A DNA stretch of 64,000 bases from Pseudomonas extremaustralis (lineage in GTDB: Bacteria > Pseudomonadota > Gammaproteobacteria > Pseudomonadales > Pseudomonadaceae): contig NZ_LT629689.1 of assembly GCF_900102035.1 (NCBI RefSeq), forward strand, positions 3,208,001 through 3,272,000, in the 5' to 3' direction. The notes under the pieces were generated by a model. That model did no database searches, was not told the origin of the DNA, and was given only the letters and a program-made list of their open reading frames with translations. This document shows positions 1 through 64,000 of the stretch, piece after piece. Made by a program: the position numbers and the translations under genes. Position 1 is the first letter of the stretch. Each line of letters opens with the position of its first letter.

Positions 1-255
1 GTGAAGTCCCACGAGAACTTCAAGGGCAAGCAGGAGTTCCCGTTCGAGCTGATCAGCGACAAGGATGAAGCGGTTTGCCAGCTGTTTGACGTGATCAAGC
101 TGAAGAAACTGTACGGCAAGGAATACCTGGGTGTGGATCGCAGCACGTTCCTGATCGACAAGGATGGCGTGCTGCGCCAGGAATGGCGCGGTGTGAAAGT
201 ACCAGGGCATGTGGATGCCGTGCTGGCGGCGGCGCAGGCGTTGAACCAGGCCTGA
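1..255 (+). CDS. bcp: Peroxiredoxin of the Bcp/PrxQ type, C-terminal part
   Basis: The gene enters from the left edge and only its last 84 codons are visible, so the GTG at base 1 is probably an internal codon. The visible part holds the C-terminal half of a thioredoxin-dependent thiol peroxidase: the ISDKDEAVCQLFDV segment, then DRSTFLIDKDGVLRQEWR, then a final helix reading VPGHVDAVLAA. These are typical of Bcp, which reduces hydrogen peroxide and organic peroxides in the cytoplasm. The peroxidatic cysteine lies upstream and cannot be checked. The family usually has about 155 residues, so a little under half is missing. Confidence 0.88.
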   Translation: MKSHENFKGKQEFPFELISDKDEAVCQLFDVIKLKKLYGKEYLGVDRSTFLIDKDGVLRQEWRGVKVPGHVDAVLAAAQALNQA

Positions 256-281
256 AACCCATCAATTTGTCGAAAAAGCTT

Positions 282-376
282 TTGTGGCGAGCGAGCTTGC
301 CGGCGCTGGAGGGCGAAGCACTCCTGGATTTAAAGGACTGCTTCACAGCCCGGCGGCGGCAAGCACCCTCGCCACA
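282..376. repeat. REP-type inverted pair between bcp and perM
   Basis: Two arms face each other: TGTGGCGAGCGAGCTTGCCG at the left and, reversed, TGTGGCGAGGGTGCTTGCCG at the right. This is the layout of a Pseudomonas BIME. It lies between the convergent 3' ends of bcp and perM, where such elements commonly sit, and could also act as a bidirectional transcription stop. Confidence 0.7.
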
Positions 377-390
377 GTTCACCTGGACCG

Positions 391-1461
391 CTACAACAAA
401 GGCGCCACCACCGGCTCTTTTCGCGGCCACGCATCCAGCACCGCCTTGAACAGCGTCGCCAGGGGAATCGCAAAGAACACGCCCCAGAACCCCCACAACC
501 CACCAAACAACAACACGGCGCAGATGATCGCCACCGGGTGCAGGTTGACCGCCTCCGAGAACAACAAGGGCACCAACACGTTGCCATCCAGGGTCTGGAT
601 GATGCCGTACACCGCCATCAGGTAGATGAACTGGTCACTCCATCCCCACTGGAACAAGGCGATCAAGGTCACCGGCACGGTGACCACCACAGCGCCGACA
701 TATGGCACCACCACGGAAATACCTACCAGCAATGCCAACAGAGCCGCGTAGTTCAGGTCCAGGGCTATAAAAGCAATGTAGGTCACGCCGCCGCAGATAA
801 TGATCTCGATAACCTTGCCGCGGATGTAGTTGGCGATCTGCCGATTCATCTCCTCAGCCACCCGCGTGATCAGCGCCCGCTCGCGCGGCAGATAGCCACG
901 CACCCAGCGTCCGATCATCGCGCTGTCCTTGAGGAAGAAAAACACCAGGATCGGCACCAGTACCAGGTAGATCATGATGTTGACCAACAGCGGCAGGCTG
1001 GACAGGGAAAAGGTCAACGCCCATTGCCCGAACTTTCCGATTTCACCGCGAGCTACTTCAATGGCTTGCAGCACCTGCTCGTCCGACACCAGATGCGGAT
1101 AGCGCTCCGGCAACAGCAGCAACAGCGATTGCCACTTGGCGAGCATGCCCGGCAACTCGTTGAACAGGGTGATCAGTTGATGCCACAACAGTGGCAATAC
1201 CACCACGATAAACACCACCAGCAGCCCCATGAACAAGGCGAATACCAGCCCCACCGCGACCGCACCCGGCAAGCGCAAACGTTCCAGGGTAGTGACCAGG
1301 CCTTGCATCAGGTAAGCCAGTACCATCCCCGTCAAGACCGGTGCCAGCATCCCGCCCAAGGTGAGCACAGCCGTAAAGGCCAGAAACAGCAGGACCGCCA
1401 GCACTACCGCTTCTTCATCGGAAAAGTAGCGCTGAATCCAGTCTCGTAACACTTTGAACAT
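391..1461 (-). CDS. AI-2E family transporter (PerM-like)
   Basis: This is a 356-residue inner membrane protein of the AI-2E/PerM family, polytopic along most of its length. Hydrophobic segments lie near residues 15-55, 65-95, 155-180 and 205-310, and the C-terminal region has the family-like sequence IIQTLDGNVLVPLLFSEAVNLHP. I chose the ATG at 1461 because GAGGTTGATTG precedes it; a TTG one codon upstream is also in frame. It follows a TusA-like gene by 31 bases on the same strand, so the two may be cotranscribed. Family members export small molecules or act as sodium/proton antiporters; the substrate here cannot be told from sequence. Confidence 0.85.
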   Translation of the reverse strand: MFKVLRDWIQRYFSDEEAVVLAVLLFLAFTAVLTLGGMLAPVLTGMVLAYLMQGLVTTLERLRLPGAVAVGLVFALFMGLLVVFIVVVLPLLWHQLITLFNELPGMLAKWQSLLLLLPERYPHLVSDEQVLQAIEVARGEIGKFGQWALTFSLSSLPLLVNIMIYLVLVPILVFFFLKDSAMIGRWVRGYLPRERALITRVAEEMNRQIANYIRGKVIEIIICGGVTYIAFIALDLNYAALLALLVGISVVVPYVGAVVVTVPVTLIALFQWGWSDQFIYLMAVYGIIQTLDGNVLVPLLFSEAVNLHPVAIICAVLLFGGLWGFWGVFFAIPLATLFKAVLDAWPRKEPVVAPLL

Positions 1462-1492
1462 CAATCAACCTCGGAAGGGTAGGGCGAACGGT

Positions 1493-1732
1493 TCAGGCCT
1501 TGCGCAACCAGTAACGATAAACACCGGCGACGTCTTCTTCATGCAACAGGGTATGACCGGCCAGCTTGGCGAACGTGCGGAAATCACGCTGGGAACCTGC
1601 GTCGGTGGCAATCACCTTGAGCACGGCGCCGCTGGCCAATCGATTGAGTTCCAGCTTGGCCTTGAGCAAGGGCAACGGGCAATTGAGGCCGCTGGCATCG
1701 AGTTCGGCATCAAAGGCTACAGCGTCGGTCAT
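1493..1732 (-). CDS. TusA-like sulfurtransferase
   Basis: A 79-residue protein of the TusA/SirA family of small sulfur carriers. It has the hallmark GLNCPLPLLKAK near residues 14-25, whose cysteine carries the persulfide sulfur. The remainder shows the usual short alpha/beta fold ending in YRYWLRKA. The ATG at 1732 gives the standard family start; an upstream start adding five residues is less likely. TusA relays sulfur for tRNA 2-thiouridine and other cofactors, but Pseudomonas genomes encode several paralogues, so the exact partner is unknown. The gene lies directly upstream of perM on the same strand. Confidence 0.82.
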   Translation of the reverse strand: MTDAVAFDAELDASGLNCPLPLLKAKLELNRLASGAVLKVIATDAGSQRDFRTFAKLAGHTLLHEEDVAGVYRYWLRKA

Positions 1733-1827
1733 GGTTTTACTCCGCAAACGCGTTCGGGCTGCTTAGAATATCTGGTCCGAAGCTCAGTGTCCGGCTACAG
1801 TAAGCTCTTTGTCGAAAGGCTCTGTGC

Positions 1828-3260
1828 ATGACTTTTTTGCGCCCTACCCTGCTGACGCTGGCTTGCCTGCTGGCCTCCCCAGGCTTCGCCGACGACCTGC
1901 CGTCACTAGGTGACGCCAGTTCTGCCATTGTCTCGCCCCAACAGGAATACCAATTGGGCCGGGCATGGCTGGCCTACCTGCGAGGCCAGGTCTCGCAGCT
2001 CAACGATCCGCAACTCAAGGATTATGTCGAAACCAGCGTGTACAAACTGGTCGAGACCAGCCAGGTCAATGACCGGCGCCTGGAGTTTATCCTGATCGAT
2101 AGCCCGCAACTGAACGCATTTGCCGCCCCGGCGGTATTGTCGGCGTCAATGGCGGCCTGTTCCTCAATGCCCAGACCGAAGGGGAATACGCCTCGGTACT
2201 GGCTCACGAATTAGCGCACTTGTCCCAACGTCACTTCGCCCGTGGCGTTGAAGCACAACAGCGCATGCAGCTCCCGATGATGGCCGCCATGTTGGGCGGT
2301 ATTATTGCAGCCGCCGCCGGTGCTGGCGATGCGGGGATTGCCGCGATTGCAGGCACCCAGGCCGCGGCGATCCAGGAGCAACGGCGGTTCTCGCGCCAGA
2401 ATGAACAAGAAGCGGACCGCATCGGCATCCTCAACCTGGAAAAAGCCGGTTATGACCCGCGCTCCATGCCGACCATGTTCGAGCGTCTGATGCGCCAATA
2501 CCGCTTCGATGCGAAGCCGCCGGAGTTCCTGCTGACTCACCCGGTGACCGAATCGCGGATCGCTGACACGCGCAACCGCGCTGAGCAGTCCAAGCCAGGC
2601 GGCAAAGAAGACAGCCTGCGCTACCAGCTGATTCGCACACGGGTGCAGTTGCAATATGAGGACACCTCAGGACTCGCCGCCAAGCGCTTCCAGGCGCAAC
2701 TGGACGAGAATCCGAAGAATGACGTGGCACGCTATGGCTTGGCCATCGCGCAGATCAAAGCCTCACAGTTCAAGCAAGCGCGGGAAAACCTGCAGTCCTT
2801 GCTGGCCAAGGCGCCGAATGACATCACCTACAACCTGGCGCAAATCCAGCTGGATATCGACAACAACCACCTGCCGGATGCCCAGCAGCGCACGGACAAG
2901 ATGCTGGTGCAATATCCGGGCAACTATCCCCTGAACCAGATACGCGTAGACCTGTTGCTCAAACAGAACCGCACTGCCGATGCGGAAAAGGCCTTGGATG
3001 GGCTGCTCAAGTCACGCCCGGACGATCCGGATGTGTGGTATCAAGTGGCCGAAACCCGCGGCCTATCCGGCAACATCATTGGCTTGCATCAAGCACGCGC
3101 CGAATACTTCGCCTTGGTGGGCGATTTCCAGCAGGCCATCCAGCAGTTGGATTTTGCCAAACGTCGCGCCGGCAACAATTTTCCATTGTCGTCACGCATC
3201 GATGCACGCCAGCGTGAGCTGATCGAGCAGGAACGCCTGGTGAAAGGAATGATGGGCTAA
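1828..3260 (+). pseudogene. bepA: Periplasmic M48 metalloprotease, BepA-like, with an apparent single-base frameshift
   Basis: The first 101 codons start at ATG 1828 and encode a signal peptide ending near PGFA and the family N-terminus. The reading then shifts by one base near 2126-2133. The other frame continues with GGIVGVNGGLFLN, the zinc-binding HELAH (2205-2219), the EQEADRIG third-ligand segment and TPR-like repeats to the stop at 3260. Adding one base in the CCCCGGC run would join both parts into roughly 477 residues, the usual BepA length. BepA degrades or assists stalled outer membrane proteins. As written, the active site is out of frame. A sequencing error is at least as likely as a real mutation, because the rest of the gene shows no decay. 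Confidence 0.85.
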
Positions 3261-3271
3261 ACCCGCCGGCC

Positions 3272-3318
3272 ACAAAAAAAAGCCCCGCCTTCGTAAACCG
3301 AAGGCGGGCTTTTTATTG
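3272..3318. terminator. Bidirectional rho-independent terminator between bepA and mucD
   Basis: A strong stem CCCGCCTTCG / CGAAGGCGGG with a TAAAC loop is flanked by an A run on the left and a T run on the right. It can therefore stop both the bepA transcript (plus strand) and the mucD transcript (minus strand), which converge here. Confidence 0.88.
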
Positions 3319-3334
3319 AGTGCCGGCTAGCGGA

Positions 3335-4771
3335 TTACTCGGCCAGCTTAAAGGTAATGAAGCTTGCACGACCTTGACGCAATACGCGCATCGATACCGA
3401 GCGATTCTTCGGCAATGCCTTGGCGATGTCGGTGAACTGCTTGGTGGTCTCGATCGCCTGATTGTTCAGATGGGTAATTACGTCACCTGGCTGCAGGCCA
3501 ATCAAAGCTGCCGGACCGTCCTGCACTTCCTTGATCACTACGCCGCTCTTGAGATCGAAGGCTTTCTTCTGCTCCTCGGTCAACTCGGCCACGGCAATGC
3601 CCAGGCGGTTGCTGCTGCGCTCGACACCCGGCTTGGCATTACCCAGGGCATCCAGGGTCGCGCCCTCTTCAGGGATGGCCCCCACGGTCAGCTCTACGTT
3701 CTGGCGCTTGCCGCCACGGATCACTTCCAGCTTGGCTTTGCTGCCAGCCTTGAGCGCGCCAACCAAGTGCGGAAGGTCCGCCGACATAATGATCGGCTGG
3801 CCGTTCATGCTCAGGATCACGTCGCCGACCTGTAGGCCGCCTTTGGCAGCCGGGCCGCCATCCTGGATTTGCGCGACCAGGGCCCCAGCCGGTTTTTCAA
3901 GGCCGAAGGATTCAGCCAGGTCCTTGTTCACTTCCTGGATCACTACGCCCAACCAGCCGCGACTGACCTTGCCACCGCTTTTGAGTTGGTTGGAAACGTC
4001 CATGGCCACATCGATCGGGATTGCGAACGACACACCCATAAAGCCACCGGAGCGGGTGTAGATCTGCGAGTTGATCCCCACCACTTCACCAGCCAAGTTG
4101 AACAGCGGACCACCGGAGTTGCCCGGGTTGATCGGCACGTCGGTCTGGATGAACGGCACGTAGTTTTCGTTGGGCAGGCTACGGCCAATGGCACTGACGA
4201 TACCTTGGGTCACGGTGTGGTCAAAACCAAACGGCGAACCGATGGCCACGACCCACTGCCCAGCCTTCAGATCCTGGGATTTGCCCAATTTCAGTACGGG
4301 CAGATCCTTACCGTCGATCTTCAGCAACGCCACGTCGGAACGTGGATCGGTACCGACCAGCTTGGCTTTCAACTCACTGCGATCAGCCAGGCGGACGAGG
4401 ATCTCGTCAGCATCGGCAATCACGTGGTTGTTGGTCAGAATGTAGCCATCGGGCGAGATGATGAAGCCAGAGCCCAGGGACTGAGCTTCACGCTGGCCAC
4501 CGCCACCACGAGGTGCCCGTTGTTGCGGCATGCCACGTTCAAAGAACTCGCGCAACATCGGCGGCAGGCCTTCCAGGTCCGGCATCTGCTGGTTGGAGAC
4601 TTTGCGCTCCGGCAGTTTTTGCGTGGTACTGATGTTGACCACGGCTGGCGAGGCCTGCTCGACCAATTGGGTGAAATCAGGCAACTCGACCGCTTGCGCG
4701 GGCACGGCCTGAGCCAGCACCAACACCGTGGCGACTATGGATAAGTAAGACTTCAAGCGTGGTATCGACAT
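3335..4771 (-). CDS. mucD: Periplasmic serine protease MucD (DegP/HtrA family)
   Basis: A 478-residue Do-type protease. A signal peptide (about residues 1-27) precedes a trypsin-like domain with catalytic His in TNNHVIADAD, Asp in DPRSDVALLKI and Ser in PGNSGGPLFN. Two PDZ domains follow, each with a GDVI segment (VGDVILSMNGQP and PGDVITHLNNQ). MucD removes misfolded envelope proteins and keeps AlgU activity low. It is the last gene of the algU-mucA-mucB-mucD locus. A 235-base gap containing a hairpin separates it from mucB, and no mucC is found there. Confidence 0.95.
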   Translation of the reverse strand: MSIPRLKSYLSIVATVLVLAQAVPAQAVELPDFTQLVEQASPAVVNISTTQKLPERKVSNQQMPDLEGLPPMLREFFERGMPQQRAPRGGGGQREAQSLGSGFIISPDGYILTNNHVIADADEILVRLADRSELKAKLVGTDPRSDVALLKIDGKDLPVLKLGKSQDLKAGQWVVAIGSPFGFDHTVTQGIVSAIGRSLPNENYVPFIQTDVPINPGNSGGPLFNLAGEVVGINSQIYTRSGGFMGVSFAIPIDVAMDVSNQLKSGGKVSRGWLGVVIQEVNKDLAESFGLEKPAGALVAQIQDGGPAAKGGLQVGDVILSMNGQPIIMSADLPHLVGALKAGSKAKLEVIRGGKRQNVELTVGAIPEEGATLDALGNAKPGVERSSNRLGIAVAELTEEQKKAFDLKSGVVIKEVQDGPAALIGLQPGDVITHLNNQAIETTKQFTDIAKALPKNRSVSMRVLRQGRASFITFKLAE

Positions 4772-4854
4772 ACAGCTCCCGTTACGACGAGCAGGGTTGA
4801 GCGACAGGGTTCAGGAAACGCCGGAAACCAGGACCGACATCTCTGTTCCGCGAA

Positions 4855-4886
4855 CAAAACAAGGTCAGCGCCGACAAGCGCTGACC
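4855..4886 (-). terminator. Hairpin between mucB and mucD, possible attenuator
   Basis: On the minus strand GGTCAGCGC and GCGCTGACC pair around a short loop and are followed by TTGTTTTG. The position, about 120 bases after mucB and 85 bases before mucD, would lower readthrough into mucD or end a mucB transcript. I see no clear AlgU-type promoter after it, so how mucD is supplied with transcript remains open. Confidence 0.6.
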
Positions 4887-5006
4887 TATAAAAAACATGA
4901 GAGTTTTTTGCAAGTGAAAATACTGGTCCAGACATTTCATGTCACTCGGCAGACAACCTCGCATGGACATAGAGTGAAAGGCCAGAATGAACATAAGATT
5001 AACGAC

Positions 5007-5969
5007 TCACGGCTGGGCGGCAGGCTTTTTTTCACCGCGCACCGACAGCGCAATGCGCTCGGCAGTGCCGATGGGAATTTCGCCAACCACCGTGACCATC
5101 ATTTCACCCTCCACCGTATTCAGCCGGCGCGACACTGCTACCGTCGGACCCAACTGGGTACGCGTTTCCATGACGCCTGATTCGCTGATCGGTTCAAGGA
5201 ACACCGAAAACCGTGCCAGCCCATCTTCATACATCCGGCTGTCGACTGTGGTTTTACTCTGGATGTCTTTGCGCGCACTGCTGCTGGTGAGTTGAAAGCC
5301 CGGAGGCAACCACTCCAGGCGCCAGTCTTCGGCAGGTTTCACCTCTGGTGCCTTGGCCGTAGCGGCTGCAATAGGCGTGCAATCGCCAGTGGGTTGCAAG
5401 TCGCGATCATCAGGCATGACCGAGGTGTCCAATCGCGTGAACTGGAAACGCTCCAGCAACTGCCCCTGATCGTTCAACAGCAGGGATTTAAGAGGCAATG
5501 CGGTTTCACGGTCCAGATGCAACTCAAAGCCATAGCGGTATTGGTCACGCGGGGTGATAGACACAATCACCGCTTTTCGACCGGCCACGCGGGAATTCCC
5601 GATGACGGCCAGTTCATAGAATTGCGTGAGTTTTTGCGGATCAAGCGCGCGTGAAGGTGCATCACGCGAATTGCCGAGGTCGGCGACAAGAGTGCCGCTG
5701 ACGCATTGCGTCCGACCGTCTACCCGCACGACTTCCTGGGCCGAACCATCGAGCTGCAACAGCCGCTCGCGGACCTGACCGTCCTGGACACGATGCCAGA
5801 TGTCATGGGTAGAGAAACTGCCGTTACGCTCGTAGACGAACGTACCTTGAAAGCTTTGCTGTTGCTCTGCACGCCCAAGTCGAGTCAGCCAGTCTTGGGC
5901 TTCATCGGCGTGGGCAGGAAGTGCAAACCAACCACTGAGCAAAAGCGTAAGGAGCGGTATGGCGCGCAT
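5007..5969 (-). CDS. mucB: MucB (RseB-like) periplasmic regulator of AlgU
   Basis: A 320-residue exported protein with a signal peptide ending near PAHADE. It is followed by the large lipid-sensing domain (FQGTFVYERNGSFSTHDIWH near residues 40-60) and a smaller C-terminal domain. MucB binds the periplasmic part of MucA, protects it from AlgW cleavage and responds to mislocalised lipopolysaccharide. The length and order match the family. It begins 16 bases after mucA, so the two are cotranscribed. The C-terminus ends REKKPAAQP and looks complete. Confidence 0.94.
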   Translation of the reverse strand: MRAIPLLTLLLSGWFALPAHADEAQDWLTRLGRAEQQQSFQGTFVYERNGSFSTHDIWHRVQDGQVRERLLQLDGSAQEVVRVDGRTQCVSGTLVADLGNSRDAPSRALDPQKLTQFYELAVIGNSRVAGRKAVIVSITPRDQYRYGFELHLDRETALPLKSLLLNDQGQLLERFQFTRLDTSVMPDDRDLQPTGDCTPIAAATAKAPEVKPAEDWRLEWLPPGFQLTSSSARKDIQSKTTVDSRMYEDGLARFSVFLEPISESGVMETRTQLGPTVAVSRRLNTVEGEMMVTVVGEIPIGTAERIALSVRGEKKPAAQP

Positions 5970-5985
5970 AGGGCTCCCTAACGGT

Positions 5986-6573
5986 TCAACGGTTTTCCAA
6001 GCTTGCTGCGCGAGCGTATGGCAGAGCGCTTTCAGTGCCTTTCAAGGCTGATTCCTGTGCGTGTTGGCGCAGGTAGCCTGGAAGACGCTGGTCCTGCCAG
6101 CCGGATTGCCCTTGCAACACACCGTTAGCCATGGGGCCGGTGGTGTCAGAGCTTTCCTTGTAGCCGGCCAGTACAGCCGGGCCTTTGACTTGCGGACCGG
6201 CCATGACCGGTTGCTGAGTCTGCTGAGCCAGTTCGGCACCGGCGATTTCGTCCTGGTTGTACAGGCGAACACCAGCCAACACCGCAACAGTCACCGAGGC
6301 AGCTACTGCCAGGCGCCCCAGGCTACGCCAAGGACCACGAGCAACTTTTGCCGGAACGGCTTCATCAGCCAGCGCAGCAGAAACAGCCGCAGCAATATCC
6401 AGACGAGGGATTAGAAGATCCTTGTGCATCACCGCCCGAGCGACTTGGTAACGAGACCAGGTATCACGGGTTTCGGCATCATCGAATGCGTTGAGCACTC
6501 GACGAAGTTCCAGTTCATCCGCTTCGTTATCCATCACTGCGGACAGCGATTCCTGCAGGGCATCACGACTCAT
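5986..6573 (-). CDS. mucA: Anti-sigma factor MucA
   Basis: A 195-residue single-span inner membrane protein. The cytoplasmic N-terminal domain (MSRDALQESLSAVMDNEADE, then LRRVLNAFDD and WSRYQVARAVM) binds AlgU. One membrane span lies near residues 85-103 (LAVAASVTVAVLAGVRLY), followed by a periplasmic tail that MucB contacts. The start at 6573 gives the usual MucA N-terminus; a longer frame upstream runs into the end of algU and is not needed. The gene is intact, so a mucoid phenotype through mucA loss is not predicted. It follows algU by 32 bases. Confidence 0.95.
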   Translation of the reverse strand: MSRDALQESLSAVMDNEADELELRRVLNAFDDAETRDTWSRYQVARAVMHKDLLIPRLDIAAAVSAALADEAVPAKVARGPWRSLGRLAVAASVTVAVLAGVRLYNQDEIAGAELAQQTQQPVMAGPQVKGPAVLAGYKESSDTTGPMANGVLQGQSGWQDQRLPGYLRQHAQESALKGTESALPYARAASLENR

Positions 6574-6605
6574 GGCGGTTCCTCTCTTGGCTGTCGCCGC
6601 TGTCT

Positions 6606-7187
6606 TTAGTTTTCCTGCAACAACGGTTGCAAGGCTTTGTCGATGGCTTCCCGGGCCCGGAAAATCCGTGACCTTACAGTCCCCACCGGACATTGCATGA
6701 CGCTGGCAATGTCTTCGTAACTCAGACCATCGAATTCACGTAAAGTTAACGCTGTACGCAAATCTTCTGGCAGTTGCTGAATTGTGCGATGAACGGTGCC
6801 TTCGATCTCGTCGCGCAGCAATGCACGCTCCGGCGACTCGAGATCTTTGAGGCCGTGATCACCATCGTAAAATTCTGCATCTTCGGAACTTACATCACTA
6901 TCCGGTGGGCGACGTCCGCGGGACACCAGGTAGTTCTTCGCCGTGTTGATGGCGATGCGGTATAGCCATGTGTAAAACGCACTATCACCGCGAAAATTGC
7001 CAAGTGCACGGTACGCCTTGATAAAAGCTTCCTGTGCAACGTCCTGCGCTTCATGGGTGTCGTGCACAAACCGCACGATCAACCCGAGAATTTTGTGCTG
7101 GTATTTCAGCACTAACAGATCAAAGGCTCGCTTGTCGCCACGTTGTACGCGCTCGACCAGCTGCTGATCCTCTTCCTGGGTTAGCAT
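6606..7187 (-). CDS. algU: Extracytoplasmic function sigma factor AlgU (RpoE)
   Basis: A 193-residue sigma factor of the RpoE class. Region 2 (FVHDTHEAQDVAQEAFIKAYR near residues 45-65) and region 4 (LPEDLRTALTLREFDGLSYEDIA, then PVGTVRSRIFRAREAI) are both complete. The start MLTQEEDQQLVERVQRGD at 7187 is the standard one; a start two codons upstream is in frame but unusual. AlgU drives envelope stress, osmotic and exopolysaccharide genes, and is held by MucA at the membrane. It heads the operon with mucA and mucB, and a matching AlgU-type promoter lies about 60 bases upstream, consistent with autoregulation. Confidence 0.97.
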   Translation of the reverse strand: MLTQEEDQQLVERVQRGDKRAFDLLVLKYQHKILGLIVRFVHDTHEAQDVAQEAFIKAYRALGNFRGDSAFYTWLYRIAINTAKNYLVSRGRRPPDSDVSSEDAEFYDGDHGLKDLESPERALLRDEIEGTVHRTIQQLPEDLRTALTLREFDGLSYEDIASVMQCPVGTVRSRIFRAREAIDKALQPLLQEN

Positions 7188-7245
7188 GAACACTCCTCGT
7201 TGTACTTGAAGGAGGCTTGCATAACTAAACGATCAGGCTTGCAAA

Positions 7246-7273
7246 CATAGACTCGGACTTTTCGCAAAAGTTC
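7246..7273 (-). promoter_or_regulatory. AlgU/sigma-E type promoter of algU
   Basis: Reading on the minus strand, GAACTT (7268-7273) is followed by a 16-base spacer and TCTATG (7246-7251). This fits the AlgU consensus GAACTT-N16/17-TCTGA closely. It sits about 60 bases ahead of the algU start and predicts positive autoregulation. Confidence 0.82.
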
Positions 7274-7650
7274 TCCCCCTCCAAGCAAGTTTCCGGCACG
7301 CACTGATTTGGCACACACGAAAAACGCAGTACGGGCAAGGCCGACTGCGCGAATAATCTTGTCGCCGGTGTCCTGACGCGTCCGATGCTCCCGACGGGCC
7401 TATAAACTCGACGCTTTCCCAGCTTTCGGGCAACCTGCTATTGAGTCGGGGCTTATGCAAAAAGTTCCCGCTTCAACAACCGGCCGATTTTACCCAAGCC
7501 GTGCACCGTAATCTCACATTGCCACGAATGCCCGGCTATTGTGCCGCTCCCCCCTCTATATACTAGTAGCCCGTGTGACCCTTTGATTCGCCGATCCAGG
7601 CGTCCTGTTCGCGCCTCCCCCTGTGGATCGCTTTTTGCGGAATCCTTCAA
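7274..7650. other. Divergent intergenic region between algU and nadB
   Basis: These 377 bases hold no convincing gene. Other algU promoters known from the family would lie here, but I cannot place them with confidence. An AT-rich patch reading TATATACTAGTAG near 7556-7568 lies about 85 bases before nadB and could be part of its promoter. Confidence 0.4.
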
Positions 7651-9267
7651 ATGAGCCAACAGTTTCAACACGATGTTTTGGTGATCGGTAGCGGCGCAGC
7701 AGGCTTGAGCCTTGCGCTCACCCTCCCCAGCCACCTGCGCATTGCAGTCCTGAGCAAGGGCGACCTGGCCAATGGTTCGACGTTCTGGGCCCAGGGCGGT
7801 GTCGCTGCGGTGCTGGATGACGCCGACACAGTGCAATCCCACGTCGAAGACACCCTCAACGCCGGCGGCGGCCTGTGCGACGAAGGCGCGGTGCGCTTTA
7901 CCGTCGAGCACAGCCGCGAGGCGATCCAATGGCTGATCGACCAGGGCGTGCCCTTCACCCGCGATGAGCACGCGGGCAGTGACGATGGTGGCTTCGAGTT
8001 CCATCTGACCCGTGAGGGCGGCCACAGCCACCGCCGCATCATCCATGCGGCCGATGCGACCGGCGCAGCGATCTTCAAGACCCTGCTCCACCAGGCGCGC
8101 CAACGCCCCAATATCGAATTACTCGAACAACACGTCGCCGTCGACCTGATCACCGAGAAGCGCCTCGGCCTGCCAGGCGAGCGCTGCCTCGGTGCCTACG
8201 TGCTCAACCGTACCAGCGGCGAAGTCGACACCTACGGCGCACGCTTCACCATCCTGGCTTCCGGCGGCGCCGCCAAGGTCTACCTCTATACCAGCAACCC
8301 CGACGGTGCTTGCGGCGATGGCATTGCCATGGCCTGGCGCTCGGGTTGCCGGGTGGCGAACCTGGAATTCAACCAGTTCCACCCCACCTGCCTGTACCAT
8401 CCCCAGGCCAAGAGTTTCCTGATCACCGAGGCCCTGCGTGGTGAAGGCGCGCACCTGAAACTGCCGAACGGCGAACGCTTCATGCAACGCTTTGACCCGC
8501 GCGCCGAACTGGCCCCGCGCGATATCGTCGCCCGCGCCATCGACCATGAAATGAAGCGCCTGGGCATCGACTGCGTCTATCTGGACATCAGCCACAAACC
8601 CGAAGCGTTCATCAAGACCCACTTCCCGACGGTGTACGAGCGCTGCCTGACCTTCAACATCGACATCACCAAAGGCCCGATCCCGGTGGTGCCCGCCGCG
8701 CACTATACCTGCGGAGGCGTGATGGTCGACCAACATGGGCGCACCGATGTGCCCGGTCTGTACGCGATTGGCGAAACCAGTTTCACCGGCCTGCACGGCG
8801 CCAACCGCATGGCCAGCAACTCGCTGCTCGAATGTTTCGTGTATGCACGTTCGGCGGCGGCGGACATTCTCGAACAACTGCCGCACGTCCCCGTACCCAC
8901 CGCCCTGCCCCGCTGGGATGCCAGCCAGGTGACCGATTCGGACGAAGACGTGATCATCGCCCACAACTGGGACGAGCTGCGGCGCTTCATGTGGGACTAC
9001 GTGGGAATCGTGCGCACCAACAAGCGCCTGCAACGCGCGCAACACCGGGTGCGCCTGCTGCTGGATGAGATCGATGAGTTCTACAGCAACTATAAGGTCA
9101 GCCGTGACCTGATCGAACTGCGCAACCTGGCCCAAGTGGCGGAACTGATGATCCGCTCGGCCATGGAACGCAAGGAAAGCCGGGGCCTGCATTACACCCT
9201 CGACTACCCGCAGATGCTGCCCGAAGCCCGCGACACTATTCTGGTGCCAACCACCTACGGCGGCTGA
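7651..9267 (+). CDS. nadB: L-aspartate oxidase NadB
   Basis: A 538-residue flavoprotein that oxidises L-aspartate to iminoaspartate, the first step of NAD synthesis. The N-terminal FAD-binding motif reads [15 protein letters not shown]. Further family segments are [27 protein letters not shown], the substrate-loop region HPTCLYHP, and [20 protein letters not shown]. The C-terminal helical domain typical of this fumarate-reductase fold is complete. The gene is monocistronic, and its last 32 bases overlap the 3' end of ygfX on the opposite strand. Confidence 0.97.
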
Positions 9268-9682
9268 ATTTAAGACGAACCCGCAGCCGCCGGTGCACAT
9301 CGGCGGCCTGCGAATCCTTCGGTACGCAGATAGAACGCACCCGCCACTCGCCCGGCACCCGGTAGCGCAATACCACGATCAGGGGCAATGCCAGGCTGTC
9401 GGGGCGCAATTGCACGGCATGCCAACCCCGTGCGGCGCTCCACAATTGCCAACCGTCCTCATCGCGGCGCAGGCCACGAATCGACGAACGGTGAGTCAGC
9501 AGGATATGGCGCGGCACGACCCAGACGGCGTGAGCCAGGCATAACAAGATGCCAAGGCTGGAATAAGGTAAATCGAGCGATAACAGCGCACCCAGCGCGA
9601 ACAGCTGGGCAAGAAGATAGGCCGCCAGCAACAGCCGTGAGGCCTGCCAGCGGCATTCGAAGCGATTACTTGGGCTGAACAC
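9236..9682 (-). CDS. ygfX: YgfX-like small membrane protein
   Basis: A 148-residue protein with two adjacent hydrophobic segments near residues 14-35 and 37-58, followed by a basic soluble part ([17 protein letters not shown], then a C-terminal [11 protein letters not shown]). This is the build of YgfX/CptA, encoded next to sdhE in many gammaproteobacteria. YgfX was described as a membrane toxin acting on cytoskeletal proteins, with SdhE once proposed as antitoxin; that role is not settled. It overlaps sdhE by 17 bases and the nadB 3' end by 32 bases. Confidence 0.8.
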
Positions 9683-9920
9683 GGTCCAGGATCATCCGTA
9701 CCATGCGTTGCAGCTCCGGGTCTTCGGACTCGGCGCGCTCCATGAACCAGCCGAACATGTCCTGGTCTTCACACTCCAGCAGCCGCACGTAAACGTTGCG
9801 ATCCACCTCGTTAAGGGTTGAATAAACCTCCCTGACGAATGGCACCAGCAACACATCCAGCTCAAGCATGCCGCGACGGCTGTGCCAGTAAAGACGATTG
9901 AGTTCTACATCTTCGACCAT
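9666..9920 (-). CDS. sdhE: FAD assembly factor SdhE (YgfY/CptB)
   Basis: An 84-residue protein with the family signature [14 protein letters not shown] near the start and [13 protein letters not shown] in the middle. SdhE helps attach FAD covalently to succinate dehydrogenase. The start at 9920 follows GGAGCG on the minus strand; the longer frame upstream is not family-like. It is the first gene of a two-gene unit with ygfX, which it overlaps. The divergent ygfZ gene begins about 140 bases away. Confidence 0.92.
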
Positions 9921-10060
9921 GGAGCGCTCCTTAAATAGGGTGCAAGTATACAGGCCCCACGGCACGGGAATAGTCGGCTTTGGTCGCCCCATACGGAAAC
10001 TATCCATTTGCCGGGCGCCCCTCTATGATGCACCCATGACCTTTTGACCTGCGATGACCC

Positions 10061-11002
10061 ATGGCTGACTCTGCTTTCTTCTGCTCCCTGTCCCACGAAG
10101 GCGTTCTCGCCGTCCGCGGCTCCGACGCTGCCAAGTTCCTGCAGGGCCAATTGACCTGCAACCTCAATTACCTGAGCGACACGCAAGCCAGCCTCGGCGC
10201 GCGCTGCACGCAAAAGGGGCGCATGCAATCGAGCTTCCGCATCCTGTTGCAGGGCGACGGCGTATTGATGGCCATGGCCACCGAGCTGCTGGAACCGCAA
10301 CTGGCGGACTTGAAGAAATACGCGGTGTTTTCCAAATCCAAACTCACCGATGAAAGTGCCGGCTGGGCGCGCTTCGGTTTGTCGGATGCGGACTCGGTCC
10401 TCGCAGGTCTCGGCCTGGAACTGCCGGCCGAGGCCGATAGCGTGGCGCGTTCCGAGCAATTGATCGCCATTCGTGTGTCCCCCGGTCGCACGGAACTGTG
10501 GGTGCCTGCCGAGGCAGCCGAGGCCATACGCAGCCAATTGGCCGCTCAATTGAAAGAAGCCGATCTGAACGAATGGCTGCTGGGCCAGATCCGCGCCGGT
10601 ATCGGCCAGGTCATGCCGCAGACCCGCGAACTGTTCATCCCGCAGATGCTCAACCTGCAGGCCGTGGGTGGCGTAAGCTTCAAGAAAGGCTGCTACACCG
10701 GCCAGGAGATCGTCGCGCGCATGCAGTACCTGGGCAAACTCAAGCGTCGTTTGTATCGGCTGAGCCTCAGCACGACGCAAATGCCCGAGCCAGGCACCCC
10801 GCTGTTTTCGCCCAGCCATAACAGCTCGATCGGCGAAGTGGTGATCGCGGCAAAAGCTGACCAAACGATTGAACTTTTGGCCGTATTGCAAGCCGAAGCT
10901 GCCGATAGTGGCGATGTGCATCTAGGCACACTGGAAGGCCCCGGTTTGCAGCTGCTCGACCTTCCGTACCAACTCGACCGTGACCGAGAGATCCAGCGCT
11001 AG
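10061..11002 (+). CDS. ygfZ: YgfZ, folate-binding iron-sulfur cluster repair protein
   Basis: A 313-residue protein of the GcvT-like folate-binding family. The diagnostic motif KGCYTGQEIVARMQYLG lies near residues 207-223; its cysteine is needed for function in E. coli. YgfZ helps assemble or repair iron-sulfur enzymes such as MiaB. The N-terminus (FLQGQLTCNLNYL, then CTQKGRMQSSFRIL) and the C-terminal barrel are both present. The gene is divergent from sdhE. Confidence 0.94.
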   Translation: MADSAFFCSLSHEGVLAVRGSDAAKFLQGQLTCNLNYLSDTQASLGARCTQKGRMQSSFRILLQGDGVLMAMATELLEPQLADLKKYAVFSKSKLTDESAGWARFGLSDADSVLAGLGLELPAEADSVARSEQLIAIRVSPGRTELWVPAEAAEAIRSQLAAQLKEADLNEWLLGQIRAGIGQVMPQTRELFIPQMLNLQAVGGVSFKKGCYTGQEIVARMQYLGKLKRRLYRLSLSTTQMPEPGTPLFSPSHNSSIGEVVIAAKADQTIELLAVLQAEAADSGDVHLGTLEGPGLQLLDLPYQLDRDREIQR

Positions 11003-11037
11003 TCGCCGTACTTTGTGCAACACCTTAGAGATCATGA

Positions 11038-11859
11038 ATGAACAAGCTGGCTGAAGAAGTCCAACAGGCTTTGGTGACGGCCATCGACAACGATGAGCTG
11101 GTTTTACCGACATTGCCGGAAGTGGCCCTGAAGATTCGTCAGGCTGCGGAAGACCCGGAAATCAGCATCAGCCATTTGAGCAAAGTGATCGGTCGCGACA
11201 CCGCACTGTCGGCGCGCCTGATCAAAGTGGTGAACAGCCCCCTGTTGCGCGCGACCCAGGAAGTGACGGACCTGCACACCGCCATCACGCGCCTGGGCAC
11301 CAATTACAGCAGCAACCTGGCCATCGGGCTGGTGATGGAACAGATCTTCCACGCCCGCTCCGAAGTGGTCGAACAGAAAATGCGCGATGTCTGGCGCCGC
11401 AGCCTGGAGGTCGCAGGTGTCAGCTACGCCCTGTGCCGCAGTCACAGCCTGCTCAAGCCGGACCAGGCGGCGCTCGGCGGCCTGGTGCATCAGATCGGTG
11501 TGCTGCCGATCCCGACCTACGCCGAAGACCATTACGAGTTGCTCTCTGACCCGGTCAGCCTCAACCACATGATCGAGAGCATCCACCCGATGCTGGGCGA
11601 TAAACTGCTGCATGGCTGGGACTTCCCGGAGATGCTGGTCAACCTGCCGGGCCAATACCTGAACCTTGAACGCGACTCCGCCAGTCTCGATTACATCGAT
11701 CTGGTACAGATCGCCGTGCTGTATTGCCACCGTGGCACCGATCATCCGCTGGCGGACGTGCAGCTATCCAATGTGCCAGCGATGAAAAAGCTGCGGGTCG
11801 ATCCCTACAGCGACAGTTTGCGTGCAGAGCTGGATGAAGCACGCTCGATGTTCTACTGA
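11038..11859 (+). CDS. HDOD domain signalling protein
   Basis: A 273-residue soluble protein made up of one HDOD domain. It has LPTLPEVALKIRQAAEDPE near residues 22-40 and the segment VIGRDTALSARLIKVVNSPL. HDOD proteins resemble HD phosphohydrolases but lack the catalytic metal ligands, and are linked to signalling and motility. It lies 35 bases after ygfZ, and its stop abuts the tctE stop on the other strand with no gap. The specific partner is not predictable. Confidence 0.88.
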   Translation: MNKLAEEVQQALVTAIDNDELVLPTLPEVALKIRQAAEDPEISISHLSKVIGRDTALSARLIKVVNSPLLRATQEVTDLHTAITRLGTNYSSNLAIGLVMEQIFHARSEVVEQKMRDVWRRSLEVAGVSYALCRSHSLLKPDQAALGGLVHQIGVLPIPTYAEDHYELLSDPVSLNHMIESIHPMLGDKLLHGWDFPEMLVNLPGQYLNLERDSASLDYIDLVQIAVLYCHRGTDHPLADVQLSNVPAMKKLRVDPYSDSLRAELDEARSMFY

Positions 11860-13245
11860 TCAACCGGCGATAAAACTCACCCGCACCTTCAAGCCCGCGT
11901 GCTCGCCATCGTGCAGACTGATCTGCGCCAGGTGCGCCCGGCAGATTTCACCGACGATCGCCAGCCCGAGGCCTGAGCCCACGCCCTGCTGGCTGCGTCG
12001 GTAGAAGCGCTCGAATACCCGGTCGCGCTCATCCAGTGGGATGCCTGGCCCGTCATCTTCCACTTCCAGCACCGCCGGCGTCGTCACCCGCAAGATCACA
12101 TTGCCACCTGACGGCGTGTGCGCCAGGGCGTTGTCCACCAGATTGCTCAGCAGTTCGTTCAGCAATGTCGGTTCGCCGCGCAGCCACACCGGCTGATCGG
12201 CTTCCAACGCCAGCGCCACGCCACGAGCATGGGCCAAGGGCGCCATGGCCATTCCCAACTCACGGGCCAATTGGCTGAGGTCGAGGCGTTGCGCGCCGCC
12301 TTCGGCAATCGCGCGAGCGCCGTTTTCGATACGGGCCAGGGACAGCAATTGATTGGCCAGATGGGTCAGGCGGTCGGTGCCCTGGGCCGCGGCTTCCAGG
12401 GTGCTGCGCCAGGTGGCCGGGTCTTCGGCGCGCAAGCCCAGTTCCAGGCGCGCCTTGAGCGCCGCCAGCGGAGTACGCAGTTCGTGAGCCGCATCGGCAA
12501 TAAACTGCGCCTGACGCTCGAACTGGCCGCGCAGGCGTTCGGTGAAGTGGTTGAGGGCACGCACCAGCGGGCCGAGTTCATGCTGCACTTGCACCAACGG
12601 CAAGGGCCGCAAATCGTCGGGTTGGCGCTCTTCCACCGCCGTGCGCAGGCGCTCCAGTGGACGCAGCGCCGCGCTGACGGCAAACCACACCAGCAGCAAC
12701 GCGCCGATGGCGAGCAAACCCAGGCGCAGCAAGGTGTCGGCGGCCAGGCTGCGGGCCATGCTGACGCGAGCTTCATCGGTTTCGGCCACGCGGATTTCCG
12801 CCATGCCGTTCATGTTCGGTTCGGAGACCGCCTTGAGCAGGCTCACCACCCGCACCGGCTGGCCCAGGTACGTGGCGTCATAGAAACGCGCAAGCGCCGG
12901 GTAATCATCGGTGCGCGGCGTGCCGGGCGGCGGGCCGGGGAGGTTTTCGTAACCGGAGATCAGCTTCTGATTGATGTCGTTGACCTGGTAATAAATCCGA
13001 CCGGCGCTGTCGTAGGCAAAGGTGTCCAGGGCCACGTAAGGCACATTGGCGCTCAGGGTGCCGTCCACTTGGGTCAGGCCGGCGGCGATGGTGCGCGCCG
13101 AGGCCAGCAGGGTGCGGTCATAGGCGGTGTCGGCCGCTTCGCGACCGTTCCAGTACGCACTCATGCCACTGGCCAGCATCAACAACACCAGCAACAACGC
13201 CAGGTTCCATAGCAGGCGCCAGCGCAGGCTGCTGGGCTTATGCAT
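11860..13245 (-). CDS. tctE: Sensor histidine kinase TctE
   Basis: A 461-residue sensor kinase. There is a membrane span near residues 12-33, then a periplasmic domain of about 130 residues, a second span near 170-192, a HAMP linker, and a HisKA domain with the phosphorylated His in DAAHELRTPLAALKAR. The ATPase has N box LLSNLVDNALAHTP, DDGPGIP and GSGLGLAIV. The ATG at 13245 overlaps the end of the response regulator by 8 bases, implying translational coupling. Placement beside opdH and tctCBA points to TctE, which senses tricarboxylates such as citrate. Confidence 0.9.
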   Translation of the reverse strand: MHKPSSLRWRLLWNLALLLVLLMLASGMSAYWNGREAADTAYDRTLLASARTIAAGLTQVDGTLSANVPYVALDTFAYDSAGRIYYQVNDINQKLISGYENLPGPPPGTPRTDDYPALARFYDATYLGQPVRVVSLLKAVSEPNMNGMAEIRVAETDEARVSMARSLAADTLLRLGLLAIGALLLVWFAVSAALRPLERLRTAVEERQPDDLRPLPLVQVQHELGPLVRALNHFTERLRGQFERQAQFIADAAHELRTPLAALKARLELGLRAEDPATWRSTLEAAAQGTDRLTHLANQLLSLARIENGARAIAEGGAQRLDLSQLARELGMAMAPLAHARGVALALEADQPVWLRGEPTLLNELLSNLVDNALAHTPSGGNVILRVTTPAVLEVEDDGPGIPLDERDRVFERFYRRSQQGVGSGLGLAIVGEICRAHLAQISLHDGEHAGLKVRVSFIAG

Positions 13246-13909
13246 CGCGGGCTTCCAGCAGATAGCCCAGGCCACGGAACGTCACGATGGCGATGGGTTG
13301 GCCGTCGAGTTTCTTGCGCAGGCGATGTATGTAGATTTCGATCGCATCCGGGCTGGCTTCTTCGTCGAGACCGAACACCTGGGAGGCCAACTGCTCCTTG
13401 CTCATCACCCGCCCCGGACGTGCGATCAGCGCTTCAAGCACCGCCTGCTCGCGGGACGTGAGGGTCATCAACTCGCCACTGACCGTGAAGCGACGGGTGT
13501 CCAGGTCGTAGACCAGCACACCACAGGCCTGCTGGCGCTCGCCCCCCAATACGCTGCGCCGCAGCAGGGCCTTGACCCGCGCCTCCAGTTCCGTCAGTTC
13601 AAAGGGCTTGGCCAGGTAGTCGTCGGCACCGAGGTTCAGGCCATGCACCCGGTCTTTCACGTCACTGCGCGCGGTCAGCATCAGCACCGGCAGATTTTTC
13701 CCACGCGAGCGCAAACGTGCGAGCACCTCGAAACCGTCCATGCGCGGCAGCCCCACATCGAGGATCGCGGCCGCGTATTCCTCGCTGCTCAAGGCCAGGT
13801 CCGCCGCCACGCCGTCGTGCAACACGTCGACGGTCAACCCCGTGCTCTTGAGCGCCTGAGCGACACTTTCGGCCAGTTGCAGATGGTCTTCGACCAGGAG
13901 GACACGCAT
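13238..13909 (-). CDS. tctD: Response regulator TctD
   Basis: A 223-residue OmpR-type regulator. The receiver domain has the acidic pair in LLVEDHLQLAES, the phosphorylated Asp in ILDVGLPRMDGFEVL, the Thr in LMLTARSD and the Lys in DDYLAKPF. The winged-helix domain includes EQAVLEALIARPGRVMSKEQL and the recognition helix DAIEIYIHRLRKKLDG. It is transcribed away from the porin gene, with which it shares a 235-base region. TctD is known to control tricarboxylate uptake genes; the operator was not identified. Confidence 0.92.
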   Translation of the reverse strand: MRVLLVEDHLQLAESVAQALKSTGLTVDVLHDGVAADLALSSEEYAAAILDVGLPRMDGFEVLARLRSRGKNLPVLMLTARSDVKDRVHGLNLGADDYLAKPFELTELEARVKALLRRSVLGGERQQACGVLVYDLDTRRFTVSGELMTLTSREQAVLEALIARPGRVMSKEQLASQVFGLDEEASPDAIEIYIHRLRKKLDGQPIAIVTFRGLGYLLEARDA

Positions 13910-14122
13910 GGATTTCTACCTCGTTCGGGGGTGGTCGATGCCACGCTTTGCCGGGCAGTTTACAGCCGCGGCCTGGCCTGTGAAGCCCGAAAACATTGAA
14001 AGGCGACTGAAAGGTTAGTGAAAGCTTCGCCCTTTAGCATCCGGCAACGGTGGCTGATACCCACCCAGCTACCTGACCCGTAGCGACCGAAAAACGCCTC
14101 GAAGCGTTTTCGTCAAAATAAG

Positions 14123-14130
14123 AACAATAA
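14123..14130 (+). promoter_or_regulatory. Crc/Hfq-type A-rich motif ahead of the porin gene
   Basis: AACAATAA fits the AANAANAA motif bound by Hfq with Crc. It lies directly before the CGGAG ribosome-binding site of the porin gene, within the A-rich run AAAATAAGAACAATAA, so it could block translation when preferred carbon sources are present. Confidence 0.62.
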
Positions 14131-14144
14131 CGGAGTGCACAACG

Positions 14145-15437
14145 ATGCTGTCGACACAGCCCCAGGCTTGCATGCCTGTACGTTTTTCCCGCCTGACCCA
14201 CACCGCCCTCGCCAGCGCCGCAGCCCTTGCCGGTTTTTCGCCGCTTGGCCAGGCTGCCTTCTTCGAAGACAGCAGCGCGACCCTGGAAACCCGCAACATG
14301 TACTTCAACCGCGACTTTCGCGACGGCACCAGCGCCCAGCAATCCAAGCGCGACGAATGGGCCCAGGGCTTCATGCTCAACCTGCAATCGGGCTACACCG
14401 ACGGTACCGTCGGCTTTGGCGTGGATGCATTGGGCATGCTCGGGGTCAAGCTCGACTCCAGCCCCGACCGTACCGGTACCGGCCTGCTGCCGACCCACGA
14501 CGATGGTCGCGCCGCCAACGAGTATTCCAAGCTGGGCCTGACCGGCAAGGTGAAGATCTCCGCCACCGAACTGAAAATCGGCGCGCTGATCCCCGAGTTG
14601 CCGATCCTCAAGCCCAACGACGGCCGCATCCTGCCGCAAACCTTCAACGGCGGCCTGGTCACCTCGAAAGAATTCAAGAACCTGGTGTTCACCGGCGGCC
14701 GCCTGGATAAAGCCAAAGACCGCGACGACACCAACTACGAGGACATCGCCCTCAACAACAAGAACAGCCGCTTCGTCAGTGGTGCCACCGGCAAGCATTT
14801 CAACTTCGGCGGCGTGGACTACAAATTCGCCGACAAGATCACCGGCAGCTACCACTTCGCCGAGCTCGACGACGTGTACCGCCAGCACTTCCTCGGCCTG
14901 GTGGCCGCGCGTCCGATGGGCCCCGGCACCTTCGCCACCGACCTGCGCCTGGCGATCAGCGATGACACCGGCGCGGCCCGTGGCGGCAAGATCGACAACA
15001 CCTCCCTCAACGGCCTCTTCAGCTATGCCCTCAACGGCCATAAGCTCAGCGCCAGCTACCAGCATATGTCCGGCGACAGTGCGTTTCCGTATGTGGATGG
15101 CAGCGACCCGTACCTGGTCAACTTCGTGCAGATCAACGACTTTGCCGGCGCCGAAGAGCGCTCCTGGCAAGCGCGCTACGACTACGACTTCGCCAAGCTG
15201 GGCATTCCCGGCCTGACGTTCATGAGCCGTTACCTCTCGGGTGACAACATCAAGCTCAAGAACGGCGAAACCGGCAAGGAGTGGGAACGCAACAGCGAGA
15301 TCAAGTATGTGGTGCAAAGCGGCACGTTCAAGGATGTGGCGGTGCGCCTGCGCAACGCGACGTATCGCTCCAACTATTCAGCCCGTGACGCGGATGAAAT
15401 GCGCCTGCTGGTCAGTTACAGCGTCGCGCTTTGGTAA
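14145..15437 (+). CDS. opdH: OprD-family porin, likely tricarboxylate-specific OpdH
   Basis: A 430-residue outer membrane channel of the OprD family. A signal peptide ends near GQAAFFED, followed by the family start DSSATLETRNMYFNRDFRD and amphipathic beta strands through to the C-terminal SYSVALW, which ends in an aromatic residue as outer membrane barrels do. The ATG at 14145 follows CGGAG. It lies between tctD (divergent) and tctCBA (33 bases downstream), the same setting as the cis-aconitate/tricarboxylate porin OpdH. The substrate call therefore rests on context. Confidence 0.85.
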   Translation: MLSTQPQACMPVRFSRLTHTALASAAALAGFSPLGQAAFFEDSSATLETRNMYFNRDFRDGTSAQQSKRDEWAQGFMLNLQSGYTDGTVGFGVDALGMLGVKLDSSPDRTGTGLLPTHDDGRAANEYSKLGLTGKVKISATELKIGALIPELPILKPNDGRILPQTFNGGLVTSKEFKNLVFTGGRLDKAKDRDDTNYEDIALNNKNSRFVSGATGKHFNFGGVDYKFADKITGSYHFAELDDVYRQHFLGLVAARPMGPGTFATDLRLAISDDTGAARGGKIDNTSLNGLFSYALNGHKLSASYQHMSGDSAFPYVDGSDPYLVNFVQINDFAGAEERSWQARYDYDFAKLGIPGLTFMSRYLSGDNIKLKNGETGKEWERNSEIKYVVQSGTFKDVAVRLRNATYRSNYSARDADEMRLLVSYSVALW

Positions 15438-15448
15438 TAGCCACTCAT

Positions 15449-15456
15449 AACAATAA
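15449..15456 (+). promoter_or_regulatory. Crc/Hfq-type A-rich motif ahead of tctC
   Basis: AACAATAA occurs again in the 33-base gap before tctC, immediately upstream of the CGGAG ribosome-binding site. The same motif at the same relative position in two neighbouring genes supports catabolite repression of the uptake system. Confidence 0.62.
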
Positions 15457-15470
15457 AGACGGAGATAACC

Positions 15471-16454
15471 ATGACCCTTTCACTGCGTAAATTCGCCCTC
15501 GCCGCCGGCTGCATGGTGTTTGCCGGCCACCTGCTGGCCGCCGACGAGCCCAAGCGCCCGGAATGCATCGCCCCGGCCTCCCCCGGCGGTGGTTTTGACC
15601 TGACCTGCAAACTGGCGCAAAGCGCGCTGGTCAACGAGAAACTGCTGAGCAAACCGATGCGCGTCACCTACATGCCCGGCGGCGTGGGCGCGGTGGCCTA
15701 CAACGCGGTGGTCGCCCAGCGCCCGGCGGACGGCGGCACCCTGGTGGCCTGGTCCAGCGGTTCGCTGCTGAACCTGGCCCAGGGCAAGTTCGGGCGTTTC
15801 GATGAAAGCGCCGTGCGCTGGCTGGCGGCGGTCGGCACCAGCTACGGGGCCATCGCGGTGAAAGCCGATTCGCCCTACAAGACCCTCGACGATCTCGTCA
15901 AAGCCCTGAAGAAAGATCCGGGCAGCGTCGTGATCGGTTCCGGCGGCACCGTCGGCAGCCAGGATTGGATGCAAACCGCGCTGATCGCCAAGGCCGCCGG
16001 GATCAACCCGCGCGAGCTGCGTTATGTTGCCCTCGAAGGCGGCGGCGAAATCGCCACCGCCCTGCTCGGCGGGCATATCCAGGTGGGCAGCACCGACATC
16101 TCCGACTCCATGCCGCACATCCTCAGCGGTGACATGCGCCTGTTGGCGGTGTTCTCCGAAGCGCGTCTGGATGAGCCGGAAATGAAGGACATCCCGACCG
16201 CCAAAGAGCAAGGCTACGACATCGTCTGGCCGGTGGTACGTGGCTTCTACCTCGGGCCAAAAGTCAGCGATGCCGACTACGCCTGGTGGAAAGACACCTT
16301 CGACAAACTGCTGGCCTCCGAAGACTTCGCCAAGCTGCGTGACCAGCGCGAGCTGTTCCCGTTCGCCATGACCGGTCCGGAACTGGACACCTATGTGAAA
16401 AAACAGGTGGCGGACTACAAAGTGCTGGCCAAAGAGTTCGGCCTGATCCAGTAA
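15471..16454 (+). CDS. tctC: TctC, periplasmic tricarboxylate-binding protein
   Basis: A 327-residue Bug/TctC-type binding protein with a signal peptide ending near GHLLAADE. The family segment PASPGGGFDLTCKLAQ (about residues 31-46) contacts the carboxylated ligand, and GSGGTVGSQDWMQTAL is the second binding region. It delivers citrate-like substrates to the TctA/TctB membrane pair encoded downstream. The ATG at 15471 follows CGGAGATAACC. It belongs to the opdH-tctC-tctB-tctA-abrB unit. Confidence 0.93.
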   Translation: MTLSLRKFALAAGCMVFAGHLLAADEPKRPECIAPASPGGGFDLTCKLAQSALVNEKLLSKPMRVTYMPGGVGAVAYNAVVAQRPADGGTLVAWSSGSLLNLAQGKFGRFDESAVRWLAAVGTSYGAIAVKADSPYKTLDDLVKALKKDPGSVVIGSGGTVGSQDWMQTALIAKAAGINPRELRYVALEGGGEIATALLGGHIQVGSTDISDSMPHILSGDMRLLAVFSEARLDEPEMKDIPTAKEQGYDIVWPVVRGFYLGPKVSDADYAWWKDTFDKLLASEDFAKLRDQRELFPFAMTGPELDTYVKKQVADYKVLAKEFGLIQ

Positions 16455-16514
16455 TCGCCCTTCTGTCGCGCGGCCACGTCCTTTTAAATCAGGGGCGTGG
16501 CCCAGGAGTTCCAC

Positions 16515-16973
16515 ATGCTCTCACAACGCATATTCGCCGCCGTGCTGTTGCTCGCCTGCGCAGCCCTGGCCTTGATGGCCTGGCCATACCAGGCGTCGTT
16601 TTCCTACGAACCCGTGGGGCCGCGCGCCTACCCGCTGCTGATGCTCGGGCTGATGAGCCTGGCGCTGGTCTACATGCTGTTCCGCCCGCAGCCGACCCGG
16701 CACACCGAAGAAGAACCCGCGCTGGACCGCGCCACCCTGGTCAAGATCGGCATCTGCGTAACGCTGTTGATCGTGTTCGCCGCGACCTTTGAATCGCTGG
16801 GTTTCATCCTCAGCAGCATGCTGATCGGCATCCCCATGGCGCGCCTGTATGGCGGTCGCTGGTTGCCCAGTGTGGTGATCGTCAGCCTGATGGCCATCGG
16901 TCTTTATCTGCTGTTCGATAAAGCCATGGATGTTCCGCTGCCCCTCGGCCTGCTCGACGTTCTGGAGAACTGA
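16515..16973 (+). CDS. tctB: TctB, small membrane subunit of the tripartite tricarboxylate transporter
   Basis: A 152-residue inner membrane protein with four hydrophobic segments near residues 5-24, 38-58, 80-105 and 115-140. That size and topology fit TctB, and the gene lies between tctC and tctA as usual. The ATG at 16515 follows AGGAG. Sequence conservation in this subunit is low, so the call rests largely on topology and position. Confidence 0.9.
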   Translation: MLSQRIFAAVLLLACAALALMAWPYQASFSYEPVGPRAYPLLMLGLMSLALVYMLFRPQPTRHTEEEPALDRATLVKIGICVTLLIVFAATFESLGFILSSMLIGIPMARLYGGRWLPSVVIVSLMAIGLYLLFDKAMDVPLPLGLLDVLEN

Positions 16974-16974
16974 T

Positions 16975-18489
16975 ATGGATACTTTCGGCTATTTGGGCCA
17001 GGGCTTCGGCGTTGCACTGTCCCCCTACAACCTGGTGACCGCGTTGTGCGGCACCCTGATCGGCACGGTGGTCGGCCTGTTGCCGGGCCTGGGTCCGATC
17101 AACGGCGTGGCCTTGTTGATCCCCATCGCGTTCGCCCTCGGCCTGCCGCCGGAGTCGGCGCTGATCCTGCTGGCCGCCGTATACCTGGGTTGCGAATACG
17201 GTGGGCGCATCAGCTCGATCCTGCTCAACATTCCGGGCGAAGCGTCCACCGTGATGACCACCCTCGACGGCTACCCGATGGCCCGCAAAGGCCTGGCCGG
17301 CGTGGCCTTGTCGCTGTCGGCGTGGAGTTCGTTCATCGGTGCGTTTATCGCCACCTGCGGCATGGTGCTGTTTGCGCCGCTGCTGGCCAAATGGGCGATT
17401 GCCTTCGGACCGGCGGAGTATTTCGTCCTGATGGTGTTCGCGATTGTCTGCCTCGGCGGCATGGCCGGCGACAAACCGCTGAAGACCTTTGTCGCGGCGC
17501 TGATCGGTCTGTTCCTCTCGGCGGTGGGCATCGACGCCAACAGCGGCGTTTATCGCTTTACCGGCGATAACATCCACCTCACCGATGGCATCCAGTTCGT
17601 GGTACTGGTGTTGGGCCTGTTCTCCATCAGCGAGATCCTGTTGCTGCTGGAAAAAACCCACCGTGGCCAGGAAGCGGTCAAAGCCACCGGACGAATGATG
17701 TTCAACCTGAAGGAAGCGTCTTCGGTGTTTGTCGTGAACATCCGTTGCGGGCTGTTGGGTTTCATCATGGGCGTATTGCCCGGTGCCGGCGCGACCCTGG
17801 CTTCGGCCGTGGCCTACATGACAGAGAAACGCCTGGCCGGGGCCAGCGGTAAATTCGGACAAGGCGACATGCGCGGTCTGGCGGCACCGGAAACCGCCAT
17901 CGGCGCGTCAGCCTGCGGTGCCCTGGTGCCGATGCTGACCCTGGGCGTGCCGGGTTCGGGCACCACGGCGGTGATGATCGGCGCCCTGTCGCTGTACAAC
18001 ATCACGCCAGGCCCGCTGTTGTTCCAACAGCAACCGGACCTCGTCTGGGGCCTGATCGCCTCGTTGTTCATCGCCAACATCATGCTGGTGATCCTCAACA
18101 TCCCGATGATCCGCATCTTCACGCGCATCCTCGCCGTGCCGAACTGGGCGCTGGTGCCGGTGATCGCGATCATCACTGCGATCGGGGTGTACGCGGTGCA
18201 CGCCACCACCTTCGACCTGTTCCTGATGGTGGGTATCGGCATCTTCGGCTACATCCTGCGCAAACTGGACTTCCCGCTGTCTCCGGTGCTGCTGGGCTTC
18301 ATCCTCGGTGGCCTGATGGAGCAGAACCTGCGCCGTGCGCTGTCGATTTCCAACGGTGCGCTGGAGATCCTGTGGTCGAGCCCGATCACCTTTGGCGTCT
18401 GGGTGCTGACGGCGATCATGCTGTTTGTACCGCTGCTGCGTATCTGGCGCAAACGCGCTCAACAGCGTCGTGCCGTGGCCGATGTCTGA
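16975..18489 (+). CDS. tctA: TctA, large membrane subunit of the tripartite tricarboxylate transporter
   Basis: A 504-residue polytopic permease. The first conserved motif, GTVVGLLPGLGPINGVALL, lies near residues 28-46, and a related repeat reads GFIMGVLPGAGATLASAV near residues 264-281; these two motifs mark TctA proteins. It uses the ion gradient to import the ligand brought by TctC. The ATG at 16975 is one base after the tctB stop, and the gene overlaps the next by 8 bases, so the unit is tightly coupled. Confidence 0.95.
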   Translation: MDTFGYLGQGFGVALSPYNLVTALCGTLIGTVVGLLPGLGPINGVALLIPIAFALGLPPESALILLAAVYLGCEYGGRISSILLNIPGEASTVMTTLDGYPMARKGLAGVALSLSAWSSFIGAFIATCGMVLFAPLLAKWAIAFGPAEYFVLMVFAIVCLGGMAGDKPLKTFVAALIGLFLSAVGIDANSGVYRFTGDNIHLTDGIQFVVLVLGLFSISEILLLLEKTHRGQEAVKATGRMMFNLKEASSVFVVNIRCGLLGFIMGVLPGAGATLASAVAYMTEKRLAGASGKFGQGDMRGLAAPETAIGASACGALVPMLTLGVPGSGTTAVMIGALSLYNITPGPLLFQQQPDLVWGLIASLFIANIMLVILNIPMIRIFTRILAVPNWALVPVIAIITAIGVYAVHATTFDLFLMVGIGIFGYILRKLDFPLSPVLLGFILGGLMEQNLRRALSISNGALEILWSSPITFGVWVLTAIMLFVPLLRIWRKRAQQRRAVADV

Positions 18490-19519
18490 AATCACTTTCA
18501 GACAGTGGTGGGGAACACCGCTGGTCGGTCTGGCCGGCGGTTACCTGGCCAGCCTCGTCGGCTGGCCGTTGCCGTACATGGTCGGCGCGTTGCTGGCGAT
18601 CATCCTTGTGCGTTGCCTGACGCCCTGGCAGTTGGCCGAGATTCCCGGCGGGCGCAAATGCGGCCAATGGGTGGTGGGCATCGGCATCGGCCTGCACTTC
18701 ACGCCGGTGGTGATCGAGCAAGTGATGAGCCATTTCGGCTTGATCTTCATCGGCGCGCTGGTGACCAGTCTGTCGAGTGTGGTCGGCGTGTGGTTGATGC
18801 GGCGCAGCGGTGAAGACCGCGCCACTGCGTTTTTCTCCAGCATGCCGGGCGGTTCCGGCGAGATGGTCAACCTCGGCGCGCGCAATGGCGCGGTGCTCAG
18901 TCGGGTGGCGGCGGGCCAGAGTTTGCGGGTGCTGATGGTGGTGCTGTGTGTGCCGGCGATCTTCAAGTATCTGCTGGAGGGCGGCGCGCCGCAGTTTCAT
19001 CCGGCGCCCGTGAGCTGGGCGTGGCTGGCCGTACTGTTTCCGCTTGGGGCGTTGGTGGCCTGGGGCTGGCAGCGTTTGCGTCAACCCAACCCGTGGTTGT
19101 TCGGCCCGTTGCTGGTGAGTGCCACCGCCAGCGTGGTGTGGGACCTGCATATCGGCCTGCCCGACGGCGGCAGCCAGATCGGCCAATGGCTGATCGGCAG
19201 CGGGTTGGGGTGTCACTTCAATCGAGAGTTTTTCCGTCGCGCGCCTTCGTTCATGGGCCGTACCCTGATCGGCACGGCCCTGACCATGGCGCTGGCGACG
19301 TTGGCGGCGGTGGGTTTGAGCGCCCTGACCCACCTGGACCTGCGCTCACTGACGTTGGGCATGATGCCCGGCGGCATTGCCGAGATGAGCCTCACCGCCG
19401 AGACCCTGCAACTGTCGGTGCCGCTGGTGACCGCAATGCAGGTGATGCGTTTGTTGTTTGTGCTGTTTTTGGCGGAGCCGCTGTTCCGGCACTGGAACCA
19501 TCAACCAGAAAAAATCTGA
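18482..19519 (+). CDS. AbrB-family membrane protein
   Basis: A 345-residue membrane protein of the AbrB duplication family (not the Bacillus transcription factor). Two homologous halves are visible, each with a glycine-rich membrane motif: PYMVGALLAI and FFSSMPGGSGEMVNLGA in the first, WLIGSGLGCHF and TLGMMPGGIAEMSLTA in the second. Members are often annotated as ammonia monooxygenase or transcriptional regulators without evidence; a transport role is more plausible. The start overlaps tctA by 8 bases, suggesting a role linked to tricarboxylate uptake. Confidence 0.85.
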   Translation: MSEITFRQWWGTPLVGLAGGYLASLVGWPLPYMVGALLAIILVRCLTPWQLAEIPGGRKCGQWVVGIGIGLHFTPVVIEQVMSHFGLIFIGALVTSLSSVVGVWLMRRSGEDRATAFFSSMPGGSGEMVNLGARNGAVLSRVAAGQSLRVLMVVLCVPAIFKYLLEGGAPQFHPAPVSWAWLAVLFPLGALVAWGWQRLRQPNPWLFGPLLVSATASVVWDLHIGLPDGGSQIGQWLIGSGLGCHFNREFFRRAPSFMGRTLIGTALTMALATLAAVGLSALTHLDLRSLTLGMMPGGIAEMSLTAETLQLSVPLVTAMQVMRLLFVLFLAEPLFRHWNHQPEKI

Positions 19520-19550
19520 ATCTTCGGCACCGTTCAAAATGTGCCGGGCC

Positions 19551-20243
19551 TTAGAGCGGCGGTAGACGCCATTCAATCGGCGTCTCGCCATTCTGCTCCA
19601 GGAACTTGTTGGTCCTACTGAAATGCCCACAGCCCAGAAACCCGCGATACGCCGACAACGGCGACGGATGCACCGAGGTCAACACCAGGTGTTTGGTGGC
19701 GTCGATCAGTTTCTGCTTGCTCTGGGCATGGGCGCCCCACAGCAGGAACACCAGGTGCGGCTGATGTTCGCTGACCACTTCGATGATCCGATCGGTAAAG
19801 AACTGCCAGCCCTTGCCCGCATGGGCGTTAGCGTTGGCGCGCTCCACGGTCATGGTGGTGTTGAGCATCAGCACGCCCTGGTCGGCCCAGCTTTGCAGGT
19901 AACCGTGGTTGGGGATGTCGATGTTCAGGTCGCGCTTGAGTTCTTTATAGATGTTGACCAGGGACGGCGGCGCCGGCACGCCGGGTTGCACCGAGAAGCA
20001 CAGGCCGTGGGCCTGGCCGGGACCGTGGTAGGGGTCCTGGCCGAGAATCACCACTTTGACCTTGTCCAGCGGCGTGGAGTTGAGGGCATTGAAAATCAGC
20101 GGGCCGGGCGGGTAGATCTCTTTGCCGGCGGCGTGTTCCTGGCGCAGGAACTCGCGCAATTGGGCCATGTAGGGCTTGTCGAACTCGTCGCGCAGGGCGT
20201 GTTTCCAGCTGGGTTCGAGTTTGATACGGTCGCCGTCGGTCAT
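19551..20243 (-). CDS. ung: Uracil-DNA glycosylase
   Basis: A 230-residue family 1 uracil-DNA glycosylase that removes uracil from DNA. The catalytic water-activating motif [14 protein letters not shown] lies near residues 65-78, and the DNA minor-groove loop reads [10 protein letters not shown] near the C-terminus. Length and start ([13 protein letters not shown]) match the family. It is convergent with the abrB-like gene and divergent from the next gene. Confidence 0.97.
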
Positions 20244-20379
20244 AGTTGAATTGTCTTGTAAAAAAGAATGAGGCGAACCCTAGGAAAGCCGACCCCGCTT
20301 GTCAATTGATCTGACACACCACCGGCACTTTCCCAGCAAACGATCATACTGATCCTTCCCTTTCTCGATTGAGGTCACG

Positions 20380-21492
20380 ATGAACCTGCACTTCGAAGAG
20401 CTGACCGGCAGCGACGGTGCCCGCATCGGCATCGCCAGCCTGGACGCCGAACAGTCCCTCAACGCCCTTTCGTTGCCGATGATTCTGGCCCTGGGCGACC
20501 GCCTGGACGCCTGGGCCAAGGACCCGAACATCGTCTGCGTGTTGCTGCGCGGCAAGGGGCCAAAGGCGTTTTGTGCCGGTGGCGAAGTGCGCAGCCTGGC
20601 CCTGGCCTGCCGTGAACAGCCGGGTGTCGTGCCGGCCCTGGCCGCGCAATTCTTTGCTGCGGAATATCGCCTCGACTACCGCCTGCACACGTATCCCAAG
20701 CCGCTGATCTGCTGGGGCCACGGTTATGTGCTGGGCGGAGGCATGGGCCTGTTGCAAAGTGCGTCGGTGCGCATCGTCACGCCGAGCAGCCGCCTGGCCA
20801 TGCCCGAAATCAGCATCGGCCTGTACCCGGATGTGGGCGCCAGTTGGTTCTTGTCGCGCCTGCCGGGCAAGCTCGGCCTGTTCCTGGGCCTGACCGGTGC
20901 GCACATCAACGGTCGGGATGCCCTGGACCTGGGCCTGGCCGACCGTTTTCTGCGTGACGATCAGCAGGACGAACTCCTCGGCGGCCTGCTGCAACTGAAT
21001 TGGCAAGAACAGACCGCGATGCAGCTCAACAGCTTGCTCAAGGCTCTGGCCCAGGAAGCTGTCGACCAGCAACCCGAAGCCCAATGGCTGCCGCGCCGGG
21101 CGCAGATCGACGCGTGGCTGGATGTGGGCGATGTGCAGGGTGCCTGGCGTGCCTTGAGCCCGTTGCGTGAGCACGCCGACCCGCTGTTCAGCCGCGCCGG
21201 CAAGACCTTGAGCGAAGGCTGCCCGCTGACCGCGCACCTGGTGTGGGAACAAATCCGACGCGCCCGCCACCTGTCTCTGGCCGAAGTGTTCCAGATGGAA
21301 TACGCCTTGAGCCTGAACTGCTGCCGTCACCCTGAATTCAGCGAAGGAGTACGCGCGCGGTTGATCGACAAGGACCAGACACCCCACTGGCATTGGCCGG
21401 ATATCAACACGATTCCCGAGGCGGTGGTGCTCGCGCACTTCAATAAGGCGTGGGAAGGTCGGCATCCGCTGGCGGATTTATCCGACTACTGA
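20380..21492 (+). CDS. Enoyl-CoA hydratase/isomerase family protein, 3-hydroxyisobutyryl-CoA hydrolase type
   Basis: A 370-residue crotonase-fold protein. The oxyanion-hole segments are KAFCAGGEVRSLAL (about residues 63-76) and GYVLGGGMGLL (about 115-125), followed by MPEISIGLYPDVGASWFLSR. The combination of PE..IG..PDVG and a length above 350 is typical of 3-hydroxyisobutyryl-CoA hydrolases of valine breakdown rather than ordinary hydratases. No other valine genes lie nearby, so substrate assignment stays provisional. The gene stands alone, with a terminator 20 bases downstream. Confidence 0.82.
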   Translation: MNLHFEELTGSDGARIGIASLDAEQSLNALSLPMILALGDRLDAWAKDPNIVCVLLRGKGPKAFCAGGEVRSLALACREQPGVVPALAAQFFAAEYRLDYRLHTYPKPLICWGHGYVLGGGMGLLQSASVRIVTPSSRLAMPEISIGLYPDVGASWFLSRLPGKLGLFLGLTGAHINGRDALDLGLADRFLRDDQQDELLGGLLQLNWQEQTAMQLNSLLKALAQEAVDQQPEAQWLPRRAQIDAWLDVGDVQGAWRALSPLREHADPLFSRAGKTLSEGCPLTAHLVWEQIRRARHLSLAEVFQMEYALSLNCCRHPEFSEGVRARLIDKDQTPHWHWPDINTIPEAVVLAHFNKAWEGRHPLADLSDY

Positions 21493-21511
21493 GGATTTAC
21501 GCGCACAAAAA

Positions 21512-21534
21512 AGCGGCGCTTCGTGCGCCGCTTG
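21512..21534. terminator. Bidirectional terminator
   Basis: AGCGGCGC and GCGCCGCT pair around TTCGT. An A run precedes the stem, serving the minus strand, and TTGTCTTC follows it on the plus strand. It separates the convergent hydrolase and lipoprotein genes. Confidence 0.8.
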
Positions 21535-21546
21535 TCTTCAGACCGA

Positions 21547-21903
21547 TCAGCGATGACCGCCTCGGCCATCGCCACGGTCGCCATGGTCGCCGCCATGACC
21601 GCGTCCGCCATTACCCCAACGATCGCCCCAACCCTGATTCGGATACGGCCGATAATCGGCACGCGGGCCAGCCGGGTAATAACGCGGTGCGGGCTGGTAG
21701 TAACGGGGTGCCGGTGCGTAATAACGCGGCGCGGGGTAGTAGTCGCGGCGATATTGATACGCCGGGCCACCGCCGTAGTAATACACCGGCGCCGGTGAGG
21801 TGTAGACCTCGGAACGGTAGTAGCTCCCACCTCCATCGTAATAAGGCACACATGCGCAAAGGGTCAGACCGAGTAAAGCGATGATCAGCAGTCGTCGATA
21901 CAT
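21547..21903 (-). CDS. Small tyrosine/proline-rich lipoprotein
   Basis: A 118-residue protein. Its N-terminal signal ends in a lipobox (LCAC near residues 15-18), so it is probably a lipoprotein. The mature part is dominated by tyrosine, proline and arginine with repeated PAPRYY units (about residues 56-80), and ends in a glycine/histidine/aspartate-rich tail. The ATG at 21903 is preceded by GGAGGCC. No enzymatic domain is visible; it may be a structural or metal-interacting envelope protein, but that is a guess from composition. Confidence 0.72.
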   Translation of the reverse strand: MYRRLLIIALLGLTLCACVPYYDGGGSYYRSEVYTSPAPVYYYGGGPAYQYRRDYYPAPRYYAPAPRYYQPAPRYYPAGPRADYRPYPNQGWGDRWGNGGRGHGGDHGDRGDGRGGHR

Positions 21904-22152
21904 GGCGGCCTCCTGGACCGCGAAAGAGCACCTCCAGCGACGCTGGGGGGCGGCATTCAGCATTTACTGAATGACGAAAAATCTGACAACAAAAAGCGAA
22001 ACTGGTGCGATTTCGACACAGGCTGAAACATCTGTTTCGGACGAACCGAGCGCTTCATTGCAGTGCGACGGCGCACCAGCACGACGCACCCGCCAGCGCC
22101 TGCGCGTGGGACCCTTGGCGCAAACCCGCGTGCTACAAGCCCGCGCCCCACT
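21904..22152. other. Upstream region of the guanidine operon
   Basis: No gene is supported here. A palindrome GTGCG-ACGG-CGCAC occupies 22063-22076, about 90 bases before the sigma-54 promoter, in the range where enhancer-binding proteins act. It does not match the usual NtrC site orientation, so its role is uncertain. Confidence 0.4.
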
Positions 22153-22168
22153 TGGCACGACTCTCGCT
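22153..22168 (+). promoter_or_regulatory. Sigma-54 promoter of the guanidine operon
   Basis: TGGCACGACTCTCGCT matches the sigma-54 consensus TGGCACG-N4-TTGCW with one mismatch. The GG and GC pairs have the required 12-base spacing. Transcription would begin near 22179, about 45 bases before the guanidine riboswitch. Nitrogen control through an enhancer-binding protein is expected. Confidence 0.75.
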
Positions 22169-22221
22169 TTGCCTCTTGCGTGCAGGATTCATCACTGGTT
22201 CGCGGCACCACAATTTGCAAT

Positions 22222-22320
22222 GGCCGACTAGGGTTCCGGCTCGCGAAACGCGAGTGGCTGGTCCGAGAGTTGGCGACCTCCAGTTGAGGTTACACGGCGG
22301 GAAAAAAGCCCGGGAGACAA
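22222..22320 (+). ncRNA. Guanidine-I (ykkC) riboswitch
   Basis: The conserved blocks of this class appear in order: CTAGGGTTCCG (22228-22238), the variable hairpin CTCGCG-AAA-CGCGAG, GGCTGGTCCGAGAG (22256-22269), the hairpin ACCTC/GAGGT, ACACGGCGGG, and the 3' block AAGCCCGGGAGA ending near 22317. A short CACCG/CGGTG hairpin follows and may belong to the expression platform. The element lies 60 bases before the transporter gene and would switch the operon on when guanidine is bound. Confidence 0.95.
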
Positions 22321-22378
22321 GCCACCGTTCACGGTGCCGCGTTGCTCCTGCTCGCCCTTGATCAACTGGAGAAGCCCT

Positions 22379-23446
22379 ATGCCCTCAATCCGTTTACCCG
22401 CCCTGCTCGCCGCCGCCTTCGCCGCCCTGCTGAGCTTCCAGGCCCAGGCCGCCAGCAAAAACCACTTCAGCGTGTGCTGGACGATCTACGCCGGCTGGAT
22501 GCCCTGGGAGTACGCCGGCAGCCAAGGCATCCTCGACAAGTGGGCCAAGAAGTACGGCATCACCATCGACATGGTCCAGCTCAACGACTACGTCGAATCG
22601 ATCAACCAATACACCGCCGGCCAGTTCGACGGCTGCACCATGACCAACATGGACGCCCTGACCATCCCCGCCGCCGGCGGCGTGGACAGCACCGCGCTGG
22701 TGGTCAGCGACTTCTCCAACGGCAACGACGGAGTGGTCATCAAGGGCACCGGCAAGACCGTGGCCGACCTCAAGGGCATGAACGTCAACCTAGTGGAACT
22801 GTCGGTGTCCCACTACCTGCTGGCCCGCGCGCTGGAATCGGCGGACCTGACGGAAAAAGACCTGAAAGTGGTCAACACCTCCGACGCCGACATTGCCGCT
22901 GCCTTCAACACCGACCAGGTGCAGGCCGTGACCACCTGGAACCCGATGCTCTCCGAGATCAAGGCCAAGCCCGGCGTCACCGAAGTGTTCGACTCCAGCA
23001 AAGTGCCCGGCGAAATCATGGACATGATGGTGGTCAACACCCAGACCCTCAAAGACAACCCCAAGCTGGGCAAAGCCCTGACCGGCGCCTGGTTTGAAGT
23101 GGTCGCACTGATGAACGCCAAAGGCGCCGCCAGCACCGAAGCCCTCGAGCACATGGCCAAGGCTTCCGGCACCGACCTCAAAGGCTTCCAATCGCAACTG
23201 GACACCACCAAGTTGTTCGCCACGCCCCAGCAAGCCCTGGCCTTCGCCACCAGCGCGCAATTGCCGGCCACCATGCGCAAGGTCGCCGAGTTCTCCTTCC
23301 AACATGGCCTGTTGGGTGAAGGCGCCAAGGACACCAGCGCCGTGGGCATGAGTTTCGCCAACGGCGTGACCAGCGGCGACAAGGCCAACCTCAAGCTGCA
23401 GTTCGACCCCAGCTACGTGCAGATGGCCGCCGACGGCAAGCTGTAA
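22379..23446 (+). CDS. ABC transporter substrate-binding protein for guanidine
   Basis: A 355-residue periplasmic binding protein of the nitrate/taurine/urea-carboxylase-associated class, with a signal peptide ending near FQAQA. The segments VCWTIYAGWMPWEYA and FDGCTMTNMDAL near residues 30-85 are typical of the transporter encoded beside urea or guanidine carboxylases. The ATG at 22379 follows CTGGAG. Placement behind a guanidine-I riboswitch and ahead of CgdAB makes guanidine the likely ligand, though this was often annotated as a urea transporter. It is the first gene of the operon. Confidence 0.88.
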   Translation: MPSIRLPALLAAAFAALLSFQAQAASKNHFSVCWTIYAGWMPWEYAGSQGILDKWAKKYGITIDMVQLNDYVESINQYTAGQFDGCTMTNMDALTIPAAGGVDSTALVVSDFSNGNDGVVIKGTGKTVADLKGMNVNLVELSVSHYLLARALESADLTEKDLKVVNTSDADIAAAFNTDQVQAVTTWNPMLSEIKAKPGVTEVFDSSKVPGEIMDMMVVNTQTLKDNPKLGKALTGAWFEVVALMNAKGAASTEALEHMAKASGTDLKGFQSQLDTTKLFATPQQALAFATSAQLPATMRKVAEFSFQHGLLGEGAKDTSAVGMSFANGVTSGDKANLKLQFDPSYVQMAADGKL

Positions 23447-23458
23447 GAGGACCCGGCC

Positions 23459-24274
23459 ATGCGCCTGATCAACCGTCACCCGGAGCGCTCCAGCCGCCTG
23501 TTGCTGGTGTTGCTGCCGTTCGCCCTGCTGCTGTTCGCCTACTTCGTGGGCTCGGCCGAGCGCCTGGCGGACAACCCCAACGACAAGCTGCTGCCCAGCG
23601 CCGGGCAAATGATTGACGCGGTAAAGCGCCTGGCATTGCATGCCGACACCCGCACCGGCGAATACGTGCTGTGGCAGGACAGCGCCTCGAGCCTGCGCCG
23701 TCTCGCCATCGGCCTCGGTATCAGCGCCCTCGCAGGCCTGTGCCTGGGCATCGCCGCCGGTACGCTGCCGCTGTTCGGCGCGCCGTTGTCGCCATTGCTG
23801 ACGGTGCTGTCGATGGTGCCGCCGCTGGCGATCCTGCCGATTCTGTTCATCGTGTTCGGGCTAGGGGAATTGTCCAAGGTGATGCTGATCGTGATCGGCA
23901 TCACCCCGGCCCTGGCCCGTGACCTGGAACAGCGCGCGCGGGAAATCCCCGTCGAGCTGCTGGTGAAGGCGCAGACCCTCGGCGCGTCCACCTGGACCCT
24001 GATGCTGCGCGTGGTGCTTCCGCAATTGCTGCCGCGCCTGCTGATCTCGCTGCGGCTGATGCTCGGCTCGGCGTGGTTGTTTCTGATCGCCGCCGAAGCC
24101 ATCGCCTCGACCGACGGTTTGGGCTACCGGATCTTCCTGGTGCGCCGCTACCTGGCGATGGACGTGATCCTGCCCTACGTGGTGTGGATCACCCTGCTCG
24201 CCTGGCTGATGGACTGGGGCCTCAAGGCCCTGACCCGGCGCGCGTTCCCCTGGTACGAAGGAGCGCGGGCATGA
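23459..24274 (+). CDS. ABC transporter permease for guanidine
   Basis: A 271-residue inner membrane protein with about six hydrophobic segments. The cytoplasmic coupling loop reads LVKAQTLGASTWTLMLRVVLPQ (about residues 162-183 in part), the EAA-type motif of binding-protein-dependent permeases. It starts 12 bases after the binding-protein gene and overlaps the ATPase gene by four bases (ATGA), so the three are translated together. Confidence 0.9.
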   Translation: MRLINRHPERSSRLLLVLLPFALLLFAYFVGSAERLADNPNDKLLPSAGQMIDAVKRLALHADTRTGEYVLWQDSASSLRRLAIGLGISALAGLCLGIAAGTLPLFGAPLSPLLTVLSMVPPLAILPILFIVFGLGELSKVMLIVIGITPALARDLEQRAREIPVELLVKAQTLGASTWTLMLRVVLPQLLPRLLISLRLMLGSAWLFLIAAEAIASTDGLGYRIFLVRRYLAMDVILPYVVWITLLAWLMDWGLKALTRRAFPWYEGARA

Positions 24275-25035
24275 GCTTTATCAGCGTCAACAATGTGTGG
24301 CAGCGCTATGGCGACCAAGTGGTACTGGAAGGCCTGAACCTGCACGTGGCCGAGGGGGAATTCTGCACGCTGGTGGGCACGTCCGGTTGCGGCAAGTCGA
24401 CGTTCCTGCGCCTGCTGCTGGGCCAGGAAACCGCCAGCAAAGGCACGATCCTGCTGGACGGCCAACCCTTGGCCGGCGAACCGGACGCCAGCCGTGGCGT
24501 GGTGTTCCAGCGCTACTCGGTGTTCCCGCATTTGACCGTGCTGGATAACGTCGCCCTCGGCCTTGAACTGCCGCGCTCGCCGTGGCTGGGACGGCTGTTC
24601 GGCAAGGCCAAAAAGGCCGCCCGCGAACAGGCTGCCGTGCTGCTGCACAAGGTCGGCCTCGGCCACGCGCTGGACAAATACCCGGCGCAGCTCTCCGGCG
24701 GCATGCAACAACGCCTGGCCATCGCCCAGGCCCTGATCATGAAACCGCGCGTATTGCTGCTGGACGAACCCTTCGGCGCCCTCGACCCGGGCATTCGCAA
24801 AGACATGCACCAGTTGCTGCTGGAACTGTGGCGCGAAACCCGGTTGACGGTGTTCATGGTCACCCATGACTTGAGCGAAGGCTTCAGCCTCGGCACGCGC
24901 CTGCTGGTGTTCGACAAGGTCCGCGTCGACCCCCACGCCCCCGGCGCCTATGGCGCCCGTATCACCTACGACATCCCTTTGAACAGCGAGCGTCGCAAGG
25001 CGCTCGCCGCCGAACTTGGAGCGACTTCCAAATGA
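24271..25035 (+). CDS. ABC transporter ATP-binding protein for guanidine
   Basis: A 254-residue ATPase with Walker A GTSGCGKST, Q-loop FQRYSVFPHL, signature LSGGMQQRLAIAQAL, Walker B VLLLDEPFGALD and the switch His in VTHDLSEG. It is close to the nitrate/taurine-type ATPases. The ATG at 24271 overlaps the permease stop, and its own end overlaps the next gene by four bases. It powers the importer formed with the two preceding proteins. Confidence 0.92.
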   Translation: MSFISVNNVWQRYGDQVVLEGLNLHVAEGEFCTLVGTSGCGKSTFLRLLLGQETASKGTILLDGQPLAGEPDASRGVVFQRYSVFPHLTVLDNVALGLELPRSPWLGRLFGKAKKAAREQAAVLLHKVGLGHALDKYPAQLSGGMQQRLAIAQALIMKPRVLLLDEPFGALDPGIRKDMHQLLLELWRETRLTVFMVTHDLSEGFSLGTRLLVFDKVRVDPHAPGAYGARITYDIPLNSERRKALAAELGATSK

Positions 25036-25757
25036 CCGATTCGACTCAACTGTTCCCGCCGTTCGCCGAAGAAACCCTGCCCGGCGGCGGCCACCGTTCC
25101 TTCGTGCTCAAGCGCGGCCAACTGCTGCGCCTCACCGATATCCGCGGTGGCGCCAACGTCAGCCTGACCCTGCTCAACGCCCACGAAAAAACCGAACGCC
25201 TGAACCTGCCCGACAGCCTCAAATGCCAACACACCGCCAAGCTCACCCGCGGCCATTGCCTGTACTCGGACATGGGCCGCGTGCTGGCCGCCATCACCGC
25301 CGACACCTGTGGCTGGAGTGACAGCATCGGTGGCGTGCTGTGCGCCACCGAGGTGGCCGAGAAGTACGGCCAGGGTCGCTATCAGGAACTGCGCAACGGT
25401 TTCTATCGCAACGGCACCGACAACCTGCTGGTGGAATTGGGCAAGTGGGGCCTGGGCCTGTCCGACCTGCTGATGACCCTCAATCTGTTCAGCAAAGTCA
25501 GCGTCGACGACAACGGCGGCCTGCACTTCGTGCCGGGCAATTCCAAGGCCGGCGACTACATCGAACTCTATGCGCCGATGGACACCCTGGTGGTGCTCAC
25601 CGCGCTGCAGCATCCGATGGACCCCAACCCCGAATACGCCCCGCAACCGCTGAAACTGAGCTGGATGAACGCCGACCCGAGCGTCGCCGAACATTGCCGC
25701 ACTTCGCGCCCGGAAAACGAGCGCGGCTTTATCAACACCGACCGCCTGTTCGCCTGA
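25032..25757 (+). CDS. cgdA: Carboxyguanidine deiminase subunit CgdA-like (DUF1989)
   Basis: A 241-residue DUF1989 protein, formerly called urea carboxylase-associated protein 1. The segment DIRGGANVSLTLLNAHEKTE (residues about 38-57) and the cysteine-containing ITADTCGWSDSIGG are shared with the following gene. In Pseudomonas syringae the two subunits together release ammonia from carboxyguanidine to give allophanate. Overlap with the ATPase gene by ATGA and a 9-base gap to the partner show tight coupling. The functional call rests on family and riboswitch context. Confidence 0.85.
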   Translation: MTDSTQLFPPFAEETLPGGGHRSFVLKRGQLLRLTDIRGGANVSLTLLNAHEKTERLNLPDSLKCQHTAKLTRGHCLYSDMGRVLAAITADTCGWSDSIGGVLCATEVAEKYGQGRYQELRNGFYRNGTDNLLVELGKWGLGLSDLLMTLNLFSKVSVDDNGGLHFVPGNSKAGDYIELYAPMDTLVVLTALQHPMDPNPEYAPQPLKLSWMNADPSVAEHCRTSRPENERGFINTDRLFA

Positions 25758-25766
25758 GGAGCTGCC

Positions 25767-26396
25767 ATGTCTATCGCACTGAAACAACCCGACACGGCGG
25801 TGTACCGCGCCACCATTCCCGCCGGCGAGCCGTGGCTGATGGAGGTCAAGGCCGGCCAGACCCTGCGCATCCTCGACCTGGAGGGCAACCAGGCGGTGGA
25901 CACGCTGTTCTACAGCGTGAAAAACCCGCGTGAGCGCTACGACGTACAACGCACGTTGCGCCGCCAGAACAACGTGTACCTGGGCACCGGCAGCGTGCTG
26001 TATTCCAACCTCGGCCAGCCAATGCTGACCATCGTCGCAGACACCTGCGGGCGCCACGACACCCTCGGCGGCGCCTGCGCCCAGGAGAGCAACACCGTGC
26101 GCTACGCCCTGGAAAAACGCTACATGCACAGCTGTCGCGACAACTACCTGCGCGCCTGCGCCCATGACGGTCGCCTGGGCAAAGGCGACATCGGCCCGAA
26201 TATCAATTTCTTCATGAATGTGCCGGTCACGGCCGACGGCGGGCTGACTTTCGAAGACGGCATTTCCGCCCCCGGCAAGTACGTCGACCTGCGGGCGGAG
26301 ATGGACGTGATCGTACTGATCTCCAACTGCCCGCAACTGAACAACCCATGCAACGCCTATAACCCGACGCCTGCGGAGTTACTCGTATGGAACTGA
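25767..26396 (+). CDS. cgdB: Carboxyguanidine deiminase subunit CgdB-like (DUF1989)
   Basis: A 209-residue DUF1989 protein, formerly urea carboxylase-associated protein 2. It shares [15 protein letters not shown] and [14 protein letters not shown] with its partner. The C-terminus has [22 protein letters not shown] and [11 protein letters not shown], typical of this subunit. It is expected to form a heteromer with the upstream protein and act on carboxyguanidine. AGGAG precedes the start. Confidence 0.85.
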
Positions 26397-26474
26397 AAAT
26401 TAAGCGGTTGCGCCGTTGGTTATTTGCACTCTGCCAGGCCCGAGCCGGGCAGTGCCTGCAAAACCGCTGAACCA

Positions 26475-26502
26475 TGTGGGAGGGGTCTTGCGTCCTCCCA
26501 CA
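26475..26502. repeat. REP-like hairpin ahead of the carboxylase gene
   Basis: TGTGGGAGG and CCTCCCACA pair perfectly around an 11-base loop. The arm resembles the common Pseudomonas REP end TGTGGGAGG. It occupies the 174-base gap between cgdB and the carboxylase gene and may lower or stabilise the downstream part of the transcript. There is no T run, so it is not a standard terminator. Confidence 0.6.
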
Positions 26503-26570
26503 CTCATGACATGCACTGCGGACGACCGTAGTGCTCCCTCACTTTGCGGGACGGCCCGCAGGGTTTTGCC

Positions 26571-29500
26571 ATGTTCGAAAAACTGTTGATCGCCAACCGT
26601 GGCGCCATCGCCTGCCGCATCCTGCGCACCTTGCGCGAGCTGCACGTCAAGGGCATCGCCGTATACGCCGAAGCCGATGCGGCCAGCCTGCATATCCAGC
26701 AAGCCGACGAGGCCTACAGCCTGGGTGAAGGCGCGGCGGCCGGCACTTACCTGGCGGTGGAAAAAATCCTCGCCACTGCCAAGGCCTGTGGTGCCAAGGC
26801 GATTCATCCGGGCTACGGGTTTCTGTCGGAAAACGCTGCCTTCGCCGAAGCCTGTGAGAACGCGGGCATTGCCTTTGTCGGGCCGACGCCGGAACAACTG
26901 CGGGTATTCGGCCTCAAGCACACCGCCCGTGCCCTGGCCAAGCAACATCGGATTCCCTTGCTGGAAGGCACCGAACTGCTCGACAGCCTTGACGCGGCAT
27001 TGCTGGCGGCGGACCAGGTGGGCTACCCGGTGATGCTCAAGAGCACCGCCGGCGGCGGCGGTATCGGCATGCGCGTGTGCCGCAGTGCCGCGCAGTTGAG
27101 CGAGTCCTTCGAGGCAGTCAAGCGCCTGGGGCAGAACAACTTCAGCGATGCCGGCGTGTTTATCGAGAAGTACATCGAGCACGCGCGTCACTTGGAAGTG
27201 CAGGTGTTCGGTGACGGTGACGGTGAAGTCATCGCCCTCGGCGTGCGCGACTGCTCGGTGCAGCGGCGCAACCAGAAAGTCCTCGAAGAAACCCCGGCAC
27301 CGAACCTGCCCGAAAGCATGGCCGATGCGTTGTGTGCGGCGGCCATTACCCTGGCCAAAGCGGTCAATTACCGCAGCGCCGGCACTGTGGAATTCATCTT
27401 CGACAGCGCCGACAGTCGCTTCTATTTCCTCGAAGTGAACACGCGCTTGCAGGTGGAACACGGCGTTACCGAACAAGTGTGGGGCGTGGACCTGGTGCGC
27501 TGGATGGTGCAACTGGCGGCCGGGGAAATGCCGCCGTTGAGCGAGTTGGATATAAAGCCCCAGGGCCACGCGATCCAGGCACGCCTGTATGCGGAAGACC
27601 CGGGCCGTGATTTCCAGCCGAGCCCGGGACTGTTGACCTGCGTGGAGTTTCCGCTGGCCGAGGGCCTGCGGATCGACACGTGGGTGGAAGCCGGGTGCGA
27701 AATCCCGCCGTACTTCGACCCGATGATCGCCAAGCTGATCACCTGGGCGCCCACCCGCGAACAGGCACGCCTGGACCTGCATCGGGCGTTGAGCGACAGC
27801 CAACTCTACGGTGTGGAAACCAACCGCGACTACCTGCGCCAGATCCTGCTCGCCGCGCCCTTCGCCAGTGGCCGGCCCTGGACGCGCTGCCTGGAAGACC
27901 TGGTCTACGTCGCCGACACATTCGAGGTGCTCAGCGCAGGCACGCAAACCAGTGTGCAGGACTATCCCGGCCGCCTGGGTTACTGGGCCGTGGGCGTACC
28001 GCCGTCGGGGCCGATGGACAGTCGCGCGCTGCGCCTGGGCAATCGTCTGCTGGGCAACGACGACGGCGCCGCCGCGTTGGAAATCACCATGAGCGGGCCA
28101 CTGCTGCGCTTCAATTGCGCCGCGGTCGTGGCCGTGACGGGCGCCGAAATTGCGTTGCGCTTGAACGATCAAGCGGTGCCGATGAACACCGCGCTGCTGA
28201 TCCCGGCGGGCGCCACCTTGAGCCTGGGCACTATCGCAGGCGCCGGTGCACGCAGTTACTTGTGCCTGCGCGGCGGACTGCAAGTGCCGGATTACCTGGG
28301 CAGCAAAAGCACCTTCACCCTCGGCCAGTTCGGCGGGCACGCCGGTCGCGCCTTGCGGGCGGGTGATGTGTTGCATCTGGCGCCGCTGACGGACGTCAGC
28401 GTCGGGCAGCAGTGCATCGCGCAACCGCTGGCGGCGCTGCGTACTCTGCGGGTGATCTACGGTCCCCATGGCGCGCCGGAATACTTCAAGCCCGAATACA
28501 TCGACACCTTCTTCGCCACCCAGTGGGAAGTGCATTTCAACTCCAGCCGCACCGGTGTTCGCTTGATCGGGCCCAAGCCTGTGTGGGCGCGCACGGACGG
28601 CGGCGAAGCGGGGCTGCACCCGTCGAATATCCACGACAATCCCTACGCCATCGGTGCGGTGGATTTCACCGGGGACATGCCGGTGATCCTCGGACCGGAC
28701 GGGCCGAGCCTGGGCGGGTTCGTGTGTCCGGTGACGGTGATCGAGGCGGATCTCTGGCAACTTGGGCAACTCAAGGCCGGCGATAAGCTGCGCTTTGAAC
28801 CGGTAGACCTCAGGACTGCCCGCGAACTTGCGTTGAAATGGGACCACCCGGGGACCGAGGTGATGCTATCGCGAGCAAGCCCGCTCCCACATTGGCCCGC
28901 GTCGCCGGTGGTGTTGGATATCGGCCAGGACGATACCCGCCTGGTTGCCCGATTGGCCGGCGATACGCACCTGCTGCTGGAAATCGGCGCCCCCGAACTG
29001 GACCTGGTGCTGCGCTTTCGCGGCCATGCCCTGATGCAATCCCTCCAAGCCCGCGCGCTGCATGGCGTGATCGACCTGACGCCCGGCATCCGCTCGCTGC
29101 AGATCCACTATCAACCCGAACAACTGCCCCTGGCCGATCTGCTGGCGCTGATCACCGCCGAGTGGAGCGCTGTGTGCGCCACGCCCAATCTGCAAGTGCC
29201 GTCGCGCATTGTGCACTTGCCGCTGTCCTGGGACGATCCGGCGTGCCAGTTGGCCATCGACAAATACATGACCACCGTGCGCAAAGACGCGCCCTGGTGC
29301 CCGAGCAACCTGGAGTTCATCCGCCGCATCAACGACCTGGCCAACCTGGATGAAGTGCGCCACACCGTGTTCGACGCCAGCTACCTGGTGATGGGCCTGG
29401 GCGACGTCTACCTCGGTGCGCCGGTGGCCACGCCGCTGGACCCGCGCCATCGCCTGGTGACCACCAAATACAACCCGGCCCGCACCTGGACCGCCGAAAA

Positions 29501-30149
29501 CTCGGTGGGTATCGGCGGCGCGTACCTGTGCGTGTATGGCATGGAAGGCCCCGGCGGCTATCAGTTCGTGGGGCGCACGTTGCAGATGTGGAACCGCTAT
29601 CGGGCCGTCGAAGCGTTCGATGGCAAGCCTTGGCTGTTGCGGTTTTTCGACCAGATCCGCTTCTACCCGGTGAGCAGCGAAGAGCTGGTGCGCATTCGCC
29701 GGGATTTCCCCCTGGGCCGCTTTGCGTTGAGCATCGAGGACAGCGTGTTGAACCTGGCGGATTACCAGGCCTTCCTGGCGCGGGAAGCTGCGGGTATCGA
29801 TGCGTTTCGGGCGCAGCAGCAGCATGCCTTCAACGCCGAACGCGAGCGCTGGATCGCCAGTGGCCAGGCGCATTTCGATAGTGAGGAAGCGGCCCCGCTG
29901 CTGGGCGATGACACGCCATTGCAGGCCAATGAATACAGCATCGACAGCCATATCGCGGGCAATCTGTGGCAGGTCCAGGTGACTACAGGCCAGCGTGTCG
30001 CGGCCGGCGATGTGCTGGTGATTCTGGAGTCGATGAAAATGGAGATTCCGGTGCTGGCGCCGTTCGCCGGCGTGGTGCGGGAGATTCCCGTGCAGCCGGG
30101 CAGCGGTATCGGCGCCGGGCAACGGGTCGCGGTGCTGGAACGGGACTGA
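26571..30149 (+). CDS. Biotin-dependent guanidine (urea-type) carboxylase
   Basis: A 1192-residue single-chain carboxylase. The biotin carboxylase part (residues 1-450) has MFEKLLIANRGAIACRIL, the glycine-rich ATP loop TAGGGGIGMRVC and ARHLEVQVFGDG. The carboxyltransferase part is built of a KipA-like domain (about 465-755) and a KipI-like domain (about 780-1000). A biotinyl domain at the end carries the biotin lysine in VILESMKMEIPVLAP. With a guanidine riboswitch and CgdAB ahead of it, guanidine rather than urea is the likely substrate. The usual allophanate hydrolase gene does not follow. A REP-like stretch is embedded in the coding sequence near 28866-28892. Confidence 0.9.
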   Translation: MFEKLLIANRGAIACRILRTLRELHVKGIAVYAEADAASLHIQQADEAYSLGEGAAAGTYLAVEKILATAKACGAKAIHPGYGFLSENAAFAEACENAGIAFVGPTPEQLRVFGLKHTARALAKQHRIPLLEGTELLDSLDAALLAADQVGYPVMLKSTAGGGGIGMRVCRSAAQLSESFEAVKRLGQNNFSDAGVFIEKYIEHARHLEVQVFGDGDGEVIALGVRDCSVQRRNQKVLEETPAPNLPESMADALCAAAITLAKAVNYRSAGTVEFIFDSADSRFYFLEVNTRLQVEHGVTEQVWGVDLVRWMVQLAAGEMPPLSELDIKPQGHAIQARLYAEDPGRDFQPSPGLLTCVEFPLAEGLRIDTWVEAGCEIPPYFDPMIAKLITWAPTREQARLDLHRALSDSQLYGVETNRDYLRQILLAAPFASGRPWTRCLEDLVYVADTFEVLSAGTQTSVQDYPGRLGYWAVGVPPSGPMDSRALRLGNRLLGNDDGAAALEITMSGPLLRFNCAAVVAVTGAEIALRLNDQAVPMNTALLIPAGATLSLGTIAGAGARSYLCLRGGLQVPDYLGSKSTFTLGQFGGHAGRALRAGDVLHLAPLTDVSVGQQCIAQPLAALRTLRVIYGPHGAPEYFKPEYIDTFFATQWEVHFNSSRTGVRLIGPKPVWARTDGGEAGLHPSNIHDNPYAIGAVDFTGDMPVILGPDGPSLGGFVCPVTVIEADLWQLGQLKAGDKLRFEPVDLRTARELALKWDHPGTEVMLSRASPLPHWPASPVVLDIGQDDTRLVARLAGDTHLLLEIGAPELDLVLRFRGHALMQSLQARALHGVIDLTPGIRSLQIHYQPEQLPLADLLALITAEWSAVCATPNLQVPSRIVHLPLSWDDPACQLAIDKYMTTVRKDAPWCPSNLEFIRRINDLANLDEVRHTVFDASYLVMGLGDVYLGAPVATPLDPRHRLVTTKYNPARTWTAENSVGIGGAYLCVYGMEGPGGYQFVGRTLQMWNRYRAVEAFDGKPWLLRFFDQIRFYPVSSEELVRIRRDFPLGRFALSIEDSVLNLADYQAFLAREAAGIDAFRAQQQHAFNAERERWIASGQAHFDSEEAAPLLGDDTPLQANEYSIDSHIAGNLWQVQVTTGQRVAAGDVLVILESMKMEIPVLAPFAGVVREIPVQPGSGIGAGQRVAVLERD
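28866..28892 (+). repeat. REP-like sequence inside the carboxylase coding region
   Basis: The stretch containing CTATCGCGAGCAAGCCCGCT and CCCACA matches the common Pseudomonas REP consensus in composition and order. It is translated in frame as LSRASPLPH, at the boundary between the KipA-like and KipI-like domains. REP elements normally lie between genes. Confidence 0.7.
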
Positions 30150-30196
30150 GCGGCGCTGTATCGTGCAGGGACTTCCGAGGCCCTGCCCGACCGCCC

Positions 30197-30403
30197 ATGA
30201 CCACACCGACCCTTTGCCCCGCCTGCGGTGCCCGCAACGACTGCACCCTGGCAGATCCTCGTACCGCCGATCAGGCCTGCTGGTGCTACAGCGTCACCAT
30301 CGACCCGGCGGTGCTCGAAGCCCTGCCCGACGAACTGCGCAACAAAGCCTGCCTGTGTCCGCGCTGCGCTCAGGTTGACGAGCAGCTTCGTCATGCGCGT
30401 TGA
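30197..30403 (+). CDS. Cysteine-rich CWC family protein
   Basis: A 68-residue protein with CPACGARNDC at the start, QACWCY in the middle and CLCPRCAQ near the end, which defines the CWC family. The cysteine pairs could bind zinc. Function is unknown; in Pseudomonas it is commonly encoded directly before an rsuA-type gene, as here, where it overlaps the next gene by 11 bases. The ATG at 30197 is the only start that gives the complete motif. Confidence 0.82.
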   Translation: MTTPTLCPACGARNDCTLADPRTADQACWCYSVTIDPAVLEALPDELRNKACLCPRCAQVDEQLRHAR

Positions 30404-31085
30404 TCGCTTCCTCAGCAACCTGCCGCGTTTCAATCGCCAGCAAGTGCGCCTGCTGCTAGTGGAGCGGCGGGTGAGCGTCGATGGCCTGGCGGTCAGCGAT
30501 CCGCGCCATGAGGTGCGCGAGTTCAGCCGCGTGTGCGTCGACGATGAAGTGCTGCAGGCGGGCAAGCCGGCGCGGTATTTCATGCTGCACAAACCCCAGG
30601 GCTGCGTGAGCGCCACGTCCGACCCGCAACACCCCACGGTGCTGGACTTGCTGGATGAACCGCACATCGACGAACTGCATATCGCCGGGCGGCTGGACTT
30701 CAACACCACCGGCCTGATGCTGATCACTAACGACGGCCAGTGGTCGCGCCGCCTGACACAACCGCAGACCAAGTTGCCCAAGGTGTATCTCGTCGACACG
30801 GAGCAGGATATCGGCCCCGAATACGCACCGACCTTTGCCGCCGGCCTGTACTTCGCCTTCGAGGACCTCACCACCCAACCCGCCGACCTGGAGCTGCTGG
30901 CGCCGCGCCGAGCGCGGTTGAGCATCGTCGAAGGGCGCTATCACCAGGTCAAACGCATGTTCGGGCACTTCAACAACAAGGTGATCGGCCTGCACCGCGA
31001 ACGAATGGGGCCGCTGGCGCTGGATGCGTCCCTTGCGCCCGGCCAGTACCGGGCGTTGACCGACGACGAGATCCGACAGGTCTGA
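30393..31085 (+). CDS. RsuA-type 16S rRNA pseudouridine synthase
   Basis: A 230-residue protein with an N-terminal S4-like RNA-binding domain (MRVDRFLSNLPRFNRQQVR) and a synthase domain. The catalytic Asp lies in GRLDFNTTGLMLITNDG near residues 93-109, with RLSIVEGRYHQVKRMF further on, as in RsuA. RsuA modifies U516 of 16S rRNA in E. coli; paralogues with the same domains act on other sites, so the target is inferred. The start overlaps the CWC gene. Confidence 0.88.
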   Translation: MRVDRFLSNLPRFNRQQVRLLLVERRVSVDGLAVSDPRHEVREFSRVCVDDEVLQAGKPARYFMLHKPQGCVSATSDPQHPTVLDLLDEPHIDELHIAGRLDFNTTGLMLITNDGQWSRRLTQPQTKLPKVYLVDTEQDIGPEYAPTFAAGLYFAFEDLTTQPADLELLAPRRARLSIVEGRYHQVKRMFGHFNNKVIGLHRERMGPLALDASLAPGQYRALTDDEIRQV

Positions 31086-31390
31086 CGACCGTTCGGCCGG
31101 TGAAGGCCAAAACCCATTTCGGTGACTTGCGACATCCCCGGTCTGCTGCTTGAATCAAACCGTCAGCCACAGAGTGACTGGCGAGTCGCCTACAACCTCC
31201 AAGAAACACTTTGCCCCGCCCGCGCTTGATCCACGGGCCTCTCCAGGCAAACAGCCCGCCATAACAACACCCGTCGGCCAGCCGTCATCGGATCGACATG
31301 GGCCCTCCTCTTCCAGGCGTATGCCTACCTGTCACAAAGCTCGTGCAGAGTGATCTGCGCGCCCTACCCGCTTGCCAGGAGTCTTACGAC
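31086..31390. other. Intergenic region ahead of phaG
   Basis: These 305 bases hold no supported gene. The phaG promoter should lie here; no clear sigma-54 or AlgU-type element was recognised. CAGGAG precedes the phaG start. Confidence 0.4.
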
Positions 31391-32275
31391 ATGAGGCCAG
31401 AAATCGCTGTGTTGGATATACAGGGTCAGTATCGGGTTTACACGGAGTTCTATCGCGCGGACGCTGCGGAAAAGACCATCATCCTGGTCAACGGCTCCAT
31501 GGCCACCACGGCGTCCTTCGCCCAAACCGTGAAAAGCCTGTACCCGCAATTCAATGTGGTGTTGTACGACCAGCCCTACGCTGGTCGTTCCAAAATCCAT
31601 AACCGCCATGAGCAGATGCTGACGAAGGAAGTCGAAGGCCAGATCCTGCTGGAACTCATCGACCACTTCGCCGCCGAACACGTGCTGTCCTTCTCCTGGG
31701 GCGGCGCCGCGGCCCTGATCGCCCTTGCCCACCGTCCCCGCCGCGTGGAAAAGGCAGTCATCAGCTCGTTCTCCCCGGTGATCAACGCCCCCATGCGCGA
31801 CTACCTCGAACGTGGCGTCGACTATCTGGGCAATCTCGACCGTCACGGCGTCGGCCACTTGGTCAACAGCACCATCGGCAAACACTTGCCGTCACTGTTC
31901 AAGCGCTTCAACTACAAGCACGTGAGCAGCCTGGCCGAGCACGAATACGGGCAGATGCACTTTCACATCAGCCAAGTGCTGCACAGCGACCGGCTGTGCT
32001 ACCTCAAGGCGGCGCGGCAGATCGACGTGCCGGTGTTGTTCCTGAACGGTGAATGGGACGAATACACCAGCGCCGAGGATGCCCAGTTGTTCGGCCAATA
32101 CGTGGCGAACAGCAGCTTCAGCACCCTCCAGGCCACCGGGCATTTTCTGGACATGGAGCACAAGGCCGCCTGCCGGGACAGTCGCGAAGCGGTGGTGAGC
32201 TTTCTGAAACCGGCGCGCCAGGCCAGTCGATTGCGTTATCACCAGGGCCAAACCCAACATGCCTTCGCAATCTGA
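31391..32275 (+). CDS. phaG: PhaG, (R)-3-hydroxyacyl-ACP transacylase/thioesterase-type enzyme
   Basis: A 294-residue alpha/beta hydrolase-fold protein that closely resembles PhaG of P. putida in length and throughout its sequence (MRPEIAVLDIQGQYRVYTEF at the start). The nucleophile elbow reads SFSWGGAAAL, and the catalytic His lies in ATGHFLDMEH. PhaG diverts 3-hydroxyacyl groups from fatty acid synthesis to medium-chain polyhydroxyalkanoate. It is related to RhlA of rhamnolipid synthesis, but no rhlB follows. The ATG at 31391 follows CAGGAG. Confidence 0.93.
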   Translation: MRPEIAVLDIQGQYRVYTEFYRADAAEKTIILVNGSMATTASFAQTVKSLYPQFNVVLYDQPYAGRSKIHNRHEQMLTKEVEGQILLELIDHFAAEHVLSFSWGGAAALIALAHRPRRVEKAVISSFSPVINAPMRDYLERGVDYLGNLDRHGVGHLVNSTIGKHLPSLFKRFNYKHVSSLAEHEYGQMHFHISQVLHSDRLCYLKAARQIDVPVLFLNGEWDEYTSAEDAQLFGQYVANSSFSTLQATGHFLDMEHKAACRDSREAVVSFLKPARQASRLRYHQGQTQHAFAI

Positions 32276-32282
32276 AATCCAA

Positions 32283-32393
32283 CCCTCTGTAGGAGCGAGC
32301 TTGCTCGCGAAGATCGCCAACGATAACGCGCATTCATGGGTTGAACGCGGTGTCCTGGAATTTTTCGCAAACAAGCCCACCCCTACAGAGGGT
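32283..32393. repeat. REP/BIME inverted pair
   Basis: The left arm reads CCCTCTGTAGGAGCGAGC followed by TTGCTCGCGAA. The right arm, TTCGCAAACAAGCCCACCC then CTACAGAGGG, is its imperfect reverse complement. This is a typical Pseudomonas REP pair, sitting between phaG and the tRNA gene. Confidence 0.85.
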
Positions 32394-32489
32394 CCGTCCG
32401 CCGCCTGGGCAAACACCTGCAACCCGCACAATTTTCAAAGAAAAACTTCAAATCCCGGCGCACATCTGGTACAAAGTCAGCCGCTCTGA

Positions 32490-32563
32490 GCGGGTGTCGT
32501 ATAATGGCATTACTCCAGCTTCCCAAGCTGATAACGAGGGTTCGATTCCCTTCACCCGCTCCA
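32490..32563 (+). tRNA. tRNA-Gly (anticodon CCC)
   Basis: The acceptor stem GCGGGTG (32490-32496) pairs with CACCCGC (32553-32559), followed by a T discriminator and an encoded CCA. The anticodon arm has the loop TTCCCAA, giving anticodon CCC. The T arm carries GGTTCGATTCC. All cloverleaf arms are present in 74 bases. AT-rich accessory sequence begins soon downstream. Confidence 0.97.
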
Positions 32564-32625
32564 CTTCCGACCGTTGGTGCGTATGGGCCTCGCCGAATGG
32601 CTTCGAAGCCAGTCCATCATTGACG

Positions 32626-32793
32626 GTGGCCATTTTTGTACCAACAGAAGAAGAAACCGAAGCTGATCGCCAAGCAACAATTGACGGCAATGCATCCAAG
32701 CTGGGTGTCACCCTGGCTATCGTTGGAACCCTTGTTTGGGTAGACGGAGACCTCATTGGCGGCCTTCCGCAAAGTGTCGTCATACGTCTTTGA
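32626..32793 (+). pseudogene. Possible C-terminal remnant of a small membrane protein
   Basis: This frame downstream of the tRNA encodes about 55 residues with an acidic start (FVPTEEETEADRQATIDGNA) and one hydrophobic segment (LGVTLAIVGTLVWV). It has no ribosome-binding site or convincing start, and its last 14 bases overlap the end of the LysR gene on the other strand. It looks like the tail of a gene cut by insertion or deletion at this junction, but could be chance. Confidence 0.25.
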
Positions 32794-33649
32794 ACTCTTC
32801 TTTTAGCAGCTCTGCAAACTTATCTTTTGCACGATGAAACTCAACATGCTTATTCCATATAAAATAATTTTGCACGGGGAGCAAGTCGCTAAGTACGTGC
32901 CCACAGATACCTCCGATCAGTCTAAACTGCTCAAAGACCCCCCTAGGAACTAACGACACTCCCGCCCCCGAACTCACGCAACCGAGAATAGTGCCATAAC
33001 TTGCGATACTAGTTATGAAACTCGACACATTATGAAGATCCAACCAATTTACCAATGATTTCCTGTAAGGGCATCCTTCAGGCCACATGAAAATATCTAC
33101 GCCCCTAAGATCTTCTGGCTCACGTATAGTTCCCGCAGCTGGAGAGGCTATCAGTACTAATTCCTCCTTGTAAATCTCAGCACTTTCAATATCTGCATGT
33201 TCAATTCCGACAGCAACAACTGCCCCATCTAGATTATGATCAACGACATCGCTTAATAACTGTGACCAATCTCCAGTACTAAACTGCATTTGCACAGATG
33301 GATAAAGACAATGATACTTTGACAGCAGCCTGGGCAACCTACCTATAGCCGAAGACTCTATGGCGCCGATTTTTAAGTTCCCCGATGGTGCCGCTGTAGG
33401 ATCGAGAGCTCTTTGGGACTCCTGACATAAAGACAAGATCTTGTTAGCGTAACTGAGAAACAACCTCCCAGAAGGACTGATGATTAGCCCCCTCCCCTTT
33501 CTTATAAATAACGAGACGCCTAACTCATTTTCTAATATTTTGATTCTGTTCGTTATATTTGACGGAACACAATGCAACAGTTCAGAAGCGCGGACAATAC
33601 TACCTTGATCAGCAACTGCTTTGAACATAGCCAGCTGAGAGAGCTCCAT
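32780..33649 (-). CDS. LysR-family transcriptional regulator
   Basis: A 289-residue regulator from the ATG at 33649; a GTG at 33661 would add four residues. The winged helix-turn-helix covers residues 1-60 (MFKAVADQGSIVRASELLH, then VPSNITNRIKILENELGV). The effector-binding domain is complete. Codon use is visibly AT-richer than in the surrounding core genes, suggesting a different origin. It is divergent from the broken heme-oxygenase-like gene and the TauE-type exporter, which it may control. Confidence 0.85.
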   Translation of the reverse strand: MELSQLAMFKAVADQGSIVRASELLHCVPSNITNRIKILENELGVSLFIRKGRGLIISPSGRLFLSYANKILSLCQESQRALDPTAAPSGNLKIGAIESSAIGRLPRLLSKYHCLYPSVQMQFSTGDWSQLLSDVVDHNLDGAVVAVGIEHADIESAEIYKEELVLIASPAAGTIREPEDLRGVDIFMWPEGCPYRKSLVNWLDLHNVSSFITSIASYGTILGCVSSGAGVSLVPRGVFEQFRLIGGICGHVLSDLLPVQNYFIWNKHVEFHRAKDKFAELLKEEFKDV

Positions 33650-33793
33650 GTCATTGCTCACTAAAAATGAATAATGAACTCACTATAAGTCACTTGTCAC
33701 AAGCGATCAAGTCGTTTACTTTTCAGATTCTGATTTCATACAGAAGTTAAATCATAAATAACTCGATCGGCCTGCAAGGAGAGAGACACTTCA

Positions 33794-34356
33794 TGAGTTC
33801 AGCATCGCCACAAATTCGTTTTGGAACCGGTATCAGCGCAAGTCCTGAAAACAGCAGAGACCCAAGATGCTTTGCTTGAAGTACTTCGCCATCCAATCAC
33901 GCAAGACGCTCAGTTTTATACTGAAAGTGCTTTCAGGGCCTTCCTTAAAAAACAAACTGTAGGCTCTGCTGTTCTAAAATTTTTCAATGGATGGAATGAA
34001 ACGCATAAAACAACCAGCTTGGTCTCAGCCAAAATTATTATGTGCCTCTCAGCGGACACTATATCGGTACCGGCTGAACAACGTATGGCGCATATGCACG
34101 AGGTGGCTAAAGATGATTTTGGGCTTGAGCACCCAGGGCATGATGGTATGTATAGTTATATGACCACAGCCTTTGCCGCGACTGATTGGCTTGGGGGCCA
34201 ATACAAAGTGCAAGAATGCAATGAGTTTTCTGATTATTTATACAATACCGGCGTAGTACAAACTTCAATCCGGGACGATCGAAGGGCATTATGCTTAATT
34301 ACAATGAACGAGTAGGAATGGCTTTTGCAGCGATGCACCGAGTGCTGAGCTCATAA
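33794..34356 (+). pseudogene. Heme-oxygenase-like (possible diiron oxidase) protein, frameshifted
   Basis: The natural start is the ATG at 33794 behind AAGGAGAG, but this frame stops after 28 codons. A one-base shift near 33838-33842 leads into a 164-codon frame containing FLKKQTVGSAVLKFFNGW and HMHEVAKDDFGLEHPGHDG, which resembles the helical core of heme-oxygenase-like proteins and their E/H/D metal ligands. Near 34265-34300 the sense moves again: another frame reads TIEGHYA, then a third gives NERVGMAFAAMHRVLSS and the stop at 34354-34356. At least two frameshifts make this a pseudogene. The family assignment is from motif pattern only. Confidence 0.55.
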
Positions 34357-34424
34357 AAGAAAAGTTCAACGCCACTTAGAGTATTTGATACGAAAACCAT
34401 ACAGGCTTTACCTGCACAGGATTT

Positions 34425-34500
34425 CGCTCTACTCACTTTAAAATATGCCGACTAGCTTACGTAGCCGCGTTGTAAGCTAATCGGCATATCGAGTAGAGCG
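34425..34500. repeat. Long interrupted palindrome upstream of the TauE-type gene
   Basis: Three nested stems pair in register: CGCTCTACTC with GAGTAGAGCG, ATATGCCGA with TCGGCATAT, and TAGCTTAC with GTAAGCTA, around an 11-base loop. One side has an 8-base bulge. This gives 27 paired positions. No T run follows, so it is not a standard terminator; it may be a small mobile element, a recombination site or a regulatory structure. Confidence 0.85.
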
Positions 34501-34567
34501 TAGAATTCAAGCTAAAAGGAGATCATGGTTTTTCGCCGGGCATTCAAGTTACGAAAGGATCCTCTAT

Positions 34568-35350
34568 ATGAGTTTTGACCAAGCTTTAATGGTTCTGGGC
34601 TTTTTCGCCTTTTGCGGCGGTTTGATAGACGCTGCGGTAGGAGGTGGCGGGCTTGTACAAATCCCAGCACTTTTACATGCCCTACCTCAGCAATCCCTTG
34701 CCACCGTTTTTGGCACTAACAAATTAGCTGTTCTGGCTGGAAACCTATCCTCAATATTTAGATATTTAAAAAGAATAAAAATCGTATGGAGGCTGATGCT
34801 CCCCACCATGCTTTCCGCATTTTTATTTGCATTTCTTGGCGCCGCCTCAGTCTCTATTGTGCCAAAAAAACTGATGGAACTTGTTGTCTTTTTTATCCTT
34901 GTAGCAATGGCTATTTATACTTTTACAGAAAAAAATCTGGGCCTGTTCAGCCACAACATACACTACGGAAAAAAGGAAATTATATTAGGCGTTTTTTTTG
35001 GCGGTCTCATTGGTTTTTATGATGGTGTTTTTGGACCAGGTAGTGGAAGCCTTCTGCTTTTTGTTTTTGTTAAATTTTTTGGCTTCGATTTTTTAAACGC
35101 ATCAGCATCTGCAAAGCTGGTCAACTTGGGAACATTTAGTGCAGCCCTTATATTTTTTGTTCCATCTGGTAATGTCTTATGGACAGTAGGTGGCGTGGTG
35201 GCAATTTGTAATATCGCAGGCTCGCTCACTGGAGTTTTTTTAGCACTACGTTATGGAAGCGGATTCATTAGGATATTTTTCTTAGTTCTGCTTTTATTCT
35301 TAATAGGGAGAATGGGGCTAACCATATTTAACAACCACCTTATTAATTAA
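34568..35350 (+). CDS. TauE/SafE family membrane exporter
   Basis: A 260-residue membrane protein with seven to eight hydrophobic segments and the family repeats GGLIDAAVGGGGLVQIPALL near residues 18-37 and FFGGLIGFYDGVFGPGSGSL near residues 144-163. Relatives are implicated in export of sulfite, sulfoacetate or other organic anions. Codon use is strongly AT-rich. The start ATG at 34568 follows GGATCC and a somewhat weak ribosome-binding site. The substrate is unknown. Confidence 0.88.
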   Translation: MSFDQALMVLGFFAFCGGLIDAAVGGGGLVQIPALLHALPQQSLATVFGTNKLAVLAGNLSSIFRYLKRIKIVWRLMLPTMLSAFLFAFLGAASVSIVPKKLMELVVFFILVAMAIYTFTEKNLGLFSHNIHYGKKEIILGVFFGGLIGFYDGVFGPGSGSLLLFVFVKFFGFDFLNASASAKLVNLGTFSAALIFFVPSGNVLWTVGGVVAICNIAGSLTGVFLALRYGSGFIRIFFLVLLLFLIGRMGLTIFNNHLIN

Positions 35351-35491
35351 AAAAACCATAGTTCTTACTAACGAAAATTAAAGTTGACGTCAATCACATA
35401 CGCACATTAGGCAATCGTTGAGTTTTTTATCACACTCACAGAACGGCTCAAGCTATGGGGTACCGGTTGTACTGGATTTACCCGATGCTGA

Positions 35492-35759
35492 TCAGAACAG
35501 CCCTCCCCGCGTCGCCGGCACCCAATTCATGATCACCAACTCTCCGCTGACCTCAGCCTTGCCGCTGGTTCGCCGTGCTGTAACGGATATCGACAGTCTC
35601 AAAATGGAATCCCTGAAAGACGTGTCGAATGTCCGGGTGATCGTTGATGCTAACCATGACCTTCCCTTTGCAGCGTCGCATGAAGTGAGCCATGAGCTCA
35701 GAATTTTCAAAGGGAAAATCCACGCCATCGCCCGCCGTCTCCCAGTAAGGCGGATCCAT
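35492..35759 (-). pseudogene. Fragment of a DNA adenine methyltransferase
   Basis: This minus-strand fragment begins at the catalytic DPPY motif (MDPPYWETAG) and continues through VDFPFENSELM, KGKVMVSINDHPDIRH and IRYSTANQRQG. A missing base then moves the reading to the neighbouring frame, which finishes AEVSGELVIMNW and GGLF. It matches the C-terminal third of phage- or island-type N6-adenine methylases. The N-terminal AdoMet-binding part is absent, so it cannot be active. It abuts the chemoreceptor remnant. Confidence 0.75.
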
Positions 35760-35764
35760 CTGCA

Positions 35765-36004
35765 GGTCAGATCGCCCTCACCCTCTGAGATCTCCCTAAG
35801 CCTGGCGGCAACGGCATTGATGGGGCGGGTGATGCGGGCCACATCAACGCCAGGCCGACTGAATCGCGATGGCTGCACCCGCTAGCGTGACGGCAACGCT
35901 CTGCTTTTCGGAACGGATCATGATTGCTCGAAGTCGATCAGCACCAGTAAGCAAAGGCCGGACAAAAGCACAATTTTCAGGCGAATAGAAACACTTCTGA
36001 ACAT
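35765..36004 (-). pseudogene. Remnant of a methyl-accepting chemotaxis protein
   Basis: The minus strand starts with MFRSVSIRLKIVLLSGLCLL, the first membrane segment of a Pseudomonas chemoreceptor. The periplasmic ligand domain is gone; the reading resumes at RSEKQSVAVTLAGAAIAI, the second membrane segment. Another shift follows, and then ARITRPINAVAARLREISEG and EGDLT of the HAMP domain. The sequence stops there and joins the methylase fragment. Internal deletion plus frameshifts show that it is not functional. Confidence 0.72.
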
Positions 36005-36087
36005 GGCAGGCACTCTTAGTACCAAGGAAACGATTGTCATGAGAGATGACCCACCGCGGGAGGCCTTGCTGCATCTGAATGTACGGT

Positions 36088-36110
36088 GCGGCTCCCTAAG
36101 AGGGAGCCGC
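36088..36110. other. Perfect 10-bp hairpin after the aldehyde dehydrogenase gene
   Basis: GCGGCTCCCT and AGGGAGCCGC pair around AAG, 45 bases downstream of the dehydrogenase stop on its strand. It has the position of a terminator but lacks a T run, so it might only protect the mRNA end. Confidence 0.55.
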
Positions 36111-36154
36111 CGGCTCAATCTCAATCAGATACCTACGACTGCGTACGCGAGCGT

Positions 36155-37648
36155 CTACAGCTTGATCCAGGTAGCTTTCAGCTCGGTGTACTTATCGAAC
36201 GCATGGAGCGATTTGTCGCGACCGTTGCCCGACTGCTTGAATCCGCCAAAGGGGGCCGTCATGTCACCGCCATCGTATTGATTGATCCACACACTGCCCG
36301 CCCGCAGGGCTTTGGCGGTGAGGTGTGCCTTGGAGATGTCCGCCGTCCACACCGCCGCGGCCAGGCCATATTGGGAGTCGTTGGCGATCGAGATGGCTTC
36401 TTCAACCGAGTCGAACGTGATGACCGACAGAACCGGCCCGAAAATCTCTTCCTGAGCGATTCTCATCGCATTGCTGACGCCATCGAAAATGGTCGGCTGC
36501 ACATACGTCCCGCCGGTTTCCTGAAGAACGCGTTCGCCACCGATGACCAACTGCGCACCATCCTTGTGGCCCGCCTCGATGTAGGCCAGCACGTTGTTCA
36601 TCTGCTGAGTGTCGACCAGGGCGCCCACGTTGGTTTCCGGATCAAGGGGGTTGCCGGGGGTCCAGCCTTTCAGTGCTTCGATGACCATCGCAAGGAATGT
36701 GTCTTTGATCGAGCGCTCGACGAGCAGACGGGAACCTGCGGTACACACCTCGCCCTGATTGAAGGCGATCGCGGCGGCAGCGGACTCTGCGGCGGCGTGC
36801 AGATCGGCAGCGTCGGCAAACACGATGTTGGGGCTCTTGCCACCTGCCTCCAGCCATACGCGCTTCATGTTGGATTCGCCGGAGTAGATCAGGAGTTGCT
36901 TGGCGATCCTGGTCGAGCCCGTGAAGACGATGGTATCGACGTCCATATGCACGGCGAGCGCCTTACCTACGGTGTGCCCGTAGCCCGGCAGTACGTTCAA
37001 GACGCCCGCAGGAATGCCGGCATCAACGGCCAATTGGGCGATACGAAGGGCGGTCAGCGGCGACTTTTCCGAGGGTTTGAGAATCACCGAGTTACCCGAA
37101 GCCAATGCGGGGCCCAACTTCCAGCAAGCCATCATCAACGGGAAGTTCCACGGCACGATCGCCGCGACAACGCCGATCGGCTCACGGGTGACCAGGCCTA
37201 ACTGGTCGTGAGGTGTCGCTGCCACTTCGTCGTAAATCTTGTCGATTGCCTCGCCACTCCAACGGATGGCGTCAGAGGCGCAAGGCACATCGACATTCAG
37301 CGCATCCGAAATCGGCTTACCCATGTCGAGTGTTTCCAGAAGCGCTAGCTCCTCGGCGTTCTGATCCAACAGATCGGCAAAACGCAGCATCGCCTGCTTG
37401 CGTGAAACCGGCGATGAACGGGACCACACACCCGCGTCAAAGGTGGCGCGAGCGACCTTGACGGCGTGATCCGCATCGGCAGCATCGCAGCTGGCAACGT
37501 TGGCAAGAAAGCGCCCGTCGACCGGGCTGATGCACTCAAAAACGGTGTCTGCCGCAGCACTCACATACGCGCCATTGACGAACGCGCGTCCTTCAATCTT
37601 CAGCTGTGCAGCTTTGCTTTCCCAATCGCTCAAAGTTAACGGTTGCAT
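36155..37648 (-). CDS. NAD(P)-dependent aldehyde dehydrogenase, PuuC-like
   Basis: A 497-residue aldehyde dehydrogenase. The cofactor-binding segment VFTGSTRIAKQLL lies near residues 240-252, the general base Glu in WLEAGGKSPNIVF, and the catalytic Cys in FNQGEVCTAGSRL near residues 298-310. It is closest in feel to PuuC/KauB enzymes that oxidise gamma-glutamyl-aminoaldehydes. It lies 79 bases after a class I glutamine amidotransferase gene on the same strand. In this cluster it would oxidise the aldehyde produced after gamma-glutamylation and P450 attack; that role is inferred. Confidence 0.9.
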   Translation of the reverse strand: MQPLTLSDWESKAAQLKIEGRAFVNGAYVSAAADTVFECISPVDGRFLANVASCDAADADHAVKVARATFDAGVWSRSSPVSRKQAMLRFADLLDQNAEELALLETLDMGKPISDALNVDVPCASDAIRWSGEAIDKIYDEVAATPHDQLGLVTREPIGVVAAIVPWNFPLMMACWKLGPALASGNSVILKPSEKSPLTALRIAQLAVDAGIPAGVLNVLPGYGHTVGKALAVHMDVDTIVFTGSTRIAKQLLIYSGESNMKRVWLEAGGKSPNIVFADAADLHAAAESAAAAIAFNQGEVCTAGSRLLVERSIKDTFLAMVIEALKGWTPGNPLDPETNVGALVDTQQMNNVLAYIEAGHKDGAQLVIGGERVLQETGGTYVQPTIFDGVSNAMRIAQEEIFGPVLSVITFDSVEEAISIANDSQYGLAAAVWTADISKAHLTAKALRAGSVWINQYDGGDMTAPFGGFKQSGNGRDKSLHAFDKYTELKATWIKL

Positions 37649-37727
37649 GGTTGTCCTCACGGTTCACGATGGATGGCCCAGGTCGAGCTGGCGCAATTCG
37701 CATGCTGGGTCACGGTTGAATGGGGGT

Positions 37728-38408
37728 TCAGATAGCGCCTAAAAAATCCTCAAGCAGCAGGCGACAGTTGGCGCGATTACCGGCCTCTTTGGCCTGAATC
37801 TCTGCGCGCATTCGTTCTGGCAGATCGCCGGCGCTGGCTAGAAACCGCTGCCCTTCTTCGGTATGGCGCCAGTAGTCAGTCCATGTATCGAACATCTGGG
37901 CATCGATTTCCGGATGGAACTGCACCCCCATGGACTTGCCTTTGCGGTAGGCCTGGGGCGCCAGGTCGGTCTTCGCCAACAAGGTCGAGCCGGGAGGCGG
38001 GGTAAAGGCGTCAAAATGGAAATTGAGCCACGGGCCCTTGTGGGCCCATTCGTCCTGAAGCGTTTGAACTTCAGTCCAACCGATCTCCGCCGTGGAATTT
38101 CGATAGACCTGCCCCCCGAGTGCACGGGCGAGCAACTGGCTGCCAAAGCAGATCCCCAGGGTCGGCACGCCTCGCGCTTGAACTGCCTTCAGCCAACTGA
38201 GCTCGGCGTCCAACCACGACAATCGATGGTCGTAGGCCGATTCCGGGCTGCCCATCACCACAACGATGTCGAGCGCTTCCGGGGCTGGCAGGGCCTGGCT
38301 GATGGAAACGATGTCCAAATCGAGACCTTGCTCACCAAAGAGCTCGGGCAGGCTGCCGGGGACATCCGTATCGGCGTGAATAATTGCAATGGCGCGCGGC
38401 GACTTCAT
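37728..38408 (-). CDS. Class I glutamine amidotransferase-type hydrolase
   Basis: A 226-residue stand-alone amidotransferase domain of the GuaA/TrpG fold. The nucleophile Cys is in GICFGSQLLARALGG (about residues 86-100), and the His-Glu pair in MGVQFHPEID. No synthetase partner is fused or adjacent. Related enzymes cleave gamma-glutamyl amides in polyamine-type pathways. The start at 38408 is preferred; a start eight codons upstream is possible. An operator-like palindrome lies just upstream at 38433-38452. Confidence 0.85.
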   Translation of the reverse strand: MKSPRAIAIIHADTDVPGSLPELFGEQGLDLDIVSISQALPAPEALDIVVVMGSPESAYDHRLSWLDAELSWLKAVQARGVPTLGICFGSQLLARALGGQVYRNSTAEIGWTEVQTLQDEWAHKGPWLNFHFDAFTPPPGSTLLAKTDLAPQAYRKGKSMGVQFHPEIDAQMFDTWTDYWRHTEEGQRFLASAGDLPERMRAEIQAKEAGNRANCRLLLEDFLGAI

Positions 38409-38432
38409 AAGCAAACCCTGATCGGAACTCAA

Positions 38433-38452
38433 TACTTATGAAACCATATCTT
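38433..38452. promoter_or_regulatory. Operator half-palindrome, copy 1 of 3
   Basis: ACCATATCTT, the half-site found in the two palindromes at 38596 and 42709, occurs here with a degenerate partner half. It lies 25 bases ahead of the first amidotransferase start on the minus strand, and about 300 bases ahead of the P450 gene. Confidence 0.55.
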
Positions 38453-38595
38453 AAAGATAATTAGATGCCAAGCGGCTTTTTAAGCGCTGTTTGTTGGGAT
38501 TTTTCGCGCTGAACGGGCATTTTCTCATGCAAGCGATGCCCTGAGAGTGCAAAAACAAGCTCGATTACGCGGTGACCATCGAAAATTATCCTTGA

Positions 38596-38615
38596 AAGAT
38601 ATGGAACCATATTTT
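38596..38615. promoter_or_regulatory. Operator palindrome, copy 2 of 3
   Basis: AAGATATGGAACCATATTTT is a near-perfect palindrome about 140 bases ahead of the P450 start. It lies within a 37-base block (38591-38627) that matches the block ahead of the glutamine-synthetase-like gene at 32 of 37 positions by my count. Such conservation between two promoters points to a shared regulator. Confidence 0.72.
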
Positions 38616-38753
38616 AAATTGAATTCGTACCGCGACCCAGCGTCAGGCCAGGCCCAAAGCGGTCTCGGCCAGCACCACCCACCAACCTTCGCCGGTTGTT
38701 CTGTGCGAATCGTGGGCAGTTCGCTTCTTCTAACAATGATCGAAGGTGTCCAA

Positions 38754-39968
38754 ATGTCTTCCAGTCTCCCCACTACGCTCGAAGCTGCGCCCTACCTGGA
38801 CGTGGCCAACCCTTCCTTTTCCATGCGCTCGAAGGAAGTGCTCGATGCGCGAGAAAAAAGCTGGTTCGCACGCACACCCTATGGCATCGCCGTTCTTCGT
38901 TACGACGAAGTCAACGCACTGATTCGGGATCAACGACTGCGTCAAGGAAGCTACGCATGGCCTGCTCACAACAAGGCGACAGGCAGCTTTGCCGACTGGT
39001 GGATTCGGATGCTGCTCAGTCGCGAAGGCGCCGATCACTCGCGCCTTCGCCGCCTTGCGAACCCGGCTTTTGCGCCAAAGCTCGTGAGAAAACTCACCCC
39101 TGTCTTTCAGGAAATGGCTAACGAAATCATTGATGGTTTCTCGAAGAAAGGTACCTGCGAATTCGTCGCGGACTTTTCCGAGCCCTATGCCACTCAAGTC
39201 ATCTGCGTCCTGCTCGGCTTACCCCGCAGTGAGTGGCGAGGCTTGGCTCAGTTGGCGGTGGACATGGGCCTGGCACTGGGCGTGACGTTCAAGCAGGACG
39301 AAGAAAAGATCAACGCAGCGACCGACAAACTGTTCGGTTATGCCGCCATGGCGGTCGAAGCCCTGAAAAAGAACGGCCTGGGTGATGACTTCCTCAGCCT
39401 GCTGGTTAAAGCCAACGCAGAAGACAAAGCCGCGCTTAGCGATCAAGAACTGTACGACATGATCGTTCTCGCCATTTTCGGCGGCATCGACACCACCCGT
39501 AACCAGATCGCCTTGGCCATGGACATGTTCGTCCAGCACCCCGATCAGTGGAAATTGCTGGGCGACGATCCCGAACTGGCACGAGCGGCGGTGGAAGAAG
39601 TCATGCGTGTGCGCCCGACCGTCACCTGGGTGACCCGCGAAGCGCTGGAAGACTTCAACTATCAAGGACTGGATATCAAAAAGGGAACGACGGTCCACCT
39701 GTTCAGCCAAGCGGCGGGTACCGATCCGAGCGTATTCGAAAATCCCGGATTCGATATCACGGCCAAACGCCAGGCGCACTTCGGTTTTGGCGCAGGCGCT
39801 CACCATTGCATCGGACACTTCATTGCCCGCGGCGACATGACCGAAGCCTTGGCGCTTCTGGCACAACGCATCAAAAACCCGCGTTTCAACGGCGAGGTGC
39901 AATGGCTGCCGGACAGCGGCAACACGGGCCCTATTGCGATGCCCATGGCGTTCGACCCAGAGGTGTAA
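38754..39968 (+). CDS. Cytochrome P450
   Basis: A 404-residue soluble class I bacterial P450. The oxygen-binding I-helix motif is FGGIDTTRNQI near residues 243-253, the K-helix ExxR is EEVMRVRP, and the heme-binding loop is FGFGAGAHHCIGHF with the ligand Cys near residue 350. The ATG at 38754 follows GAAGGTG. It heads an operon with an NAD(P)H flavoprotein reductase and a flavodoxin, a complete electron supply. The substrate is unknown; the neighbouring amine-ligating and hydrolysing genes suggest hydroxylation next to a nitrogen. Confidence 0.95.
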   Translation: MSSSLPTTLEAAPYLDVANPSFSMRSKEVLDAREKSWFARTPYGIAVLRYDEVNALIRDQRLRQGSYAWPAHNKATGSFADWWIRMLLSREGADHSRLRRLANPAFAPKLVRKLTPVFQEMANEIIDGFSKKGTCEFVADFSEPYATQVICVLLGLPRSEWRGLAQLAVDMGLALGVTFKQDEEKINAATDKLFGYAAMAVEALKKNGLGDDFLSLLVKANAEDKAALSDQELYDMIVLAIFGGIDTTRNQIALAMDMFVQHPDQWKLLGDDPELARAAVEEVMRVRPTVTWVTREALEDFNYQGLDIKKGTTVHLFSQAAGTDPSVFENPGFDITAKRQAHFGFGAGAHHCIGHFIARGDMTEALALLAQRIKNPRFNGEVQWLPDSGNTGPIAMPMAFDPEV

Positions 39969-39970
39969 TC

Positions 39971-41269
39971 ATGCGTGCACCCACCATCGCGATAATCGGC
40001 TCGGGCCCATCGGGCTGCTACATCGCTCAAGCGCTTCGACGTGAATGGCAGGACGCCGAGATCACGCTGATTGAAAGACTGCCCGTTCCATACGGCCTGG
40101 TCCGATACGGCGTTGCGCCTGACCATCCAGGCACGAAGGCCGTGACCCGGCAATTTGAACGAATGTTCGAACGCGAGAACATCCAGTTCCTGGGTAACGT
40201 TCATGTCGGCAGCGAACTGCCACTCGCCGATCTGCGTGCGGCCTACGACATCGTGGTGGTTGCAACGGGCCTGTATGGGGATCGCAAACTTGGCGTGCCG
40301 GGGGATGGGCTCAATCACATCTACGGCGCCGGGCAGATAACCCGTTTCCTCAACGATCACCCGGACGAAGAAGGGTTTTCTCCAAGCTTTGGCACGCGTC
40401 CGATCATCGTGGGCAATGGCAACGTCGCCATCGATGTGTTGCGACTGCTGGTCAAAAAGGGCCAAGAGTTTCATGGCTCGGACTTATCCCACGAAGCACT
40501 GGCTCATCTGGCAAGCAGCCCGATAGAACACATCGACGTCGTCGGTCGATCTGCGGCCGCATTCGCCAAATTCGACACGGTGATGATCAAGGAACTCGCC
40601 AAACTTGCCCATGTGCAATTCGAGTTCAACGACGAACTCGGTCTCGAATCGATCGATGACCCGCTGGCCAGAGCAAAGGTGGAAGCGCTGCTCGCACTGA
40701 CTCAATCGGGTGGCGAGTCTGGCGCAATCAAACGTTCGGTCACCTTCCACTTTGGATGGACGCCCGTTCGCGTCGCCGGGGTCGACCACGTTGCAGGCCT
40801 GGTGCTTCAAGACACGCAAAACCCCGGGCGCCAGCACAGTATTCCTGCGACGAGCATTATCACGGCGATTGGATTCGAAGAGCGCCCAGGACTCGATCTG
40901 TGCCGCGCCGACCTGTCACGCGCAGGCGCCGATTTATCCAACGGTTTTCTGGACGACGGACTGTATTGCACGGGCTGGTTCCGTCGAGGGCCCACCGGCA
41001 CGATCCCGGACAATCGAGCGGATGCCAGGCATGTGGCCGAGCACATCGTGAAGGCCGTGACGACAGGCGCCCTGGCGCTGGGGAAACCCGGTTATGGCGC
41101 GATCGCAAACGCCATCAACCGCCCGACCGTTTGCTACGAAGACTGGACGCGCATCGATATGGCCGAACTCAAAAATGCCCCCGTTGACCGTGCACGCCGA
41201 AAATTCCGCAACAAAGTGGCCATGTTGGGCGCCGCCCAGTCCCATCCAGCAGGAGAACACAACAAATGA
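39971..41269 (+). CDS. Adrenodoxin-reductase-type FAD/NADPH oxidoreductase
   Basis: A 432-residue flavoprotein of the FprA/adrenodoxin reductase family. The FAD motif is IIGSGPSGCYIAQAL near the start, followed by PVPYGLVRYGVAPDHPGTK. The NADPH motif is VGNGNVAIDVLRLL near residues 149-162. The GWFRRGPTGTIPDNRADA segment binds FAD in this family. It begins two bases after the P450 stop and overlaps the flavodoxin gene by four bases, so it is the natural electron donor to that flavodoxin. Confidence 0.93.
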   Translation: MRAPTIAIIGSGPSGCYIAQALRREWQDAEITLIERLPVPYGLVRYGVAPDHPGTKAVTRQFERMFERENIQFLGNVHVGSELPLADLRAAYDIVVVATGLYGDRKLGVPGDGLNHIYGAGQITRFLNDHPDEEGFSPSFGTRPIIVGNGNVAIDVLRLLVKKGQEFHGSDLSHEALAHLASSPIEHIDVVGRSAAAFAKFDTVMIKELAKLAHVQFEFNDELGLESIDDPLARAKVEALLALTQSGGESGAIKRSVTFHFGWTPVRVAGVDHVAGLVLQDTQNPGRQHSIPATSIITAIGFEERPGLDLCRADLSRAGADLSNGFLDDGLYCTGWFRRGPTGTIPDNRADARHVAEHIVKAVTTGALALGKPGYGAIANAINRPTVCYEDWTRIDMAELKNAPVDRARRKFRNKVAMLGAAQSHPAGEHNK

Positions 41270-41706
41270 ACATTCATGTCCTCTACGGCACAGAAACCGG
41301 CAACGCTGAAATGGTCGCCGACGATATCGTCGATGCACTCAGCGCAGATGTGAGTATCGAAAGCTTCGACATGTCTAAATGCTCAGTCGCCGATCTGTCG
41401 GCGGACGTGTTCTATTTCATTGTGTGCTCGACCTATGGTGACGGCGAACTACCGCAATCAGCCCAACCCTTCTTCGACGCGCTGAACAGTCAACGACCCG
41501 ACCTGTCCGGACTTCGGTTCGCGGTCTTTGGCCTGGGCGACAGCTTCTATGAAACCTTCAATCGGGGCAGCGAGATCATTGCGCAGACACTGACTGAGCT
41601 GGGCGCCGAGCAAGTAGGCGAACGAGGGATGCATGACGCCAGCGCAGGGCAACTGCCAGGTGACATCGCAATGCCCTGGGCCAAGGCCGTTTTGTCAGGA
41701 CTGTGA
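41266..41706 (+). CDS. Flavodoxin, redox partner of the P450
   Basis: A 146-residue flavodoxin. The FMN phosphate loop reads YGTETGNAEMVADD near residues 6-19; the two ring-binding loops are CSTYGDGELP and FGLGDSFYETF. Its start overlaps the reductase by ATGA. A P450 served by a flavodoxin instead of a ferredoxin is uncommon; P450cin with cindoxin is the best known case. It most likely carries single electrons from the reductase to the P450. Confidence 0.93.
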   Translation: MNIHVLYGTETGNAEMVADDIVDALSADVSIESFDMSKCSVADLSADVFYFIVCSTYGDGELPQSAQPFFDALNSQRPDLSGLRFAVFGLGDSFYETFNRGSEIIAQTLTELGAEQVGERGMHDASAGQLPGDIAMPWAKAVLSGL

Positions 41707-41806
41707 ACGAGACCATCAGCCCGATGACGATCATCTGAACCAGCGCCTTCGGGTGCTGCTTGAATGACCGTTGTGAGAGGCTGCACTACGACTTATGAGG
41801 GCAAAG

Positions 41807-42526
41807 ATGTCTCAGCGGCCAATGCGGATTTGTATCCTGGAAAACGGACTTACGCCGGACGATTTGATCGATGAATTTGGGTCGTACCCAAGCATGATCG
41901 AGAAGTGGCTATCCCCTTTTCTTCCCGAAGCCACGTTCACCTATCTATCCGTCGTGCGCGGAGAAACACTCCCAGCCCCGGATGACTTTGAAGGTTTTAT
42001 CCTGACGGGATCGAAACACAGCACCTATGAGCGCAGCCCATGGATGCTGGAACTGATCGCCCTGCTGCAGCGGCTCAGGCAGAAACGCATTCCCGTCTTC
42101 GGTATTTGCTTTGGTCATCAGATCATGGCGGATGCGTATGGAGGGCTGAATGCGAAATCTGACAAAGGTTGGGGTGTCGGCGCCCAGCAATACACCTACG
42201 ACATACCCGACCTTCCAGCCTGCAGCGCGTCCTTTGTGTTCCATCAAGACCAGGTTCAAAGCATTCCGCCGCAAGCGACACGTATAGGCGGATCAACCCA
42301 TTGCGAAAACGGAGTGTTCAGCTACTCGTTTCCGGCTATCTCCGTGCAGTACCACCCCGAATTCTCGTCCGAATATACCCAGGCGCTGGCGAAAAAATTT
42401 CGAGCCGACCTGCTTGGCGACTATGTCTCAGCCAACGCGCTGGACGCCATCGCTCATCTACCGGTGGATGCGTCTCCTGTCGCGAAATGGGTCGCGGATT
42501 TCTTCCGTACCTATCGCGCGAAGTAG
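41807..42526 (+). CDS. Second class I glutamine amidotransferase-type hydrolase
   Basis: A 239-residue stand-alone GATase with catalytic Cys in FGICFGHQIMADAYGG (about residues 104-119) and the His-Glu pair in SVQYHPEFSSEYT. It differs clearly from the first amidotransferase of the cluster. The ATG at 41807 follows GAGGGC. It lies 100 bases after the flavodoxin gene and ends at a terminator. A role in cleaving a gamma-glutamyl amide is plausible from context; two such enzymes could act on different intermediates. Confidence 0.83.
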   Translation: MSQRPMRICILENGLTPDDLIDEFGSYPSMIEKWLSPFLPEATFTYLSVVRGETLPAPDDFEGFILTGSKHSTYERSPWMLELIALLQRLRQKRIPVFGICFGHQIMADAYGGLNAKSDKGWGVGAQQYTYDIPDLPACSASFVFHQDQVQSIPPQATRIGGSTHCENGVFSYSFPAISVQYHPEFSSEYTQALAKKFRADLLGDYVSANALDAIAHLPVDASPVAKWVADFFRTYRAK

Positions 42527-42550
42527 GCATCACCCAATCGCTTAACCTCT

Positions 42551-42577
42551 GGGCCTGTATGTATAGGCCCTTTTTTT
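42551..42577 (+). terminator. Rho-independent terminator after the second amidotransferase
   Basis: GGGCCT and AGGCCC pair around an 8-base loop and are followed by seven Ts. This separates the P450-side transcripts from the glutamine-synthetase-like operon. Confidence 0.88.
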
Positions 42578-42708
42578 GCCTTTCACATTTCAAAAAGCCT
42601 CTCAAAACGCCATGAAGGCAATCATAAAGGCGCTTTTTGCTTAAAAAAAATCAAATAGCCTGCACAAAATAACCTTACCGACCGGCATTTTTCACATTTA
42701 AAGCTTGA

Positions 42709-42728
42709 AAGATATAAAACCATATCTT
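42709..42728. promoter_or_regulatory. Operator palindrome, copy 3 of 3
   Basis: AAGATATAAAACCATATCTT has perfect AAGATAT/ATATCTT arms around six bases. It lies 106 bases ahead of the glutamine-synthetase-like gene in the block 42704-42740, which is nearly the same as the block ahead of the P450 gene. The FCD-type GntR regulator encoded at 45146 is the best local candidate to bind it. Confidence 0.75.
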
Positions 42729-42834
42729 AAATTCAATGCGTCCCTGCCAGGTGCCATGAGCCAGCCGTCAGAGCAGGAATACAAAAAAATGGGCCGCTGC
42801 CATGCCTTGTCCATGCAGCGCCAGGAGAACTCGA

Positions 42835-44208
42835 ATGACTGCGTTAGACCTGCACAGAGAATTCAACACCAGCGCCCAAGCCTCTCAGGAACTGGTTAAA
42901 CGCATCAAAGATGCCGGCGTCGAATACCTCTACTACCAAGTTGTCACCCTCTCCGGTCGTGTCATTGCCAAGGTAGTGCCGGCCAAGCATTTGTTGCGCA
43001 ACCTTGAAAAAGGCGTGCAGTTCCACCGTACCGCCGTGTCCGACCTGCAAACATCCCGGTCTGGAGAACTGCTGGGCGGGGGCGCGCAAGCAGCCGAATT
43101 CACCGCGATTCCCGACATCGACAGCTTCAACGTGCTTCCCTGGGATAAATCCATCGGGTCGTTCTTCTGCCGCATGTACGAGCCGGACCACCGTCTCGAA
43201 AACGGTGGTGCGCCGCTGGGTACCGACGCCCGTGGGCATCTGATCCGTTCACACCAAGCCTTCATCAAGGAAACTGGCTTACGGATGAAGTCGGGCTGCG
43301 AGCCGGAAATGACCTGGTTCGGTGACAAGCTGGAAGTACAAGTCCGCCCGGGAGCAAGCCCGGCCTATCACATGGGCAACCTTGAACTCATGCGGCCGAT
43401 CTACAAACGCGTCATGGAATATGCGATTTCCATGGGCCTGGACATGATCGAAGGCGATTACGAAGATCCGGGTCAGCTCGAACTGAACTGGATGTTCGAC
43501 TCGTGCGAGCTGACTGCCGATCGCCTGATGACTTATCGCTTGATCTGCCGCCAGGTGGCGAGCGAGTTTGGCGTCAAGGCGAGCTTCATGCCAAAGCCGA
43601 GCACCGGCAGCATGGGGAACGGTTGCCACCACAACGTCAGCCTGTGGAAAGACGACCGCAATGTTTTGGCCGAGCCTGGTCGCCGTGAATTGCACCTGAC
43701 AGATGTCGGCCTGCACGCCCTGGGTGGCATGCTCGCTCACGCGCCTGGCTCCATGATGATCATGGCGTCGACCGTAAACTCCTACAAACGCTTCTGGGAC
43801 ACCGGCCAGTTCGCACCGACTCGAATCAACTGGGGCATGGACAACAAAACCTGCACTGTTCGCCTGTCGGCCAACGGTCGCCTGGAGTACAAGCTCCCCG
43901 ACGCCAGTGTGAACCCGTACCTTTCCCACACCGCGCTTCTCGCCGGAATGCTGGACGGCATCCGCAATAAAACCAGCCCAGGCCAGCCCGAGAGCAAAGA
44001 CAGCTATGTCGACGGTGGCGAGTCGGTCGGCATCCCTCTCACCCTCGGCGATGCGCTTGCAGCGTTTGACCGGGACGACGTCGTTCGCAGCGCATTCCCT
44101 GCCGAGTTGACCCAGCTCTACCGTGAATTGAAGGCTGACGAGTGGGCGCGCTCTTGCGGCGTAGTGACCGATTGGGAACGCAAAATGTACCTGGACTACC
44201 TGCCATGA
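42835..44208 (+). CDS. Glutamine-synthetase-like gamma-glutamyl-amine ligase
   Basis: A 457-residue member of the glutamine synthetase family (PuuA-like branch). The N-terminal beta-grasp domain includes YYQVVTLSGRVIAKVVPAK. The catalytic domain has GCEPEMTWF for metal binding, FMPKPSTGSMGNGCHHNVSL for the ATP-binding His region, and an NSYKRFW-type loop. PuuA-type enzymes join glutamate through its gamma-carboxyl to an amine using ATP. The ATG at 42835 follows CAGGAGAAC. The next gene overlaps by four bases. The amine is not known. Confidence 0.88.
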   Translation: MTALDLHREFNTSAQASQELVKRIKDAGVEYLYYQVVTLSGRVIAKVVPAKHLLRNLEKGVQFHRTAVSDLQTSRSGELLGGGAQAAEFTAIPDIDSFNVLPWDKSIGSFFCRMYEPDHRLENGGAPLGTDARGHLIRSHQAFIKETGLRMKSGCEPEMTWFGDKLEVQVRPGASPAYHMGNLELMRPIYKRVMEYAISMGLDMIEGDYEDPGQLELNWMFDSCELTADRLMTYRLICRQVASEFGVKASFMPKPSTGSMGNGCHHNVSLWKDDRNVLAEPGRRELHLTDVGLHALGGMLAHAPGSMMIMASTVNSYKRFWDTGQFAPTRINWGMDNKTCTVRLSANGRLEYKLPDASVNPYLSHTALLAGMLDGIRNKTSPGQPESKDSYVDGGESVGIPLTLGDALAAFDRDDVVRSAFPAELTQLYRELKADEWARSCGVVTDWERKMYLDYLP

Positions 44209-44924
44209 TCGACAACGCTCATCCAACAGCCGAATTCCGGGTTATTTGTGCCAACCTCCCTGCTCCACCGCTGTTCTGGAGAGATGACACAGGGTTCCGC
44301 CATGGCTACGAGTCCGACCTGGGCAGGCTACTGGCGCGCACACTTGGCCTGCCGTTTCAGTTCGCTTATCAAAACTGGGCGGATTTTTATCCCGCGCTGC
44401 AGGCCGGGAAAGGCGACGTCATTTTGTGCGGCCAGGGTATTTCTGACCATCGCAAAACCCTGGCTGACTTCACTGAGCCCTACGCAGTGTTCGATGAAGC
44501 GGTGATGATTCGACGTGGTGCCAATCTGCGATCTGCATCCGACCTCGTCGGCAAGAAAGTCGGTGCCATCGCGCAAAGCTTGAACATGGCACTGGCAGAA
44601 ACGTTCACCGGGTGTATTTGCGTGCCTTTCGGTGGCGACAGTGACGATGTTTTGGGTGACATGGTGACGGCACTGCGCGACGGAAAAATCGATGCCTTCG
44701 TAGATGACGACGTTGCCTTGGTACCCCTGGCCGAAGAAGCAGATCTCGAAATCGGCTTCAGTGTTCCCACTCAAAACAAGTGGGGCATTGCGATCAAAAA
44801 GGGCGATGACGTCTGGCTCGCGCAAGTCAATGAAGCCCTCGCGATAGTCAAATCGAACGGTCAACTGGAGCGGCTTTGGCGGAAGTGGATGCCTTCGCTG
44901 AGCTACCCTTTCCCGACCAGTTGA
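44205..44924 (+). CDS. Solute-binding-fold protein without a signal peptide
   Basis: A 239-residue protein of the amino-acid-binding SBP family 3. Typical segments are FRHGYESDLGRLLARTLGLP, the WADFYPALQAGKGDVILCG ligand region, and the hinge LVGKKVGAIAQS. The start MIDNAHPTAEFRVICA overlaps the ligase gene by ATGA and leaves no room for a signal peptide, so the protein should stay in the cytoplasm. No ABC transporter genes are nearby. It could sense or bind the pathway substrate, or act as an accessory to the ligase. Confidence 0.82.
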   Translation: MIDNAHPTAEFRVICANLPAPPLFWRDDTGFRHGYESDLGRLLARTLGLPFQFAYQNWADFYPALQAGKGDVILCGQGISDHRKTLADFTEPYAVFDEAVMIRRGANLRSASDLVGKKVGAIAQSLNMALAETFTGCICVPFGGDSDDVLGDMVTALRDGKIDAFVDDDVALVPLAEEADLEIGFSVPTQNKWGIAIKKGDDVWLAQVNEALAIVKSNGQLERLWRKWMPSLSYPFPTS

Positions 44925-44981
44925 GAAACGGCATCCCCCTGTATCTCAACATGTCTGCTCGGCCTTACCACCCGAGCCGTT

Positions 44982-45013
44982 GGCCGCACCTGTCGAGGGG
45001 CGGCCTTTTTTTT
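44982..45013 (+). terminator. Rho-independent terminator after the ligase operon
   Basis: GGCCGC and GCGGCC pair around a 12-base loop and are followed by eight Ts. It ends the two-gene ligase/SBP unit. Confidence 0.87.
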
Positions 45014-45145
45014 AAAATTTTATTTGAGAGGTTTAAGCGCGAAGTGCGGACTGAGTCTGGTAAATTGCGGCGATGAAACACAATCATTTGGGAGGATTGG
45101 CGAGTCGATTAAGCTCGTTCGAGCGAAATTGACTACCGATGGATT

Positions 45146-45892
45146 ATGAACAACAACGCCAGTGCAAGAACCGCCTCGTTCATGAGGTTGCGACAGGAAG
45201 GCCGGACCGAAGAAGTCGTCCGCAGGCTGATTGAAGTGATTGACCTGGGGCTCATCGCAGAAGGCGAGCAATTGCCAAGCGAAAACGAGCTGGCGATGCA
45301 ATTCGGGGTGGCAACCGTCACCCTGCGCGAAGCGTTGGCTTACTTGCGAGAACGCCGCGTCATTGAAACCAGGAGGGGCCGCAATGGCGGCAGTTTCGTT
45401 TGCCCGGCGGTAGAACTTCCAGAAGTCCATTTGCGTGCCCGCCTCACGGACATGAGCGCCCTGGAACTGCGGGATCTGTGCGACGAACATGTCGCCATTT
45501 CAGGGGCAGCCGCTCGACTCGCGGCCAAGCGCTCCTCCTCGGAGCATCACGCCAAGCTCCAGCACTACATTGATGCGCTAGGCGAAGCGGCCACCCGAAC
45601 AGAACGTCGTCGTGCGGATGCGCGCTTCCACATCGAGATTGCCGTTGCCGCGCAGTCAGTCAGGCTTACCCACGCAGAAATGAGCCTGCAAGCGGAAATC
45701 GGTGAGCTGATGTGGATTCCAGGGGAAGGCTCCATCACACCCGAAGCCGTCCAGTCAGAACATCGAGCCATTGCAGATGCGATCATGGCGAATGACCCCA
45801 ATCTTGCTGGCGCATTGGCAGAAGCCCACGTCACGCGCGGCATCAAAAGGCTTATAGATCTGAGATTAGATCTCTTATCCGAAGTCGCCTGA
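45146..45892 (+). CDS. FadR/FCD-type GntR-family regulator
   Basis: A 248-residue regulator. The winged helix-turn-helix spans about residues 20-90 (EGEQLPSENELAMQFGVATV, then TLREALAYLRERRVIETRRG). The C-terminal FCD ligand domain has DARFHIEIAVAAQS with its metal-binding His and a later EHRAI. FCD regulators usually sense organic acids. It lies inside the P450/ligase cluster and is the only DNA-binding protein there, so it probably reads the repeated palindrome. It is followed by a Cache-domain gene. Confidence 0.9.
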   Translation: MNNNASARTASFMRLRQEGRTEEVVRRLIEVIDLGLIAEGEQLPSENELAMQFGVATVTLREALAYLRERRVIETRRGRNGGSFVCPAVELPEVHLRARLTDMSALELRDLCDEHVAISGAAARLAAKRSSSEHHAKLQHYIDALGEAATRTERRRADARFHIEIAVAAQSVRLTHAEMSLQAEIGELMWIPGEGSITPEAVQSEHRAIADAIMANDPNLAGALAEAHVTRGIKRLIDLRLDLLSEVA

Positions 45893-45989
45893 AAGTGGCA
45901 TGCGCCTTGCTCTTTTTCCTGCAAGCGGCTTTTTGATGCGCAGTGAGTGGAAGCTACTCACCGCATCGATCTCAAACTGCGTTACGAGA

Positions 45990-46769
45990 ATGCAACCGGG
46001 GCCATACATCATGCCAGTACCACTTTTTCGCACTGACGCAGACGTCTGCGCGGACAGTATCAATGCTTCGATCGGTAACGTTTTCGATCAGTTGACGATC
46101 TTGGCAAACGAAGTCGTGGAGATTTGGCGACGTGAGGCTGCATTGGGCAAGAAGCCCTCGTCCAAAGACCTGGCGGTGCTGAAACCGAAAATTGACGCAC
46201 AGCTCCAAGGCTCGAAATCCTGCATGCATGGAACAGGCGTCGTTCTGGAGCCGGGAGAGTTGGACGACTGCGAGATGTACCTTGAGTGGTGGAGAATGGG
46301 CTCTGCGGGCAAGGCTGTCCCCATGACGCTCAACTTCAATCGACGCAGCGAAAGCTTCTACAACTATCAGAGCATGCCGTGGTTCGCGCGCCCCAAAAAT
46401 ACAGGGAGCAACGTTGTCGTAGGCCCTTACGTCGATCTTTATGGGGCCGACATGTACATCATGACGTTCTCTCTTCCGATCCACGTTGATGGTCGTTTCG
46501 TGGGTATCGCCGGCGCGGACATCGCATTGCACCGCTTTGAACGAATCCTGCTTTCAAGCCTGATCAAGATGGAAAACGAAGCCCTGATCGTGTCCGAGGA
46601 GGGCCGTATCATCGCCGCCAACACCGCCAATTGGACTGTCGGCGATATGGCTCACCAGGCAATGAATCGCCAGGAAACAGGCTGTCGCGTCATTGAACTC
46701 GGCGAAGCCGCCGCGCACTGGTCTCTTGTTCAGCGCCCCTGCAAGCGTAAACACCGGGGCGCGGCGTAA
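45990..46769 (+). CDS. Soluble Cache-domain protein
   Basis: A protein of about 259 residues from the ATG at 45990; starts at 45900 or 46011 are also possible and none has a strong ribosome-binding site. The Cache signature is clear: MPWFARPKNTGSNVVVGPYV, then DMYIMTFSLPIHVDGRFVGIAGADIAL. Cache domains are normally periplasmic sensor parts of receptors, but no membrane segment or output domain is present here. It lies behind the FCD regulator and may sequester or present the inducer. The role is not known. Confidence 0.75.
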   Translation: MQPGPYIMPVPLFRTDADVCADSINASIGNVFDQLTILANEVVEIWRREAALGKKPSSKDLAVLKPKIDAQLQGSKSCMHGTGVVLEPGELDDCEMYLEWWRMGSAGKAVPMTLNFNRRSESFYNYQSMPWFARPKNTGSNVVVGPYVDLYGADMYIMTFSLPIHVDGRFVGIAGADIALHRFERILLSSLIKMENEALIVSEEGRIIAANTANWTVGDMAHQAMNRQETGCRVIELGEAAAHWSLVQRPCKRKHRGAA

Positions 46770-46833
46770 GCCGACAGCCTGCCAGCGTAGGGACGCTCAA
46801 GCCTCCCTACGCTGCATGGACCAAACTACCGAC

Positions 46834-47835
46834 TCACACCGACTCCCCCACCGAAACATTCGAAAGCATTGAGTGGATCTGCTGAGTGGCCTCTTGCGTT
46901 CTTGAAGCGAGCTTTTTTACTTCATCGGCCACAACAGAAAAACCACGCCCCAAATCCCCTGCCCTCGCGGCTTCAATTGCAGCATTCAGTGCAAGCATGG
47001 TCGTTTGATCTGCGATTGCCTTTATCACCCCAAGCGCAGTGGAAATCTGAGCATAGGTCGCCTGCATGGCCGCCTGCTCACGCTGACGCAACTCGATGGC
47101 ATGTCGCTCAGAAGAGATATCTCGAACAGCCCCTATCAGCCTGCATACCTTGCCGTCAGGCCCTGTCATGGCCCGCCCCCGCTCTCGATACCAAACCATG
47201 CCGCGCTGCTTATGCCTCATTTGATACTCAACGACGTAATGTTCAGCGCTATGGGGCGCTCGTACATACGCTTCGATAATCTTCAATATCCTGGGGAGAT
47301 CGTGGGGATCAACGATTTGGTTATACGTTTCCCAGCCATCAAGAAACTCCAAATCCGAATATCCAACCAACTCCTTGAACTGACGAGACCATCGCAGCTC
47401 ATTGGAAGGATGCTCCAGGTCTCCATCCACGATCTTCAGATCCCAACAGCCTTCGGTGAGGGTCTGCTTGGTAAGTTCCCACACTTGCGCCTCTGCACTA
47501 AGTGCTGTCAGTTGTTTATTGATCGATTCAAAGGCCAGGCGCTCCTCAGTTGAGCATCGATTCAGATCAGCCACCTCGTTTGCCAGGGCACTGATTTTAT
47601 CCGTACTGACAATTGCGTCTTGCGCCCAGTTTTCCTGCGCCCGCGTCAGGTTCTCAACCTGGCCCTCCAGTGCTTTTATCCGCTCGGCCAAAGCCAGCAC
47701 ATTTGAATACGCCGGCACATGAGCCTTGCTCAATAACTGCAGACTTTCCGGAACCAGAGGCTCTTGCCCCAGCAATGCACGCAGGGCGCGATTCAACTCA
47801 TCAAATTCCGCACTCAACGAACCCTTGAACCACAT
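46834..47835 (-). CDS. Soluble PAS-domain minimal chemoreceptor
   Basis: A 333-residue cytoplasmic protein with no membrane segment. Residues 50-115 look like a coiled coil, residues 120-245 form a PAS/PAC domain ([17 protein letters not shown], then [12 protein letters not shown]), and the last 75 residues hold only the core of a chemoreceptor hairpin: [20 protein letters not shown], then [15 protein letters not shown]. Ordinary receptors have far longer helices. The ATG at 47835 follows GAGGAGCAACGTG. It may sense redox state or a metabolite and talk to CheA/CheW arrays. Confidence 0.85.
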
Positions 47836-47943
47836 CACGTTGCTCCTCTACTGCGCAACTCAGCCATAGCGCTCTGAAAACTGCGGCCTTCAAGCCACGA
47901 TCAGCACGGAATACAGCCCATAATTGAAATGCCCACAGAAATG

Positions 47944-47972
47944 AAAAACGCCCTTATTGAAGGGCGTTTTTT
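47944..47972. terminator. Terminator of the APC permease gene
   Basis: ACGCCCTT and AAGGGCGT pair around a 4-base loop and are flanked by A and T runs on the two sides, so it can stop transcription in either direction. It lies directly after the permease stop. Confidence 0.87.
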
Positions 47973-47985
47973 ATTACGTCAGAAA

Positions 47986-49500
47986 CTATGCGGTGGTTCC
48001 GCGAGCCCCGCCGATGACAACGGCATCCCTCGATGGAATGGCATCTCCGTAGATGGCCGCGCTGCGCAAATGAGGGCGGGCAATCCACATGTAGAGAAAG
48101 CCGACCGCGACGACGGCGAAAGAAGACAGCACAACAATCCAGTTGTCATACCAAGGTGCACCAGGGGTGCGTGGCCAACTGATGTTCACCATCGCGGCCA
48201 CGCCATAGATCAGCGCCCCAACGTTGGTAATCAAACCGAGCGAACCAAGTTGGTACTCACCGCTTGGCTTCCAGCCTTTCAAGCGAGCCCGCAATGCCGC
48301 AAGAACGACCATCTGGAACGCGATGTAGATGCCTACCGCAGAGAAGGAAATAATCTTCAAAAGCGCATCAGCGGAAATCATCGAACCGACGACAATCACA
48401 CCCGGCAACAGCGCCGAGAGCAACAAGGCATAGGGCGGTACATGACGCTCATGGGAGAACTGGGAAAGCAGGCCGCTGGCAAAAATCATCTTGTCGCGAG
48501 CGTATGCATAGATCAGTCGACTCGCCGCAGCTTGCAAGCTCATCACGCAAGAAAGGAAGGAGATCAGCACGACGCACAACACAGCAGTGGAGCCCACCGG
48601 GCCAAACGCATTTGCCAGAATGGCCGACACTGGATCAGCAAGCGTACCGTTGATAACCGCGCCGATATCGACCACGGACATAATCAACGCAAAGCAGACG
48701 AAAGTTGCGGCTACACCACCAATGTAAATCGTGCGGCGCATCGACTTAGGAATACGCAGACCGGGCTCTGGAACTTCCTCGGCAACGTCGCCGCACGCCT
48801 CGAATCCGTAGTATTGGAAGACACCGATAAGACTCGCGGCCAAGAATGCTGCGGTATAGGAGCCCGTACTCTCCGAACCGAACGTATTGAAGAAGATGCT
48901 CATGTCGTGGTGACGCTCAAACACCAGCAGGTACACGCCGACAACCAACGCCCCCATTATTTCGGCGAAAAACCCGATCAGCGCTGCCTGCGCCAAGACC
49001 TTGGTGCCCATCATGTTGATGACGGTCGCAATGGCCAGAATCACCAACGCACAGATTACGTTCGCACCTGTTGTCGGCTCGAATCCTACAACTGAAGCGG
49101 TGTATGGAGCTGCGCCATAGGCAACCCCTGCGATCGTCGAGAACATCGCCATCACGTAGACCCAACCGGTCATCCACGCCCACTTGCGCCCCCAAAGACG
49201 CCGGGCCCATGGATAGACACCGCCTGCGAGCGGGAATTGAGAGACGATCTCACCAAACACGAGCGCCACCAGAAGCTGACCAACACCCGCGATGAGCAGC
49301 GCCCAAATCATCGGCGGGCCGCCCAGCATGAGAGAGGATGCAAACAAGGTGTAAATGCCGACAACCGGCGAAAGGTAAGTAAAACCCAAGGCAAAATTCG
49401 CCCAAAGGCTCATATCGCGTTTGAATTCTGATTTGTATCCCAGGGACGCAAGACGCTGGGCGTCGACGTCAACCGGGGAATTCACGGGATGATTCGTCAT
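47986..49500 (-). CDS. APC-superfamily amino acid/amine permease
   Basis: A 504-residue permease with about 12 membrane segments. It has ANFALGFTYLSPVVGIYTLF near the N-terminus and FPLAGGVYPWARRLWGRKW further on, as in the amino acid/choline transporter and GABA permease groups. The ATG at 49500 follows GAGGTTGC; the long upstream extension is not coding. It is placed between the amine cluster and the csiD/lhgO genes, so the amine, 5-aminovalerate or a related compound could be the substrate. The exact substrate is unknown. Confidence 0.88.
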   Translation of the reverse strand: MTNHPVNSPVDVDAQRLASLGYKSEFKRDMSLWANFALGFTYLSPVVGIYTLFASSLMLGGPPMIWALLIAGVGQLLVALVFGEIVSQFPLAGGVYPWARRLWGRKWAWMTGWVYVMAMFSTIAGVAYGAAPYTASVVGFEPTTGANVICALVILAIATVINMMGTKVLAQAALIGFFAEIMGALVVGVYLLVFERHHDMSIFFNTFGSESTGSYTAAFLAASLIGVFQYYGFEACGDVAEEVPEPGLRIPKSMRRTIYIGGVAATFVCFALIMSVVDIGAVINGTLADPVSAILANAFGPVGSTAVLCVVLISFLSCVMSLQAAASRLIYAYARDKMIFASGLLSQFSHERHVPPYALLLSALLPGVIVVGSMISADALLKIISFSAVGIYIAFQMVVLAALRARLKGWKPSGEYQLGSLGLITNVGALIYGVAAMVNISWPRTPGAPWYDNWIVVLSSFAVVAVGFLYMWIARPHLRSAAIYGDAIPSRDAVVIGGARGTTA

Positions 49501-50078
49501 GGTGCAACCTCGTATTTTTGTGTTCTCGGCAGCGACGTAGAAAGGAGGGCCATCTAGCATTTTTTTGCTTTTGGAAACGCGAACGCTCATCGCAGGTCTA
49601 GAAATACCTTCAAATACATTTGAAGTCAAAGGAAAATGTTTTGCACCCCGCCAACCGGTATAAAACCCAGCAAACACTGACAAAAAACCGAATAAACGCT
49701 GAAAAAACGCCAAACACAACAGCCTGACCGGCCAAAAAGCGCTCAAAAAAGCGCTCAATATCGTTGACAATACATATGGATTAGAATCTTAATGTCCGCA
49801 AAGAGCCAGGCACGCAGCCGGCCCCATGCGTTAAGAAGGCTTCTCATGCGAGAAATAATCGGTGCGTTCGAGATTGGCGTCATGCAGGTGTCAGAAACAC
49901 AAGAGCCTTCTTCCCGGGAGGAAGCTTATGACGCGGGCACCTGGATACCGTTCGCAGCATTGCTCGTTCAGGTGTTTGCCTGTTTCAGCCTGGCTCACTG
50001 ATTCCCCTGAATTCATCCACGCCCGCAATCGACTTGAGTTATCCAGACGGAAGATGACCAGGGATCATTTTTTAGCTT
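49501..50078. other. Long intergenic region between the permease gene and lhgO
   Basis: The region is AT- and A-run-rich near the permease, with two AAAAAGCGCTC-like repeats at 49735-49757. TTGACA at 49764-49769 could be a -35 box on the plus strand, but no good -10 lies 17 bases on. ACATATGGATTAGAATCTT (49772-49790) resembles a worn copy of the cluster operator. A 69-codon frame at 49792 has no ribosome-binding site and I do not support it. Confidence 0.4.
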
Positions 50079-50105
50079 AAAAAAAGCCGCTATCACTAGC
50101 GACTT
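50079..50105 (-). terminator. Terminator of the csiD-lhgO operon
   Basis: On the minus strand GTCGCT and AGCGGC pair around a 6-base loop, followed by seven Ts. It lies immediately after the lhgO stop. Confidence 0.82.
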
Positions 50106-50110
50106 TCTTA

Positions 50111-51361
50111 TTACGCCGACGCCCGAACGTCATTCGGATCGAGCTTGGGCGCGGCAAAAAATGCGCGCTCGCCTATTTGCTCCTTTACCTTGCTGACGAT
50201 GTACGCACCAATAGGGATTGCCGACGTTGCCGCAGGTGAAGGTGCGTTGCACACGTTCACGCTTCTGTTGGTATTAACGAACAGGAAGTCGTCAATAAGC
50301 TTACCGCTGTTCGACACCGCCTGAGCGCGAACACCGGCGGGGTAAGGTGTGAGGTCATCTTTGTTGATTGACGGACAGTATTTCTGCACTTGCTGGAGAT
50401 AGCCGCCCTTGAACAGCGAGTTTCTCATCTCTATCAGACCAGGTTTCAAATTGGCCTTCAGCACCTTCAAGACCCCGAGCGAAGTGAACATTTCAAACAT
50501 ATCCGCCAGGGAGAAATCGGTTTTCTTGTAACCCTCACGCTTGAGCGCCAAAACAGCGTTTGGTCCAACGGTGACCGTGCCATCAATCATGCGAGTCAGA
50601 TGCACGCCCAAAAATGGCATGGACGGATCGGGGATAGGATAAATCAAGTGATTTACGATCTGATTGTGTTGCTTGGGCAGCAGGTAGTATTCGCCCCTGA
50701 ACGGACAAATCTGGAATTCAGGCTCGAGCCCCAGCATCCTGACGATCCGATCGGCCATCAGGCCTGAGCACGAAATCAGAAAACGCGCTTGGTAGACCCC
50801 CGTCGATGTCGTGACCACGACTTCGTCCGCACGCTCGTCGAGCGCAGTCACTTCCGAATTGTAGTGAATGACGCCCCCCGCCTTTGTGAACGCTGCCGCC
50901 ATGTTCCGAGTGACTTCAGCGTAATTCACAATGCCACTGGAAGGGACAAAGATCCCGCCCAGCCCGACAATATTCGGTTCTCTTTCACGAAGCTCAGCGG
51001 CCGACAGCCATTCACGCTCAAGGCCATTCGCCTCGGTGCGCTCCCAGAGGGCCTTCATTCGCTCCATTTCTACATTGTTCGTCGCCACCAGCATTTTGCC
51101 GCAGGCGTCATAACGAATTCCGTGCTGATCACAGAAATCCTTGGTTGCCCGATTTCCTTCCAGGCAGAACTTGGCTTTAAGACTGCCCGGCGTGTAATAG
51201 ACACCCGCATGGATCACACCACTGTTGTGACCGGTTTGATGTTGAGCAGGGCTCGATTCTTTTTCCAACAATAGAATCTTTGCATCCGGGTATTCAGCGG
51301 CCATTTGCATGGCTGTAGACATCCCCACAATGCCGCCACCAATGATTACAAAGTCGAACAT
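50111..51361 (-). CDS. lhgO: L-2-hydroxyglutarate dehydrogenase/oxidase LhgO
   Basis: A 416-residue flavoprotein of the DAO family. The FAD motif is FVIIGGGIVGMSTAM at the N-terminus, followed by HQTGHNSGVIHAGVYY, the segment typical of LhgO. It oxidises L-2-hydroxyglutarate to 2-oxoglutarate and passes electrons to the quinone pool. The ATG at 51361 follows GAGGTGATAGCT; a GTG three codons earlier is in frame. It lies 65 bases after csiD on the same strand. Confidence 0.94.
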   Translation of the reverse strand: MFDFVIIGGGIVGMSTAMQMAAEYPDAKILLLEKESSPAQHQTGHNSGVIHAGVYYTPGSLKAKFCLEGNRATKDFCDQHGIRYDACGKMLVATNNVEMERMKALWERTEANGLEREWLSAAELREREPNIVGLGGIFVPSSGIVNYAEVTRNMAAAFTKAGGVIHYNSEVTALDERADEVVVTTSTGVYQARFLISCSGLMADRIVRMLGLEPEFQICPFRGEYYLLPKQHNQIVNHLIYPIPDPSMPFLGVHLTRMIDGTVTVGPNAVLALKREGYKKTDFSLADMFEMFTSLGVLKVLKANLKPGLIEMRNSLFKGGYLQQVQKYCPSINKDDLTPYPAGVRAQAVSNSGKLIDDFLFVNTNRSVNVCNAPSPAATSAIPIGAYIVSKVKEQIGERAFFAAPKLDPNDVRASA

Positions 51362-51426
51362 AGCTATCACCTCACAAGGATGGCGGACAGGAAGCGGGCC
51401 GCAGTCGCCTGTGGCCCGCCCATCGA

Positions 51427-52413
51427 TCAGTTGGATGTCTGGCCGTGGTGGTGACCCACCTTCGGATAGCTGAAGTAGCCGCGCTGGCGCATCAGCTCGC
51501 GGCGAAGGCCTGGATGCGCGGTGAAGCGGTCACGCCCGTGAAGCCAGAACAGGTTGTTGATCAGCACGAACGAACCGACTGGAACGGGAATAGACAGCTT
51601 CGCCTTACTGGTTTCCAACGACTCGCCGAGTTCGTAAAGCCAAGTACCCTCTTCGTAGTTTTCAGGCTGAACAAATTGATCGATATAGCGCATGGTCGGG
51701 CGCCCCTCACCATCGGTATCAAAGACCGCATGGAATACGTCCTCGTTGACGTTTTTGCTGGGTGGCGCGGTCCAGCGCAGGGAGCGGCGAGCCAGGGGAT
51801 GCCTGTAGAACTTATTCAAGTCAGCCCAATCATCGAGGTGCAGCAGCAGGGAGTTGCCACCTTGCATATTTTGCTCGTCGATTTTCATCATCAGGACGTA
51901 GTCAGTGATCTGATTCACGAACGTTCCGTCGTTATGCAACTCCATCACACGGTGGGGGGCACGCAAGTAACTGTCCGACTTATCGGTGTTTTCCACGACG
52001 AAGCGAGCATAAAACTGTCCGCTCATCGCATCGAAATTGGAACGCCCAAGCAGGTGCGCGACGGCGGTGGAAAATTTAACCATGTCTTCTGCCTGGGAAA
52101 CATCGTTCAGCCCTTCAGGCTTCACCAGCAGGCCACCGGTTTCACGATCCATCAGCGTATTGACCAATACCGGGCGTAGCGTCTCACCACAAATTTCGTT
52201 GAGGATCTTGCCAAACTGAAACCGCAAAAACGACTTGTACTCAAGGGCCTGGACCGGCCATTCGGCGACGGCGGCGAAAAACGCGTCGACGGTGACTTTA
52301 GGAAAGGTGAGCTCCAAGAAGCGCTTGGACTGAGCGGAAGGCTTGAGCGAGAAGCCCACATACTCAGTGGGCTGTTGCATGACCGGAGCGTTTATCTGAG
52401 AGAAGGCGTTCAT
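51427..52413 (-). CDS. csiD: Glutarate 2-hydroxylase CsiD (GlaH)
   Basis: A 328-residue Fe(II)/2-oxoglutarate-dependent dioxygenase that converts glutarate to L-2-hydroxyglutarate. The iron ligands are in [12 protein letters not shown] (HxD, about residues 160-171) and the distal His in [10 protein letters not shown], where the Arg binds 2-oxoglutarate. The ATG at 52413 gives the usual length; a longer frame upstream is not family-like. Together with LhgO it completes the 5-aminovalerate/glutarate route of lysine and C5 amine breakdown. It is divergent from a csiR-like gene. Confidence 0.95.
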
Positions 52414-52493
52414 TGCTATGTCCTGGCGTAGTGAGGGTGAGCGCTTTGCGGAGCATCGGGTGAATCGACCGGCGAAAAATATCGCCACAAATA

Positions 52494-52511
52494 AAAAATG
52501 TCTACATTTTT
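52494..52511. promoter_or_regulatory. Perfect palindrome in the csiD/csiR intergenic region
   Basis: AAAAATGT-CT-ACATTTTT is a perfect 8+8 base palindrome, 80 bases ahead of csiD and about 90 bases ahead of the divergent GntR gene. A further AAAATGT half-site follows at 52527-52533. It is the probable CsiR operator. Confidence 0.7.
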
Positions 52512-52602
52512 AAAATATATAGATAGAAAATGTTTCCGTAGCCATTCGGCCCCATTCTTAAAAATGGGTATCATTAGGAGAATTTGACGATGAGTGGTCG
52601 CT

Positions 52603-53292
52603 ATGGAAGAGCTTGAGCCAACGCTGAAATCTACTTTCGAGGGTTACGGAAGGCTCAAGAAGGACATCATTCGTGGCGTATTTCCGGCTGGGCAGAAGCT
52701 ATTGATGAGTGCCCTGAAAGATCGATATGGGCTTGGGGTCGGCCCGCTGAGGGAGGCCCTGTCCCAGCTCGTCGCCGAGCACTTGGTGATTGCGATAAAC
52801 CAAAAAGGCTATCGGGTCGCGCCCATGTCCATGGAGGAAATGCGCGATATCTACGACGCGCGCGCCAATCTGGAAGCCATGATTCTCACGCTTGCGATCG
52901 AACGAGGGGATGATTCCTGGGAAGCCTCGATTCTTGCGCGAACTCACACGCTATCGAAAGTGATGGAGCTCAGAACGCAAGAGCAGATGCTTGAGATATG
53001 GGATGCCCGACATAAAGCGTTTCACAGTGCGATAGCCGCAGGATGTGGATCCAAGCACCTGCTGCAACTGAGGTCGCAACTGTTGGACCAAGCGGAGCGG
53101 TATCGCCACCTGTGGCTGAAAAGCACGGTGTTCTCCGAAGAGGCGCTACGTCAAAAAAGGGCCGAGCATGCAACCCTGGTGGAAGCCATCCTTGCTCGCG
53201 ATGCGGTAAAGGCGAGCGCCCTGATGCGGGAGCATCTGTTGACACCCGTTCCAATCATTTCAGACATCATCAGGAACTCGGTGCCGGCATAG
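52603..53292 (+). CDS. csiR: GntR/FCD-family regulator, CsiR-like
   Basis: A 229-residue FCD regulator with a winged helix-turn-helix at residues 10-75 (ALKDRYGLGVGPLREALSQL, then VAEHLVIAINQKGYRV) and a helical ligand domain containing DARHKAFHSAI. CsiR represses csiD and lhgO and is released by glutarate in relatives. The ATG at 52603 is preferred, with a GTG three codons upstream possible. It is divergent from csiD and shares the palindrome between them. Confidence 0.88.
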   Translation: MEELEPTLKSTFEGYGRLKKDIIRGVFPAGQKLLMSALKDRYGLGVGPLREALSQLVAEHLVIAINQKGYRVAPMSMEEMRDIYDARANLEAMILTLAIERGDDSWEASILARTHTLSKVMELRTQEQMLEIWDARHKAFHSAIAAGCGSKHLLQLRSQLLDQAERYRHLWLKSTVFSEEALRQKRAEHATLVEAILARDAVKASALMREHLLTPVPIISDIIRNSVPA

Positions 53293-53326
53293 CCACCAAT
53301 AAAATGTTGATGGGAAAACACAAAGG

Positions 53327-53351
53327 AACCGGTCCTCGATGACCGGTTTTT
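53327..53351 (+). terminator. Terminator after csiR
   Basis: AACCGGTC and GACCGGTT pair around CTCGAT and are followed by a T run. It ends the csiR transcript 35 bases after its stop. Confidence 0.88.
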
Positions 53352-53415
53352 ATGGGCGGCATTTGGAACCGACCTTCTGAAACACTCCCCCGTCAGAAAA
53401 TAAAGCGCCTCAAAA

Positions 53416-53442
53416 CATGTACAAATAAAAATTTATGTACAA
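53416..53442. repeat. Direct repeat ahead of the DUF3833 gene
   Basis: ATGTACAA occurs twice, 18 bases apart, with an AT-rich spacer. Each TGTACA is itself a palindrome. It lies 55-80 bases before the lipoprotein start and may be a regulatory site; no regulator is suggested by the sequence. Confidence 0.45.
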
Positions 53443-53496
53443 GTATCATGGCTTGAGCGGTGGCGCTTCGCCTCGCAGCCTCTAACGAGCCAGGCC

Positions 53497-54021
53497 ATGA
53501 CACGTCTACTGGTTTCACTGTTGCTGGTCTTGAGCCTGACCAGTTGCAGCAATGTGGAGGTCGGCCACTACGCCGACCAGCAACCGAAGCTGGACCTGGA
53601 ACGCTTCTTCAGTAAACCGGTGAAAGCCTGGGGCATTTTCCAGAAGCGTTCGGGGGAAGTGGCCAAGCGCTTTGAGGTGGATATCGCCAGCCGGCGTGAG
53701 GGCAACGCGTTGATTCTCGACGAGCGCTTCCTCTACAGCGATGGCACGCGCCAGCAACGCGTGTGGACGCTGACCCCGGACGGCCCTGGACGCTGGCGCG
53801 GGCGCGCCGGCGACGTGGTCGGTGAGGCGATCGGCGAAGTGGCCGGCAACGCGCTGCGTTGGCGCTACCGCCTCAATCTGCCGGTGGATGGTTCGGTGTA
53901 CGAAGTCAGCTTTGACGATTGGATGTACTTGATGGACGAAGACACCATGATCAACCGCTCGAGCATGTCCAAGTTCGGCGTCGAATGGGGCCAGGTCACG
54001 TTGTTCTTCCGTCGCCAATGA
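53497..54021 (+). CDS. DUF3833 lipoprotein
   Basis: A 174-residue exported lipoprotein. The signal ends in the lipobox LTSC at about residues 14-17. The rest matches DUF3833: FFSKPVKAWGIFQKRSGEVA, then WTLTPDGPGRWRGRAGDVVG, and MYLMDEDTMINRSSMSKFG toward the end. Members occur widely in proteobacteria and have no settled function. The next gene starts 8 bases downstream, suggesting cotranscription. Confidence 0.88.
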   Translation: MTRLLVSLLLVLSLTSCSNVEVGHYADQQPKLDLERFFSKPVKAWGIFQKRSGEVAKRFEVDIASRREGNALILDERFLYSDGTRQQRVWTLTPDGPGRWRGRAGDVVGEAIGEVAGNALRWRYRLNLPVDGSVYEVSFDDWMYLMDEDTMINRSSMSKFGVEWGQVTLFFRRQ

Positions 54022-54029
54022 GGTGAATC

Positions 54030-54335
54030 ATGAATATGCACATGCTGACTGAACTCGCCGAGAAGGGCGAAATACGTGAGTTGGAGTTGCTGTCGCTGGA
54101 AGGCGGGTTCTACATCGCCCGCGTCCGGCTGGAACATACCGAGCTGACATTGCTCGACGATCACGCCAAGCCGATGCGCATAGGCTCCACCACACATTTA
54201 CGCGACCTGTTGCAGCGGGTTCCACCGTTTCCCTGTGTGCTGGTGCAGCACTGCGTGCATGACGAAATGTGTGGCACGCGCGAAGGCCCCATTGGCGCGT
54301 TGCGGATTCCGTTTTCCCTGGAGGCGTCTTTTTAG
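54030..54335 (+). CDS. DUF6482 family small protein
   Basis: A 101-residue protein with EIRELELLSLEGGFYIARV near the start and HDEMCGTREGPIGALRIPF near the end. It matches a small Pseudomonas family often mislabelled as a metal ABC transporter ATPase, although no ATPase motif is present. Function unknown. It follows the DUF3833 gene by 8 bases and converges on the MFS gene. AGGTGAATC precedes the start. Confidence 0.78.
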   Translation: MNMHMLTELAEKGEIRELELLSLEGGFYIARVRLEHTELTLLDDHAKPMRIGSTTHLRDLLQRVPPFPCVLVQHCVHDEMCGTREGPIGALRIPFSLEASF

Positions 54336-54356
54336 GTCGACGCGCAAACGCGGTGA

Positions 54357-55532
54357 TCAACCTGGCATTTCCACGCCCCGCTGCACCACCCACGCCAACG
54401 GCAGCGTCACCAGCAGCATCACCGCCAATACCATCACCGCCACCGGTACGCCAAGCACGTCCCCGACACCCCCGAACACCACCGGGGCCAGTGCCCCGCC
54501 ACCAATGGTGCCGGTGTAGAACACCGCAAACGCCTGTTCTCGCTTGCCCGCGCCAGCAAGATCCGGCACGGCGCCGTATAGCACCGAAGATGTGCCGTTG
54601 AGCGCCAACCCCAACACCGGCAGCATCACCATCAACCCGGTCAACGGCAGGTACACCGCCGCGACGATCAGCAGTGCGGTGCTGGTTTCGGTGAGCCACA
54701 CCGTCTTCATCATGCCAATGCGCACGCCGAGGTAGCCGCAGAACAATTTGCCGAAGGCGCCGCCGATGAACAGTAGCGTCAGGGCCAGACCAATGCCGGC
54801 CGTACCCGCGCCTTTGCCTTGCAACAGGAATGGCAGGAAAGTGAGAAAGCCCATGCGCACAGCGCTGTCCAGGGTGCCGGTGAGGATCAGGGCGCGCAGG
54901 CCGCTGGCTGAGCCGCTTCCAGTGAGGGTCTTGGATTTTTTTGCGCAGGTCGGTTCGGATGTTTGCGTAGGAACCAACCACCACAACAACCCCGCCGCCG
55001 CCAGGCCCAGCAACCCCAGAAGCGTGGCGCTGGCACGCCAGCTGATCACCGTGAGCAGCAGGCCAATCAGGCCGGGGACCAGGGTTTTGCCGATGTCCCC
55101 GGAGAAGTTGTACTGGGACAACGCCTGCTTGACCCCGCCACCGTCCTCATAGGCATCGGTGATCATCGAAGACGCCAGCGGATGTTGGGTACTGGCGCCC
55201 AAGCCACCCAGCAGCAGCGCTACCAGCAACAGGGTCAGCCCTGTGGCTTGGCCCGCCAACAGATAGCCAGCCCCCGCAAGCGCAGTGCCACCCACCAGCA
55301 TCGGTACGCGGCCCCAACGTTTGGCGGCGCGGCTGGCCATCAGTTGGAACACCGCCATCATCCCGGAATATGCGCCACGTAAAAGACCGATCTGAGCGTA
55401 GGACAAGGCAAACTGAGCCTGCCAGATCGGTAGCAGAACGTAGATCGCGTCAGTAAGACCATCGTGCACGGCATGAGCGCTGCAGCCAGCAAACAGGGCG
55501 CGACGACGGGTGGACAATTCGTGCAGCTTCAT
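54357..55532 (-). CDS. MFS transporter
   Basis: A 391-residue transporter with about 12 membrane segments. The start region has AGCSAHAVHDGLTDAIYVLL, and the loop between segments 2 and 3 has a weak form of the MFS motif near GYLLAG. Sequence features recall the fosmidomycin-resistance-type branch, but the substrate is not predictable. It is divergent from a LysR gene 95 bases away, which may regulate it. Confidence 0.87.
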   Translation of the reverse strand: MKLHELSTRRRALFAGCSAHAVHDGLTDAIYVLLPIWQAQFALSYAQIGLLRGAYSGMMAVFQLMASRAAKRWGRVPMLVGGTALAGAGYLLAGQATGLTLLLVALLLGGLGASTQHPLASSMITDAYEDGGGVKQALSQYNFSGDIGKTLVPGLIGLLLTVISWRASATLLGLLGLAAAGLLWWLVPTQTSEPTCAKKSKTLTGSGSASGLRALILTGTLDSAVRMGFLTFLPFLLQGKGAGTAGIGLALTLLFIGGAFGKLFCGYLGVRIGMMKTVWLTETSTALLIVAAVYLPLTGLMVMLPVLGLALNGTSSVLYGAVPDLAGAGKREQAFAVFYTGTIGGGALAPVVFGGVGDVLGVPVAVMVLAVMLLVTLPLAWVVQRGVEMPG

Positions 55533-55627
55533 GAAACCGCTCGTTTAATGTTGAGCGGTCTTTATAGAATGGCCGGCGGCTCTGAAACCAATACCGAATT
55601 CCGACCGATTGATACCCAAGGATCAGG

Positions 55628-56524
55628 ATGCTCGACCTACGCAAGCTGCGTTACTTTCTGACAGTCGCCGAAGAATTGCACTTCGGCCGCGCCGCCCTTC
55701 GCCTGCATCTGGCCCAGCCGCCGTTGACCCGGCAGATCTCGGCACTGGAAGCGGAACTGGGCTTCAAGCTGTTCGATCGCACCAGCCGCACGGTGTCCCT
55801 CACCGCCCAGGGCCGTTCGTTTCTGCCTTACGCCCGTGGCGTGTTGGAACAGGTCGAATTGGCCCAGGTGATCGCCGGTAAATTGGCCGCAGGCACAGCC
55901 GGGCAACTGGCGTTGGGCTATGTCAGTTCGATCGCCCTGTCGGACCTTTTCAGCCAGACAATCCAGACCTTCGCCCAACGCTTTCCCGATGTGCAGTTGA
56001 CCCTGGTGGAATGCGCCTCCGGCAACCTCGGCGCGCAGGTGGCGGATGGGCGGCTGGATATCGGTTTGAGTCGGTTGCTGCCGCAAAGTAACGCAGTGCA
56101 GGCGTTGTCATTGGGTGAGGAGCGATTGGTGGCGGCGGTGTCCAGTGACAGCCCTTTGGCCCGCGAGTCGGTTGTCAGCTTGGCGCAGCTCAGTGCATAT
56201 CCGTTGATTCTGTTTCCAGCCGACTATGTGTCGGGACTGAACCAATCCATCGAGCAGCTTTACCGTCACCACGCCGTGCCCCTGCGTGCGGGCCCGATCG
56301 GGCGGCAGATCACCTCGATCATCGCGCTGGTGGCGGCTGGACAAGGAGTCGCGCTGGTACCGCAATGCACGCAGAGCTTGATGAACAAGGGGGTGACGTA
56401 TCGACCACTGGTGGAGGCGGACGCGTGTGCAAAATTGCTGGTGCTGACCGCAGCTGAAAGAAAAGGTGTATTGGTTGACGCGTTCCTCACCGTTATCGCC
56501 GAGACGCTGCAGCAGGATCGGTAG
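55628..56524 (+). CDS. LysR-family regulator
   Basis: A 298-residue regulator with the winged helix-turn-helix at residues 1-60 (LRKLRYFLTVAEELHFGRAA, then QPPLTRQISALEAELGFKLF). The effector domain is of the BenM/CatM-like type (YVSSIALSDLFSQ, LVAAGQGVALVPQC). The gene is divergent from the MFS transporter, the common arrangement for a local activator. Confidence 0.9.
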   Translation: MLDLRKLRYFLTVAEELHFGRAALRLHLAQPPLTRQISALEAELGFKLFDRTSRTVSLTAQGRSFLPYARGVLEQVELAQVIAGKLAAGTAGQLALGYVSSIALSDLFSQTIQTFAQRFPDVQLTLVECASGNLGAQVADGRLDIGLSRLLPQSNAVQALSLGEERLVAAVSSDSPLARESVVSLAQLSAYPLILFPADYVSGLNQSIEQLYRHHAVPLRAGPIGRQITSIIALVAAGQGVALVPQCTQSLMNKGVTYRPLVEADACAKLLVLTAAERKGVLVDAFLTVIAETLQQDR

Positions 56525-56601
56525 CCCTACCGTGCGCAAAGTCTGACAGCGACGGTAGCGTCCGTTCGTGATGATGTGGCCCAGCCAGCCCGAGAAACAG
56601 G

Positions 56602-56913
56602 ATGACCGTCATGCCAGACCCCATACGACACACACCAAAACCCATATTGCGCCAAGTGGTCGGCTGGGTGCTGGTAGTCCCCTTGCTGGTCTCGCTGGTG
56701 CGCCTGCCGTTTCCACTGGGCCTGGCCCTCGCGCTGGGAACGATCGTCGCGTCAACGTATGGCGTAAGGTTCGCCAGGCGCCACGCCAGCCGCCGGGTAA
56801 CGGTGCTGGCGTTGATCGGCACCTTGCTCAATGCCATCTCATTGGTTGTGCTGGGGGCCGCCTCGTGGCTGACGGCGCTCTATTACCTTTCAAGGGTTTA
56901 CTGGAACTTCTAG
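56602..56913 (+). CDS. Small membrane protein of unknown function
   Basis: A 103-residue protein with three hydrophobic segments near residues 18-35, 38-55 and 67-95, and a basic cytoplasmic loop FARRHASRR. I do not recognise a family. A start at 56611 is also possible. It lies alone between the LysR gene and ogt. Confidence 0.6.
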   Translation: MTVMPDPIRHTPKPILRQVVGWVLVVPLLVSLVRLPFPLGLALALGTIVASTYGVRFARRHASRRVTVLALIGTLLNAISLVVLGAASWLTALYYLSRVYWNF

Positions 56914-57005
56914 GCTGGCGGAAAATTCGACCGCAAGAAACGAAGTTTCCGGTGCAATGGGTGGGTCTAGATTGAGCCATCCCCAACCCGTTCAGGAGCC
57001 CTCTT

Positions 57006-57494
57006 ATGCGCTATGAATACACGCTCATGCCCTCCCCCGTCGGCGAACTCACTCTGGTGGCGCGCGCGGGGAAACTCAGCGCCATCCTGTGGGAACAAGA
57101 GCGCGCCAACCGCGTCCGCCTGGGGCCGTTGCACGAGGCCAACGACAATCCGGTGCTATTGGAAACCCAGCGCCAGCTACGGGAATATTTCGCCGGTAGC
57201 CGCAACCGGTTCGAGCTGGAATTGGACTTCACCGGCACCGCGTTTCAGCAGCAGGTCTGGCAAGCCCTGCTGACCATTCCATTTGGCGAAACCCGCAGCT
57301 ACAGCCAGATCGCCCAGCAGATCGGCAACCCGAAAGCCGTGCGTGCCGTGGGCGCGGCCAATGGGCGTAATCCGATCTCGATCATTGCTCCGTGCCATCG
57401 TGTGATAGGCGCATCAGGCGGGTTGACCGGGTTTGCCGGGGGGCTTGCGGCCAAGCAGTATCTGCTGGCGCTGGAAGGCACCGACCGAGGCTGA
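57006..57494 (+). CDS. ogt: Methylated-DNA-protein-cysteine methyltransferase
   Basis: A 162-residue DNA repair protein. The alkyl acceptor Cys lies in SIIAPCHRVIGASGGLTGFAGG near residues 127-148 in part, and the helix-turn-helix Arg finger in PKAVRAVGAANGRNP. It removes methyl groups from O6-methylguanine and O4-methylthymine by transferring them to itself. Length fits the constitutive Ogt type rather than the larger Ada. The gene is followed by a strong terminator. Confidence 0.95.
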   Translation: MRYEYTLMPSPVGELTLVARAGKLSAILWEQERANRVRLGPLHEANDNPVLLETQRQLREYFAGSRNRFELELDFTGTAFQQQVWQALLTIPFGETRSYSQIAQQIGNPKAVRAVGAANGRNPISIIAPCHRVIGASGGLTGFAGGLAAKQYLLALEGTDRG

Positions 57495-57509
57495 CGTGCC
57501 CCCAGCACA

Positions 57510-57548
57510 AAAAAACGGCGGTTGGATTTGATCCAACCGCCGTTTTTC
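57510..57548. terminator. Bidirectional terminator between ogt and the DUF4142 gene
   Basis: ACGGCGGTTGGAT and ATCCAACCGCCGT pair around TTG, with A and T runs on the two sides. It serves both convergent genes. Confidence 0.9.
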
Positions 57549-57564
57549 GTAGTCGCTGAAGGGC

Positions 57565-58092
57565 TCAACCGTCGCCTTGATGACCCTTCCCGTAGGTGGA
57601 CGCCAGGGCGCGGGCCTTTTGCAGACGCTCTTGCAACTTGGGCAGCGTCTCATCCACCAAGGCTTTTATTTCCGGCACATCGGACGCCGCGCCTTCCTGT
57701 TTGAACAGAGCGATGGCGTCTTCGTTTTCCTTGACCTGCTGCGCGGTGTAGGCAGCGTCGAAGGAGTCGCCGTCCTTGAGTTCGGGCATCAGGGTTTCGG
57801 CCTTGTCGACGATCTTCTCGCGCGGGGCCACGGGCAGGTCGAGCTTCTTGGCGATCGCCGCCAGGTGCTGATTGGCCAGGGTGCGCTCGTTGATCACCTC
57901 GATGGTGTAGTCCTTGATTTCCTGGGACGAGGTTTTGGCGTGGGCCATGCGACTGGTTTCGATATCGGCCATGCCTTTGGCCGAAGCCTGCTCGATGAAT
58001 TCAGCAGGCGACTGGGCGAAAGCATTGCTGGCGCCGAGGCCCAGCAGCATCGCGAAACTGGCGGTGCGTAACCGGATAGCCATGCGGCTCAT
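57565..58092 (-). CDS. DUF4142 exported protein
   Basis: A 175-residue periplasmic protein with a signal peptide ending near SNAFAQ. The mature part is a helical ferritin-like DUF4142 domain (EFIEQASAKGMADIETSRMA, then ANQHLAAIAKKLDLPVAP). The ATG at 58092 follows GGAGGAACC. Members are common in Pseudomonas, and no biochemical function is established. Confidence 0.87.
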   Translation of the reverse strand: MSRMAIRLRTASFAMLLGLGASNAFAQSPAEFIEQASAKGMADIETSRMAHAKTSSQEIKDYTIEVINERTLANQHLAAIAKKLDLPVAPREKIVDKAETLMPELKDGDSFDAAYTAQQVKENEDAIALFKQEGAASDVPEIKALVDETLPKLQERLQKARALASTYGKGHQGDG

Positions 58093-58211
58093 GATGGGTT
58101 CCTCCAGGGCAAAAATAGGTGCGAGGGAATACACCTCGCCTTGAATTCGAATTTTCAGGGCGGCAAAGGTTTAGAAAAAACCTGTCAGTGCGACGAACGG
58201 TCCTCGTCGTG

Positions 58212-58853
58212 TCAGGCCGGTTTACTGCCGAACAAGCCCGGCAATGCATGGGCCAGGGCATTGATGGCGAAGCCGATAAACATCACGCCACAGAGTCTGG
58301 TGATCAGGATTTCATGGCGCTGATACACCGTGCGCACGCGCTGGGCGCCCACCACGCCGATCAGGATCGCGTAGGCCAGCAGCCCGCCGACGAAGCTGAG
58401 AATGATCAACGACGGCAGCATCGACCAGGTCAGCAATTCGGCTCGACTGGACAGCAACGCAGTGAACGTCGCCACGGCGACCGGGTATGCCTTGGGGTTG
58501 GTCAGGCCGAACACAATGCCGTGCCAGAACGGATGCCGCGCCGCACCCTGAGGGGCATCACCGCCGCGACGCTGGGTGCGGATCGCGCGCCAGCCCAGCC
58601 AGAACAGGTACAGGCCGCTGAGTACCCCCAGCACATCGAATGCCGTGCTGCCGACTTCCCGCGCGCCCACAATCGCGATCAGCGCCGTGCTGCACCACAC
58701 CACATCGCCAAGCAAGTGCCCACACAAAAATCCCGCCCCGGCACGACGGCCACGGGCGGCGCCGATGCCGAATACGGCCAGTACCCCTGGACCCGGCGTG
58801 ATGCCGTAGATAAAACCCGAAGCGAGGACGGCAAGCAGCAAGGATGGGCTCAT
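58212..58853 (-). CDS. LysE-family amino acid exporter
   Basis: A 213-residue membrane protein with about six segments. The start region contains the LysE/RhtB signature ITPGPGVLAVFGIGAARGRR near residues 19-38, and GLTNPKAYPVAVATF lies near residues 115-129. These export amino acids or homoserine lactone-like compounds; the substrate cannot be told from sequence. Confidence 0.9.
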   Translation of the reverse strand: MSPSLLLAVLASGFIYGITPGPGVLAVFGIGAARGRRAGAGFLCGHLLGDVVWCSTALIAIVGAREVGSTAFDVLGVLSGLYLFWLGWRAIRTQRRGGDAPQGAARHPFWHGIVFGLTNPKAYPVAVATFTALLSSRAELLTWSMLPSLIILSFVGGLLAYAILIGVVGAQRVRTVYQRHEILITRLCGVMFIGFAINALAHALPGLFGSKPA

Positions 58854-59031
58854 GGGCGCGACTCCGGTAGAGGGTTGAACGATGGAGGGATTCTGCCTGT
58901 TCCGAGGCTACGGGTAAAACTTCATTACGGCATAGGGCTTGTGGCGACAGGCCTAGGCCACCGTAGCTGGAACACGGGAGTGGGAATTTTCCATACTCGA
59001 TGCCAGCCGCCAGCATCCTGGCAGTGAACGT

Positions 59032-59940
59032 TCAAGCGTGTAATACACCCAGCACACGCGCCATCAACCACTGCAACCCCGAATCCCCGCCCCGCCGCGC
59101 ATGCCACGCCAGCTCAAAGGCAAACGAGGGGATATGAAACGGCGGCGGTACGGTCAGCAGCTGTTGATGATCGATATCGAGCAAGCCACGGGATGACACC
59201 GTCAGGATCAAGTCCGTGCCCTGGATCAACTGCGGCGCCACGCCCCAATGCGGCAGGCTGATCGCCACATGCCGCCGCTCACGAATGGCCGTCAATGCGC
59301 GCTCGATTTCTGGCGTGCCGCTGCCACGCATTTCCAGCAGCACATGGGGACGCGACAGGTAGGTCGACAAGTCAAGGATACCGCTCGCCGGCAGGCTGTC
59401 GCGGTCCACCAGGCAGGTGTAATGCTCTTCGAACAACGGCGTACTGTGCAGTTCGGCAGGCCGATCGGGAAACACACCAGCGGCCAGGTCGAGGTCACCA
59501 TTGAGGATGCCGTCCACCATACCCTCGCGGCTGGCCTGGATGATTTGCAGGTCGATGCCTGGCGCTTCGCGACGCAAGGTTCTCACCAGACCGGGTAGGA
59601 AGATCGCCGCGCTGTAGTCCGACATTGCCACACGAAAGCGACGCTTGGCCGACGCCGGGTCGAACCGGTTCGACGCCAGCAGTGCCTGCACCTGGGCGAG
59701 GGCCTCGGCCAGCGGCGCGACGAGTTCCAGCGCGCGGGCGGTCGGCACCAGCGCACCGCCCTGGCGCACCAACAGCGGATCCCCCAGCAGATCGCGCAAG
59801 CGCGCCAGCGCATGGCTGACTGCCGGTTGGCTCAAGTGCAGACGCTCGGCGGCACGGGTGACATGTTGCTCACTGAGCAAGGCGTCGAGGATCACCAACA
59901 AGTTCAGGTCGACGCGGCGCAGATCATTCATCAGCTGCAT
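59032..59940 (-). CDS. LysR-family regulator
   Basis: A 302-residue regulator, with starts at 59949 and 59931 also possible. The helix-turn-helix has VDLNLLVILDALLSEQHVTR and LHLSQPAVSHALARLRDLLG, typical of the NodD/LeuO-like group. The effector domain is complete. It is divergent from the YdcZ-type transporter gene, which begins 77 bases away and may be its target. Confidence 0.9.
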   Translation of the reverse strand: MQLMNDLRRVDLNLLVILDALLSEQHVTRAAERLHLSQPAVSHALARLRDLLGDPLLVRQGGALVPTARALELVAPLAEALAQVQALLASNRFDPASAKRRFRVAMSDYSAAIFLPGLVRTLRREAPGIDLQIIQASREGMVDGILNGDLDLAAGVFPDRPAELHSTPLFEEHYTCLVDRDSLPASGILDLSTYLSRPHVLLEMRGSGTPEIERALTAIRERRHVAISLPHWGVAPQLIQGTDLILTVSSRGLLDIDHQQLLTVPPPFHIPSFAFELAWHARRGGDSGLQWLMARVLGVLHA

Positions 59941-60017
59941 GCTCAGCATAAGAATTTGGAATTTAAATTTGCGTGACGAATACCCTAGAGTCCAGTAAAA
60001 CCTCTGGGAGATTCAAG

Positions 60018-60506
60018 ATGACGACGTTGCATTGGGCCGGTGTGTTGCTATTGGCCGTGATCGCCGGCGCGGTGGTGCCATTTCAAAGTGCGATCAACGC
60101 CAACCTGGGGCGCGGGCTCGGCCATCCGTTGTGGGCCACGCTCGCGTCGTTGCTGGTGAGCATTGTCGTGTTGCTGCCGGTCATCATTGCACTGCGCGTG
60201 CCGCTGCCGAGCCTGGCGTTTATCACCAAGGCACCGCTGTGGATGTGGGCCGGCGGTGCGTTCGGGGTGTGCTTTATCTCGTTGGCGCTGATGCTACTGC
60301 CCAAGCTGGGGGCGTCGGGGTTCATCGCGCTGGCCATGGCCGGGCAGATCCTGGCCTCGCTGTTGCTCGACCATTTCGGTTTGTTCGGACTCGTGGAACG
60401 CCAGCTGACAACGCCCCGAATCCTTGGCGCGTTGCTGTTGATCGTCGGCGTGGCGTTGATTCAGTTCAGCTCCACGCCGGCCCGCGCAGTGGTGACACTG
60501 GGCTGA
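60018..60506 (+). CDS. DMT-superfamily membrane protein, YdcZ-like
   Basis: A 162-residue membrane protein with five hydrophobic segments. GAVVPFQSAINANLGRGLGH near residues 14-33 is the hallmark of the YdcZ/DUF606 family. Members are half-size DMT transporters with unknown substrates. The ATG at 60018 follows GGGAG. It is divergent from the LysR gene. Confidence 0.87.
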   Translation: MTTLHWAGVLLLAVIAGAVVPFQSAINANLGRGLGHPLWATLASLLVSIVVLLPVIIALRVPLPSLAFITKAPLWMWAGGAFGVCFISLALMLLPKLGASGFIALAMAGQILASLLLDHFGLFGLVERQLTTPRILGALLLIVGVALIQFSSTPARAVVTLG

Positions 60507-60596
60507 TCAGCCTTTGTCCTGCGTGCGCAACTTCTGCGGCAACGAACAGCTGCAGCGTGATCAGGTCCAGGCGACGTACCAGGCTCTTGTGCAGCA

Positions 60597-61271
60597 TCAG
60601 GGACGCTCGGATGCCAGGCGATTGATCTCGGCCTGTTCCACCACCGGTTGCGGCGCACCATGGCGCACCGCCGCCAGCATCGCCCGGCCGACGGTTTCGG
60701 TGCTGACCACCCAGCCCGGCTTGAGTCGACGCAGCAGCGAAAGCAACGGCCCGAACGCGCAATAGAAGGCCTGATACACGCGCGTCTTGGAGCGCACGCC
60801 ATGCAATGGCTGGATCAGCCCCGGCCGAAACAGATAGACCGCCTTGAACGGCAGGCGCAGCAAGGCATTCTCGGTCTTGCCCTTGACCCGCGCCCACATC
60901 GATTTGCCCGCCTCGGAACTGTCGGTACCGGCGCCGGACACATAGATAAAAGTCATCTGCGGATTAAGCCGCGCCAGGGTGCTGGCGGCGACCAGAGTGA
61001 GGTCGTAGGTGAGGTGGGTGTAGCGGGTTTCAGTCATGCCTGCCGAGGAAACGCCGAGGCAGAAGAAGCACGCATCAAAACCTTGCAGTAGGTTTTCCAG
61101 GGGTTGCAAATCCAGCATGTCGCTGTGCAGCACCTGATGCAGCTTGTCGTGCTCCAGGGCCAACGGTGTGCGGCCAACCGCGACGACTTCCTGCACATCG
61201 GCGGCCAGCAGGCACTCGCGCAGCACGCCCTGACCGACCATGCCGGTGGCACCGAATAACAGAATTCTCAT
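60597..61271 (-). CDS. NAD(P)-binding oxidoreductase of the atypical SDR type
   Basis: A 224-residue Rossmann-fold protein. The cofactor motif is LLFGATGMVGQGVLRECL at the N-terminus. The segments FIYVSGAGTDSSE and ALLRLPFKAVYLFRPGLIQP follow, as in the HTATIP2/YwnB-type atypical short-chain dehydrogenases. The active-site Tyr-Lys pair of classical members is not present. The physiological substrate is unknown. Confidence 0.83.
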   Translation of the reverse strand: MRILLFGATGMVGQGVLRECLLAADVQEVVAVGRTPLALEHDKLHQVLHSDMLDLQPLENLLQGFDACFFCLGVSSAGMTETRYTHLTYDLTLVAASTLARLNPQMTFIYVSGAGTDSSEAGKSMWARVKGKTENALLRLPFKAVYLFRPGLIQPLHGVRSKTRVYQAFYCAFGPLLSLLRRLKPGWVVSTETVGRAMLAAVRHGAPQPVVEQAEINRLASERP

Positions 61272-61288
61272 AGGGGAACCTCAGCGGC

Positions 61289-61339
61289 AAGCCGCAAGCA
61301 TCAAGCTCAAGTTGCAGGCAGCTTAACAGCTTGCGGCTT
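61289..61339. repeat. REP-like inverted repeat
   Basis: AAGCCGCAAGC and GCTTGCGGCTT form an 11-base perfect inverted repeat separated by 29 bases that themselves contain CAAGCTCAAGTTGCAG-like units. It lies between the NAD(P)-binding protein gene and the iron alcohol dehydrogenase gene, both on the minus strand. Confidence 0.72.
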
Positions 61340-61351
61340 ACGGCAGCCCTA

Positions 61352-62500
61352 TCAGAACGCGCTGCGGAAGATCTCCTCGATCTGGCGTTGATCCGCTCGC
61401 CGCGGATTGGTCAGCCCGCACGCATCCTTGAGCGCATTGGTGGCCAGCAGGGGAATGTCCTGCAACTTGGCGCCCAGCTCGCGCAGGCCGGCGGGGATTT
61501 CCACGTCCTGGGACAACGCACGGATCGCCGCGATGGCCGCCTGGGCGCCCTCTTCGTCGGTCGTGCCTTTGATATCCGCACCCAACGCGCGGCCGACGTC
61601 GCTCAAGCGCTTGGCACTCACACTGGCATTGAAGCTTTGCACATGGGGCAGCAGCACCGCGTTGCACACGCCGTGGGGCAAGTCGTACAGGCCGCCCAAC
61701 TGGTGGGCCATGGCGTGCACAAAACCCAGGGAGGCATTGTTGAAGGCCATGCCGGCGAGGAACTGGGCATACGCCATGTTTTCCCGCGCGGCCTTGTCGC
61801 TGCCGTCACGAACCGCCAGGCGCAGATTGGCACTGATCAGTTCGATGGCCTTGATCGCGCAGGCATCGGTGATCGGCGTGGCGGCGGTGGATACGTAGGC
61901 TTCGATGGCGTGCGTCAGGGCATCCATGCCGGTAGCCGCGGTGAGGCCTTTGGGCATGCCGACCATCAGCGTCGGGTCATTGACCGACAGCAGCGGCGTG
62001 ACGTTGCGGTCGACGATGGCCATTTTCACGTGGCGGGTTTCGTCGGTGATGATGCAGAAGCGGGTCATCTCGCTGGCGGTGCCGGCGGTGGTGTTGATAG
62101 CCACCAGGGGCAGTTGCGGCTTGCTCGATTGGTCGACGCCTTCATAGTCGCCGATGTGCCCGCCGTTGGTGGCGCACAGCGCGATACCCTTGGCACAGTC
62201 ATGAGGCGAACCGCCGCCCAGGGACACGACAAAATCACAGGCGCTCTGCTTGAGCAGTGCCAGGCCTTTCTCGACGTTTTCCACATTCGGGTTGGGCTTG
62301 GCGCCGTCGTAGATCACCGAGTCGATGTCCTGCATCGCCAGTTTCTCGGCGATCATACTGGCCACGCCCGCCTTGGCCATGCCGGCGTCGGTGACGATCA
62401 GGGCCTTGCGAAAACCGTAGTTGCGAATGGCGACCATCGCTTCGTCGAGGCAGTCGGTGCCCATGATGTTAACGGCGGGAATGAAGAAGGTACTGCTCAT
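61352..62500 (-). CDS. Iron-containing alcohol dehydrogenase
   Basis: A 382-residue group III alcohol dehydrogenase. The cofactor motif is [17 protein letters not shown] near residues 90-106, and the metal ligands lie in segments such as [12 protein letters not shown] and [20 protein letters not shown]. Members oxidise or reduce short alcohols and aldehydes with NAD. It resembles YiaY/AdhB-type enzymes in length. The exact substrate is unknown. Confidence 0.93.
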
Positions 62501-62623
62501 GAAAAATCCTCGGAGGCGTTATGTCGACAGCATCCACCTGCATCGCTTGATCCGTCTTGATCAGGATCAAGCCACGCCCGTGATAAAGTCATCCCCCAGC
62601 CGATTTCGAGTAGACCCGCCGCA

Positions 62624-63640
62624 ATGAAGGATTTCCAGGATATTGACGCCCACCTTGAAGACTGGAGCGCACTGCGCAGCGGCATCGCCTTCAGCGCGAT
62701 TCTGATCGGCAACGGCGCCAGCCGGGCGATTTGGGAAGACTTTGCCTACGACTCGCTGTTCGAAAACGCACGCACCGTCGAAGAAAAACCCCTCAGCCAA
62801 TCTGAACTCAGCGTGTTCGACGCCCTACAGACCCGCAGCTTCGAGCAGGCCCTCGGTGCGCTGAAGACCACCAGCCGGGTCAACAAGGCCCTGGCCGTCA
62901 GCTCGGCGGCGCCGCGCAATCGCTACTACGCGATCAAGGAAGCGCTGATCAATACCATCCACACCGTGCACATCCCCTGGCGCCTGGTGCAGCCGTCGAC
63001 GCTGGCGACGATCAATGCCGAGCTGGCCCGGTACGCCACGGTATTCACCACCAATTACGACCTGCTCAACTACTGGGCGATCCTGCACACGCCCGGCATC
63101 GACGACCTGTTCCGCAGCGCCGACGCCAGCTTCGACCTGCGCAACACACGCACCGAGGCCACGCGCATCCTCTACCTGCACGGCGGCCTGCACCTGGTGC
63201 GCAACCTGGACGGCACCGCGCGTAAATTGCCGAGCACCGACAGCACCCTGCTCAGCAGTTTCGCGATCAACAACACGATCAAGACCCTGGACGATGTGCC
63301 GCTGTTCGTCAGCGAAGGCAAGGTGGAGGAAAAGCTCAAGACCATCCGCAGCTCGGATTACCTGTCGTTCTGCTATGAGCAGTTGCTGACCCATCAAGGC
63401 GCGCTGTGCCTCTTCGGCCATGACCTGGGCACGCAGGACAGGCACTTGGTGGACGCGATTCGCCAGGCCAGGCCGTCAACCCTGGCGATCTCGGTATCGG
63501 GCCGCAGCGACGGTTTCATTCGCCAGCAGAAACGCCGCTATTCAGAGCTGTTCGATGGCAGCGGCGTGGTGCTGAAGTTTTTTGCGGCGCGCACCCATCC
63601 CCTGGGTAATCCGGCGCTGTCGGTGCCGGTCGAACATTGA
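62624..63640 (+). CDS. DUF4917 protein with SIR2-like features
   Basis: A 338-residue soluble protein. It carries the pattern of a SIR2-type NAD-binding fold: LIGNGASRAIW at residues 27-37, FTTNYDLLNYW near residues 142-152, a later YLHGGLHL, and LFGHDLGTQD toward the C-terminus. This matches DUF4917. Some SIR2-like proteins cleave NAD in anti-phage defence, but no partner gene is next to it, so that role is unproven. It is divergent from the alcohol dehydrogenase. Confidence 0.82.
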   Translation: MKDFQDIDAHLEDWSALRSGIAFSAILIGNGASRAIWEDFAYDSLFENARTVEEKPLSQSELSVFDALQTRSFEQALGALKTTSRVNKALAVSSAAPRNRYYAIKEALINTIHTVHIPWRLVQPSTLATINAELARYATVFTTNYDLLNYWAILHTPGIDDLFRSADASFDLRNTRTEATRILYLHGGLHLVRNLDGTARKLPSTDSTLLSSFAINNTIKTLDDVPLFVSEGKVEEKLKTIRSSDYLSFCYEQLLTHQGALCLFGHDLGTQDRHLVDAIRQARPSTLAISVSGRSDGFIRQQKRRYSELFDGSGVVLKFFAARTHPLGNPALSVPVEH

Positions 63641-63652
63641 CGGCATTCGCGG

Positions 63653-64000
63653 TCATTCTTCCGAGCTGTGTACCACCACTAACAGCTGCGCCTGCACCGA
63701 CCCTACCGAACGCAACCGATGGGGCTTCTGCGCATTGAAGTACAGCGCATCTCCGCGTTCCAGAGTCACCCGCTCAGTCATGAAATCCACTTCCACCTGG
63801 CCTTCATGCACGAACAGGAATTCCTCCCCCACGTGTTCCTTGAAGGTCTTGTCGGTGAACTCCGTCGGCGGGTAGATGATGAACGGCAGCAGGCTGCGCT
63901 CGCTGACTTGATGGGCGAGCACCGCATAGCCGGATGGGGTACCGGGCCGCTCGTGGCTGCGCACCAGGCTGTAGCTGTCCAGGCTGACGCGCTCTTCGCT
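63653..64000 (-). CDS. Cupin-domain protein, probably a PuuR-type regulator, C-terminal part
   Basis: The gene runs off the right edge, leaving 115 codons. The visible part is a cupin domain with EFTDKTFKEHVGEEFLFVHE, FMTERVTLERGDALYFNAQ and HRLRSV, the layout of the C-terminal sensor of XRE-cupin regulators. The expected N-terminal helix-turn-helix lies outside the window. A stand-alone cupin protein is the alternative. It ends 12 bases after the DUF4917 stop on the opposite strand. Confidence 0.8.
   Translation of the reverse strand, partial: SEERVSLDSYSLVRSHERPGTPSGYAVLAHQVSERSLLPFIIYPPTEFTDKTFKEHVGEEFLFVHEGQVEVDFMTERVTLERGDALYFNAQKPHRLRSVGSVQAQLLVVVHSSEE

Follow-up and report, generated by a model that had tools for sequence, protein, structure and literature searches.

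Saturated N-heterocycles abound in drugs, pesticides and solvents. Glutamine synthetase (GS)-like genes adjoin ring-amine-type cytochromes P450 in both Proteobacteria and Actinobacteria, and there is no consensus on what they do there. What such a GS-like protein does beside a P450 is the question raised by a gene cluster of Pseudomonas extremaustralis (assembly GCF_900102035.1), here analysed within a window of 64,000 nucleotides (contig NZ_LT629689.1, positions 3,208,001 to 3,272,000 of the forward strand). An initial annotation had placed a P450, a reductase, a flavodoxin, a ligase, an aldehyde dehydrogenase, two amidotransferases, an FCD regulator and sensor-like proteins between positions 36155 and 47835. 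This gene set was confirmed, and open reading frame and profile checks of the window found all the named genes present with intact reading frames. From the interpretation attached to it, the gene roles and the outline leading from a C5 amine to glutarate were supported, whereas the claims of a new system, of a PuuA-like ligase and of a fixed ligase-then-P450 order were not. The cluster probably serves as an accessory island for the catabolism of a small cyclic secondary amine; the likeliest substrate is piperidine, and pyrrolidine may be another.

The P450 (38754..39968, forward strand, 404 aa) has intact heme-loop, ExxR and I-helix motifs, and no second PF00067 gene was found in the 6.67 Mb genome; its catalytic heme loop, ExxR and GGxDTT motifs are conserved. 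It is 40.2% identical over 386 residues to the solved chain 3p3l and 56% identical to a P450 encoded on plasmid pGKT2. By convention, members of one P450 family share at least about 40% identity. We take 3p3l to be AurH, of the same P450 family as PipA and MorA, the pGKT2 enzyme to be CYP151C, and the Mycobacterium PipA and MorA P450s to be CYP151 by name and to have a GS neighbour. Likened in this way through 3p3l and the pGKT2 P450, the enzyme is a candidate PipA/MorA-like P450. The next two genes, also on the forward strand, encode a flavoprotein (39971..41269) whose closest solved relatives are FprA (1lqt, 173 bits) and adrenodoxin reductase, and a flavodoxin (41266..41706; PF00258) which, among solved structures, is closest to cindoxin (4oxx, 119.5 bits; runner-up 71). 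A cindoxin-like flavodoxin and an FprA/adrenodoxin-reductase-type reductase beside a P450 make up, as judged by sequence among solved structures, a predicted cindoxin-type electron chain like that of the Cin (P450cin) system, which has a different P450 and a terpene substrate.

The GS-like protein (42835..44208, forward strand; PF00120, 245 bits) is the proposed gamma-glutamyl-amine ligase. It is not especially PuuA-like, since the type III model TIGR03105 (281 bits) outscores the PuuA-type model NF045547 (190 bits, cutoff 650) and neither cutoff is reached. Its nearest solved chains are 7cql, a type III glutamate-ammonia ligase by name, and 9qur, a glutamate-methylamine ligase. Compared with the GlnA-like row of its own genome (L067), on which the residue comparison rests, it retains the metal and NSYKR residues but carries His at D50 and Phe at E327, GlnA numbering and residue roles at these positions being assumed. 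It thus combines a GS fold and retained ATP and metal residues with replaced ammonium-site residues, as expected of gamma-glutamyl-amine ligases (GoaS, PuuA, GMAS). Eight further genes of the GS family are present in the genome, one of them GlnA-like (L067). To our knowledge, no GS-like ligase has been reported to act on a secondary ring amine.

Enzymes that could process a gamma-glutamylated intermediate are encoded on both strands. The reverse strand encodes an aldehyde dehydrogenase (36155..37660; PF00171, 563 bits), whose top NCBIfam model is PuuC NF007352 (703 bits, under the cutoff of 850), and class I amidotransferase 1 (37728..38408; PF00117), the proposed gamma-glutamyl hydrolase; amidotransferase 2 (41795..42526; PF00117) is encoded on the forward strand. 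In both amidotransferases, the GICFG stretch with the catalytic Cys and the HPE stretch with the catalytic His/Glu do not vary across 18 aligned rows each, with at most one exception.

Proposed regulatory and uptake functions follow. The forward strand carries the FCD/GntR regulator (45146..45892; PF07729, PF00392) and a Cache-domain protein, the proposed amine sensor (46011..46769; PF02743, PF22673), and the reverse strand a PAS-MCP chemoreceptor-like protein (46834..47838; PF00015, PF08447), collinear in the sister species, and an APC-family permease proposed for uptake (47986..49770; PF13520). The sensor-like group thus does contain a Cache protein, and is refined to include an SBP_bac_3 protein without a signal peptide (44205..44924, forward strand; AncQR 101 bits). 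This last gene and the ligase gene share 4 bases (ATGA) at the ligase stop, and the product of the former retains the amino-acid-binding Arg and Asp. Predicted structures of the binding protein and the Cache protein have mean pLDDT values of 49.5 and 59.0, respectively, and were set aside. A gamma-glutamyl-amide is a glutamine analogue. One tentative and rather doubtful reading is that a transporter-type binding protein has been relocated to the cytosol in a ring-amine gamma-glutamyl route, where it might bind the gamma-glutamyl-amide and hand it over between ligase, dehydrogenase and amidotransferase, or report it to the ligase. A cytosolic binding protein would be unusual and is worth biochemical attention.

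The block does not end at position 47835 but continues to about 53288. In the sister species it runs on collinearly, at 85-88% DNA identity, into LhgO (L-2-hydroxyglutarate oxidase; 50111..51370, reverse strand; NF008726, 609 bits, cutoff 299), CsiD/GlaH (glutarate hydroxylase; 51427..52413, reverse strand; NF002814, 508 bits, cutoff 333) and the regulator CsiR (52594..53292, forward strand; NF008576, 373 bits, cutoff 218). Because this collinearity extends up to CsiR, the conserved unit spans about 36.1-53.3 kb, and with all three proteins over their equivalog cutoffs it contains a glutarate hydroxylation module. CsiD occurs in just 2 of 38 close relatives (P. extremaustralis included), yet is collinear with the module in P. 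extremaustralis and its sister species alike. Across the Pseudomonadaceae it lies within 20 kb of the P450 in 6 of 17 loci, and in nine it is either missing or located in another part of the genome; the flanks of the other two (L007, L035) are short. In a sample of 148 genomes of the family, 14 carry the P450, 25 CsiD and 11 both (Fisher 9e-8, ignoring kinship). The co-occurrence of P450 and CsiD is confounded by genus. Four of the 11 genomes carrying both have CsiD within 20 kb (binomial about 2.5e-6, with the 20 kb chosen post hoc and copy number and genome size assumed). Additionally, three loci (L029, L033, L036) have GabD above its cutoff next to the module, and two (L008, L028) a class III aminotransferase above its cutoff; neither a transaminase nor GabD is encoded in the window's own block. 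Linkage of the module to CsiD/LhgO, GabD and class III aminotransferases argues for a C4/C5 omega-amino acid product, and so points to a cyclic amine that yields one, here C5 and piperidine-like. The proposed exit of a C5 product to glutarate is supported by CsiD, LhgO and CsiR in the same block and by their linkage in other species.

The module recurs in many genomes, and the block is therefore not due to chance. Among 20 relative loci, found by their P450, all retain the GS-like gene, 17 the binding protein, and 16 each the reductase plus flavodoxin, the FCD regulator and the Cache protein; the APC permease adjoins the module in seven (identity at least 52%). In a wider count, 31 of 37 loci have a GS gene no more than 10 kb away from the P450. 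In five loci with similar P450s (44-59% identical) no GS gene was found within the stretches examined, and the P450-GS pair is therefore not obligate.

A shared operator may tie the module together. The palindrome AAGATATGGNNCCATATCTT, with up to three mismatches allowed, occurs genome-wide only ahead of the P450 gene (38596..38615, 1 mismatch of 18) and the ligase gene (42709..42728, 2 mismatches of 18), and a backwards control gave no hits. A weak copy (38433..38452, 4 mismatches of 18) lies beside the start of amidotransferase 1, with similar copies at the same place in several relatives. Of 19 loci, 17 contain the palindrome; 16 have it ahead of the P450 and 11 ahead of the ligase (it was not found ahead of the ligase in the other eight), against none in one randomised set of these loci. 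It also precedes GabD in L033 and, in L034 and L035, candidate counterparts recognised by a 36% match. The FCD regulator is the candidate reader of this operator and would control the transcripts of the P450, of the ligase and of the amidotransferase/dehydrogenase pair together; the palindrome itself is a regulon motif usable to find the same pathway elsewhere.

In the pathway we propose, electrons would pass from NADPH through the FprA-type reductase and the flavodoxin to the P450, which would hydroxylate the carbon adjoining the nitrogen, so that the hemiaminal opens to an amino-aldehyde, and the GS-like ligase would attach gamma-glutamate to the nitrogen. Should the P450 act first, the tag would trap the opened primary amine and prevent its reclosure to 1-piperideine; with the ligase acting first, the P450 would open an N-acyl ring. 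The initial annotation had fixed the latter order, which is not supported as stated: MorA is reported to oxidise morpholine (PMC9477822), and the ligase may therefore come into play once the ring is open. Sequence conservation favours neither order, and P450 first appears slightly likelier than ligase first. Either would converge on gamma-glutamyl-5-aminopentanal, which the PuuC-like dehydrogenase would convert to gamma-glutamyl-5-aminovalerate, and an amidotransferase would then release 5-aminovalerate along with glutamate. Glutarate would arise through transamination and GabD (encoded elsewhere), and CsiD and LhgO would turn it into 2-oxoglutarate. An amine route built on gamma-glutamylation, a P450, a PuuC-like dehydrogenase and amidotransferases is supported in outline. 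A gene set with dehydrogenase, amidotransferases, operator and glutarate exit suggests a specific job for the GS-like protein, namely to keep the opened ring open.

Other routes would use much of the same machinery. Acyclic alkylamines could be degraded as in the Ipu pathway, with chain hydroxylation of a gamma-glutamyl alkylamide by the P450 and release of an amino alcohol or amino acid by the amidotransferase; the Ipu cluster on pTC1 likewise combines a ligase with a multicomponent P450 and an amidotransferase (PMC6776027), but identity to its proteins is just 28% (P450) and 26% (ligase), and the linkage described above points to a C4/C5 omega-amino acid, so that we consider this route unlikely. 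Puu-like catabolism of polyamines or diamines (e.g. cadaverine or putrescine derivatives), in which the PuuB oxidase would be replaced by the P450, would explain the PuuC-like dehydrogenase and the amidotransferases and would fit an aminobutyraldehyde dehydrogenase match in L033 (869 against an equivalog cutoff of 909, thus under it, and 828 against a subfamily cutoff of 615, thus over it); cadaverine likewise passes through 5-aminovalerate to glutarate (PMC6265302). It appears quite improbable, however, given a ligase far under the gamma-glutamylputrescine synthetase cutoff (190 against 650 bits), eight further GS-family genes in the genome, and relatives of this P450 type reported on ring amines (PMC9477822). 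Finally, the GS-like protein might merely assimilate ammonia set free by the pathway, with no gamma-glutamyl intermediate; ammonia assimilation is what the Gulosibacter authors suggest for their GS (PMC9477822). The dehydrogenase and two catalytically intact amidotransferases alongside, together with a GlnA-like gene elsewhere (L067), speak against this. So do His at D50 and Phe at E327 (GlnA numbering again assumed), and we regard ammonia assimilation as very unlikely.

Parts of the ring-amine pathway have published precedents, and 'new system' is an overstatement because Ipu combines a ligase with a P450 and Gulosibacter pairs PipA/MorA-like P450s with GS (PMC6776027, PMC9477822). The Ipu route for isopropylamine shares a gamma-glutamyl ligase, a multicomponent P450 and a class I amidotransferase with the window, but is ferredoxin-fed and acts on an acyclic amine, and no glutarate genes are annotated within the 20 kb of pTC1 examined (PMC6776027). 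Orthology of the window ligase and P450 to the Ipu proteins is ruled out (26% and 28% identity). The bioI/pipA clusters of Gulosibacter molinativorax likewise join a P450, a contiguous reductase, a further electron-transfer protein and GS; their P450s share 52-53% identity with PipA/MorA, a GS gene bears a neighbouring gene number, and FprA and cinC, which appear to be the contiguous genes 436 and 435, have increased transcripts on molinate (PMC9477822). The window also has a dehydrogenase, amidotransferases and a glutarate module, none of which the available text describes beside the Gulosibacter P450s; its authors interpret GS as serving ammonia assimilation, and for a seven-membered ring they propose a lactam route (PMC9477822). 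The Mycobacterium pipA (piperidine/pyrrolidine) and morA (morpholine) systems also use a P450 for saturated ring amines, although the morA donor is a ferredoxin and that of the window a flavodoxin (as cited in PMC9477822). The final steps with CsiD, LhgO and CsiR are those of the csiD-lhgO route of Escherichia coli and Pseudomonas putida, which is fed by lysine or cadaverine, whereas here it is joined to a P450 and a ligase (PMC6265302, PMC6667623). Among the matches listed from open-licence literature (titles and abstract openings), none dealt with a P450 combined with the gamma-glutamylation of ring amines. What is new here is the gene set reaching 2-oxoglutarate, the shared operator, and the cytosolic glutamine-type binding protein whose gene overlaps that of the ligase.

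The RDX-degrading pair XplA/XplB was also considered as a descendant of the module. This idea was dropped, as neither the flavodoxin trees that included the XplA domain nor the reductase trees that included XplB, all with rows chosen by likeness to the window proteins, were resolved (supports 0.26-0.89). By annotation, no second P450 or GS lies within 8-9 kb of xplB-xplA in Rhodococcus DN22, or of the similar reductase and flavodoxin-P450 pair in R138. On plasmid pGKT2, FCD, Cache, P450 and GS genes resemble the module, and the GS reads in frame into XplB.

Every gene named in the initial annotation, which had proposed a new amine catabolic system joining gamma-glutamylation to a flavodoxin-fed P450, is present in the window (positions 3208001-3272000 in a genome made up of one 6.67 Mb contig), open and with standard motifs; the starts adopted are 38754 for the P450, 39971 for the reductase, 42835 for the ligase and 44205 for the binding protein. 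The block is a real and well-conserved ring-amine pathway, probably near-complete. Parts of it are published. The Ipu system comprises a gamma-glutamyl ligase, a P450 and an amidotransferase (PMC6776027), its proteins being 26-28% identical to those of the window, and in Gulosibacter a P450 resembling PipA/MorA is accompanied by a reductase, another electron-transfer protein and a neighbouring glutamine synthetase (GS), which the authors interpreted as serving ammonia assimilation (PMC9477822). As far as the matches listed from the open-licence literature show, the linkage of dehydrogenase, amidotransferases and operator to a glutarate exit is new, as is the cytosolic binding protein. With this block, the role of GS in such clusters becomes directly testable.

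The P450, the only one detected in the genome, is accessory, because at E of at most 1e-60, and with the own genome counted, it occurs in 2 of 249 genus genomes sampled, 14 of 148 in the family sample and 3 of 398 in the phylum sample. Among 20 loci, all found via their P450 and some cut by contig ends, gene order is not constant; a GS-like gene is present in all 20, the binding protein and amidotransferase 1 in 17, reductase and flavodoxin in 16, amidotransferase 2, FCD regulator and Cache protein in 16, and the PuuC-like aldehyde dehydrogenase, at 52% identity or above, in 14. Alphaproteobacterial relatives (L009, L010, L046 and L047 by name, others placed there by the same layout) mostly have a different reductase or ferredoxin, plus paired GS-like genes. 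On the Paracoccus sp. TOH p2 plasmid (L047, 10001-12880), a diflavin protein resembling the sulfite reductase flavoprotein comes after the same type of P450 and would add a third type of electron donor to this P450 family. In 31/37 loci the P450 has a GS-like gene no more than 10 kb away, and in Rhodococcus opacus the distance is about 20 kb; in five loci with a P450 of 44-59% identity, the 19 kb examined yielded no GS. P450 and GS are thus the usual core, and the electron donors are exchangeable. A minimal version is seen on Streptomyces clavuligerus pCLA1 (L045, 10001-12632), where P450 (52%) and GS-like gene (64%) are directly adjacent and the other module proteins have no match within 10 kb. 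On the RDX plasmid pGKT2 of Gordonia sp. KTR9 (L044, 10458-17469), FCD, Cache, P450 and GS genes resemble the module, the GS being 3'-shortened and reading in frame into XplB; they look like a remnant ring-amine cluster next to xplA, not an RDX gene. A short PAS-MCP protein (46834-47838) adjoins the module, and several relatives also have near-cluster MCP matches.

The PuuA-like label of the ligase was not borne out by profile comparison: a type III model scores above the PuuA-type model, neither cutoff being reached. Aligned with the GlnA-like protein of the same genome, which has nine GS-family genes, the ligase retains the metal-binding Glu/His positions and NSYKR, and has His at D50, Phe at E327 and Lys at R339 and R359 (GlnA-type numbering); Trp occupies the E327 position in both of its best solved relatives.

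The binding protein (44205-44924) is a transporter-type amino-acid binder with a short, polar N-terminus, in which no signal peptide was found (12-residue hydropathy at most 1.5). Of 19 loci, 16 have its start inside the ligase stop (NTGA), L041 and L065 do not show the overlap, and L039 was not resolved; the gene occurs in 17/20 relative loci, and in R. opacus beside a GS. Its nearest solved relative is AncQR, a reconstructed protein that binds glutamine or arginine. The Arg of RKTLADFTxPY and the Asp of IDAFVDD align with those of AncQR, are invariant across 13 sequences, Rhodococcus included, and presumably bind the carboxylate and amine of an amino acid. Since a gamma-glutamyl-amide bears exactly this head group, we hypothesize that the protein hands over such an intermediate.

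As to the order of steps, precedents on the P450 and ligase sides pull apart. MorA, with its reductase and ferredoxin, is reported to oxidise morpholine (PMC9477822), and glutamylation comes first in Ipu and aniline-type systems (PMC6776027, PMC11335346). The amidotransferase-like enzyme of the aniline system can also hydrolyse the tagged amine, which is toxic at high level (PMC11335346); this could be why the module has two amidotransferases.

Allowing up to 4 mismatches, a palindrome, AAGATATGGNNCCATATCTT, was found in 17 of 19 loci (L037 and L042 being the exceptions), before the P450 in 16 and before the ligase in 11; it also lies near amidotransferase 1 in several loci, before GabD in L033 and, in L034 and L035, before the corresponding unscanned genes. 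No copy arose in a single first-order randomisation of all loci. With 3 mismatches allowed, the own genome has it at two places, both in this block, and the backwards control gave none. Because the FCD protein is conserved along with the module, it is the candidate reader.

CsiD, LhgO and CsiR of the glutarate exit pass equivalog cutoffs, and CsiD occurs in 2/38 close relatives, own genome counted. In the family sample (148 genomes), 14 have the P450, 25 CsiD and 11 both (Fisher 9e-8, not adjusted for kinship). Of 17 Pseudomonadaceae loci, 6 have CsiD no more than 20 kb from the P450 (window, G128, G320, G371, G275 and L008, longer flanks having been examined for the four G-numbered genomes only); for nine, the genome either lacks CsiD or has it at another place, and L007 and L035 are too short to place it. 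In other loci a class III aminotransferase adjoins the module, over cutoff in both scanned (L008, L028). GabD beside the module is over cutoff in L029, L033 and L036; the L008 copy, cut by the locus end, is under it, and the own genome has GabD over cutoff elsewhere. In the sister species (G128), 36156-53288 is collinear at 85-88% DNA identity, taking in permease, LhgO, CsiD and CsiR, and flanking stretches on both sides are shared as well. The window's 32.5-36 kb region has no match in G128: at 32490-36000, GC falls after a tRNA-Gly(CCC) to about 0.45-0.48 in a stretch that holds a LysR regulator and a TauE-type exporter, and the sister species instead carries an aminotransferase and other genes, one SDR-like by eye.
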